NCBI GenBank assembly: GCA_902631595.1
Contig: CACOZH010000006.1
Coordinates: forward strand, 1-35,285
Direction of reading: 5' to 3'
Length of the DNA: 35,285 nt
DNA from: an uncultured Pelagibacteraceae bacterium
GTDB taxonomy: Bacteria; Pseudomonadota; Alphaproteobacteria; Pelagibacterales; Pelagibacteraceae
Shown here: in pieces, positions 1-35,285 of the stretch
Layout of the letters: the number at the start of each line of letters is the position of its first letter
How positions within the stretch are numbered: the stretch's first letter is position 1
Translations under genes and position numbers: made by a program
Notes under the pieces: generated by a model
Databases searched by the model: none
Seen by the model: the letters and a program-made list of their open reading frames with translations, nothing else
Told to the model about the DNA's origin: nothing

Positions 1-686
1 ATATATTTACATGCGTTGGAAATGATAATGACTTAAGAGAAGTTACTTTTGGTGAAAATGGAGCTTTTAAATCAATTAAGAAGGGTTCGATCTACATAGA
101 TAACACTACAGCTTCTGCAACAATTGCAAGAGAGATTTATGACTACGCCAAAAAAAATGGATTCGGTTCCCTCGATGCTCCTGTTTCAGGTGGTCAGGCA
201 GGCGCAGAAAATGGTGCTCTAACTGTAATGATAGGTGGAGATCAGGCAGATTTTGATAAAGCAAAGGATAAAATTGATTGCTTCAGTAAAAAAATGAAAC
301 TACTTGGTAATGCTGGGAGTGGACAGCTTGCGAAGATGGTTAATCAAATATGTATAGCAGGGTTAGTTCAAGGTTTATCTGAAGGAATTAATTTTGGTAT
401 GAAAGCTGGATTAAACATGGAAGATGTAATTGAAGTTATATCAAAAGGCGCTGCTCAGTCTTGGCAGATGGAAAATAGATATGAAACGATGATTGATGAT
501 AAGTTTGAATTTGGATTTGCAGTTGATTGGATGAGAAAAGATTTAAAAATTGCAATGGATGAAGCTAAAAATAATGGCTCTTTGTTACCTATCACTGAAC
601 TTGTAGATAAATATTATGGAGAAGTTCAAGAAATGGGTGGCAACCGTTGGGATACATCGAGTTTAATCAGAAGATTTAGAAAGTAA
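1..686 (+). CDS. NAD(P)-dependent 3-hydroxyisobutyrate dehydrogenase-family oxidoreductase (5' truncated)
   Basis: The reading frame is open from base 3 to the stop at 686, so the N-terminal NAD-binding part lies left of the window. The visible part carries the family substrate-binding signature DAPVSGG followed by GALTVMIGG, and the catalytic-lysine motif GNAGSGQLAKMVNQ. The C-terminal all-alpha domain ends with the typical FAVDWMRKDL and SSLI segments. Family members (3-hydroxyisobutyrate dehydrogenase, tartronate semialdehyde reductase) reduce or oxidise small beta-hydroxyacids in the cytoplasm. Which acid is used cannot be told from this fragment. A start at the internal ATG at 228 is unlikely because the homologous sequence continues upstream of it. 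The next gene follows after 6 bp, so the two are probably co-transcribed. Confidence 0.9.
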   Translation, partial: IFTCVGNDNDLREVTFGENGAFKSIKKGSIYIDNTTASATIAREIYDYAKKNGFGSLDAPVSGGQAGAENGALTVMIGGDQADFDKAKDKIDCFSKKMKLLGNAGSGQLAKMVNQICIAGLVQGLSEGINFGMKAGLNMEDVIEVISKGAAQSWQMENRYETMIDDKFEFGFAVDWMRKDLKIAMDEAKNNGSLLPITELVDKYYGEVQEMGGNRWDTSSLIRRFRK

Positions 687-692
687 TATTGT

Positions 693-1292
693 ATGCAACC
701 AGCATACTACGAAAATTTAGAAGAAATTCAAAACAAGTATTGGTCTATGTTGGATGATGCTGTTACCAACAGAGCCTCTCCTTTTAGAATTCCAGTTTTT
801 ATGTGTGCTCATCAAGATGAAATTGATGGAAGAATAGTTGTACTAAGAAAGTCTGATAGAGAAAATAATCTATTGCAATTTCATACTGATCTTAGATCTC
901 CAAAAGTAGATATTCTAAAGAAAAACAATAAAGCTTCACTCCTTTTTTATGACAAAGAGGAAAAAATTCAATTAAGGATTAAAGTTGATTGTGAAATAAA
1001 TAATCAAAACTCCACAACGGAAGAGTCTTGGAAAAAAACTCAACATATAAGTAGAAGATGCTATTTAACAGATAGTCCTCCAGGAACTACATCGGAAAAT
1101 CCTACATCTGGTATGATATCTAAATTAGAAGATTTTGATTATACTATGGAACAAAGTGAGGAAGGTTATAAAAACTTTACTGTTATTAAATGTATAATTA
1201 AATCTATTGAATGGCTATACCTTGCAGCCAAAGGACATCGAAGAGCTAAGTTTGATTTAGAAACAAATAAGAATGCTTGGTTAGTTCCCTAA
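693..1292 (+). CDS. Pyridoxamine 5'-phosphate oxidase-like FMN-binding protein
   Basis: A 199-residue cytoplasmic protein with the split-barrel PPOX arrangement. An N-terminal strand region (FRIPVFMCAHQ), then a VVLRKSD segment and FHTDLRSPKVDIL around residues 50-75, is where this family contacts FMN phosphate. The C-terminal segment IEWLYLAAKGHRRAKFDL matches the usual E-x-L-x-L...HRR-A-F ending of the family. Members are either PdxH (PNP/PMP oxidase) or broader flavin/F420-type reductases. The sequence looks like the generic group, so no substrate is assigned. It sits 6 bp after the dehydrogenase gene. Its stop overlaps the stop of the convergent hydrolase gene (CTAA, 1289-1292). Confidence 0.8.
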   Translation: MQPAYYENLEEIQNKYWSMLDDAVTNRASPFRIPVFMCAHQDEIDGRIVVLRKSDRENNLLQFHTDLRSPKVDILKKNNKASLLFYDKEEKIQLRIKVDCEINNQNSTTEESWKKTQHISRRCYLTDSPPGTTSENPTSGMISKLEDFDYTMEQSEEGYKNFTVIKCIIKSIEWLYLAAKGHRRAKFDLETNKNAWLVP

Positions 1293-2314
1293 TTAAGTAA
1301 GTTTTCTTCCCAAAATTTAATATTTTTATTAAAGAACTGTTTTCCTTTATCTCCACCACCTTTTGCACCTGTAAACATGCATGCGCTGTTATTATAGGCA
1401 TCATAACTAAACTTTAAAGTTCGTAGCGGATCTTCTTTTGACATTTTGTAAAAATCTTCTTCTGTTTCCCAACGATCTACATATTCTAACAAAAAGTCCA
1501 TGTATGATTTGCTCATTTTCCCATTATCCTCTGTATACCATTTAGGACATTTCCAAAAAATCTGAGCATATTCCATATTTTCAACTTCATAATTCCCAAT
1601 AAAATCGTGATGCCATCCTTTTTTTACATCAACTTGTATATCTCCACCATTTGCTTTTATTTTATTACCAAGTTCAACACAAGGTTCTGCTCTTGTATAA
1701 TTATCTGATCCACCTAAAATCATCCATGTTGTAGTTTCTTTTATTGGTTGAGGATTTCTAAACATTCCAACGTCTTCGCAGTCAGCATACAGTGGTTGAG
1801 CTGCAGCAAAATATAAATCTTTACTTATAAGTGCATCTCTTAATCTTTTTTCTGAAGCTAAAATTGAAACCATTCCACCTCTTGATCCTCCTTGAATACC
1901 AACTTTTTTTATATCGATTTTTGGATTCTTTGATAAGTATTCAAGGGCAATGAAAGGATCAATAAATTGTGACCAAATATTTACTGTAAATTGATTGCCG
2001 GCTGTACTACCTAATTGATCTCTTGCTGTAAAATGATCAATAAACATTGTTGCAATTCCTTTTTTTTGTAATTTCTTAGCCTGATTTTTATGCCAAACCA
2101 TCCACTTTGAATAAAATTCTTCAGGCCCCCAACTGCTATGACTTACCATTACGAGAGGAAAAGGACCTTCGCCTTTTGGGTATATAATTAAAGCATCAAA
2201 CTCACTTGGTGATTCTTTATACCAACCTTCTTGTATAGAATAAAAATCAAAAGCTCTATAAGATGGTATCTTTACCAGCTCACTATTTTTAAATCTTTTT
2301 TGTTGTTTAATCAT
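1289..2314 (-). CDS. Alpha/beta hydrolase (dienelactone-hydrolase-like), probably exported ancestrally
   Basis: Serine hydrolase fold: the nucleophile elbow is GGSRGG (Ser144, numbered from the ATG at 2314), an acidic residue follows a strand at GGSDNY (Asp204), and the histidine lies in WHHDF (His235/236). The substrate is unknown; relatives hydrolyse esters, lactones or peptides. The ATG at 2314 is the first usable ATG, but the same frame continues upstream and encodes a convincing signal peptide (see 2315-2398) that is cut by a TAA directly after an ATG. The coordinates given are therefore the conservative form; the protein may really start at a CTG at 2383 and be periplasmic. It is convergent with the PPOX gene and downstream of the gamma-carbonic anhydrase gene. 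Confidence 0.8.
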   Translation of the reverse strand: MIKQQKRFKNSELVKIPSYRAFDFYSIQEGWYKESPSEFDALIIYPKGEGPFPLVMVSHSSWGPEEFYSKWMVWHKNQAKKLQKKGIATMFIDHFTARDQLGSTAGNQFTVNIWSQFIDPFIALEYLSKNPKIDIKKVGIQGGSRGGMVSILASEKRLRDALISKDLYFAAAQPLYADCEDVGMFRNPQPIKETTTWMILGGSDNYTRAEPCVELGNKIKANGGDIQVDVKKGWHHDFIGNYEVENMEYAQIFWKCPKWYTEDNGKMSKSYMDFLLEYVDRWETEEDFYKMSKEDPLRTLKFSYDAYNNSACMFTGAKGGGDKGKQFFNKNIKFWEENLLN

Positions 2315-2398
2315 GAATTCATTAAACGCAAAAGAAGGGCTCGCAATTAATAAAGCAAAGAATATTATAAATATTTTTTTCAGTTTTAAAGTTTACAT
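2315..2398 (-). other. In-frame signal-peptide leader of the hydrolase, interrupted at codon 2 by TAA
   Basis: Reading the minus strand from 2398 gives ATG (2398-2396), TAA (2395-2393), then an uninterrupted stretch TLKLKKIFIIFFALLIAS, then PSFAFNEF, running in frame into the hydrolase ATG at 2314. This has a basic n-region, a hydrophobic core and an A-F-A-like cleavage end (PSFA), the form of a Sec signal peptide. A single base change (AAA to TAA) in codon 2 would explain the stop. Translation could otherwise begin at the CTG at 2383-2381, which would restore MKKIF plus the complete signal. No clear Shine-Dalgarno sequence precedes either position. Confidence 0.6.
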
Positions 2399-2421
2399 TC
2401 GATTTAAATATTTAGATACAA

Positions 2422-2934
2422 CTAAAAAATTGATTTTGAGTATTTCTTCCAATTATCCTGGTAATGTTTTGTATTTTCTGCTACTGCTTTTTTTTCCTCT
2501 TCAGTAACTTCTCTTACAACCTTACCGGGTGAACCAATAACAAGTGAGTTGTCTGGTATCTCTTTATTCTCTGTAATTAAAGCTTTTGCACCAATGATAC
2601 AATTTTTTCCAATCTTAGCATTATTAAGAATCACTGCTCCTATTCCAATTAAACTGTTATCTCCAATTGTACATCCATGAAGCATAACTAAATGACCAAC
2701 CGTTACATTCTTTCCAACTTTCAATGGACAACCGGGATCTGTATGTAATACACTACCATCTTGGACATTTGACCCCTCACCTATATGAATATTTTCGATA
2801 TCTCCTCTTAGAGTTGCATTAAACCAAATACTGGAATTCTTCTCTAAAGTTACATCTCCAATAATAACCGCATTAGGTGCTACCCAATTTTCGCCAGAGT
2901 TTTTTGGTTTTTTATCTTTTAAATCGTAAAACAT
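2422..2934 (-). CDS. Gamma-carbonic anhydrase family / hexapeptide-repeat protein (YrdA-like)
   Basis: A 170-residue left-handed beta-helix protein built of hexapeptide repeats ([LIV]-G-x-x-x-x) over residues 20-140. The three metal-binding histidines of the gamma-carbonic anhydrase/YrdA family are visible: His64 (SVLHTD), His81 and His86 (GHLVMLHG). The C-terminal [12 protein letters not shown] segment is also typical. Members form cytoplasmic trimers binding Zn or Fe; many lack measured CO2 hydration activity, so the enzymatic role is uncertain. The length is normal. It is divergent from the thioredoxin-like gene with only 20 bp between starts, and lies 107 bp upstream of the hydrolase ATG, most of which is occupied by the hydrolase leader. 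Confidence 0.9.
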
Positions 2935-2954
2935 AATTTATATATTAATACATT

Positions 2955-3503
2955 ATGCCAATACAAACTCCAATATGTGATTTCGGCCAAAAGGCTCACG
3001 ACTTTAAACTAAATTCTACAGAAAATAAGCTTCTATCTTTAGATGATATTAAAGGTGAAAATGGAACTTTAATAATGTTTATTTGCAACCATTGTCCGTA
3101 TGTAAAAGCGATAACTAAAGATTTATCTGAAGATTGTAATAAGTTAAAAGAATTTGGTATCAATTCTGTAGCTATATGTGCAAATGATGCTGAGAATTAT
3201 CCAGAAGATTCTTTTGAAAATATGGTTGAATTTGCAAAGAAACATAATTTTAATTTTCCGTACTTGACTGATGATACTCAAGAAGTTGCAAAGACTTATG
3301 GAGCGGTTTGTACACCAGATTTTTTTGGATATAATAAAAATTTAGAGCTACAATATAGAGGAAGATTAAGAGAACTTAAAAATTTAGTTCCAGTAAGGGA
3401 AGGATCAAGCGACCTCTTTGAAGCAATGAAGCAAATATCTGAAACTGGCAAAGGACCAAAAGATCAAATACCAAGCGCAGGCTGCAGTATTAAGTGGAAA
3501 TAA
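2955..3503 (+). CDS. Thioredoxin-family / AhpC-TSA-like redox protein
   Basis: A 182-residue protein of the redoxin superfamily. Residues 10-40 contain the F-x-L and LSLDDIKG elements, followed by LIMFICNHCPYVKAI with a CxxC pair (Cys44, Cys47) at the thioredoxin active-site position. A cis-proline-type segment (AVCTPDFF) follows around residues 110-120. The substitution of CNHC for CGPC is characteristic of a widespread bacterial thioredoxin-like group whose partners are not well defined. There is no signal peptide, so it is probably cytoplasmic. It begins 20 bp from the divergent gamma-carbonic anhydrase gene and is followed 4 bp later by a glycosyltransferase gene, so it may head a short transcript. 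Confidence 0.85.
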   Translation: MPIQTPICDFGQKAHDFKLNSTENKLLSLDDIKGENGTLIMFICNHCPYVKAITKDLSEDCNKLKEFGINSVAICANDAENYPEDSFENMVEFAKKHNFNFPYLTDDTQEVAKTYGAVCTPDFFGYNKNLELQYRGRLRELKNLVPVREGSSDLFEAMKQISETGKGPKDQIPSAGCSIKWK

Positions 3504-3507
3504 TTTA

Positions 3508-4590
3508 ATGCATTTAATTGTAACTAGAAGTTATCCCCCTGAAATAGGTGGAATGCAAAATTTAATGTGGGGGCTTACAAATTCTTTATCTAAATACGAT
3601 TTAATAAAAGTTTTTGCTGATGATCATGATAATGCAAAACAATTTGATGAAAAAGTTTCATTTACCATAGAAAGGGTTAGTGGACCGAAACTAATAAAAA
3701 AATATAGAAAATCATTTTTAGTAAATAATTATCTTGAAGATAATAACAAAGTTAAAACAGTTATTGCTGATCATTGGAAAAGTTTAGAGAAAATTAAAAC
3801 AAATGTAAAAAAAATATGTTTAATTCATTCAAAAGAAATTAATCATAATAAAGGATCGTTCTTAAATAAAAGAGTTTTAAAAGTACTGAATAATGTTGAT
3901 AAAATTGTAGCTAATTCTAATTTTACAAAACAACTTGCTATTTCTTTGGGTGTAATAGCTGAAAAAATAATTGTCATAAATCCAGGTATAGAACCTGTTG
4001 AAAAAATTGACAATAAAAGTCTAAAAGAGGCCGATAAAATACTTAAAGGGAAAAATCCAAGATTAATCACTGTATCAAGATACGATAAAAGAAAAAGTCA
4101 TGACAAGGTAATTATGGCTTTAAGAAATTTAAAACAGATTTATCCTAATATTATTTATACTTCTATCGGATACGGCGAAGAGGAAGAAAATATTAAAAAA
4201 TTAACTAAAGAACTTAATTTAGTTGACCAAGTTTTGTTTTTAAAAAATATTAGCTCTGAATTAAAAAATGCTTTGATAGCTAAGTCTCATGTTTTTGTAA
4301 TGCCATCTATAACTTATAAAAAATCTGTTGAAGGTTTTGGAATTGCTTACGTTGAGGCTGCTCAATTTGGAATCCCATCTATTGGTGGAAAAGATGGGGG
4401 TGCTTCTGATGCAATTAAGCATAATGAAACAGGCTTGCTATGTGATGGTAATAGTTTGGAAGATATTTATTCAAGTATCGATTTAATTTTAAAAAATAAT
4501 TCTTATAAAGAATTTGGTCAAAAAGCTAAAGAATTTTCAATTAATTTTCACTGGGATAAAATTATCAAAGAATATTTAAAATTGCTCTGA
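3508..4590 (+). CDS. Glycosyltransferase family 4 (GT-B)
   Basis: A 360-residue GT-B enzyme. The N-terminal motif RSYPPEIGGMQ is the donor/acceptor loop typical of GT4 enzymes. The C-terminal half has RYDKRKSHDKVIMAL (start of the second Rossmann domain) and the signature EGFGIAYVEAAQFGIPSIGG, which holds the E-x7-E nucleotide-sugar binding residues. It transfers a sugar from an NDP-sugar to a lipid- or glycan-linked acceptor at the inner face of the membrane. The acceptor is unknown. It begins 4 bp after the thioredoxin-like gene and precedes a 104 bp gap before the IclR regulator. It may contribute to the same surface glycan as the GT9 and GT4-like genes downstream. Confidence 0.88.
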   Translation: MHLIVTRSYPPEIGGMQNLMWGLTNSLSKYDLIKVFADDHDNAKQFDEKVSFTIERVSGPKLIKKYRKSFLVNNYLEDNNKVKTVIADHWKSLEKIKTNVKKICLIHSKEINHNKGSFLNKRVLKVLNNVDKIVANSNFTKQLAISLGVIAEKIIVINPGIEPVEKIDNKSLKEADKILKGKNPRLITVSRYDKRKSHDKVIMALRNLKQIYPNIIYTSIGYGEEEENIKKLTKELNLVDQVLFLKNISSELKNALIAKSHVFVMPSITYKKSVEGFGIAYVEAAQFGIPSIGGKDGGASDAIKHNETGLLCDGNSLEDIYSSIDLILKNNSYKEFGQKAKEFSINFHWDKIIKEYLKLL

Positions 4591-4694
4591 TTTGCTAAAT
4601 TAGTTTGTTCTATTGTATAAAATTATAGGTTCTATCTAATATAACAATATATTTTATCAATTTTTTTTCTTAAGAATATATCGTACAATTAATA
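4591..4694 (+). promoter_or_regulatory. Intergenic region upstream of the IclR gene with a promoter-like -10
   Basis: This gap of 104 bp is AT-rich. A TACAAT hexamer at 4684-4689 lies only 5 bp before the ATG at 4695, where a -10 element would sit for a leaderless or almost leaderless transcript. A T-tract is found about 17 bp upstream in place of a -35. No Shine-Dalgarno sequence, riboswitch fold or strong hairpin was recognised. The element is only a pattern match in AT-rich DNA. Confidence 0.25.
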
Positions 4695-5375
4695 ATGAAA
4701 AAAAATAATGCGGGTGTAGAGGCAGTAGATAAAGCTTTAAAAATATTAAATGCTTTTAGAGAAAAAAGGGATGAATTAACTCTGACTGAAATATCAAATA
4801 AAATAAATCAGTATAAAAGCACTACCTCTAGATTATGCGCATCTCTTTTAAAGTTTGGTTATATTGAAAGATTACCGAATAAAAAATTTAGATTAGGTAA
4901 TGCAATAAATAGGCTTATCAATGTTTACGATGATACTTTTCATATAAATAATCTAATACAAAAACAACTTAACTTTATTAAAGACAAAACCAACGAAACA
5001 GCTAGTTTTTGGATAAAAAGTGATAATACTCGTGTTTGTATTTTAAAAAGTGAACCAGAAAAAGATATGAGGCACAACCTTATTATTGGACAACCAAGAT
5101 CATTAGAAAAGGGTTCAAGTGGCCATATAATATCTACATACCATGATCTAAAAACTCAAAATAGAAATAAAGTTCTTAAGGATGAATTTTCTATATCTCA
5201 CGGTGAAATTGATCCCGAAAAAGCCTCTGTAACAGTTCCTCTATTATCAAAACAAAAAACTTTATTAGGAGCTATATCAGTTTCTGGTCACGTTTCTAAT
5301 TTTAATAAAACAAATACATTAAATTTTCTGTCAATTCTTAAAAATTCAAGAAATAAATTAGAAAAACAAATTTAA
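4695..5375 (+). CDS. IclR-family transcriptional regulator
   Basis: A 226-residue DNA-binding regulator. Residues 8-65 form the IclR winged helix-turn-helix: VDKALKILNAF, then LTLTEISNKI, then the recognition helix around KSTTSRLCASL, then YIERLPNKKFRLG. Residues 80-226 are the effector domain (GAISVSGHVSNF near the C terminus), slightly shorter than the usual 250 residues. Effectors of this family are typically small aromatic or carboxylic acids. The target is unknown: neighbours are glycosyltransferases, not a catabolic operon, so it may act in trans or regulate itself. Its TAA overlaps the stop of the convergent GT9 gene through a TTAA (5372-5375). Confidence 0.88.
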   Translation: MKKNNAGVEAVDKALKILNAFREKRDELTLTEISNKINQYKSTTSRLCASLLKFGYIERLPNKKFRLGNAINRLINVYDDTFHINNLIQKQLNFIKDKTNETASFWIKSDNTRVCILKSEPEKDMRHNLIIGQPRSLEKGSSGHIISTYHDLKTQNRNKVLKDEFSISHGEIDPEKASVTVPLLSKQKTLLGAISVSGHVSNFNKTNTLNFLSILKNSRNKLEKQI

Positions 5376-6313
5376 TTTAAAGATTTAATAAATTTTTCGA
5401 AAACTTTTTCAGGTGTAAGCTTATTAAGATCAGCAACTTGTATTGCTTTAAAATTTTCTCTTTCAATACTGACTTTATGTGCAGTTGTATGGGATCCAAA
5501 TAAAGTTAATCCTTTAACTCCTAAATGTGCAGCCATATGTGCTGGACCTGTATCATTTGCAATAACATAAGAGCTATCTCTAATTAGTGAAGCAAGCTGA
5601 GATATATTTAGAACATTCCCCTTATTTAAAATTATATCTGCATTTATATCTTTTGTCATTGGAATTTCCAAAGGTCCAGGTGCAACTAAAATTTTATATT
5701 CATCTTTAAATTTATTTTTTACCATTTCAATAAATTTATTATAATAAGGCCATTTTTTAATTGTTAAATGTGGTGAACAAAAAGGAAATAAAATTATATA
5801 TTTTTTTAGATTATATTCATTTTTTATCTCATCTATGTTTACGCATGACCAACTGAAATCTGGATACATTGTTTTATTAGTTTTTACTCCTGAAATTTCT
5901 AGTTGATGTTTAAATCTGTCTAATACAGGATTTTTATCGAACTCCTTTTTTGATTTATCTTCAGGTAAAGTAGTTTCAGATGAGGACCATATTATATGAT
6001 TTGCATTTGGAAATAATATTCTTTTATAAAAACTTGTTCTGGATGAGTTTTGTAAGTCAAAAACTTTAACAAACTTATATTTTTTTATAACTCGCATAAG
6101 AGTAAATAAATAAATTAAATTAAACCTAGATAGTCTTTTATCTAATATAACCGCTTTCAAATGTGGATTATTTTTGAATAGTTCAAAATAAGGTTTGGTT
6201 GTTAATAAATATATATCATCCTCTTTATAAAATTCAGAAATATCTTGAATGGCACCACTTGCTTGGACTATATCCCCTAACGATCCATGCTTGATTATTA
6301 AAATATTAGACAT
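5372..6313 (-). CDS. Glycosyltransferase family 9 (heptosyltransferase-like)
   Basis: A 313-residue GT-B enzyme of the ADP-heptose:LPS heptosyltransferase family. The N terminus ILIIKHGSLGDIVQASGAI is the typical GT9 start (I-K-x-G-S-L-G-D). The C-terminal half contains the donor-binding region VIANDTGPAHMAAHLG and LFGSHTTAHK, corresponding to the family D-[ST]-G-P-x-H and L-F-G-x-T motifs. It is expected to add a heptose or related sugar to LPS core at the cytoplasmic face. It is transcribed away from the DUF6165 gene (36 bp between starts). It suggests the cell makes an LPS-type glycan. Confidence 0.9.
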   Translation of the reverse strand: MSNILIIKHGSLGDIVQASGAIQDISEFYKEDDIYLLTTKPYFELFKNNPHLKAVILDKRLSRFNLIYLFTLMRVIKKYKFVKVFDLQNSSRTSFYKRILFPNANHIIWSSSETTLPEDKSKKEFDKNPVLDRFKHQLEISGVKTNKTMYPDFSWSCVNIDEIKNEYNLKKYIILFPFCSPHLTIKKWPYYNKFIEMVKNKFKDEYKILVAPGPLEIPMTKDINADIILNKGNVLNISQLASLIRDSSYVIANDTGPAHMAAHLGVKGLTLFGSHTTAHKVSIERENFKAIQVADLNKLTPEKVFEKFIKSLN

Positions 6314-6349
6314 ATTTTAAACAATTTAACATACTATATAATATTTTAT
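6314..6349 (+). promoter_or_regulatory. Divergent intergenic region with TATAAT close to the DUF6165 start
   Basis: A perfect TATAAT lies at 6337-6342, 7 bp before the ATG at 6350. If used as a -10 box, transcription would begin at or next to the A of the start codon, giving a leaderless mRNA. No Shine-Dalgarno sequence is present ahead of the ATG, which fits this reading. No clear -35 is seen. In AT-rich DNA a chance match is possible. Confidence 0.35.
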
Positions 6350-6739
6350 ATGAATAAAATTTTAATCGAGGTTTCAGTTGGAGAACTATTAGATAAGATT
6401 TCAATATTAGAGATTAAAAAGGAAAAAATTAAAAATAGCGAAAAAATTAAATTTATCTCAGAAGAATATGAAATTCTAAAAGACCAATTATCTAAAAATA
6501 TAAATTTTGATGAGAATCTGAATAAATTATTTAAATCCCTTAAAGAGATTAATAAAAAACTTTGGGTGATCGAGGATGAAAAAAGAGATTGCGAAAAAGA
6601 TAAAGATTTTTCTGAAAAGTTCATAAAATTGTCTAGAGATGTTCATTTTTTAAATGATGATAGAGCAAGCATTAAGTTAGAAATTAATAACTATACTGGA
6701 TCTAAAATAAAAGAAATAAAAGAGTATAATTCATATTAA
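6350..6739 (+). CDS. DUF6165-family protein (LPS-locus associated)
   Basis: A 129-residue, highly charged and largely alpha-helical protein. It opens with ILIEVSVGELLDKISILEIKKEKI, which I recognise as the conserved opening of DUF6165 proteins, and continues with long Lys/Glu-rich helices that could form a coiled coil (residues 20-100). There is no signal peptide or membrane segment. The biochemical role is unknown; members are commonly found next to glycosyltransferase genes. Here it is placed between a GT9 and a GT4-like gene, and it is followed 20 bp later by the latter on the same strand. The family assignment is from memory of the N-terminal pattern. Confidence 0.7.
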   Translation: MNKILIEVSVGELLDKISILEIKKEKIKNSEKIKFISEEYEILKDQLSKNINFDENLNKLFKSLKEINKKLWVIEDEKRDCEKDKDFSEKFIKLSRDVHFLNDDRASIKLEINNYTGSKIKEIKEYNSY

Positions 6740-6759
6740 ATTATTTCGTCCTTATCTAA

Positions 6760-7806
6760 ATGAAAAAAAATATTTTAATAATTTCATCCAAAGAGAATTA
6801 CGTAAGAGGAAAATTATTTCTGAGTGATCTAAAAAGAAAATATTCAATTTCATATATTGATTATTCAGGAAATTTTTTTTTAAAAAATTTAAAATTATTT
6901 AAAATATTGCTCTTAAAGTTTGACTTAATATTTATCCTATGGCCTTTATGGAGTTCATTTTTCATATTGAAATTATTATGTTTGTTTAAGAATAAGCCAA
7001 TAATTTATGATGCTTTTACTTTAACACACGAAGATTATCTTGATAACTTTAGAGAACCCAATTTTTTTGTTAAAAAATTTTATAAAATAATTGACAATTT
7101 TATTTTTAAAAACTCAAGCGCTCTTGTTACTGACACTATTTTTCATAAAAATAAAATATTAAAATTGATAAATACTGAAAAAAAAATTGAGGTAATTGAG
7201 GTGTCGCAAAAAAATTTAAAAACCTTTAACAAATTGAAAAATAAAAATAAATTTAATTTAGTGCATGCTGGAGCTAATAGAAAATGTCATGATATTCCAA
7301 AAATGATAAATATGATAAGTAAGCTACCAAAAAAGATTAAATCTAAGATTCATTTCAAAATAATAACAATCGATTATTTTAATAACTACAGAAATTTAAT
7401 TAAAAATCTTAATTGTGAAAATTATATTCAAGTAATAAAACATCTTAAATTTAATCAATATCTTAAAATAATTAAAAATTCTGATATCTGTTTAGGTACA
7501 TTTGGTAGTGGCAGCAAAGCAAAAAGTATAATTAGTAACTTTATTGTTACAAGTATTAATTATGGTAAAGTTGTTATTACATCAAATACCCCTGCAGCTA
7601 AACATTATTTAGGTGATAGTAAAAGTATAATTTTGTTAAAAAAACCAGAAATTTTAAATTTTAAAATATTTTTTGATAAATATATTAATTCAATAAAGTT
7701 TAGAAAATCAGTTACAGGGCATTCAAAAAAAATTTTCAATAAAAATTTTCAAGCATCTATAAATCTTAAAAAATTAAATAGATTAATTATAAACTGCTTG
7801 GAATAA
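6760..7806 (+). CDS. Putative GT-B glycosyltransferase
   Basis: A 348-residue Lys/Asn-rich protein. It looks like a divergent GT4-type enzyme: an N-terminal Rossmann-like half (NILIISSKENYVRGK, then strands and a membrane-proximal hydrophobic region at residues 45-90), a middle linker, and a C-terminal half with FNLVHAGANRKCHDIPKMI, DICLGTFGSGSKAKS, and a region NYGKVVITSNTPAAKHYL where the GT4 donor-binding E-x7-E would lie. The classical E-x7-E is not obvious. It is therefore called a glycosyltransferase from overall layout and neighbourhood rather than from catalytic residues. Its 3' end overlaps the convergent amidase gene by 20 bp. Confidence 0.65.
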   Translation: MKKNILIISSKENYVRGKLFLSDLKRKYSISYIDYSGNFFLKNLKLFKILLLKFDLIFILWPLWSSFFILKLLCLFKNKPIIYDAFTLTHEDYLDNFREPNFFVKKFYKIIDNFIFKNSSALVTDTIFHKNKILKLINTEKKIEVIEVSQKNLKTFNKLKNKNKFNLVHAGANRKCHDIPKMINMISKLPKKIKSKIHFKIITIDYFNNYRNLIKNLNCENYIQVIKHLKFNQYLKIIKNSDICLGTFGSGSKAKSIISNFIVTSINYGKVVITSNTPAAKHYLGDSKSIILLKKPEILNFKIFFDKYINSIKFRKSVTGHSKKIFNKNFQASINLKKLNRLIINCLE

Positions 7807-8572
7807 TTTTTCTAAGTTTAAGTGGTAATTTTAAATTTATATTTGAGTAAATTACACCAATACCTTTTTTTTTAATTTTAAGAATTTTACCATCAGGAGA
7901 AATAATAACTGTATGACCATATGTTTCTCTTTTTTTTGTGTTTTTGCCAAATTGATTTGGTGCAAATATATAACAAAAATTTTCGATAGCTCTTGCTTTT
8001 AACAAAGCTAGCCAATGTTTTTTTCCAGTGAGTTTTGTAAACGCAGATGGAACGCTAATAAACATTAAATTCTTTTTTGATAATTTTCTGTATAACTCAG
8101 GAAACCTCAAATCATAGCATATTGTCAAACCTAATCTGCCCCAGGGCAATTTGACATTAACAAGCCTATTTCCTGGCTTATAAGTTTTGCTTTCTTTATG
8201 ATGCTCTTTATTTGGAAGATTTACATCAAACATTTTAATTTTATCATAATAATTTTCAATCTTTCCCTTAGGATTTATCATAATAGATCTATTCCTATAT
8301 TTTGTTTTATCCTTGATTGGTAACGATCCTATTAATATCCATTTTTTATTTTTTTTTGCAATTTCTTTAACTTTTTTTATTAAGGGATCATCATTCATTC
8401 TATATGTATTTTTAAATAATAATTTTTTTTCACTAGTTATAATGGATGATGTTTCTGGAGTTATAATTAAATCTGCTTTGTTTTTTATAGATAGATTTAT
8501 TAATTTTATTATTTGTTTACAATTTTTAATGTAATTTTCGCCTGCTGAAGATTGAATACAAGCAACTTTCAT
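7787..8572 (-). CDS. Carbon-nitrogen hydrolase (nitrilase superfamily, Nit1/Nit2-like amidase)
   Basis: A 261-residue cytoplasmic amidase with the full Glu-Lys-Cys triad: Glu40 (ITPETSS), Lys111 (YDKIKMFDVNLP) and Cys152 (GLTICYDLRFPELYR). The segments FDVNLP, SAFTKLTGKKHW and LLKARAIENFCYI resemble the Nit1/deaminated-glutathione amidase and omega-amidase branch more than N-carbamoylputrescine amidase. It hydrolyses a C-N amide bond of a small carboxamide; the substrate is not certain. It overlaps by one base the stop of the ABC permease upstream (TAATG-type junction), so it is the last gene of the transporter transcript. A role in metabolising an amide brought in by that transporter is possible but not demonstrated. 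Confidence 0.88.
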   Translation of the reverse strand: MKVACIQSSAGENYIKNCKQIIKLINLSIKNKADLIITPETSSIITSEKKLLFKNTYRMNDDPLIKKVKEIAKKNKKWILIGSLPIKDKTKYRNRSIMINPKGKIENYYDKIKMFDVNLPNKEHHKESKTYKPGNRLVNVKLPWGRLGLTICYDLRFPELYRKLSKKNLMFISVPSAFTKLTGKKHWLALLKARAIENFCYIFAPNQFGKNTKKRETYGHTVIISPDGKILKIKKKGIGVIYSNINLKLPLKLRKIIPSSL

Positions 8573-9243
8573 TAGTAATTATATCGTCTTTCTAAAAATT
8601 TAATTAAATTATGAATTAAAAATGTCATAAAAAGATAAATACTTCCAGCAACAATAAAAACCTCTATAGGTTTAAAAGTTGTTGAAATTATATATTTTGC
8701 TACTCCTGTTAAATCCATTAAAGTGACTGTGCTGGCGAGAGATGTACCCTTTAACATTAAAATAATTTCATTACCGTATGCGGGTAAGGACTGTTTAATT
8801 GCAATTGGAATTTGTATCTTATAAAAAATTATTTTACTCGAGATACCAAGGCTTTTTCCAGCTTCAATATATCCTTTTTTAATTGTTTGAAATGCTGATC
8901 TTAAAATTTCTGATGTGTAAGCACCTGTATTTAACGCAAAAGCAATTATTGCACACCAATATGGCTCTTTTAATATAACCCATAAAATACTATTTCTAAT
9001 GAATTCAATTTGTCCAAAACCGAAATAAATTATGAATATTTGAACAAGTAAAGGGGTTCCTCTAAAAACATAAGAATAACCATATGCAAATTTATTTATT
9101 ATGATATTTTTACTCATTCTCATAACAGCAAAAAATAATCCTATAAACAAACCAAAAAATAATGACATTGATAAAAGTTTTAGTGTAATTATGGTTGCGC
9201 TTAACAACCTTGGAAAACTATTAATCATTAATTCAAAATCCAT
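8572..9243 (-). CDS. Polar/basic amino-acid ABC transporter permease (OccM/HisM-like)
   Basis: A 223-residue integral membrane protein of the HisM/OccM type, with about five hydrophobic segments. It contains the inner-membrane permease signature with the EAA loop EAGKSLGISSKIIFYKIQIPIAIKQSLP (residues about 127-155), which contacts the ATPase, and the N-terminal VFRGTPLLVQIFIIYFG region of the PAAT family. It is coupled by one overlapping base to the preceding permease and forms the heterodimeric channel with it. The partner receptor is the gene at 9982-10833. No ATP-binding subunit is encoded next to it. Specificity (basic amino acid or opine-like) is inferred from the receptor. Confidence 0.9.
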   Translation of the reverse strand: MDFELMINSFPRLLSATIITLKLLSMSLFFGLFIGLFFAVMRMSKNIIINKFAYGYSYVFRGTPLLVQIFIIYFGFGQIEFIRNSILWVILKEPYWCAIIAFALNTGAYTSEILRSAFQTIKKGYIEAGKSLGISSKIIFYKIQIPIAIKQSLPAYGNEIILMLKGTSLASTVTLMDLTGVAKYIISTTFKPIEVFIVAGSIYLFMTFLIHNLIKFLERRYNY

Positions 9244-9935
9244 TAAAAGCCCTTGCTATATTTTGTTTCTAATCTGTTTATTAATTTCATGCTTAAAAAT
9301 GTTAGTAGTAAGTATAAAACTGCAGCAAAAGAATAAAAAAATAATGGGTCTCTAGTTGAGCCTGCTGCAACATAAGATTGTCTCATTATTTCAACTAATC
9401 CGGTTACTGAAATCAAAGACGTATCTTTTAATGTAATTTGCCAGACATTACTTAGGTTTGGTATCGCCAACCTTAACATTTGCGGTAAAATAATTTTGTA
9501 AAATTGTATATGTTTTTTTATTCCTAATGCTTTAGCCGCTTCAAATTGGCCTTTGTCGATTGATTGTATAGCACCTCTAAATACTTCAGTAGAATAGGCT
9601 CCAGAAATAATTCCAATCGCAAATGAACCTGTGATAAATGCATTTATTTCTATATAATCATAATAACCAAACATGGATGCAACAAACATAATTGCACCAC
9701 TGCCACCAAAAAAAAATAAATAAATTACCAGAAGCTCTGGAACACCTCTAATAACTGTGGTGTATGAATTACCAATTAAGTTAAGTAATTTGTGCTTTGA
9801 TAATTTTAAAGGTGTGAAAATTAATGCAAAGAAAAAACCAATAAGCATAGCCGTTATTGAAACAGCTATAGTCATCAGAGTAGCATAAAATAATTCGTCT
9901 CCCCAACCTGTTTTTCCAAATGCTAGAAGTTCCAT
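9243..9935 (-). CDS. Polar/basic amino-acid ABC transporter permease (OccQ/HisQ-like)
   Basis: A 230-residue membrane protein, the OccQ/HisQ-type partner of the downstream permease. It has five or so membrane segments, the VIRGVPELLVIYLFFFG motif near residue 60, and the EAA loop EAAKALGIKKHIQFYKIILPQMLRLAIP (residues about 133-160) followed by the typical SLISVTGLVEIMR. The ATG at 9935 is preferred since the family normally begins a few residues before the first membrane helix. The gene lies 46 bp downstream of the receptor gene and overlaps the next permease by one base. It is part of a receptor-permease-permease set lacking a local ATPase. Confidence 0.9.
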   Translation of the reverse strand: MELLAFGKTGWGDELFYATLMTIAVSITAMLIGFFFALIFTPLKLSKHKLLNLIGNSYTTVIRGVPELLVIYLFFFGGSGAIMFVASMFGYYDYIEINAFITGSFAIGIISGAYSTEVFRGAIQSIDKGQFEAAKALGIKKHIQFYKIILPQMLRLAIPNLSNVWQITLKDTSLISVTGLVEIMRQSYVAAGSTRDPLFFYSFAAVLYLLLTFLSMKLINRLETKYSKGF

Positions 9936-9981
9936 AAAGATTGGCGACTATATATATTATAATCGCCAAATCTAAAATTAA

Positions 9982-10833
9982 TTACATAGAGGCGTCAAAA
10001 CCGAACCACTTAGTTGCGATTCTGCTTATGTCACCATTTTTTCTTGCTAGGTTAATAGCTTTATTGAAATCATTTAAAAGTTTTGCATCTCTTTCACCGA
10101 TTGCACCACTTCCACCTTTTCTAATTCCAACTCCTACACCATTTCCAAATGCACCACCTGAAAATGTTGGTCCAACAAGCACAACTGGTTTTCCAGATTT
10201 TTCAGCATAGTCTGTGAACGCTACTGCAGCTGCCAAAGCAACATCACATCTTCCAGATGCTAGATCAAGGTTGACTTCATCTTGGGTTTTGTAAGTTCTT
10301 ACATTCACGCTACCAACATCACCTGACTCTAAAAAATTTTGGTGGATAGTTGCAGTTTGAACACAAACTGTTTTACCTGCTAATGCGCTTTCAATAGTTT
10401 TAAGTGCTTTTTTTACAGATGATCCCCCTAGAGTTAAGTTTATTCCCTCTGGAGTATTCATTCCTTCAAGGCTTGATCCTTTCATTACTGCCAAGGATGC
10501 AACCTCGTCTGCATATCCTTGAGAAAAATTAATTACTTTTAATCTTTCATCAGTAATTGACATTCCTGCCATAATAACATCAAACTTTCTCATCAATAAA
10601 GCTGGTATCATACCGTCCCAGTCCTGCTCAACGATCTCACATTGTTGACCAATGTATCTGCAAAGAGTCCAAGCTAATTCAACTTCAAATCCAATTAATT
10701 TTCCAGATGCATCTTTAGAATTCCATGGAGGATAAGCTCCTTCAGTTCCAATTTTTATTTTATCGGCATATACATTGCCAATAATAAATAAAGAAGCTAA
10801 AACTGAAATAATAGTTTTTTTGAATATATTCAT
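9982..10833 (-). CDS. Periplasmic amino-acid/opine-type solute-binding protein (OccT/HisJ family)
   Basis: A 283-residue secreted receptor. Residues 1-23 are a Sec signal peptide ending NVYA. The mature start IKIGTEGAYPPWN and the segments GFEVELAWTLC, QDWDGMIPALL, AGMSITDERL and INFSQGY are those of the polar-amino-acid receptor family; the QDWDGMIPALL form resembles OccT/NocT (octopine/nopaline) and arginine-type receptors. The segment ESGDVGSVNVRTYKTQDEVNLDLASGRCDVALA closes the ligand cleft. It probably binds a basic or opine-like amino acid. A strong Shine-Dalgarno sequence precedes it, as expected for a protein needed in excess over its permeases. A 61 bp gap separates it from the speDE fusion gene upstream. 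Confidence 0.92.
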   Translation of the reverse strand: MNIFKKTIISVLASLFIIGNVYADKIKIGTEGAYPPWNSKDASGKLIGFEVELAWTLCRYIGQQCEIVEQDWDGMIPALLMRKFDVIMAGMSITDERLKVINFSQGYADEVASLAVMKGSSLEGMNTPEGINLTLGGSSVKKALKTIESALAGKTVCVQTATIHQNFLESGDVGSVNVRTYKTQDEVNLDLASGRCDVALAAAVAFTDYAEKSGKPVVLVGPTFSGGAFGNGVGVGIRKGGSGAIGERDAKLLNDFNKAINLARKNGDISRIATKWFGFDASM

Positions 10834-10839
10834 TATTTT

Positions 10840-10845
10840 CTCCTT
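10840..10845 (-). promoter_or_regulatory. Shine-Dalgarno sequence of the solute-binding protein gene
   Basis: The minus strand reads AAGGAG 6 bp before the ATG at 10833 (minus-strand context AAAGGAGAAAATAATG). It is one of the best ribosome binding sites in the window, where most genes are joined by overlaps. It supports the start and high expression of the receptor. Confidence 0.75.
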
Positions 10846-10894
10846 TAATAAAAAAAATAGTATTTCACAAAAAAAGGAATTTAAAAAGAATAAA

Positions 10895-11935
10895 TTAGTG
10901 ATTTATTGATGTATAGAAATTCCAAGAACTATCAAAACTTGGAATATAAACTCTATCAAGGGTAGCATTTCCAAAGTTTTTGTTGAAAACATCCTTCCAA
11001 TTTTCGACCTGTTTTGGCCTCTTATCTTGGCTTCCGACCTGTGCAGTAACTGCACCATTAGGTTTGAGAACTCTGATTATTTGATCCATATTTTTTGATG
11101 CCAAATCAATACAAAATTGATCGTCATTTAAGTCAATATAAATTTTATCGTAAGTATCTGTTTCAACTTTCTTTATACTTTCAAAGGCATCTCCCCAGAC
11201 ACATTTTACAGAATTTTTCTCAGTAGCCTTTTGACCAATGGTACCAAGATGTCTATCACAAACTTCAACGACTTCAGGGTCTAATTCATACCAATCTATA
11301 AATCCAAAGTTCTTCGAAATACACTCTCTTGCAACTCCACCATCTCCTCCACCAATTATAGCAGCTCTATCTTTAGAGGGATTTAATTTTAAACCAGAAT
11401 TTACAAATGTTGAACTATATAAATGTTCATCGCATGATGCTACTTGTAAATCTTTATCAATAAATAGAGATTTACCAAATTCCTCTAAATCTAAAATCTG
11501 TACATGCTGACCAACTTTCGAAATAAAATCCTCAAGCACATCATTTACAATATATGACTTTTGCATACCAGGAGAACTCGAAGTATCAAAATAATTTTCA
11601 ACTGTATTACGATCAAAAGATTTTTTGACAATTCTCTCAAATTTTATCTCATTTTTTATTACATCCAGTGCAACACTTGGAGAAACCTTTCCACATGTAA
11701 AGAAATCAAAACTTATAATACCGTGCTCTGGAAATGTGTGAAAGCTTATGTGACTTTCTGCAAGAAGAGCAACTAGTGTAAAGCCTTGTGGTTCAAATTT
11801 ATACTTAGAAATATTTAATACTGTAACTTTTGCTTTATCAGCTATTTTGTAAACTAAATTCTCGAAAAAAGATGGTTTATACTCGCCATTTGTACCTATA
11901 ATATCGAGAGTTATGTGCTCCCCAACTTTAACCAT
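10895..11935 (-). CDS. speD-speE: Fused S-adenosylmethionine decarboxylase - aminopropyltransferase (SpeD-SpeE)
   Basis: A 346-residue two-domain enzyme. Residues 1-122 are a prokaryotic-type AdoMet decarboxylase: Ser61 in ESHISFHTFPE is the self-cleavage site that becomes the pyruvoyl group, with His66 and Cys81 (DFFTCG) at the spacing of Thermotoga SpeD (Ser63/His68/Cys83). Residues about 125-346 are an aminopropyltransferase: GGGDGGVARE (residues 195-204) and WYELDPEVVEVCDRHL bind decarboxylated AdoMet. The acceptor side is unusual: the normal YHE is YSS, and the DSTDPxGP-type catalytic loop reads DLNDDQF. The product is spermidine or a related polyamine, with MTA as by-product. It lies 6 bp after the class II aldolase gene in a run of MTA-processing genes. 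Fusions of this sort are known in some bacteria. Confidence 0.92.
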   Translation of the reverse strand: MVKVGEHITLDIIGTNGEYKPSFFENLVYKIADKAKVTVLNISKYKFEPQGFTLVALLAESHISFHTFPEHGIISFDFFTCGKVSPSVALDVIKNEIKFERIVKKSFDRNTVENYFDTSSSPGMQKSYIVNDVLEDFISKVGQHVQILDLEEFGKSLFIDKDLQVASCDEHLYSSTFVNSGLKLNPSKDRAAIIGGGDGGVARECISKNFGFIDWYELDPEVVEVCDRHLGTIGQKATEKNSVKCVWGDAFESIKKVETDTYDKIYIDLNDDQFCIDLASKNMDQIIRVLKPNGAVTAQVGSQDKRPKQVENWKDVFNKNFGNATLDRVYIPSFDSSWNFYTSINH

Positions 11936-11941
11936 AAAAAA

Positions 11942-12604
11942 TTATCCTCTCTTATAACCTTTTACTTTTTCCAAAACTTTTTGCATCTCTGCAAAATTAA
12001 GATTCTTTGGCTCTCCTAGCTTTATCGCAAGAAAGTATTGGTGGCAAATGTTTTCTACTTCTTGTGCAAGTTCAAATGCCTTGCTCAAACTTTCATCAAA
12101 TGCAATCTGACCGTGATTTGCCATCAAGCAAGCTTTTCTGTTTTCTAAAGCAATTAAAATATTTTTAGATAATTCCTTTGTTCCAAATGTTGCATATTCT
12201 GCACATTTTATATCGTCTCCTCCCATAAGAGCTATCATATAATGAAATGGAGGAATAGTTTTTCTATGAGTTGATATTGCTGTAGCATGAGGAGAATGAG
12301 CGTGAACAATAGCTTTGGCTTCTGGCTTCTTTCTGTATATATCTTGATGAAATCTCCATTCTGATGAAGGATTCAATCCTGAGTTTGCAATTTTTAAATT
12401 ATCGTATTCTGTGTCTAAAGACATAAAAACTATATCTGATAATTTCATTCTTTGATACATAACTCCTGAGGGGGTTATATAGAAACCATCTTCTCCATCT
12501 ATTTTTACTCTAACAGATAAATTTCCTGATCTAAGTGGAGATAGATTTGTTGAGTTAAGTTTAAGTGAAAAGTCTATAACTTCCTGTTTTAAATCTTCTT
12601 TCAT
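11942..12604 (-). CDS. Class II (zinc) aldolase, probably 5-methylthioribulose-1-phosphate aldolase
   Basis: A 220-residue protein clearly related to FucA: SSEWRFHQDIY, HYMIALMGGDDIKCAEYATFGTKELS and the three-His zinc site. The residues are Glu82, His101, His103 (HAHSPH) and His164 (ANHG), an exact +9 offset from FucA Glu73/His92/His94/His155. It is followed by the speDE fusion and preceded by mtnA (1 bp gap). By analogy with the DHAP shunt of Rhodospirillum rubrum and some E. coli, it would cleave methylthioribulose-1-phosphate to DHAP and 2-methylthioacetaldehyde. Fuculose- or ribulose-phosphate aldolase activity, or an MtnB-type dehydratase, are alternatives, but no mtnC/mtnD is nearby. 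Family very sure; substrate inferred from the operon. Confidence 0.88.
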   Translation of the reverse strand: MKEDLKQEVIDFSLKLNSTNLSPLRSGNLSVRVKIDGEDGFYITPSGVMYQRMKLSDIVFMSLDTEYDNLKIANSGLNPSSEWRFHQDIYRKKPEAKAIVHAHSPHATAISTHRKTIPPFHYMIALMGGDDIKCAEYATFGTKELSKNILIALENRKACLMANHGQIAFDESLSKAFELAQEVENICHQYFLAIKLGEPKNLNFAEMQKVLEKVKGYKRG

Positions 12605-12605
12605 T

Positions 12606-13679
12606 TTATTTTTTAAATAATTTTTTTAATCCAGCTAATGATGCATCACATACACCTTTCTCAGTTATTAAAGCTGTTACATATTTTGCTGGAGTTACAT
12701 CAAAAGCTAAATTCATTGCTTTACTTTTTTGTGGATACACTTGGATTTTCTTTATATTGCCATTTTCATCTAGGCCTTCGATATGTGATAATTCCTCAGA
12801 ACTTCTTTCCTCAATTGGTATCTCATTGTAATCTTTAATATTCCAGTCAATAGTAGAACTTGGCAATGCAACATAAAAAGGAATTTCGTTATCATAGGCG
12901 GCTAGTGCTTTAAGATATGTTCCTACTTTGTTACAAACGTCTCCGTTGGATAAAGTTCTATCTGTTCCAACAATACACATATCTACTTCACCTCTTTGCA
13001 TTAAAATGCCACCAGTATTATCTGCAATGATTGTGTTCTTAACTCCTTCTTCATTTAATTCGTATGAAGTAAGATTTGCTCCTTGATTTCTTGGTCTAGT
13101 TTCGTCAGTCCAAACGTGCACGGGTATTCCTTTTTTATGAGCATGATAAATCGGTGAAGTTGCTGTTCCCCAATTAATTGTTGCAAGCCATCCCGCGTTA
13201 CAATGTGTTAAAATATTAACTGTATCTTTTTTTTTATTATAAATTTCCTCAATTATTTTTAATCCATTTAAACCTATATTTTCACAAAACTTTATATCTT
13301 CTTTACATATTTCGTTAGCTTCTTTTAATGCAATCTCCAAAATTTTATCACTGTTTACACCAGACAATTTCTGCATCATTCTATCAACCGCCCACTTTAA
13401 ATTGATTGCTGTGGGCCTAGAATTAATCAAATCCTCAGATGATTTTTTAAGAAATGTTTGATCATCATTTTTTAATATTGCCAATACAAGCCCATATGCT
13501 GCGGTAGCGCCTATCAATGGAGCGCCTCTAACCTCCATTTTTTTAATTGCATTTACTGCATCTGTTATTGTTCTTAATTCCTTAATTACAAATTTATGAG
13601 GCAACTTGGTTTGGTCAATAATTTTGACTAAATTGTTTTCAAACCAAATTGTTCGATATTCTTTCCCTTCAATTTTCAT
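12606..13679 (-). CDS. mtnA: S-methyl-5-thioribose-1-phosphate isomerase
   Basis: A 357-residue cytoplasmic isomerase converting methylthioribose-1-phosphate to methylthioribulose-1-phosphate. The catalytic cysteine Cys160 (THCNAGWLAT) and aspartate Asp240 (VGTDRTLSNGD) fall at the same numbers as in the Bacillus subtilis enzyme. RGAPLIGATAAYG, ETRPRNQGANLTSYEL and IPFYVALPSSTID are further family motifs that separate it from eIF2B subunits. Length is normal. It lies 2 bp downstream of the GFA gene and 1 bp upstream of the class II aldolase gene; translation is probably coupled. It takes the product of MtnP from the same operon. Confidence 0.95.
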   Translation of the reverse strand: MKIEGKEYRTIWFENNLVKIIDQTKLPHKFVIKELRTITDAVNAIKKMEVRGAPLIGATAAYGLVLAILKNDDQTFLKKSSEDLINSRPTAINLKWAVDRMMQKLSGVNSDKILEIALKEANEICKEDIKFCENIGLNGLKIIEEIYNKKKDTVNILTHCNAGWLATINWGTATSPIYHAHKKGIPVHVWTDETRPRNQGANLTSYELNEEGVKNTIIADNTGGILMQRGEVDMCIVGTDRTLSNGDVCNKVGTYLKALAAYDNEIPFYVALPSSTIDWNIKDYNEIPIEERSSEELSHIEGLDENGNIKKIQVYPQKSKAMNLAFDVTPAKYVTALITEKGVCDASLAGLKKLFKK

Positions 13680-13681
13680 AA

Positions 13682-14080
13682 TTAACTATATCTATTAAAT
13701 TTAGGTATAGATCGATCAATTTTATAATATTTCAATCTATTTTTGACAAAGATATTTTTATTTGTTTTTACTTTTAAAGATTTGTCAAACATACCAGCAG
13801 ATATTGAGGTTGTCTTAGATTTATTTACTTTAAAAAATACACTTGCGCCACATCTTAAGCAGAAACCTCTTTTAGCTTTTTTTGAAGATTTAAACCATTT
13901 TAAAGTTTTTTTACTCTGAAATTTTAAACAATCGTCATCGACTTTAGTGTAAGCAGCAAAGTTTCCATGCGTTTTCATACATTGAATACAATGGCAGTTT
14001 GATACTTCTCTGTGAAAACCTTTTGTTAAAAACTTTATACCACCACATAAACATTTGCCTTTTGAATTTATTTTTTTCAT
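13682..14080 (-). CDS. GFA/CENP-V-domain zinc protein (glutathione-dependent formaldehyde-activating-like)
   Basis: A 132-residue cytoplasmic protein with the seven cysteine zinc ligands of the GFA domain: Cys10 and Cys12 (CLCGG), Cys29, Cys31 and Cys34 (CHCIQC), Cys74 and Cys77 (CLRCG). GFA proteins were named for glutathione-dependent formaldehyde activation (Gfa/FghA-like), but most members are uncharacterised. The gene start overlaps the mtnP stop by 4 bp and mtnA follows after 2 bp, so it belongs to the MTA operon. A role with a reactive aldehyde or thiol made by the pathway is a speculation from the position. The substrate cannot be told from the sequence. Confidence 0.85.
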   Translation of the reverse strand: MKKINSKGKCLCGGIKFLTKGFHREVSNCHCIQCMKTHGNFAAYTKVDDDCLKFQSKKTLKWFKSSKKAKRGFCLRCGASVFFKVNKSKTTSISAGMFDKSLKVKTNKNIFVKNRLKYYKIDRSIPKFNRYS

Positions 14081-14949
14081 TTGATTAAAACTCTACCGGC
14101 TATATTTTTAAGTTTATCTATTGTTTTTTGAGTTCTTTTCTCTGGATCTGTTATTATTGCAACATCTAAACAATTATTTGTTGGATCATTTGGATTTATA
14201 TGATTTTCAAAATTTTCTATTAAATTTTTTATCATTTTTTTTGCTTTAGTTGCGTTTCCCAAGAGAACCTTTATCACTTGTTGTACATCAACATTTTCAT
14301 GATCTGGATGCCAACAGTCATAATCTGTTACCATTGATACAGATGCATACCTAACTTCAGCCTCTCTAGCTAATTTTGCCTCAGGCATATTAGTCATACC
14401 AATTACATCAGCATTCCATGATCTATATAAGTTTGACTCAGCCAGTGTAGAAAATTGTGGCCCCTCCATCACCACATAGGTCCCTCCTCTTTGATAATCT
14501 ATATTTTCTTTTTTAATAGCTTCTTCACATGCATCCATCAGTCCATTAGATGTAGGATGTGCCATTGATACGTGAGCAACTATCTCATCATCAAAAAAAG
14601 TTTTGTTTCTTGCAAAAGTTCTATCAATAAACTGGTCTACAATTACAAATTTCCCAGGTGGTAGGTCTTCTTTTAATGAACCAACTGCTGATACAGATAC
14701 AATATCTGTGACTCCCAATTGTTTTAATGCATCAATATTTGCTCTAAAATTAATCCTAGATGGAGAAATGAAATGACCCTTTCCATGTCTTGGAAGAAAA
14801 TATACCTCTTTATTATTATAACTTGTTTTTAAAATTTTGTCAGAAGGCTTACCCCATGAAGTAGAAATTTCTAGAAACTCTCTTTTGTCAAAACTTTCCA
14901 CATCATACAATCCACTTCCACCAATAATTGCCAATTTATTTTTTGTCAT
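14077..14949 (-). CDS. mtnP: S-methyl-5'-thioadenosine phosphorylase
   Basis: A 290-residue purine phosphorylase of the MTAP/PNP family. IIGGSGLYD at residues 8-16, the phosphate-binding RHG (54-56), MEGPQFST (161-168) and GMTNMPEA (184-191) are the family motifs. The base-recognition segment reads TDYDCW (Asp209, Asp211) as in 6-aminopurine-specific MTAP, rather than the Asn/Glu form of purine nucleoside phosphorylases. It splits MTA into adenine and methylthioribose-1-phosphate. It is first in the minus-strand operon mtnP-GFA-mtnA-aldolase-speDE and is divergent from apt, which would recycle its adenine. Confidence 0.95.
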   Translation of the reverse strand: MTKNKLAIIGGSGLYDVESFDKREFLEISTSWGKPSDKILKTSYNNKEVYFLPRHGKGHFISPSRINFRANIDALKQLGVTDIVSVSAVGSLKEDLPPGKFVIVDQFIDRTFARNKTFFDDEIVAHVSMAHPTSNGLMDACEEAIKKENIDYQRGGTYVVMEGPQFSTLAESNLYRSWNADVIGMTNMPEAKLAREAEVRYASVSMVTDYDCWHPDHENVDVQQVIKVLLGNATKAKKMIKNLIENFENHINPNDPTNNCLDVAIITDPEKRTQKTIDKLKNIAGRVLIK

Positions 14950-14980
14950 GTATATAATTTAATATATAACCTAATTAATT
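14950..14980. promoter_or_regulatory. Divergent mtnP/apt promoter region
   Basis: Only 31 bp separate the two starts. The plus strand has TATAAT at 14953-14958, suitably placed to give an apt transcript with a leader of about 15 nt. The minus strand has TATATT (14966-14961) as a possible -10 for mtnP with a nearly leaderless message. The two boxes are interleaved, so the promoters would compete or be co-regulated. No convincing -35 elements were found. Confidence 0.4.
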
Positions 14981-15508
14981 ATGAATTTAAAAGATTATAT
15001 AAGATCTATACCTGACTACCCAAAAAAGGGAATTTTATTTAGAGATATAACAACTTTAATAAAAAACGAAAAAGCTTTTTCTGAAACAATTAACCAAATT
15101 GTAAAAATATTAGAAAAACATGATTTTGACAAAATAGCTGCAATTGAATCTAGAGGATTTGTCTTTGCTTCAGCTATTTCATATCTGATGAAAAAACCAT
15201 TTATACTTTTAAGAAAAAAAAATAAATTGCCTGCTGAAAGATTTTCTGTCGATTTTAAATTAGAGTATGGTACAGCAACTATTGAAATGCACAAAGACTC
15301 TGTTTCATCAGGAGATAATGTTGTTATTATTGATGATTTAATCGCAACTGGAGGTACTGCTGAGGCTGGTGCTAAAATTATCGAAATGGCAAGTGGAAAA
15401 GTAACTTTATTTATTTTTGTAATAAATCTTTTTGATCTTGGTGGCTGTGATAAATTAATAGAAAATGGCTATAAAGTTGAAAATTTAATTGAATTTCCAG
15501 GTCATTAA
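14981..15508 (+). CDS. apt: Adenine phosphoribosyltransferase
   Basis: A 175-residue phosphoribosyltransferase that makes AMP from adenine and PRPP. The PRPP-binding motif VVIIDDLIATGGTAEAG is at residues 114-130. The N-terminal IRSIPDYPKKGILFRDITTLI and the segment ESRGFVF are typical of Apt and separate it from other PRTases. Length is normal. It is transcribed divergently from mtnP, whose reaction releases adenine, so the pair makes a complete adenine salvage step for the MTA formed by the SpeD-SpeE enzyme. The glycan operon begins 69 bp downstream. Confidence 0.96.
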   Translation: MNLKDYIRSIPDYPKKGILFRDITTLIKNEKAFSETINQIVKILEKHDFDKIAAIESRGFVFASAISYLMKKPFILLRKKNKLPAERFSVDFKLEYGTATIEMHKDSVSSGDNVVIIDDLIATGGTAEAGAKIIEMASGKVTLFIFVINLFDLGGCDKLIENGYKVENLIEFPGH

Positions 15509-15577
15509 ATAAATCATTTAACCATAAAAATAACATTTTCTTCTATACTACTTATATTTATTAAGATATTTAAAAAA

Positions 15578-16600
15578 ATGCAAAAAATTCTTGTAACAGG
15601 AGGTTTAGGCTTCATTGGCAGTAATTTAATAAAGCTTCTTCTTAAGAAGAAATATAATGTAATTAATTTAGACAAAGTTAGTTATTCATCAAATTTTTAT
15701 AACACAAAAAATTTTTCTAATCACAAGAATTATAAATTTATGAAATGTGACTTAACAAACAAAAAAAAACTTAATAAAATAATATTAAATTACAAGCCTA
15801 TTGGAATATTTAATTTAGCTGCTGAAACACATGTTGATAGATCAATAGATGATCCGTCACCATTTGTAAAAAGTAATATTGTAGGTCTATTCAACTTGCT
15901 AGAGGTGATCAGAAAATATCACAAATTAAACAAAAAAATAAAATTAATTCATATATCTACAGATGAGGTTTATGGCGATGTACTGACAGGAAGATCCAAA
16001 GAAAGTGATGCATACAAACCAAGCTCACCTTATGCGGCAAGCAAAGCCTCCTCTGATCATTTAGTAAATTCATATATACGAACTTATGGAATTCCAGCAA
16101 TTATAACAAATTGTTCGAATAATTATGGACCAAGACAACACCCAGAAAAGTTGATACCAAAAATGATTTACAATATTCTTAATAATAAACCTCTTCCAAT
16201 TTATGGAAAAGGATTAAACTCAAGAGAGTGGATCTATGTAGACGATCATTGTGAAGCTTTGGAAAAAATATTTAAAAAAGGAAAAATTGGAAACTTTTAT
16301 AATATTGGATCGAATATAAACGTAAATAATATTAATTTGATGAAAAAGTTATTAAAAATAATTAAAACGACTTATATGATTGGTGATAATGTTAAAATAA
16401 AATTTGTTAGTGATAGACCTGGACATGATTTAAGATATGCAATAAATAGCAATAAATTAAAAACTAAATTAAACTGGAAACCAAAAATAAATTTAGCTTT
16501 TGGACTTAAAAAAACATTTGAGTGGTATTATGAAAATCAAAAATATTTTTTAAGTTTAAACAAAAGAGATATCGTTAACAGATTAGGAAAAAAAAGATGA
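15578..16600 (+). CDS. rfbB: dTDP-glucose 4,6-dehydratase
   Basis: A 340-residue extended SDR. The NAD-binding GGLGFIGSN is at residues 8-16, the active-site triad region STDEVYGDV has Thr128-Asp129-Glu130, and the catalytic YAASK has Tyr152 and Lys156. AAETHVDRSIDDP and NNYGPRQHPEKLIP are specific for RmlB/RfbB. It converts dTDP-glucose to dTDP-4-keto-6-deoxyglucose in the cytoplasm. It is the first gene of a six-gene plus-strand operon; its stop overlaps the rfbA start (ATGA). The 69 bp gap before it (15509-15577) is AT-rich with no feature I can defend. Alternative symbol rmlB. Confidence 0.95.
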   Translation: MQKILVTGGLGFIGSNLIKLLLKKKYNVINLDKVSYSSNFYNTKNFSNHKNYKFMKCDLTNKKKLNKIILNYKPIGIFNLAAETHVDRSIDDPSPFVKSNIVGLFNLLEVIRKYHKLNKKIKLIHISTDEVYGDVLTGRSKESDAYKPSSPYAASKASSDHLVNSYIRTYGIPAIITNCSNNYGPRQHPEKLIPKMIYNILNNKPLPIYGKGLNSREWIYVDDHCEALEKIFKKGKIGNFYNIGSNINVNNINLMKKLLKIIKTTYMIGDNVKIKFVSDRPGHDLRYAINSNKLKTKLNWKPKINLAFGLKKTFEWYYENQKYFLSLNKRDIVNRLGKKR

Positions 16601-17469
16601 TTAAGAAAGGTATTATTTTATCTGGAGGAATGGGTACAAGAATGAGCCCATTGACAAAAGCAGTAAATAAACAGTTGTTACCAATTTATGACAAGCCTTT
16701 AATATTTTATCCATTATCAATTTTAATGTTATCTAATATCAAAGATATTTTAATTATTGTTAATAAAGGTCAATTAAACCAATATAGAAAAATTCTTCCT
16801 AATGGAAAAAACCTGGGAATTAAAATTAATTATATTGAGCAGCCATATCCCAAAGGTCTTCCTGATGCTTTTATATTAGGTGAAAAATTCATAGGAAGAC
16901 AAAATGTTTCACTAATTCTTGGAGATAACTTTTTTTACGGACAATATTTGAGTCAGAAGCTATTATCATGCACAAAATTAAAGTCAGGGGCAAAAGTTTT
17001 GCTTCACAAAGTTTCGAAGCCAGAATTATATGGTGTAGCAAAAGTTAACAAAAGAAATAAAATTACTAAAATTTCTGAAAAACCAAAAAAATATATTTCC
17101 GATCTTGCGATAACAGGCCTATATTATTTTGATAATAATGTTGTTAAATATGCCAAAGAGCTAAGACCATCAAAGAGAGGAGAACTAGAAATAACGGATT
17201 TACTTAATAAATATAAAATAAAAAATAAGCTTTATGCAGATTATATTGGTAGAGGCGGTGCTTGGCTAGACACAGGCTCAATTGAAGATTTTTACAAAAC
17301 ATCCTCCTTTGTCTCTGCAATTGAGAATAGGCAAGGATTTAAAATTGCATGTCTGGAGGAAATTGCTTACTTTAAAAATTGGATTGGAAAAAAACAGATA
17401 AAAAATCAAATTAAGTTTTATGGAAAGTGTGAATATTCAAAATACTTAGATAAAATTATCAATAAATGA
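16597..17469 (+). CDS. rfbA: Glucose-1-phosphate thymidylyltransferase
   Basis: A 290-residue nucleotidyltransferase that makes dTDP-glucose from dTTP and glucose-1-phosphate. The N-terminal GGMGTRMSPLTKAVNKQLLPIYDKPLIFY has the G-x-G-T-R...K pyrophosphorylase signature; GDNFFYG and GRGGAWLDTGSIEDF are typical of RfbA/RmlA. Length is exact for the family. Both junctions are 4-bp ATGA overlaps (with rfbB before and the dehydratase after), which indicates one transcript with translational coupling. Together with rfbB it gives the cell dTDP-4-keto-6-deoxyglucose. Confidence 0.95.
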   Translation: MIKKGIILSGGMGTRMSPLTKAVNKQLLPIYDKPLIFYPLSILMLSNIKDILIIVNKGQLNQYRKILPNGKNLGIKINYIEQPYPKGLPDAFILGEKFIGRQNVSLILGDNFFYGQYLSQKLLSCTKLKSGAKVLLHKVSKPELYGVAKVNKRNKITKISEKPKKYISDLAITGLYYFDNNVVKYAKELRPSKRGELEITDLLNKYKIKNKLYADYIGRGGAWLDTGSIEDFYKTSSFVSAIENRQGFKIACLEEIAYFKNWIGKKQIKNQIKFYGKCEYSKYLDKIINK

Positions 17470-18674
17470 GAAACAAAAAAATATATTATGGGAAAGCTGT
17501 ATACGACAGTAAAGAGATAAATGCTGTTTTAAAAGTTTTAAAGAATAACAGCTTAAGTTTAATTGACGGGCCTCATGTAAAAAGGCTTGAGAGAGAAATT
17601 TGTAAAATTTTTGGAAAGAAATACGCTTTGATGGTTAATTCTGGATCATCAGCAAACCTGTTGGGGCTTTCTGCTTTAAATTTTAAAAAAGGATCTGAGA
17701 TAATTACTCCAAATTTAACTTTTTCGACTACAGTTGCTCCAATTTTTCAATTAGGTTTAATTCCACGATTTATTGGAGTTGAAAAAAATAAATTTGTTGC
17801 TGAAACAAATCAAATTGAAAAGGCAATTAATAAAAAAACTGTAGCAATAATGATACCAAATCTTTTGGGAAATATACCCGAGTGGATAAAAATTAGCAAA
17901 ATTGCTAAAAAATATAACCTTAAAATTATTGAAGATTCTGCTGATACTATTGGATATACAATTAACGGAAAAAACACCGGCAGACTTTCAGATATAGTAA
18001 CAAATAGTTTCTACGCATCACATATTATTAATGGTGCTGGAACAGGTGGAATTGTATGTTTTAATGACTATAAGCTTTATCAAAAAGCAAAATTACTCAG
18101 AGGTTGGGGGAGATCTTCTGCTACATTTAATGAGTCTGAAAATATAAAAAAAAGATTTAACATTAAGATTTCAGGCATTGATTATGATGCAAAATATGTT
18201 TTTTCAGAAGCTGGATACAATTTTTTACCCTCCGAAATTTCTGCCGCTTTTGCGCTAGAACAAATTAAAAAATTAAGTAAGAATATTGAAATCAGAAATT
18301 ATAATTTCAATCAACTAAAATTATTTTTTTCTAAATATAGTAATTATTTTGATCTTCCAGAAATCAATAAAAATGTTAAAACTCCATGGCTAGCTTTTCC
18401 ACTTGTAATCAAAGATAACACAAAATTTAAAAGAAAAAATTTACAAATTTATTTGGAAAAAAATAATATACAAACAAGAACAATTTTTACAGGTAATATT
18501 CTTAAACAACCAATAATAAAGAAAAAGAATTTTAGAAAGATTGCAAATTCAGAACAAGTTTCAAATAATGTAATGAAAAATGGTTTACTGATAGGATGTC
18601 ATCAAGATTTAAAACGTGCAGATTTAAATTATATTTATAAAATTTTTAATAATTTTTTTAAGAAAATAAAATGA
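17466..18674 (+). CDS. PLP-dependent sugar 3-dehydratase (ColD/RfbH-like; His replaces the catalytic Lys)
   Basis: A 402-residue DegT/DnrJ/EryC1/StrS fold protein. At the position of the PLP-binding lysine (usual SFFPSKN) it reads SFYASHI, with His186 encoded by CAT at 18021-18023; Asp157 (IIEDSAD) is the expected pyridine-nitrogen ligand. The His for Lys exchange and the spacing match ColD (Asp159/His188) and the E1/RfbH enzymes, which remove the C3 hydroxyl instead of transaminating. The C-terminal TRTIFTGNILKQP also matches RfbH-type proteins. The cysteine cluster that binds 2Fe-2S in E1 is absent (the region after RGWGR has no Cys), so a ColD-like, glutamate-dependent mechanism is more likely. 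It sits in a dTDP-sugar operon, suggesting a dTDP-4-keto-3,6-dideoxyhexose product. Confidence 0.85.
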   Translation: MRNKKIYYGKAVYDSKEINAVLKVLKNNSLSLIDGPHVKRLEREICKIFGKKYALMVNSGSSANLLGLSALNFKKGSEIITPNLTFSTTVAPIFQLGLIPRFIGVEKNKFVAETNQIEKAINKKTVAIMIPNLLGNIPEWIKISKIAKKYNLKIIEDSADTIGYTINGKNTGRLSDIVTNSFYASHIINGAGTGGIVCFNDYKLYQKAKLLRGWGRSSATFNESENIKKRFNIKISGIDYDAKYVFSEAGYNFLPSEISAAFALEQIKKLSKNIEIRNYNFNQLKLFFSKYSNYFDLPEINKNVKTPWLAFPLVIKDNTKFKRKNLQIYLEKNNIQTRTIFTGNILKQPIIKKKNFRKIANSEQVSNNVMKNGLLIGCHQDLKRADLNYIYKIFNNFFKKIK

Positions 18675-19201
18675 AAAAAATTAAAACAAAATTTAAAGAT
18701 CTATTTTTAGTTAAAGGTGAAACACACTCTGATAATAGAGGTTTTTTTAGAGAGTTGGTTTACCAAAAAATGGTACCAAAGAAAATTGTATTTACAGTGA
18801 TTTCAAAGTCTAAAAAAAATATTCTAAGAGGGTTGCATTTTCAAAACAAAAAAGCTCAGGGCAAGTTTTTATGTGTGCTAAAAGGTAAAATTTTTGACGT
18901 TGCCGTAGATTTAAGAAAAAATTCTAAAACTTATTTAAAACATTTTAAGTGTGTACTAAGTGACAAAAATAGTACAAGCATTTATATTCCGCCTGGTTTT
19001 GCACATGGATTTTATACATTCGATAAAGAAAATATTGTTTTATATGGATGCACAAATTATAGAGATAAAAATTCAGAAAGTGGTATTATCTGGAATGATA
19101 AAAATCTAAAAATAAAATGGCCTAACAAACAGCCAATACTATCCAAAAAAGACAGATTAAACATAACACTAAAAGAATATTTATTCAGGAATGCAAAATA
19201 G
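18671..19201 (+). CDS. dTDP-4-dehydrorhamnose 3,5-epimerase-like (RfbC family)
   Basis: A 176-residue cupin enzyme. SDNRGFFREL, NILRGLHFQNKKAQGKFLCVLKGKIFDVAVDLRKNS and IPPGFAHGF are the RmlC motifs, including the catalytic His in RGLHF. The segment CTNYRDKNSESGIIWND keeps the Y and E/W/ND pattern but has R where many RmlC have a second Tyr. After removal of the C3 hydroxyl by the preceding gene it would only have C5 to epimerise, as in ascarylose synthesis. If the dehydratase is not used on the same sugar, ordinary 3,5-epimerisation to the rhamnose precursor is possible. It overlaps the gene before by 4 bp and the next by 11 bp. Confidence 0.88.
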   Translation: MKKIKTKFKDLFLVKGETHSDNRGFFRELVYQKMVPKKIVFTVISKSKKNILRGLHFQNKKAQGKFLCVLKGKIFDVAVDLRKNSKTYLKHFKCVLSDKNSTSIYIPPGFAHGFYTFDKENIVLYGCTNYRDKNSESGIIWNDKNLKIKWPNKQPILSKKDRLNITLKEYLFRNAK

Positions 19202-19994
19202 CAAATTATATTGCTTTGGAATCCATGATGATGTTTTGAGCTCTATTCAATCATTAAATTATATTCCTGTTGGACTAGGTGAAGATACAATTAGTTCAGG
19301 TTGGTTAAAAGATAATACTGGAAATCAGATTGCATCAAAAAATAAATATTATAGTGAGCTTACTTTTTATTATTGGTTATGGAAAAATAAATTTAAAGAA
19401 ATGCCAAATAATATTTGGATAGGATTTTCTCAGTACAGAAGACATTGGAAACAGAACAAAGATCAATTAGAAGTTGGATATAAACTTGAAAACGAAATTT
19501 TAAAAAAAATTCCTTTTGAATGGGAAAACTTTGAGACAATATTGCCTAATCCCATAAATATTCAAGGCCTAAAGTTTATGAAAGTCATAAAATCTGGAAA
19601 ATTAGCAATGCTAAAAAATCCTAGCGCCATATTAAAAAAAAACAGGAATATAAAATTCAATTTTGATATGATGCATGGTGTAGGAACAATGGATAAAGCA
19701 ATAAATTTATTAGATAATGACAACAAAGATGATTTTTATAATTTTGTTAATTCTAATACATCATTTAGTCCTGCGAATATGTTTATTTGTCGAAATAAAG
19801 AAAAAATAAATAATTTTTTTGAAGTTTTATTTCCTTGGCTATCAAAATGTGAAAAGCTTTTTGGATTTAACCTAGAAGGTTACGGAAAAATAAGAATTTA
19901 TGCTTTTCTATGTGAAAGGTTTTTACCTTTTTGGTTTAATAAAAACTCAAAAGTTTTAGAGTGGCCTATTATATTTCATGATTTAAGAAAATAG
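19191..19994 (+). CDS. DUF4422-family putative glycosyltransferase
   Basis: A 267-residue protein with the DUF4422 pattern: NKYYSELTFYYWLWKN near residues 44-58, WIGFSQYRRHW (about 70-80, corresponding to the G-x-x-HYRR motif), NMFICRNKEKINNFFEVLFPWL near residue 200, and RIYAFLCERFLPFWF near the C terminus. DUF4422 proteins are found in capsule and LPS loci and are thought to transfer hexoses. There is no signal peptide. It overlaps the epimerase gene by 11 bp and ends 5 bp before the reductase gene, so it is probably the transferase for the sugar made by this operon (inference). Confidence 0.8.
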   Translation: MQNSKLYCFGIHDDVLSSIQSLNYIPVGLGEDTISSGWLKDNTGNQIASKNKYYSELTFYYWLWKNKFKEMPNNIWIGFSQYRRHWKQNKDQLEVGYKLENEILKKIPFEWENFETILPNPINIQGLKFMKVIKSGKLAMLKNPSAILKKNRNIKFNFDMMHGVGTMDKAINLLDNDNKDDFYNFVNSNTSFSPANMFICRNKEKINNFFEVLFPWLSKCEKLFGFNLEGYGKIRIYAFLCERFLPFWFNKNSKVLEWPIIFHDLRK

Positions 19995-19999
19995 ATTAT

Positions 20000-20710
20000 A
20001 TGAAGAAAAAATTAAAGAAAATTATATTTACTGGTGGCACTGGTAGATTCGCTAATGTTTTTAAAAATATTAAAAATAATTATAAAATTTACTATCCATC
20101 GAAAAAAGAATTAAATATTTTAAATAAAACATCAATAATCAAATACATTAAAAGAATAAAACCTAACTATTTTATTCATGCTGCTGGATTATCAAGACCG
20201 ATGTCAATACATGACAAAAATATAGAAAAGAGTATAACCTTAAATATTATTGGAACTTCAAATGTTGTAATAGCTTGCTCAAAATTTAAAACAAAATTAA
20301 TTTACTTTTCAACTGGATATGTTTATCCAGGATCTAATGGAAACTACAAAGAGACAGACCCATTAAAACCTTTCAATAAATATGCGTGGTCAAAACTGGG
20401 AGGCGAGTCCAGTGTAAAATTATATGACAACTCGCTAATATTAAGACTTATTATGTGTGAAAAACCTTTTATACACAAATCTGCATATCATGATATAAAA
20501 ACTAATTTTATATTTCATGATGAAATAGCAAAAATTTTACCTAAATTACTTAATAAAAAAGGTATATTGAACGTTGGTGGTAAAATACAAACTATTTATA
20601 GTTTTGCAAAAAAATATAATCCAAATATAAAAAAAACTTCTGGTAAACATTATTTTCCAAAAAATATTTCTATGAATATTGGTAAACTTAATAAAATTCT
20701 AAAAAAATAG
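20000..20710 (+). CDS. RmlD-like SDR: NDP-4-keto-sugar reductase (short form)
   Basis: A 236-residue extended SDR with IIFTGGTGRFA (nucleotide-binding glycine loop), FIHAAGLSRPM, LIYFSTGYVYPGSNG and catalytic YAWSK. The layout resembles dTDP-4-dehydrorhamnose reductase (about 290 residues) but the C-terminal substrate domain is shortened. The glycine loop ends in F-A rather than the usual G, a divergence from TGxxGxxG. As the last plus-strand gene of the operon, it would reduce the 4-keto group of the dTDP-(di)deoxy sugar. It is convergent with a GT2 gene 2 bp downstream. Confidence 0.75.
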   Translation: MKKKLKKIIFTGGTGRFANVFKNIKNNYKIYYPSKKELNILNKTSIIKYIKRIKPNYFIHAAGLSRPMSIHDKNIEKSITLNIIGTSNVVIACSKFKTKLIYFSTGYVYPGSNGNYKETDPLKPFNKYAWSKLGGESSVKLYDNSLILRLIMCEKPFIHKSAYHDIKTNFIFHDEIAKILPKLLNKKGILNVGGKIQTIYSFAKKYNPNIKKTSGKHYFPKNISMNIGKLNKILKK

Positions 20711-20712
20711 AC

Positions 20713-21609
20713 TTATTTCTTTATTCTGTACCAAGATTTTTTACCTAAAATTGAGTTAATTATTCCTGAAAATCTGTATTTATAAATTATTTTTTTTTCT
20801 CTTTGATTTGTAATAGTAAAAAAAAATATTTTAAATACAGATCTTAATAGCTTGCCAATAATTTTTCTAAATGCTGATAAAAAACCATTGTGTTTCTTGT
20901 AATAATAAAATTCTGACCACATTAAATGCCAATTTCTAAATTTTTCAGCCTCTAGTTTTAAGTCTTTCTCACTTCCGATCGAGCCACTTTGTCCTAAATG
21001 ATTAACTATGAGTTTATTACTATTAAATACTTTTCCCTCTAATTTTTTAATTCTTCTACATAAATCTGTTTCTTCGTAAAAAAAAAAGAAATTTTCATCA
21101 AATAAAACATTCATCTTTATATTTTTTAGGTCAAGTAACATTGAGCAACCAACCACCCAATCAACATCTTTTAATCCAAAATTATTATATTCCTTTTTTT
21201 TATATTGATCGGTAATTCTGTTTGTAAAACCTCCATATGGTAAATAATTATCATTTGGATATGATGCTCCTATCAAACTAAATTCTAAATCACTGTTAAT
21301 ATAATATTTTATATTTTGAAAAAAATCTTTGGAATAAACTGTATCTGGATTTGAAATAAATACGTATCTTGTGTCAGAATGTTTAATACCTAGATTATTA
21401 CCTCCCCCATACCCCAGATTTTCTTTAGATAAAATAACTTTTACATTTTCAAATTCAGCCTCGATTTCATTTTTAAGTATAATATCATTATTGTTTTCAA
21501 TAATAATTATTTTGATTTGACTGTTAATTGAATTAATACAGTCAAATAAAATCTTTCTGTTGGTTTTATAAGTTACAATGATTGCTGTTAATTCTTCAAA
21601 ATTTATCAA
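20713..21609 (-). CDS. Glycosyltransferase family 2 (rhamnosyltransferase-like)
   Basis: A 298-residue GT-A enzyme. TAIIVTYKTN starts the fold, the pairing NLGYGGGNNLGI and FISNPDTVYSKDFF give the D-x-D-like metal site (N-P-D), and FFFFYEETDLCRRIKKLEGKVFN is the acceptor-binding ED-x-D-[LF]-x-R motif. This subgroup contains dTDP-rhamnosyltransferases, which is consistent with the dTDP-deoxysugar operon on the opposite strand. The C-terminal 50 residues contain a hydrophobic segment that may associate with the membrane. The tRNA-Met gene starts upstream on the same strand. Confidence 0.88.
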   Translation of the reverse strand: MINFEELTAIIVTYKTNRKILFDCINSINSQIKIIIIENNNDIILKNEIEAEFENVKVILSKENLGYGGGNNLGIKHSDTRYVFISNPDTVYSKDFFQNIKYYINSDLEFSLIGASYPNDNYLPYGGFTNRITDQYKKKEYNNFGLKDVDWVVGCSMLLDLKNIKMNVLFDENFFFFYEETDLCRRIKKLEGKVFNSNKLIVNHLGQSGSIGSEKDLKLEAEKFRNWHLMWSEFYYYKKHNGFLSAFRKIIGKLLRSVFKIFFFTITNQREKKIIYKYRFSGIINSILGKKSWYRIKK

Positions 21610-21623
21610 TTTAAATCCAATAT

Positions 21624-21700
21624 TGGTAGCGGGAAGTGGGATCGAACCACTGACCTCGGGCTTATGAGTCCCGCGCTCTAACCAACTGAGCTACCCCGCC
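21624..21700 (-). tRNA. tRNA-Met (anticodon CAT, elongator type)
   Basis: A 77-nt cloverleaf with encoded CCA. It has D-arm GCTC...GAGC, anticodon loop CTCATAA, variable loop AGGTC and T-arm AGTGG-TTCGATC-CCACT. Internal promoter-like blocks and all stems are recognisable. Unusual points: the first acceptor pair is G1-U72 and the last anticodon stem pair is A31-G39. G1-C72-type pairing is missing, but the D-stem and the absence of three consecutive G:C pairs at the anticodon stem bottom favour an elongator or CAU-Ile type over initiator tRNA. CAT anticodon genes may encode Ile2 after lysidine modification, so elongator Met versus Ile(CAU) is not settled. Confidence 0.9.
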
Positions 21701-21765
21701 ATTAATATTTGTTGGTTTATACTACTTTTAAATATTGTTGCAAATAAGATTTGCTTTACGATTAA

Positions 21766-22440
21766 TTAAGGTTTTTTCTGCTTTATTATTTTATAAAAAT
21801 TAAAATTGTTTGATAAAAAATGTCTTAGAAACCAAAAAATTCTATAATAAGTTCTCCTTAAAACATTTCTTCCTAGATAATTGTAATAACAATACACACT
21901 TGATAGGTATACATGCTTACTTATATCTTTATTGCAACATTCTTCTACGAATATTCCGTCTGCCTCATATTTATCAAGCTCAAATCTAATATTCTTGATT
22001 AATTTAAAATCAAACAAAAACATAGCTAGATCGATATTAAAAACCTTGGGGTTTTCCCCAGACAAAACATATCTAGTTCTCTGTTGATCAAATGAATAAG
22101 TATGATTTATTCTAACTTTTTTTATAAGTTCATAAAATCTTGGATGAATTATATTGTCATCATCTAAAAAATAAACAAATATATTTTCGTTTGGATATTT
22201 TTTTTCTATATAATTTAAGCCAAAGTTTCTTTGTGCGTTTCCCTGAACTTCATTATCATTTGAATTAAAAACCAACTCAACTATTTTTTTATAATTGCTA
22301 AATTGTTGGAAATTTTCAGAGATTTTTGAACCATCATACACAATTATCCATTCCAAAATATAATTTAAATTAATTGATTTTAAGATTTTAGGTAATTTTT
22401 GAACTCTATATGATGGTGTAATAATTATTAATTTATTCAT
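21766..22440 (-). CDS. Putative glycosyltransferase (GT-A, galactosyl/glucuronosyl type)
   Basis: A protein of 224 residues when begun at the ATG at 22440 (NKLIIITPSYRVQKLPKIL). A longer version would begin at a TTG at 22452 without a ribosome binding site, so the ATG is preferred. VYFLDDDNIIHPRFY carries the DDD metal-binding motif, and GNAQRNFGLNYI precedes it, as in nucleotide-diphospho-sugar transferases. VEECCNKDISKHVYL is probably part of the acceptor site. It is the last glycosyltransferase of the island, facing away from the tRNA gene. Its donor and acceptor are unknown. Confidence 0.7.
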   Translation of the reverse strand: MNKLIIITPSYRVQKLPKILKSINLNYILEWIIVYDGSKISENFQQFSNYKKIVELVFNSNDNEVQGNAQRNFGLNYIEKKYPNENIFVYFLDDDNIIHPRFYELIKKVRINHTYSFDQQRTRYVLSGENPKVFNIDLAMFLFDFKLIKNIRFELDKYEADGIFVEECCNKDISKHVYLSSVYCYYNYLGRNVLRRTYYRIFWFLRHFLSNNFNFYKIIKQKKP

Positions 22441-22484
22441 ATCATTTAACAATATATTTTTTTATTTAATTAAATCAAAATAAT

Positions 22485-23039
22485 TTAGTTAGTTTTTATT
22501 CTTCCTATCAATTCTAAATTTTTTTTTGTAATCATCAATTCACCTGATGATGCTGCAAAATTTAGCATTTCGAAAATTACAACATAGTGTGTTACCAAAA
22601 TTAGATTTTTTTCACTTTTCCAGTTATTTATAAATTTTTTTAAATCTAGAATTTGTTTTTCCCTAAATTGATAAAATTTTTCATCATAAAATGAGTTAAG
22701 ACCGTAAAAACTCTTATAATTTCCAAACGCATATTTTGCAGTATCCTTACACCTACACCATTCACTAGATAAAACTATATCTATTGGTATATTGTTTTCT
22801 TTAAAAAACTCCCCAATTCTTATTGATTGACTTACACCACTTTTACTAAGATTTCTTTGAGTGCTACAATCGTTTAAATCTATATTATCTGGATCGCCAG
22901 TCCCTGGTGCAAGTGCGTGTCTTATAAAAACTATGTTTCCTCCAGATTGTAATTTTGAGATTAACGCATCATTAGAAAAAGTAGATGTAGGAAAAATTAT
23001 AGATAGAATAAAAGATAATATTAAAATAAAATATTTCAC
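22485..23039 (-). CDS. Exported histidine-phosphatase family protein
   Basis: A 184-residue protein. Residues 1-22 are a signal peptide (hydrophobic core followed by TSTFS). The phosphoryl-accepting motif is FIRHA (Arg40-His41), the second Arg is in SSEWCRCKDTA, and the second His is in LVTHYVVIFEM; these are the histidine phosphatase (phosphoglycerate mutase superfamily) catalytic residues. The exact substrate is unknown. The start codon is GTG at 23039; there is no ATG upstream in frame before a stop. Only two bases separate it from the start of the divergent uracil-DNA glycosylase gene. Confidence 0.85.
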   Translation of the reverse strand: MKYFILILSFILSIIFPTSTFSNDALISKLQSGGNIVFIRHALAPGTGDPDNIDLNDCSTQRNLSKSGVSQSIRIGEFFKENNIPIDIVLSSEWCRCKDTAKYAFGNYKSFYGLNSFYDEKFYQFREKQILDLKKFINNWKSEKNLILVTHYVVIFEMLNFAASSGELMITKKNLELIGRIKTN

Positions 23040-23041
23040 AA

Positions 23042-23716
23042 ATGAATCTTAATCTAAGTTCTTTAAATAACAAAATTATAAAGTGTCGAGCTTGCCCTAG
23101 ATTAATTAAATTTAGAAAAAAAATAGTTAAAAATAAAAGAAAGCAATTTAAAGATGAAGTTTATTGGGGAAAACCAATTACTGGGTTTGGAGATCATAAA
23201 GGAAAAATTCTTTTTGTTGGTTTGGCGCCTGCAGCTCATGGTGGCACAAGAACTGGCAGAGTATTTACTGGAGATAAATCATCTGACTTTTTATATAAAT
23301 GTTTATTTAATGCAAAGATTTCAAATCAAAGTACGTCTGACCATATAAATGATGGATTAAAACTAAAAAACGCTTTCATAACTCCTGCTCTTAAATGTGT
23401 TCCTCCTGAAGATAAACCTTTAAAGATTGAATTAGATAATTGTTCTAAATTTTTCAACAACGAACTGAGTATTTTAAAAAATTTAAAAGTAGTTGTAGCA
23501 TTAGGAAAAATTGCATTCGATACATGTAAAATTTTTTACAGTGAAAAGTTTGAAATACCAAGAAATGTGAAATTTGGACATGGAAAAACATTTAAGTTGA
23601 AAAATGGAATAAATTTAGTTGGTTGTTATCATCCAAGTCCAAGAAATGTAAATACTGGTCGAATCAATGAAAAAATGATGACAAATTTATTTCAAAGAGT
23701 GAAAAAACTAGATTAA
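23042..23716 (+). CDS. Family-5 (UdgB-type) uracil-DNA glycosylase
   Basis: A 224-residue DNA repair enzyme that removes uracil and related bases. Cys15 and Cys18 (CRACPRL), Cys119 and Cys134 are placed as the 4Fe-4S ligands of family 4/5 enzymes. The active-site motif GLAPAAHGGTRTGRVFTGD (residues 60-78) is the UdgB version (family 5 lacks the polar catalytic residue of family 1), and HPSPRNVNTGR is the second motif. Length is normal. The stop overlaps the YbgC stop through a TTAA (23713-23716). The start is 2 bp from the divergent phosphatase start, so its promoter must overlap that gene. Confidence 0.92.
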   Translation: MNLNLSSLNNKIIKCRACPRLIKFRKKIVKNKRKQFKDEVYWGKPITGFGDHKGKILFVGLAPAAHGGTRTGRVFTGDKSSDFLYKCLFNAKISNQSTSDHINDGLKLKNAFITPALKCVPPEDKPLKIELDNCSKFFNNELSILKNLKVVVALGKIAFDTCKIFYSEKFEIPRNVKFGHGKTFKLKNGINLVGCYHPSPRNVNTGRINEKMMTNLFQRVKKLD

Positions 23717-24111
23717 TTTTCTAATTTTTTCTTAAGATCTTCAGGTATTTTTGAAGGCTTTCCATTTTTATCAACTGAAACTAAATGTATCTCTGCTTTG
23801 GATATAATTTCGCTGTCTTTAAAAATAACTTGTTTCATTAAAATAGATGTTTTTGTAAATGATATAACCTCAGAAGTAATTTCCAGCGTATCTTCAAATC
23901 TAGCTGGTTTTTTATAATCTATATTACATGACTTAACAATTAGCAAAACTCCAAATTTTTTATGTATCGATGAATTAGTATATCCGAGTGAGTAAATTGC
24001 TTCTGACCTGGCGCGCTCTAAAAATTTTAAATAATTTGCATAGTAAACAACTCCTCCTGCATCTGTATCTTCATAGTAAACTTTAACTATAAAATTAAAT
24101 TTTTTTGCCAT
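23713..24111 (-). CDS. ybgC: YbgC-family acyl-CoA thioesterase
   Basis: A 132-residue hotdog-fold thioesterase. VYYEDTDAGGVVYYANYLKFLERARSEAI has the catalytic Asp17 and the family Y-x-D-T-D-x-G-x-V-Y-x-x-x-Y motif. Such enzymes hydrolyse short- or long-chain acyl-CoA or acyl-ACP and often lie next to tolQRAB-pal; the tol genes are not in this window. It has no signal peptide and acts in the cytoplasm. It is convergent with the glycosylase gene with shared stop bases. Confidence 0.9.
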   Translation of the reverse strand: MAKKFNFIVKVYYEDTDAGGVVYYANYLKFLERARSEAIYSLGYTNSSIHKKFGVLLIVKSCNIDYKKPARFEDTLEITSEVISFTKTSILMKQVIFKDSEIISKAEIHLVSVDKNGKPSKIPEDLKKKLEN

Positions 24112-24148
24112 AATCGATATTATTAACTATATTGAAAATAATTTTTAT

Positions 24149-24289
24149 ATGAAAGTTTTTATTCTTTGGTTAATTGGAGTTATTTTATGGAACTTTGGAT
24201 ACCCTTCCGCCTCGCCTTTGGAAGATGTTGTTGTTGCTGTATTATTATCCATTATTAGCGCGTATCTTAAAAAGTTTGTTAAAAATTGA
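24149..24289 (+). CDS. Small membrane protein of 46 residues, unknown function
   Basis: An ATG at 24149 opens a 46-codon frame ending TGA at 24287-24289. It encodes MKVFILWLIGVILWNFGYP, then SASPLEDVVVAVLLSII, then SAYLKKFVKN. That gives two hydrophobic segments (about residues 3-18 and 25-39) separated by a turn with P, S, P and acidic residues, and a basic C terminus, as expected for a two-pass inner membrane peptide. The gap between flanking genes (24112 to 24289) would otherwise be an unexplained 178 bp in a packed genome, and the frame ends exactly against the stop of the opposite DUF3047 gene (TGATCA). I recognise no family. Function is not assigned. Confidence 0.7.
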   Translation: MKVFILWLIGVILWNFGYPSASPLEDVVVAVLLSIISAYLKKFVKN

Positions 24290-24940
24290 TCAATTTGATG
24301 AAAAATAAATATTTTGATAATAAGAAATGGACCTCAATTTTGAATTATCAGTATCAGCCATTATAGCTACTCCATTTATCTCATTTAAATCTAGATCATG
24401 AAATTTTTTAAAATGTTCTTTAACATTTGCTTTTACTGTAACCCACTCATTTAGATTTTTCTTAGTAGTGGCCAAAACAAAATCTATTGATTTTTTAGTA
24501 TAGGGGCTTGGATGTGAAGCATTTATATCCTCATTGCTTGAAAAAACATAATTCATCGCTCTATTTGATAAGGGTGTAGCACCTGTTTTTTTAACAACAA
24601 ACACTCTAGCAGCATAATCGTGCCCTTTTTTACTCCTCTCATTTATACCTCTAAGATCCTTTTCAACCTTCCAAGTTATGTTTAAATATGGAGTTTTATT
24701 AAGGTCTATTTTTATTTCTTTTCCCAGGCCAGATGCAGAATTATCTGTTACGGCTTTTAAAAAGTTTCCATTATCATTTGAACCTAGAGAATATTGTGTT
24801 TTTGCGTCTGCACCCCTTACTTTTCTTACATCCAAGTTGCTAAATTCTTCTTCTGTAAATTCGAATACTCTAACTTCTTCAGCCACTAACTGGTTAGAAA
24901 GTACAAAAAATAAAATTAATAATTTGAAAATTTTTTTCAT
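24290..24940 (-). CDS. DUF3047-family exported protein
   Basis: A 216-residue protein with an N-terminal signal peptide (MKKIFKLLILFFVLSNQLVA, residues 1-20). The mature part contains YLNITWKVEKDLRG, DYAARVFVVKK, MNYVFSSN and a C-terminal VAIMADTDNSKLRSISYYQNIYF, the arrangement of DUF3047, a beta-sandwich-like domain resembling carbohydrate-binding folds. It is probably periplasmic and of unknown function. The stop abuts that of the small membrane gene with no base between, giving a convergent pair. The upstream 82 bp to the next small ORF (24941-25022) has no ribosome binding site that stands out. Confidence 0.8.
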   Translation of the reverse strand: MKKIFKLLILFFVLSNQLVAEEVRVFEFTEEEFSNLDVRKVRGADAKTQYSLGSNDNGNFLKAVTDNSASGLGKEIKIDLNKTPYLNITWKVEKDLRGINERSKKGHDYAARVFVVKKTGATPLSNRAMNYVFSSNEDINASHPSPYTKKSIDFVLATTKKNLNEWVTVKANVKEHFKKFHDLDLNEINGVAIMADTDNSKLRSISYYQNIYFSSN

Positions 24941-25022
24941 ATTTTTAAAAAAAAATTCTTAATACATTATTTTGACAAAATTTAAACATTCAAAAATCAA
25001 CTTTGGTTAGTATATTATAAAT

Positions 25023-25160
25023 ATGAAGACAATTTCGATTTTTATACTACTTATTTATTGGTCAATCATGATTTTAGCCCCTGTAATGTCTAAGGATACA
25101 AATTTTAGCAGGGCAAAAACAAACCAAATCAAGATAGTTGAACAAAAACCTAGGAGTTAA
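25023..25160 (+). CDS. Small secreted or membrane-anchored peptide of 45 residues, unknown function
   Basis: An ATG at 25023 opens a frame to a TAA at 25158-25160. It encodes MKTISIFILLIYWSIMILA, then PVMSKDTNFSRAKTNQIK, then IVEQKPRS: a single N-terminal hydrophobic stretch (residues 4-19), with a basic/polar tail that could lie outside or inside the membrane. It could be a signal-anchored micro-protein or a short periplasmic peptide after cleavage. Its stop overlaps by 4 bp the stop of the convergent SDR gene (TTAA), the same type of junction used by clearly real gene pairs here. No homologue is recognised from memory. Confidence 0.55.
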   Translation: MKTISIFILLIYWSIMILAPVMSKDTNFSRAKTNQIKIVEQKPRS

Positions 25161-25909
25161 TAGGTAGATCGGCCACCACTTATATCAAATACAGCAGCTG
25201 TAGAGAATGTATTTTCTTCTGAAGAAAGCCAACAAATTAAAGATGTAAATTCCTCAACCTCTAGAAATCTACCTCTTGGAACTTTTGACAACATTCTTTG
25301 TACATGTTCTTTAGTCATTTGATCCAAAATACGTGTTTTCGCACCCGCTGGAGTAACTGCATTTACTGCTATGTTCTTATCAGCCAGTTCTTTCCCTAAA
25401 GACTTGGTTAATGCAATAGCCCCTGCTTTTCCAGCGCTGTATGCACTGGCATTTGCGTTACCGTCTTTTCCAGCAACAGAAGCTACATTAACTATTCTAC
25501 CATAGTTATTTTTAACCATGTTAGGAACTATTGCTCGACAGCAATTAAATGTTCCCATTAAATTTATATCTACTACTTTTTTCCAGACATCTATATCATA
25601 ATCCCAAAGAGTTGCTGTTGGACCAGTAATACCAGCATTATTAATTAAAATATCAATATCAGAACTCTTGGTAATTTCTTTTACACAATCCTCAACGGCA
25701 TGATAATTTGATACATCGACGATGTTTGAGCTTAAGTTTGGATTATTTAAATCTTTTAACGATTTTTCAATCATCTTAGGATCAATATCCCAAATTATAA
25801 CTTTAGCCCCAGAATTCAAAAATCTTCTTGCAATATCCAGGCCAAATCCCTGAGCTCCACCTGTTATTACTGCAGTCTTATTATTAAAATTAAATGAAAT
25901 ATTATCCAT
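25157..25909 (-). CDS. Short-chain dehydrogenase/reductase (FabG-like)
   Basis: A 250-residue classical SDR. TGGAQGFG (residues 16-23) binds NAD(P), NNAG lies near residue 90, the active-site Ser is in NVASVAG and the Tyr/Lys pair in AYSAGKAG. Family members oxidise alcohols or reduce ketones of small molecules. It is the last gene of the TRAP/NCS1 transport operon and begins directly at the NCS1 stop (no gap), so it probably acts on the transported compound rather than in fatty acid synthesis (inference). The 3' end shares the TTAA with the small ORF on the opposite strand. Confidence 0.88.
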   Translation of the reverse strand: MDNISFNFNNKTAVITGGAQGFGLDIARRFLNSGAKVIIWDIDPKMIEKSLKDLNNPNLSSNIVDVSNYHAVEDCVKEITKSSDIDILINNAGITGPTATLWDYDIDVWKKVVDINLMGTFNCCRAIVPNMVKNNYGRIVNVASVAGKDGNANASAYSAGKAGAIALTKSLGKELADKNIAVNAVTPAGAKTRILDQMTKEHVQRMLSKVPRGRFLEVEEFTSLICWLSSEENTFSTAAVFDISGGRSTY

Positions 25910-27385
25910 TTAATCACTCGCCAATAAATAATAAGTGATATAAGAAATAAAAGCACCAATTAACCATGAGAAGCTTTGTAAAAATCTCAAATCTGCATTC
26001 CAAATTGTTGAGGCGGCAAATATAAATCCAATAATGATTGAATATAAACCTTTGATCTGCCAGCCACCACTGTAAAAGTAAGTTCCTTTTTTTAAATCAG
26101 AAAAAATATCTTTTGAGATGTATTCTTTATTTTTAATTAAATAATAGTCAGCGATTATAACCCCAGCTATTGGACCGAAAAAAGATCCTATTGTATCAAT
26201 TATAGATAATGCTCCTGATTGACTTAAAATTGGAAGCCATAATCCACCAAACACCAAACCGATAATAATAATCAGTAGACCAGAACTTGATTTATCTAAG
26301 TTCTTAGGAAAGAAGTTCAATAATGCATTTTGGGTTGGAATATAGTTTGCAATTAAATTGGACGATCCTGAAGCAACTAATATAAAAAAAATTGCAATTA
26401 CAGTTAAAAAACTATTATCAATCTTACCAATAATATCAGTAGGATTAGTCAATAATTGATCTACTTCTAACATTTTTTTGGCCATGACAATATCTGCACC
26501 TATAACAATAAATACTGATGCAAATGAAAAAATAATTAAATTTATTATTAAAGATAGATTACCTTTAAAATTTTCTGAACTATTTTTAACATATCTTGAA
26601 AAATCACCTATGTTTAAAATAACAATTGAGAAAAAAGCAAATAATGTTCCTATTAAACTTATTAGAGTTAAAAGATTATCTTTGGAGACAATATTTTCAG
26701 TCGATACACTAAGTGCAAATGCACTGATTATTTCCTTTGAATTTTCACCTGCAAGTATAATTAGAAATACTGCTAAACCTATATAAACAAACCAAGCAGA
26801 AAAATTTAAAATATATTTTGTAAAGTTTTGACCTTGTTTAAACAAATAGAATTGAATTACTAGAGCAAATATAAAACTAAACCAGTCAATTAGATCCATT
26901 CCCATTATAAATAACAGGAACATTTCATTTTCTAAAATAGCATCATTATAATTAAAAATAAAAATTCTTATCAAATATCCAATCGATTTTGAAATAAAGA
27001 ATGTCTGAATTCCAAACATGAACATACCTACAATGCCTCTTAACATTCCGATATATCTTGCTCCCGCTATTCCAAATGAACTTCTTAAGATTACTGGAAA
27101 AGGTAAGCCATATTTTTGTGATGGTTGGCCAATTATATAAGAAAAGATTGCGACTAAAAAGCCTGCAGAGACACATGCTGCCAAAACAATAATTATATTT
27201 AAGTCATATACTAAATACAAAGAAGCGATTAACGAAAAACCTATTAAACTTTGAATATTGTTTGCCCAAAAACAAAATATATCTCCACTAGACCAATTTT
27301 TATCATTTGGGTTAACTCCAACTATATCCCAATTAGTTAAATGTATATTTGCTTTTTCCTGACTCACTTCCGAGATAATAAACAA
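25910..27385 (-). CDS. NCS1-family permease (nucleobase/allantoin/hydantoin-type)
   Basis: A 491-residue membrane protein with about 12 hydrophobic segments. The N-terminal TNWDIVGVNPNDKNWSSGDIFCFWANNIQ is the NCS1 entry motif, and GLPFPVILRSSFGIAGARY and a central WQIKG segment follow. Homologues import nucleobases, allantoin or hydantoins with Na+ or H+. The substrate is unknown. The start is uncertain: the frame begins at TTG 27385 (MFIISEVS) with no ATG; a GTG at 27367 (VSQEKANIHL) is an alternative with a closer GGA. It lies 7 bp after dctM and is followed with no gap by the SDR gene, making it a member of the TRAP operon. Confidence 0.88.
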   Translation of the reverse strand: MFIISEVSQEKANIHLTNWDIVGVNPNDKNWSSGDIFCFWANNIQSLIGFSLIASLYLVYDLNIIIVLAACVSAGFLVAIFSYIIGQPSQKYGLPFPVILRSSFGIAGARYIGMLRGIVGMFMFGIQTFFISKSIGYLIRIFIFNYNDAILENEMFLLFIMGMDLIDWFSFIFALVIQFYLFKQGQNFTKYILNFSAWFVYIGLAVFLIILAGENSKEIISAFALSVSTENIVSKDNLLTLISLIGTLFAFFSIVILNIGDFSRYVKNSSENFKGNLSLIINLIIFSFASVFIVIGADIVMAKKMLEVDQLLTNPTDIIGKIDNSFLTVIAIFFILVASGSSNLIANYIPTQNALLNFFPKNLDKSSSGLLIIIIGLVFGGLWLPILSQSGALSIIDTIGSFFGPIAGVIIADYYLIKNKEYISKDIFSDLKKGTYFYSGGWQIKGLYSIIIGFIFAASTIWNADLRFLQSFSWLIGAFISYITYYLLASD

Positions 27386-27392
27386 TTATTTA

Positions 27393-28742
27393 CTACTGTC
27401 CATATAACAGTGTTGGTAGCCAAAGCACTATTTTGGGAAATGCTATTATAATAATTAAGCCAATTACTTGAAGGACCATAAATTGCATCATGCCAAGGTA
27501 AATATCTTTTAAATCCCACTCAGGCACCACTCCTTTTAAAAAATAAGCAGATAAGGCTACAGGTGGAGACAGCCAGGCGGTCTGAAGGTTAACTGCTACT
27601 AAAATCGCAAACCAAATTAAACTAAATTCTAGTGCTTCAATTAGTGGTAAAATTATTGGTACAATTATCATTACAATAGGCACCCATTCTAATGGCCAAC
27701 CTAATAAAAAAATCATAACCATCACCATTGCTAAAATTAAATATCTATTCATTTCAAGAGATAGAAGAAAATCAGTCAAAACCATTGGAGTTCCTAACCT
27801 TGCAAAAACAGCTCCAAAAAAGTTTGATGCGGCAACTAAAACCATTATCAGTGCAGAGATCTCCAATGTTTTAACTAACGCATCTTGTAATTTTGGTAAT
27901 GACAATTTTCTATAGGCCAGAGCCAGGAGAAGTGAACCAGCAGCACCACATCCAGCTGCCTCTGTAGGTGTTGCAAAACCAAATAATATACTTCCAAGAG
28001 CAGCAAATACTAAAGCTGCGGGAGGAACTAATCCTAGAAAAAACTCTATCCAAACAGCCTTCATGCTTTTTGCTCTGAGCTCCTCAGGAACAGTTGGTCC
28101 TAACTTAGGATTTATCATACATCTAACTGTTGTATAAGCTGCATATAAACAAGCTAATAAAATGCCCGGTAAAATAGCTGCTGCAAATAAGTCGGTAACA
28201 GGGATTTCCATTATTGGACCCATTACAACAAGCATAATGCTTGGAGGAATTAATATTCCTAAAGTGCCTCCAGCTGTAATAGTTCCTGCTGCTAGCTTCA
28301 CATCATAACCTGATTTATTCATTGATTTTGCAGCCATAATTCCCAATATTGTTACTGAAGCTCCAACAATTCCTGTTGCAGCCGCAAAAATTACAGAAAC
28401 AAATAAAACTGCATAATATAAAGATCCTCTTACTTTTGCTAACATCATTTGAAAGGCAGAAAACAATCTTTCCATTAATCCAGCTTGTTCCATCATTATT
28501 CCCATGAATACAAAGAGCGGTACGGCGGCTAAAGTTTGTTCGGTCATGACCATGGAAAATTGTAGAGTCATCAAATAGAAAACTAACTTTCCAAATCCAA
28601 GATAGCCAAAAACAAAACCTAAAAAAATTAACGTAAAAGATATAGGAAATCCTATAAATATTGCGAACAACATTACTCCAATTAATATAAAGCCCAATAT
28701 GGCTGGATCAATTAAATGAGAAATCATTCTTGTCCAGGCCAC
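27393..28742 (-). CDS. dctM: TRAP transporter large permease (DctM-type)
   Basis: A 449-residue membrane protein with the DctM signature: about 12 segments, LFVFMGIMMEQAGL, GGTLGILIPPSIMLVVMG and FATPTEAAGCGAAGSLL. It is the Na+-driven channel of a tripartite ATP-independent transporter working with the small permease (overlap 19 bp upstream) and the receptor. The long SIMLVVMGPIMEIPVTDLFAAAILPGI and PLEWVPIVMIIVPI segments place it in the larger mannitol/chloroaromatic-type DctM group. The substrate is inferred to be an organic acid or similar anion. Confidence 0.93.
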   Translation of the reverse strand: MAWTRMISHLIDPAILGFILIGVMLFAIFIGFPISFTLIFLGFVFGYLGFGKLVFYLMTLQFSMVMTEQTLAAVPLFVFMGIMMEQAGLMERLFSAFQMMLAKVRGSLYYAVLFVSVIFAAATGIVGASVTILGIMAAKSMNKSGYDVKLAAGTITAGGTLGILIPPSIMLVVMGPIMEIPVTDLFAAAILPGILLACLYAAYTTVRCMINPKLGPTVPEELRAKSMKAVWIEFFLGLVPPAALVFAALGSILFGFATPTEAAGCGAAGSLLLALAYRKLSLPKLQDALVKTLEISALIMVLVAASNFFGAVFARLGTPMVLTDFLLSLEMNRYLILAMVMVMIFLLGWPLEWVPIVMIIVPIILPLIEALEFSLIWFAILVAVNLQTAWLSPPVALSAYFLKGVVPEWDLKDIYLGMMQFMVLQVIGLIIIIAFPKIVLWLPTLLYGQ

Positions 28743-29335
28743 CTTCCCTTTGTCATTGCATAATAACTCTTAAGCAATTCTGAAACTCCTTGTACTAATA
28801 AAAATATTATACCAAACCATAAACATGATTTTATAGGCCACATATAAGGCATCCATGTTGTATCCATTCCTCTTTCATTTCTCATAATAGATTCTTGGAC
28901 AAATATTGTTGTCATATAAAGAAATACAATTAAACCTGGAAAATAAAATAAAAGATAAAGCCAAAAATCAATTTTACCTTGAGTTTTGGTTTTAAAATTT
29001 CTGTATAAAAAATCTGCTCTTATATGAACACCTTTTGAAAGAGCATAACCAGCACCTAACATAAATAAAGCTCCATATAAAAAACGACTCATGTCGTATG
29101 CCCAAATTGTAGGCGCTAAGAAAAGTTTCCTTGCTAAGACCTCATAAACCATTCCTAAAATCAATGGAATTGTTATCCAACAAACAATGTTTCCTATAAT
29201 TTTATTAAATTTATCTATTGAAACTATTGCTTTTGCCATCCAAGTTGGCATGTCATCAGGCATTTTACCTGATCCTCCACGCCTTTCGGCTATCATTTCA
29301 TCTGATATATCTAGATTAGTAGGTTTATCTGTCAT
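28724..29335 (-). CDS. dctQ: TRAP transporter small permease (DctQ-type)
   Basis: A 203-residue membrane protein with four helices and the DctQ pattern (IGNIVCWITIPLILGMVYEVLARKLF..., GALFMLGAGYALSKGVHIRADFLYRN). The hydrophilic N-terminal tail of about 40 residues is unusually long for DctQ. It is separated from the receptor gene by 51 bp holding a strong hairpin (29348-29373), and overlaps dctM by 19 bp. It couples the receptor to the large permease. Confidence 0.92.
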   Translation of the reverse strand: MTDKPTNLDISDEMIAERRGGSGKMPDDMPTWMAKAIVSIDKFNKIIGNIVCWITIPLILGMVYEVLARKLFLAPTIWAYDMSRFLYGALFMLGAGYALSKGVHIRADFLYRNFKTKTQGKIDFWLYLLFYFPGLIVFLYMTTIFVQESIMRNERGMDTTWMPYMWPIKSCLWFGIIFLLVQGVSELLKSYYAMTKGRWPGQE

Positions 29336-29347
29336 TATTTAAAAGGG

Positions 29348-29373
29348 GAAAGCGGGCGACTACCGCCCGCTTC
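29348..29373 (-). terminator. GC-rich hairpin between the TRAP receptor and permease genes
   Basis: A perfect 9-bp stem-loop in 26 bases. The minus strand reads AAGCGGGCG-GTAGT-CGCCCGCTT, with the 8 bp GC-rich core at 29351-29358 and 29364-29371. It is followed in transcription direction by TTTCCCCTTTT, a weak U-rich tail. It sits 13 bp before the DctQ start and 14 bp after the DctP stop. Such an intercistronic hairpin in a TRAP operon would stabilise or terminate much of the receptor transcript, so that the receptor is made in excess over the membrane subunits. Confidence in the fold is high; its role is inferred. Confidence 0.8.
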
Positions 29374-29386
29374 AATAAAGTTTAGT

Positions 29387-30481
29387 TTACTTCAAAGAAT
29401 TTGCATAAGCCATTCCTAGCTTAGCATTTGAAGATTGTGCTCCTGACCAAAACGGAACCGCAACATTAGCAAAGTTTACCATTGAGTCGTAAACTTCTTT
29501 AAAGAAAGCATTCTCTTTAGAGTTTTTGTCTAAAGTAGCTTTTGCAGCTGCCATGTATTCTGGGAAGTAGTCTGCTGGAGTGTCTTCAAGAATTACACCA
29601 TGTTTTGTTGTAAGTTCTTTTAGAGCCTCTCCATTTACTTTGATCCTGTAAGCTAAAGATCTCATTAAAGATGCATCTGCTGCAATTTTTAATGAATTTT
29701 TCTCATGATCAGAAAGTTTATTATATTTTGATCCATTCATATAAAAGTCAGCATTAACTACTACTTGGTGTAAACCTTGTAGATAGTAATGTTTTAAGAC
29801 CTTGTGGATACCAAATACCATATCTGGTTTTGGACAACACCATTCAGCTGCATCAATTGTACCTGCTTCTAAAGCTGGTAGAATGTCTCCACCACCCATT
29901 GCAACAGACGCAATACCTATGTCTTTGTAAGTTTGACCTGGAATTCCCGGAGGTGTTCTAAATTTGAATGTTCTAAAGTCATCCATATTTTTTATTTTTC
30001 TAGGAAACCATCCAAGAGCTTCTGGTCCAACTGGTTGAAGCATAAAACCCTTGATGTCTCTGTCCATTTCTTTCCAAAGTCTATCATAAAGTTGTTCACC
30101 ACCACCCATCAAGAACCATGATAGGAAAGCAATGTTGTCTATACCTACACCACCACCTGCTACTGGAGATCCAAATAACATAGCCGCAGGATGTTCTCCT
30201 GACCAATAGTGAGTCCATGCAAATCCACAATCAATTAATCCTTTGTCTACAGCATCTAGTGTTTCTTTTACACCAACTACTGTTCCAGCAGGCATGATTT
30301 CAAATTTTAATGATCCCTGTGTAAGTTTTGTTACGTTGTCAGTAAAATCTCTAAGCATTTTGACTTCGTCACCTTTTGCGTTCAAGACGGTCTGACATTT
30401 AAATGTTGTTGCAGCATTGGCACTATTAAAAAGTCCCATTAAAAAAAATACCGCAAATAACGTTGAAATGATTTTTTTCAT
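29387..30481 (-). CDS. dctP: TRAP transporter solute-binding protein (DctP-type)
   Basis: A 364-residue periplasmic receptor. Residues 1-23 are a signal peptide (MKKIISTLFAVFFLMGLFNS then ANA). The mature domain has MLRDFTDNVTKLTQGSLKFEIMPAGTVVG, FKFRTPPGIPGQTYKDIGIA, the Arg of which would bind the carboxylate (R in KFRTP), and ALEAGTIDAAEW of the TRAP receptor helix. WCCPKPDMVFGIHKVLKHYYLQGLHQ places it in the TakP/mannitol-chloroaromatic branch, which includes 2-oxo-acid receptors. The exact ligand is not determined. The first gene of the minus-strand operon, with a good Shine-Dalgarno sequence. Confidence 0.92.
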   Translation of the reverse strand: MKKIISTLFAVFFLMGLFNSANAATTFKCQTVLNAKGDEVKMLRDFTDNVTKLTQGSLKFEIMPAGTVVGVKETLDAVDKGLIDCGFAWTHYWSGEHPAAMLFGSPVAGGGVGIDNIAFLSWFLMGGGEQLYDRLWKEMDRDIKGFMLQPVGPEALGWFPRKIKNMDDFRTFKFRTPPGIPGQTYKDIGIASVAMGGGDILPALEAGTIDAAEWCCPKPDMVFGIHKVLKHYYLQGLHQVVVNADFYMNGSKYNKLSDHEKNSLKIAADASLMRSLAYRIKVNGEALKELTTKHGVILEDTPADYFPEYMAAAKATLDKNSKENAFFKEVYDSMVNFANVAVPFWSGAQSSNAKLGMAYANSLK

Positions 30482-30485
30482 TTTT

Positions 30486-30491
30486 CCCTCT
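30486..30491 (-). promoter_or_regulatory. Shine-Dalgarno sequence of the TRAP receptor gene
   Basis: The minus strand reads AGAGGG 4 bp before the ATG at 30481 (AGAGGGAAAAATG). Together with the hairpin after the gene it suggests strong expression of the receptor compared with the permeases. Confidence 0.65.
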
Positions 30492-30620
30492 TTCTTTGTT
30501 AAATTTAACGGTGATATCCTCTCAAAAAAAGACTTTGATTACAAGCGACAAATCACACAAATGTGGAGAAAAATTATTATATTATGTTAAATAATAAAAT
30601 AAATTTGAGACAATTCTATT
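30492..30620. promoter_or_regulatory. Divergent intergenic region between TRAP receptor and GMC dehydrogenase genes
   Basis: This 129 bp stretch is the longest gene-free space in the window apart from the small ORF regions. It must hold the promoters of both operons. A CACA-CAAA-TGTG imperfect dyad lies about 30553-30566 and an AT-only inverted repeat (TTATTAT ... ATAATAA) about 30575-30597. Both could be regulator sites or chance repeats in AT-rich DNA. No clear -35/-10 pair with good spacing was found. Confidence 0.35.
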
Positions 30621-32231
30621 ATGCAGAACTTTGATTATATTATTATTGGAGCTGGTTCAGCTGGATGTGTATTGGCAAATAGACTTTCAGCAGATCCTAA
30701 AAATAAAGTTCTTTTAATTGAGGCGGGAGGAAAAGATACTTATCCTTGGATACACATTCCAGTTGGATATTTTAAAACAATGCATAATCCAAAAGTAGAC
30801 TGGTGTTTTAAAACTGAGCCAGATGAAACAATGAATAATAGATCTATTAGATATCCAAGAGGAAAAACTTTAGGAGGAAGTTCCTCAATTAACGGACTTT
30901 TATGGATTAGAGGGCAAAAAGAAGATTACAATATTTGGAGACAATTAGGTAATACTGGTTGGGGATGGGAAGATGTTTTACCATTTTTTTTAAAATCAGA
31001 AAATAATGAGCTAGGAAAAAGTGAATTTCATAACGATAAAGGTCCCATTACTGTTGCAAACAAAAAAATTAATTTAAAATTACTTGATGAATTTCAAAAC
31101 GCAGCCGAGGAATATGGAATTCCAAAAACAAATGATTTTAATACAGGAGACAATTCTGGTGTTGGTTTTTTTCAATTTACGACAAGTTTTAACAAATCAG
31201 GATTAAAATTAAGATGTAGTGCTGCAAAAGGATATTTAAATCCAGTTAAAAAAAGAGCGAATTTAAAAATTATCGTAAATGCGCACGTAAAAAAAATAAA
31301 TTTTGAAGGAAAAAAAGCTACAGGTGTAAGTTATTATATCGGCGATAAATTAATTACAGAAAAGGTTTCAAAAGAGGTAATACTCTCTGCAGGTTCAATT
31401 GGGTCTCCTCATCTTCTTCAGGTATCGGGTATAGGTGATGCTAATAAAATTAAAAATCTTGGAATAGATATAATACATGAGTCAAAAGGTGTTGGTAAAA
31501 ACTTACAAGATCATTTGATGTTTAGACCTGTTTACAAGGTTAAAAATTTAAAATCTTTAAATAGAAAGGTTGAGAGTCTATTTGGAAAATTCATGATGGG
31601 TATGGAATATATTTTTAATCAAAGTGGACCTGTAACAATGGGTGCTAGTCAAGTTTGTGGGTTTGTAAAAAGTGATCCTTCAAGAGCTACACCAAATTTA
31701 CAATTTCATGTATCACCTGTGAGTACTGATATATTAGGAGTTACCCCTATGCATAATTTTGAAGGTATCACTCCAACAGTTGCAAATATAAGACCTACAA
31801 GCAGAGGTGAAATTTCGGTTATTAGTAATGACAGTAGGGTTTATCCAAAAATAAAAATGAATTATTTATCGACAGACGAAGATAGAAGAGTTGCTGCTCA
31901 AGGATTGAAAATAGTAAGAAAAATAATGTTAGAAACAGAAACTTTTAAAAAATATGAACCTGAAGAATATAGACCTGGGGTACATATTACCGATGATGAA
32001 GAATTAGTAAAAGCAGGTTCAGATTTTACTCAAACAATATTTCATCCTGTAGGAACTTGCAAAATGGGAAATGATGATATGGCGGTTGTAGACGATTCTT
32101 TAAAAGTGAAAGGAGTTCAAAATTTAAGAGTAATAGACGCATCAATAATGCCCAACATTACTTCTGGCAACACTAATGCTCCAACTATTATGATTGCTGA
32201 AAAGGGTGCTGATATGATATTGAACGGATAA
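30621..32231 (+). CDS. GMC-family FAD-dependent alcohol dehydrogenase/oxidase (choline-dehydrogenase-like)
   Basis: A 536-residue flavoprotein. The N-terminal [21 protein letters not shown] binds [23 protein letters not shown] near residue 80-100 and [15 protein letters not shown] near residue 255 are the two GMC signatures. The C-terminal catalytic pair is His475 ([10 protein letters not shown]) and Asn519 (NTNAPTIMI), spaced 44 residues as in choline oxidase. It oxidises a primary alcohol, such as choline, a glycol or aryl alcohol; which is not clear. The BetA-type neighbours (betaine aldehyde dehydrogenase) are absent. It starts the plus-strand operon opposite the TRAP operon and could oxidise the transported compound (inference). 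Confidence 0.92.
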
Positions 32232-32809
32232 TGTTATCTGAGCAGATCATCATATTTATTCAAATAGTTTTAATTGATTTAGTTTTAGCAGGCGATAATG
32301 CAATAATTATAGGGATGGTTGCTTCTCAATTTCCTGCTGAGCAAAGAAAAAAAATAATTTTTTGGGGTATTGGTGGAGCAATTGTTTTACGAATAATACT
32401 TACATTATTAACTGCTTATCTTCTTCAAATTCAGGGTTTAAGATTAATAGGAGGATTAGCACTACTTTATATTGTCTATAAACTTTATAAAGATGTAATA
32501 AAAACAAACAACGAAGATCAGGCTAATATAAAAGTAGATAACTCAAGTTTTTTTAAAGCTATTACAACAGTATTAATAGCAGATTTTACAATGAGCTTAG
32601 ATAATGTTTTGGGTGTAGCTGGAGCAGCAAAAGATCATTATATGTTACTTATATTTGGACTATTGTTATCAATTGCCATAATGGCTGTGGGAGCCACATT
32701 AATTGCTGGTTGGATAAAAAAATATAAATGGATTGCATGGCTGGGATTAATTGCAATACTGGTTGTTGCTGTTGATTTGATTTATACTGATATAAAACTA
32801 TTTATTTAA
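32231..32809 (+). CDS. TerC-family integral membrane protein
   Basis: A 192-residue protein with about six membrane segments and the two TerC hallmarks: LIDLVLAGDNAIIIGM (residues about 15-30) and DFTMSLDNVLGVAG (about 118-131), with conserved Asp-Asn pairs that probably coordinate a metal ion. TerC/YjbE proteins are linked to tellurite resistance and metal (Mn2+) efflux in other bacteria. Its exact role here is unknown. The ATG overlaps the stop of the GMC gene (TAATG), so it is translationally coupled. Gap to the SDR gene is 2 bp. Confidence 0.9.
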   Translation: MLSEQIIIFIQIVLIDLVLAGDNAIIIGMVASQFPAEQRKKIIFWGIGGAIVLRIILTLLTAYLLQIQGLRLIGGLALLYIVYKLYKDVIKTNNEDQANIKVDNSSFFKAITTVLIADFTMSLDNVLGVAGAAKDHYMLLIFGLLLSIAIMAVGATLIAGWIKKYKWIAWLGLIAILVVAVDLIYTDIKLFI

Positions 32810-32811
32810 AA

Positions 32812-33579
32812 ATGTATTTGAAAAAATATAACCTTAAAAATAAAACTGCAGTTGTAACTGGAGCTGGTAAAGGTTTGGGTAGAGCATGTGCAATTGCTTT
32901 AGCAGAGTCTGGTGCAAATCTGGTCATAATTAGTAGAACTAAAAAAGATTTAGATGAAGTCTCAAAAAAAATTAAAAAATTAAAGTCAAAATGCAAATCT
33001 TATGTTTGTGATATTACAAATTATAATGAAATTAAAAAAATTATTAATAGTCAACCAAAAATAGATATATTAATAAATAATGCTGGAAATAATATTCCTG
33101 AACATTTTACTCAAGTTAAAACCAAAAATATGGAATACCTTGTAAAGATAAACACAATAGCAACTTTCAATCTTGCTCAGTTGTGTGCGATTAAAATGAT
33201 AAAAGCAAAAAATAGGAAGAAAATTGGAGGAGCGATAGTAAATATGTCTTCTCAAATGGGTCATGTAGGAGGTCCAATTAGAAGTGTCTATAATATGAAC
33301 AAGTGGGGTTTGGAAGGTTTAACTAAAGGAATGTCCATAGATTTAGCTAAATATAATATTAGGGTTAATACTATTTGCCCAACTTTCGTTGTCACTCCGA
33401 TGACTAAAAAATTTTTAAAAAATAAAAAATTCAAAAAAGAAACATTAAATAATATTCCGCTAGGAAGGTTCGCAGAATTATCAGAAGTTGCTTCAGCTAC
33501 TGTTTTTCTTGCCTCTGATGCTGCATCAATGATTACCGGAACTTCCTTATTGGTTGATGGTGGATGGACAGCTAAATAA
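32812..33579 (+). CDS. Short-chain dehydrogenase/reductase (gluconate 5-dehydrogenase-like)
   Basis: A 255-residue classical SDR. VVTGAGKGLGRACAIAL binds NAD(P)H; NNAGNNIPE, NMSSQMGHVGGP (active Ser) and YNMNK (Tyr and Lys) follow. The C-terminal GTSLLVDGGWTAK is common to the family. Its sequence resembles gluconate-5-dehydrogenase/2-deoxygluconate-type SDRs, but the substrate is not fixed by the motifs. It is coupled to the M23 peptidase gene (TAATG overlap at 33579). Confidence 0.85.
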   Translation: MYLKKYNLKNKTAVVTGAGKGLGRACAIALAESGANLVIISRTKKDLDEVSKKIKKLKSKCKSYVCDITNYNEIKKIINSQPKIDILINNAGNNIPEHFTQVKTKNMEYLVKINTIATFNLAQLCAIKMIKAKNRKKIGGAIVNMSSQMGHVGGPIRSVYNMNKWGLEGLTKGMSIDLAKYNIRVNTICPTFVVTPMTKKFLKNKKFKKETLNNIPLGRFAELSEVASATVFLASDAASMITGTSLLVDGGWTAK

Positions 33580-34373
33580 TGAAAAAATTATTGCTTTTTG
33601 TAGCAATTATATTCTCCACAAATGCATTTGCTGTTGAATTTAAAGGTAAGTTTTTACAGGGTCATTTTATAATTGGAATAACAGAACCTGGTTCAAAAAT
33701 AATTGTAGGTAAAAAAGAAGTAAAAGTCTCTGAAGATGGATACTTCGTTTTTGGAATTGATCGAGATAGAAAATTTGATGTAACCATTACAAAAATTATA
33801 AATGGAAAAAAAGAGAAAATAATTAAAAAAGTACTTAAAAGAAAATATAATATTCAAAGAATAGATGGTTTAGAGGAAAGTAAAGTAACTCCTCCTGAGG
33901 AAGTTTATCAAAGAATTAAGGCAGAAAATAATAGAATTGGAGAAGCAAGAGCTATCAATTCTGATTTATCTTTTTTTAAAGATCAATTTATTATGCCTGT
34001 TGAAGGTATCATCAGTGGTGTTTATGGAAGTCAAAGAATTCTAAATGGTAAACCTAGATGGCCCCATTATGGAATTGATATTGCTGCAAAACAAGGAACT
34101 AAAATTAAATCTTCAGGAGCGGGAGTTGTTACAATGGCAGAAGATGATCTTTATTATACAGGTGGTACTGTAATCATGGATCACGGTCATGGTATTTCAA
34201 CAATATATTCTCATCTCGAAACAGTTATTGTTTCTGTAGGAGATAAAATTAATCAAGGCGATATTATTGGAACTGTTGGGTCAACTGGAAGATCAACCGG
34301 TCCACATTTAGATTTTAGAATTAATTGGTTTCAAACAAGATTAGATCCAATGTCAGTACTGCCTGATTTGTAA
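33579..34373 (+). CDS. Exported M23-family peptidase (LytM-type)
   Basis: A 264-residue periplasmic protein. Signal peptide residues 1-18 (ends NAFA), an N-terminal beta-rich region of about 100 residues, then the LytM domain: His163 and Asp167 in WPHYGIDIAA, His202/His204 in DHGHG, His212 in IYSHL and His243 in GPHLDF. The last motif is HLD instead of the usual HLH, a variant I have seen in other proteobacterial M23 proteins. It may cut peptidoglycan cross-links or regulate amidases. The end of the gene, GCC TGA TTT GTA ATC in shifted frame, coincides with a tRNA-Thr-like sequence, see 34361-34399. Confidence 0.88.
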   Translation: MKKLLLFVAIIFSTNAFAVEFKGKFLQGHFIIGITEPGSKIIVGKKEVKVSEDGYFVFGIDRDRKFDVTITKIINGKKEKIIKKVLKRKYNIQRIDGLEESKVTPPEEVYQRIKAENNRIGEARAINSDLSFFKDQFIMPVEGIISGVYGSQRILNGKPRWPHYGIDIAAKQGTKIKSSGAGVVTMAEDDLYYTGGTVIMDHGHGISTIYSHLETVIVSVGDKINQGDIIGTVGSTGRSTGPHLDFRINWFQTRLDPMSVLPDL

Positions 34374-34399
34374 TCAATAGGTCCGCGGTTCGAATCCGT
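34361..34399 (+). pseudogene. tRNA-Thr(TGT)-like fragment (anticodon arm and T-arm remnant)
   Basis: The DNA from 34361 reads GCCTGATTTGTAATCAAT, then AGGTCCGCGGTTCGAATCCG. The first part has the anticodon loop TTTGTAA (anticodon TGT, Thr) in a stem that still pairs TGA/TCA but has lost its outer pairs. The second part has a variable-loop-like AGGTC and an exact B-box GGTTCGAATCC with a T-stem (CGCGG/CCG..) whose 3' side is broken off into AT-rich DNA. There is no D-arm and no acceptor stem, so it cannot be a functional tRNA. It overlaps the last codons and stop of the M23 gene. It may be the 3'-half duplicate left by an integration at a tRNA gene. Confidence 0.6.
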
Positions 34400-34404
34400 A
34401 ATAT

Positions 34405-34764
34405 TTATTTTTCTAAAACTATAACTTGATTGGGATAATCTTTAAGTAGTTTTCCATTTATCTTAAAAGGGTTTGGTATGCCATATCTATTATAGGCCTT
34501 AACAAATTTTGTTTTTGGACAGTTATATTTTTTTTCAATTTGATTTGCCATACTTTCATCAAATCCATACCCCTTTATATCTATATCCTTCATATTTCTT
34601 ATATTGTTAATATAAAATGTTAAAGATTTCTTAGTTAAGTAAGCTAGTTTTATCATGTTGTCATCGAGGACATACCCATTTAACATTTTTAAACAATTGC
34701 TTTCAGCATAACTTTTGCTACTAAACAACAAACCCAGAACCACAATCCCTAAGATTTTTTTCAT
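34405..34764 (-). CDS. Small exported protein of unknown function
   Basis: A 119-residue protein. Residues 1-20 (MKKILGIVVLGLLFSSKSYA) are a signal peptide. The mature 99 residues contain two cysteines (about residues 24 and 82) that could form a disulfide, and a mixed alpha/beta composition without motifs I know. It is probably periplasmic. It lies just after the tRNA remnant, convergent with the M23 gene, 31 bp away. An alternative is that this is a lineage-specific gene brought in with whatever used the tRNA site; nothing in its composition proves that. Confidence 0.7.
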   Translation of the reverse strand: MKKILGIVVLGLLFSSKSYAESNCLKMLNGYVLDDNMIKLAYLTKKSLTFYINNIRNMKDIDIKGYGFDESMANQIEKKYNCPKTKFVKAYNRYGIPNPFKINGKLLKDYPNQVIVLEK

Positions 34765-34816
34765 ATTTAGATTTTAACAATTGATTAATAAAACAACAAC
34801 CAAAGACCTACAAAAA

Positions 34817-35285
34817 TTAATAAGATCCACCTAATTTATTTAAAATATTTATATATTTATTAATTATTATCTCTCTAAATTTTCCAAATACTACTGCATA
34901 CATACCATCAAATATTGCACCTACAATCATAAATAAAATTCCAAAATAAATTATCTGGCTTCCAATTGGTTGATTAATATTAATGAATTGAGGAATGAAT
35001 GCGCCAAGAAATAAAAAGGCTTTAGGATTTGATAAAATTACAATGAATCCTTGTAATATAAATTTTTTATCAAATTTTTTAATTTTCTCAGAATTATCTG
35101 AAAGCTCTTTTGATGAAAAACTCAAATAACCAAGTATTATTAAATAAAATGCACCAACTATCCTGACAAATTTAATTAAATCTTCTAGAAAAGGTGAGAT
35201 TACTTTGAAACCCATTGCAAGAAGTAAAATCAAAATTATTAAACCTAATTGAGTTCCTACAACATTTAAAATACCTGCTCTAGTT
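34817..35285 (-). CDS. LysE-family amino-acid exporter (5' end beyond the window)
   Basis: The frame is open from the stop at 34817-34819 to the right edge; the last complete codon is 35284-35282. At least 155 residues are visible. Upstream of a TTG at 35233 the same frame continues with RAGILNVVGTQLGLIILILLL, the R/AG-x(n)-G-x-x-x-G loop and helix of LysE/RhtB proteins, so the real start lies outside. The visible part has GAFYLIILGYLSF and LQGFIVILSNPKAFLFLGAFIPQFI, the family N-P-K-A motif. Members export basic or neutral amino acids or homoserine lactone-like compounds. The substrate is unknown. Confidence 0.88.
   Translation of the reverse strand, partial: TRAGILNVVGTQLGLIILILLLAMGFKVISPFLEDLIKFVRIVGAFYLIILGYLSFSSKELSDNSEKIKKFDKKFILQGFIVILSNPKAFLFLGAFIPQFININQPIGSQIIYFGILFMIVGAIFDGMYAVVFGKFREIIINKYINILNKLGGSY

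Follow-up and report, generated by a model that had tools for sequence, protein, structure and literature searches.

A SAR11 polyamine-synthesis operon with a predicted DHAP shunt for its by-product methylthioadenosine

The window analysed here is a stretch of 35,285 nucleotides from an uncultured Pelagibacteraceae bacterium, and its minus strand carries a tightly packed run of genes. In order of transcription the open reading frames encode MtnP, 5'-methylthioadenosine (MTA) phosphorylase (14077..14949, 290 aa), a GFA-domain protein (13682..14080, 132 aa), MtnA, 5-methylthioribose-1-phosphate isomerase (12606..13679, 357 aa), a FucA-type class II aldolase (11942..12604, 220 aa), predicted to act as 5-methylthioribulose-1-phosphate aldolase, and a fusion of AdoMet decarboxylase and aminopropyltransferase (SpeD-SpeE, 10895..11935, 346 aa), the putative source of MTA. 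The genes for MtnP and the GFA protein overlap by 4 bp, and the subsequent gaps measure 2 bp (GFA gene to mtnA), 1 bp (mtnA to aldolase) and 6 bp (aldolase to speDE). At a distance of 61 bp from speDE the same strand continues with an importer of the basic-amino-acid type, consisting of an ABC substrate-binding protein (9982..10833) and two permeases (9243..9935 and the ArtM-like 8572..9243), and the run ends with a carbon-nitrogen hydrolase (7787..8572). Adenine phosphoribosyltransferase (Apt) is encoded divergently on the plus strand (14981..15508), its start lying 31 bp from that of mtnP. An earlier note on this DNA had placed MtnP, MtnA, the aldolase and SpeD-SpeE in one minus-strand run with a divergent apt. 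Open reading frames and model matches confirm both statements, and the genes it named are correct; its gene list, however, overlooked the GFA gene between mtnP and mtnA as well as the ABC genes behind speDE.

Most assignments are supported by scores above the model cut-offs. MtnP exceeds those of two NCBI equivalogs (NF006492, 446.6 against 437 bits; TIGR01694, 304.2 against 274.85 bits), and the same is true for MtnA (TIGR00512, 418.5 bits, cut-off 279), Apt (TIGR01090, 195.4 bits, cut-off 185.85) and the GFA protein (PF04828, 61.8 bits, cut-off 24.3). The fusion protein combines PF02675 (91.5 bits, residues 7-109) with PF01564 (77.3 bits, residues 170-344). Its SpeD domain passes TIGR03330 (94.2 against 75.65 bits); the SpeE part is well above the Pfam cut-off of 22.9 yet remains below the NCBI SpeE equivalogs. 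Activity in E. coli was demonstrated for the SpeD-SpeE fusions of Pelagibacter HTCC1062 and HTCC7211 (PMC11107197). The downstream genes are assigned at family level: the substrate-binding protein matches PF00497 (116.1 bits) and stays under the cut-off of TIGR01096 (225 against 256.35 bits), the permeases match PF00528 (61.1 bits, cut-off 26.4, and 83.9 bits) with the second one under the ArtM cut-off (183 against 248 bits), and the hydrolase matches PF00795 (151.8 bits) and scores 213.5 with the deaminated glutathione amidase model (cut-off 500). Scans of the window yielded no excess of promoter-like sites (17 against 22.7 expected from shuffled sequence) or terminator-like sites (1 against 1.4), and Rfam reported one tRNA only and no riboswitch.

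Genome-wide comparisons were based on 247 genomes of the same order, the counts referring to related genomes rather than independent events; the window's own genome is approximately 70% complete. The gene order, whose conservation in SAR11 the earlier note had put forward as a check, is conserved: all 94 related loci in which this stretch is visible have speDE directly after the aldolase gene and in the same orientation. Of the 92 loci that show the region behind speDE, 87 have the ABC substrate-binding gene there, and apt adjoins mtnP or a nucleosidase-like gene in most SAR11 loci examined. After exclusion of 25 weak aldolase matches as paralogues (best E 3e-20), the plain aldolase is accompanied by MtnA in 132 of 135 genomes; among the three exceptions, that of G036 begins at contig base 1 and those of G194 and G167 are partial matches. 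Conversely, the 163 MtnA-positive genomes comprise 132 with the plain aldolase, 29 with an aldolase-dehydrogenase fusion (aldolase-SDR) and two with neither. A similar division is seen for the 172 SpeDE-positive genomes, where we counted 134 with the aldolase, 26 with the fusion, 10 with an MTA-nucleosidase-like gene (searched for in 222 of the 247 genomes) and two in which none was found. Not one of the 172 has two types, meaning that the cassettes are mutually exclusive. A tree built from 61 SpeDE proteins implies at least 19 changes of cassette. The aldolase gives way only to the other class II aldolase type, in a one-for-one exchange that leaves MtnA in place, or to the nucleosidase-like gene, which then stands in for MtnP and MtnA as well; because of the latter replacement the shunt proposed below must be regarded as dispensable.

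Based on gene content and order, we consider the run to be a polyamine-synthesis operon that would dispose of its own by-product via a DHAP shunt, with a probability of roughly 0.86. Judged from the active Pelagibacter orthologues, SpeD-SpeE would decarboxylate AdoMet and transfer aminopropyl groups, releasing one MTA per transfer. MtnP would then split MTA by phosphorolysis into methylthioribose-1-phosphate and adenine, the latter being converted to AMP by Apt, and MtnA would isomerise the former to methylthioribulose-1-phosphate. Family, context and replacement pattern point to the aldolase as the enzyme that would cleave this compound into DHAP and 2-(methylthio)acetaldehyde. Whereas DHAP would enter central metabolism, the aldehyde would be reduced or oxidised by a further enzyme and the methylthio sulfur would be either set free or regained as methanethiol by way of MetY. 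An O-acetylhomoserine sulfhydrylase of the MetY type is indeed present in the window's genome with a score over cut-off, and by analogy it could recapture methanethiol in this strain, as proposed for Rhodopseudomonas palustris (PMC5893883, PMC6302742). The earlier note, too, had centred on a DHAP shunt physically linked to the source of its MTA; this view is supported by the conserved order, the replacement pattern of the aldolase and the lack of MtnB and MtnD matches over cut-off described below. In other Alphaproteobacteria, MtnA and/or MtnP is encoded near the aldolase in 27 of 40 loci examined, which likewise favours it.

Other bacteria are known to have the pathway as such. What looks new here is the coupling to the source of MTA, together with a fusion protein that can take the aldolase's place. 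In R. palustris and Rhodospirillum rubrum, also Alphaproteobacteria, the DHAP-methanethiol and DHAP-ethylene shunts use the same three kinds of enzyme, MtnP, MtnA and an aldolase (Ald2), but the SAR11 genes differ in being joined to speDE. An aerobic version exists in R. palustris, where the aldehyde step is ascribed to a putative alcohol dehydrogenase and no enzyme is assigned to the conversion of methylthioethanol to methanethiol (PMC5893883). A RuBisCO-like protein, as used in the alternative R. palustris route and expected for an MTA-isoprenoid shunt, was not found in two near-complete SAR11-family genomes (G001 and G003). E. coli ATCC 25922 likewise employs MtnA and a FucA-type aldolase to form DHAP and 2-methylthioacetaldehyde, with Pfs and the kinase MtnK in place of MtnP; its mtnK-mtnA-ald2 cluster sits on a genomic island (PMC10986504). 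That cluster adjoins a sugar transporter gene instead of polyamine genes. The likeness to E. coli drawn earlier holds for the kind of enzymes but not for closest kinship, given that Ald2 clusters with E. coli FucA, apart from the SAR11 aldolases.

It might be argued that the main substrate is 5'-deoxyadenosine from radical SAM enzymes rather than MTA, as for DrdA of Bacillus thuringiensis. The DrdK/DrdI/DrdA trio of that species is identical in kind (kinase or phosphorylase, isomerase and FucA-like aldolase), clusters of mtnP or mtnK with mtnA and an aldolase occur in six phyla (PMC6079011), the E. coli shunt enzymes accept both substrates and DrdK both sugars (PMC10986504, PMC6079011). However, the SAR11 set adjoins the MTA-producing SpeDE in all 94 visible loci, and no SpeD or SpeE match was seen near the aldolase in 40 loci examined from other Alphaproteobacteria. 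DrdA serves a 5-deoxyribose pathway in a host equipped with canonical methionine salvage as well (PMC10986504), whereas SAR11 has no MtnD match over cut-off. The set probably handles both substrates, but it is unlikely to be restricted to 5'-deoxyadenosine, and we regard the latter as main substrate as improbable.

Slightly less probable still is that the protein is a sugar-phosphate aldolase, acting on fuculose-1-phosphate or ribulose-1-phosphate and present in the operon by chance, with MTA degradation stopping at methylthioribulose-1-phosphate or being handled elsewhere. This reading draws on the family itself. The aldolase matches PF00596 (176 bits) and passes no cut-off among the 25 of 29 NCBI models listed, the best of those being the FucA subfamily (193.8 bits, cut-off 264), and FucA is also the best match among solved structures, which suggests a FucA-like fold. 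The catalytic residues are in place as well: Glu82, His101, His103 and His164, correctly numbered in the earlier note, align with Glu73, His92, His94 and His155 of E. coli FucA and are invariant in 100 of 100 aligned SAR11 aldolases. In the aldolase tree a supported group unites the SAR11 proteins with two mtnA-linked aldolases from Alphaproteobacteria. Nevertheless, Ald2 and FucA cluster together, mtnA-linked and unlinked alphaproteobacterial aldolases are intermixed and the deep branches are without resolution, so that sequence cannot separate the aldolase from FucA and a FucA role is conceivable. An FGGY-type sugar kinase, as would befit such a role, occurs once in G005, where a sugar role is therefore conceivable, but is absent from G001 and G003, the other two of three near-complete relatives. 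The near confinement of the aldolase to MtnA genomes and its one-for-one exchange with aldolase-SDR while MtnA stays speak against a chance neighbour. As a separate observation, Arg25 (Thr26 in FucA) was considered as a mark of mtnA-linked aldolases and rejected: it is found in 31 of 31 SAR11 rows, in 8 of 27 alphaproteobacterial rows linked to mtnA or mtnP and in 0 of 13 unlinked rows, which makes it a lineage marker at best.

Regarding canonical methionine salvage, the earlier note had reported that no mtnB/C/D/K-type genes come after the run, and for MtnB and MtnD the search of 247 genomes extends this result. MtnD, its oxygen-using step, is over cut-off in none of them (three weak matches, 19 to 22 bits), with a model that in 14 control genomes gave some match in five and passed its cut-off in only two. 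MtnB is also over cut-off in 0 of 247 genomes (best 90.7 against 137.05 bits), its model passing in only two of 14 control genomes. Although MtnB belongs to the same superfamily and the aldolase scores 61.1 bits over part of its model (TIGR03328), it is very improbable that the protein is an MtnB-type dehydratase opening methionine salvage with unrecognised later enzymes, as this score is far under the cut-off of 137 bits, none of the 247 genomes has MtnD over cut-off and the family of the replacing enzyme includes a proven aldolase, RhaEW (PMC3870299).

The replacing enzyme, aldolase-SDR, shares both domains with RhaEW, the rhamnulose-1-phosphate aldolase/lactaldehyde dehydrogenase. Two proteins scanned pass NCBI PRK08324.1-6 (893.9 and 901.7 bits, cut-off 639) but remain under the rhamnose equivalog TIGR02632 (441 and 447.6 against 567.75 bits), and the genes adjoin mtnA or lie between mtnA and speDE. 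A strict motif pattern is matched by 17 of 20 proteins, the three others all belonging to sister family f2. Alignment of eight of the 20, including these three, shows that the SVET glutamate, the HTH pair and the later HG histidine, which we take to be catalytic positions as in other class II aldolases, are kept in all eight. In f2, MtnA occurs in three genomes only, the same three that have aldolase-SDR, and in both genomes whose locus was read completely the Apt, MtnP, MtnA and fusion genes overlap on one strand. This set comes without a SpeDE match, so that coupling to SpeDE does not hold everywhere. In f1 the fusion lies on the strand opposite to the operon in 17 of 17 loci examined and is thus not co-transcribed there. 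The overlapping f2 genes, together with the exclusive and switching cassettes, argue that the FucA-type aldolase and aldolase-SDR both cleave methylthioribulose-1-phosphate. By analogy with RhaEW, aldolase-SDR would couple this cleavage to NAD+ and yield (methylthio)acetate and DHAP, which makes it a concrete candidate for aldehyde handling; in the accessible portions of the literature surveyed no description of such a branch of MTA metabolism was found.

Taken further, the speDE site may be a place where cassettes that dispose of MTA are swapped for one another and lead to different end products, a tentative view to which we give somewhat less than even odds. The plain aldolase type would leave 2-methylthioacetaldehyde to an unlinked enzyme, other strains carry the fused aldolase-dehydrogenase at the same site, and the nucleosidase type would recover adenine only with methylthioribose left over. 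If true, the organic sulfur compound given off for each polyamine would differ even between closely related cells. SAR11 bacteria rank with the ocean's most abundant cells and probably depend on reduced organic sulfur; for this reason the fate of the methylthio group from each polyamine matters for the marine sulfur cycle. Being exclusive and switching repeatedly, the cassettes provide a natural experiment in which FucA-type and RhaEW-type aldolases are tied to one step; they suggest that the phosphorylase and nucleosidase routes are alternatives, and closely related strains with different cassettes allow a direct comparison of MTA products.

A final observation concerns the slot between mtnP and mtnA, which is occupied in 27 of the 85 loci having both genes. 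The occupants stem from unrelated families (PhyH dioxygenase, a weakly alpha/beta-hydrolase-like protein, GFA, tautomerase, TPR and others without an assigned family). With the slot empty in the other 58 loci, the GFA gene is ruled out as a general aldehyde-handling enzyme and its product is probably accessory; a role in handling the aldehyde in the window's strain specifically is possible.

A polyamine synthase and an MTA-to-DHAP gene set do lie in one run, as the earlier note had claimed, and its core reading, a DHAP shunt joined to the source of its MTA, is well supported. On the minus strand the order is mtnP, a GFA-family gene, mtnA, a FucA-type class II aldolase (11942-12604), a fusion of speD and speE (speDE), importer genes and a carbon-nitrogen hydrolase. 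The first five are tightly spaced, neighbours overlapping by as much as 4 bp or standing at most 6 bp apart, and apt is divergent from mtnP at 31 bp. The importer is an ABC system of the basic-amino-acid type, represented by one substrate-binding protein gene and two permease genes; no ATPase gene directly follows them in the window (speDE and importer genes at 8572-11935). The window is a contig of SAR11 type. Its source genome (844,361 bases, 40 contigs) is about 70% complete; the closest relatives with a name come from uncultured Pelagibacteraceae, as single cells or MAGs, and their aldolases are up to 90% identical.

SpeDE would yield spermidine-type polyamines and MTA; for the fusions of HTCC1062 and HTCC7211, others have demonstrated that both the AdoMet decarboxylase and the aminopropyltransferase function (PMC11107197). 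Adenine would be recovered through MtnP and Apt, and MtnA together with the aldolase would deliver DHAP and 2-(methylthio)acetaldehyde. The aldolase step is predicted from family, context and exchange with another class II aldolase type, and the scheme as a whole is the most likely mechanism. The genome also encodes a MetY-type O-acetylhomoserine sulfhydrylase (666.8 bits, cut-off 636), so methanethiol, if formed, could be passed on to methionine. Such recapture has been proposed for R. palustris, in a paper that calls the methanethiol-freeing enzyme unknown (PMC5893883).

Gene order was compared in 100 loci, a non-random sample: 80 were the top matches among 410 confirmed in named genomes, and 20 were chosen from a search of 247 genomes of the order; one (L083) had only a cut aldolase. 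The arrangement is conserved in this sample: speDE is the next same-strand gene after the aldolase in all 94 loci with this stretch visible, and mtnA shares the aldolase strand in 87 of 92, no more than 300 bp away in 71 and farther in 16. Among the five loci without mtnA nearby on that strand (L046, L096, L098, L106, L124), two stop within about 3.3 kb upstream and three carry other genes there. An ABC substrate-binding gene follows speDE in 87/92 loci, the exceptions (L112-L116) belonging to other genera of the family; these importer genes suggest that a basic amino acid is taken up to feed polyamine synthesis. The catalytic residues named previously (Glu82, His101, His103, His164) are right and invariant in 100/100 SAR11 aldolases. 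Tyr122 and Tyr217 are likewise invariant; their FucA equivalents, Tyr113 and Tyr209, are residues of importance in that enzyme.

Outside the order, 86 of 289 genomes of the class have an aldolase match. Of these 86 alphaproteobacterial loci 40 were read: in 27 the aldolase is accompanied by MtnA (up to 4 kb away), MtnP (up to 5 kb away) or both, several being arranged MtnP-Apt-MtnA-aldolase, and in none does the stretch contain a SpeD or SpeE match. The mtnP-mtnA-aldolase set is therefore common property of the class, whereas joining it to speDE is, as far as sampled, a trait of the order.

Searches for MtnD, MtnB and a RuBisCO-like protein brought no other salvage route to light. Neither MtnD (acireductone dioxygenase) nor MtnB exceeds its cut-off in any of the 247 order genomes: MtnD gives three weak matches (19 to 22 bits), and the listed MtnB matches are the operon aldolase itself or paralogues. 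Each model is over cut-off in 2 of 14 control genomes. A RuBisCO-like protein was not found in the two near-complete genomes searched. Some SAR11 carry second, weakly similar class II aldolases of about 230-260 residues (L218, L219, L220, L221), and such proteins account for scores of up to 90.7 bits, the best to MtnB (cut-off 137).

Three cassettes occupy the speDE site in the order: the aldolase (135/247 genomes, after removal of 25 weak paralogue matches), an aldolase-dehydrogenase fusion of about 677 residues (30/247) and a nucleosidase-like protein of 174-177 residues (14 of 222 searched). No genome has two of them. SpeDE is present in 172/247 genomes: 134 combine it with the aldolase, 26 with the fusion and 10 with the nucleosidase-like gene, and in two (G109, G238) no cassette was found. 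Similarly, the 163/247 MtnA-positive genomes divide into 132 with the aldolase, 29 with the fusion and two with neither; in one of these (G144) the stretch read stops about 2.6 kb from the contig end before speDE is reached, and the other (G168) has two weaker MtnA matches. An exact test on exclusivity within the MtnA-positive genomes gives p of about 4e-30, a descriptive value that ignores relatedness.

In family f1 the fusion adjoins speDE on the opposite strand, between speDE and mtnA, in all 17 loci read, some with additional genes on its mtnA side. The sister family f2 gave no SpeDE match, and the only three f2 genomes with MtnA are also its only three with the fusion. Two of them (L260, L261) have overlapping genes for Apt, MtnP, MtnA and the fusion on a single strand, and in the third (L262) a contig end cuts the locus with MtnA still visible beside the fusion. 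All nine speDE-bearing nucleosidase loci read have the order apt, nucleosidase-like gene, speDE, and mtnP, mtnA and the aldolase are all absent from the stretch. Three loci from genus g3 and f2 (L265, L268, L272) carry the nucleosidase-like gene with no SpeDE in the stretch; this gene is therefore not tied to SpeDE.

The cassettes change frequently. A tree was built from 61 SpeDE proteins, 35 of the aldolase type (of 134), 17 of the fusion type (of 26) and 9 of the nucleosidase type (of 10). On it the three states require 19 changes (minimum possible 2, shuffled mean 22.8, as low as 19 in 7 of 200 shuffles), a count from a single gene that could be inflated if speDE itself has been exchanged. 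When only well-supported branches are considered, the aldolase label still has to change 13 times. Different cassettes accompany SpeDE proteins that are about 3% apart (aldolase in G020, fusion in G240). If the cassettes are interchangeable in function, repeated one-for-one exchange is to be expected.

The fusion combines an N-terminal PF00596 domain with a C-terminal short-chain dehydrogenase, and its Glu and His positions are retained in 8/8 aligned proteins. Both proteins scanned exceed the NCBI PRK08324.1-6 cut-off of 639 (893.9 and 901.7 bits). RhaEW, the fusion's best-studied relative, splits rhamnulose-1-phosphate into DHAP and lactaldehyde, which it then oxidises to lactate using NAD+ (PMC3870299). 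RhaEW and the fusion share this domain pair, but the SAR11 fusion falls under the cut-off of the rhamnose equivalog TIGR02632. All three nucleosidase-like proteins scanned pass Pfam PNP_UDP_1 (49.4 to 57.3 bits, cut-off 25.1); their top NCBI models, nucleosidase and MTA/SAH nucleosidase, all remain under cut-off, and the substrate is therefore a prediction.

In a tree of 74 aldolases, the 31 SAR11 rows group with two mtnA-linked rows from other Alphaproteobacteria (100/96), joined by a third mtnP/mtnA-linked row at lower support (94/90), and E. coli Ald2 and FucA form a separate pair (100/98). Deep branches are not settled and linked and unlinked aldolases are mixed elsewhere; the tree therefore fits a shunt role without proving it.

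Earlier work describes the DHAP shunt in R. rubrum, R. palustris and E. coli and traces the trio of genes to six phyla (PMC5893883, PMC10986504, PMC6079011). The operon alone is thus a further member of a known pathway. Novelty lies in the speDE coupling and the exclusive aldolase-dehydrogenase and nucleosidase alternatives, which offer direct tests. North and colleagues reportedly surveyed the DHAP shunt in 2020 and may list SAR11. Judged by titles, abstract openings and selected passages, the papers listed on these subjects (DHAP shunt/MTA, SAR11 with MTA or 5-methylthioribose, Pelagibacter methionine salvage, MTA with rhamnulose or dehydrogenase-linked aldolases; few subscription papers among them) describe neither this operon nor a role of the fusion in MTA metabolism.

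The slot between mtnP and mtnA is variable, with one extra gene in 27/85 loci (L032-L131) from unrelated clusters: weakly alpha/beta-hydrolase-like (11), PhyH dioxygenase (5), GFA (3, plus L039), a 336-residue protein without assigned family (3), TPR (2), tautomerase (1) and a single unscanned gene (1). The window's occupant is the GFA-family gene (13682-14080). Some SAR11 have insertions between mtnA and the aldolase (L061:3147-7938, L045:5459-7932, L076:5549-6613), including a DUF1015 protein, a PLP-dependent enzyme, a 2-hydroxyacid dehydrogenase and, in L076, a sulfotransferase. The carbon-nitrogen hydrolase ending the run (7787-8572; closest model deaminated glutathione amidase, far under cut-off) is missing or substituted in many relatives. 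On the other side, apt is followed by nucleotide-sugar genes (15578-20710: epimerase/dehydratase, nucleotidyl transferase, DegT aminotransferase, dTDP-sugar epimerase, RmlD-like protein), a flank that varies across related loci. A minus-strand tRNA gene lies at 21627-21700 (Rfam RF00005, 62.6 bits).
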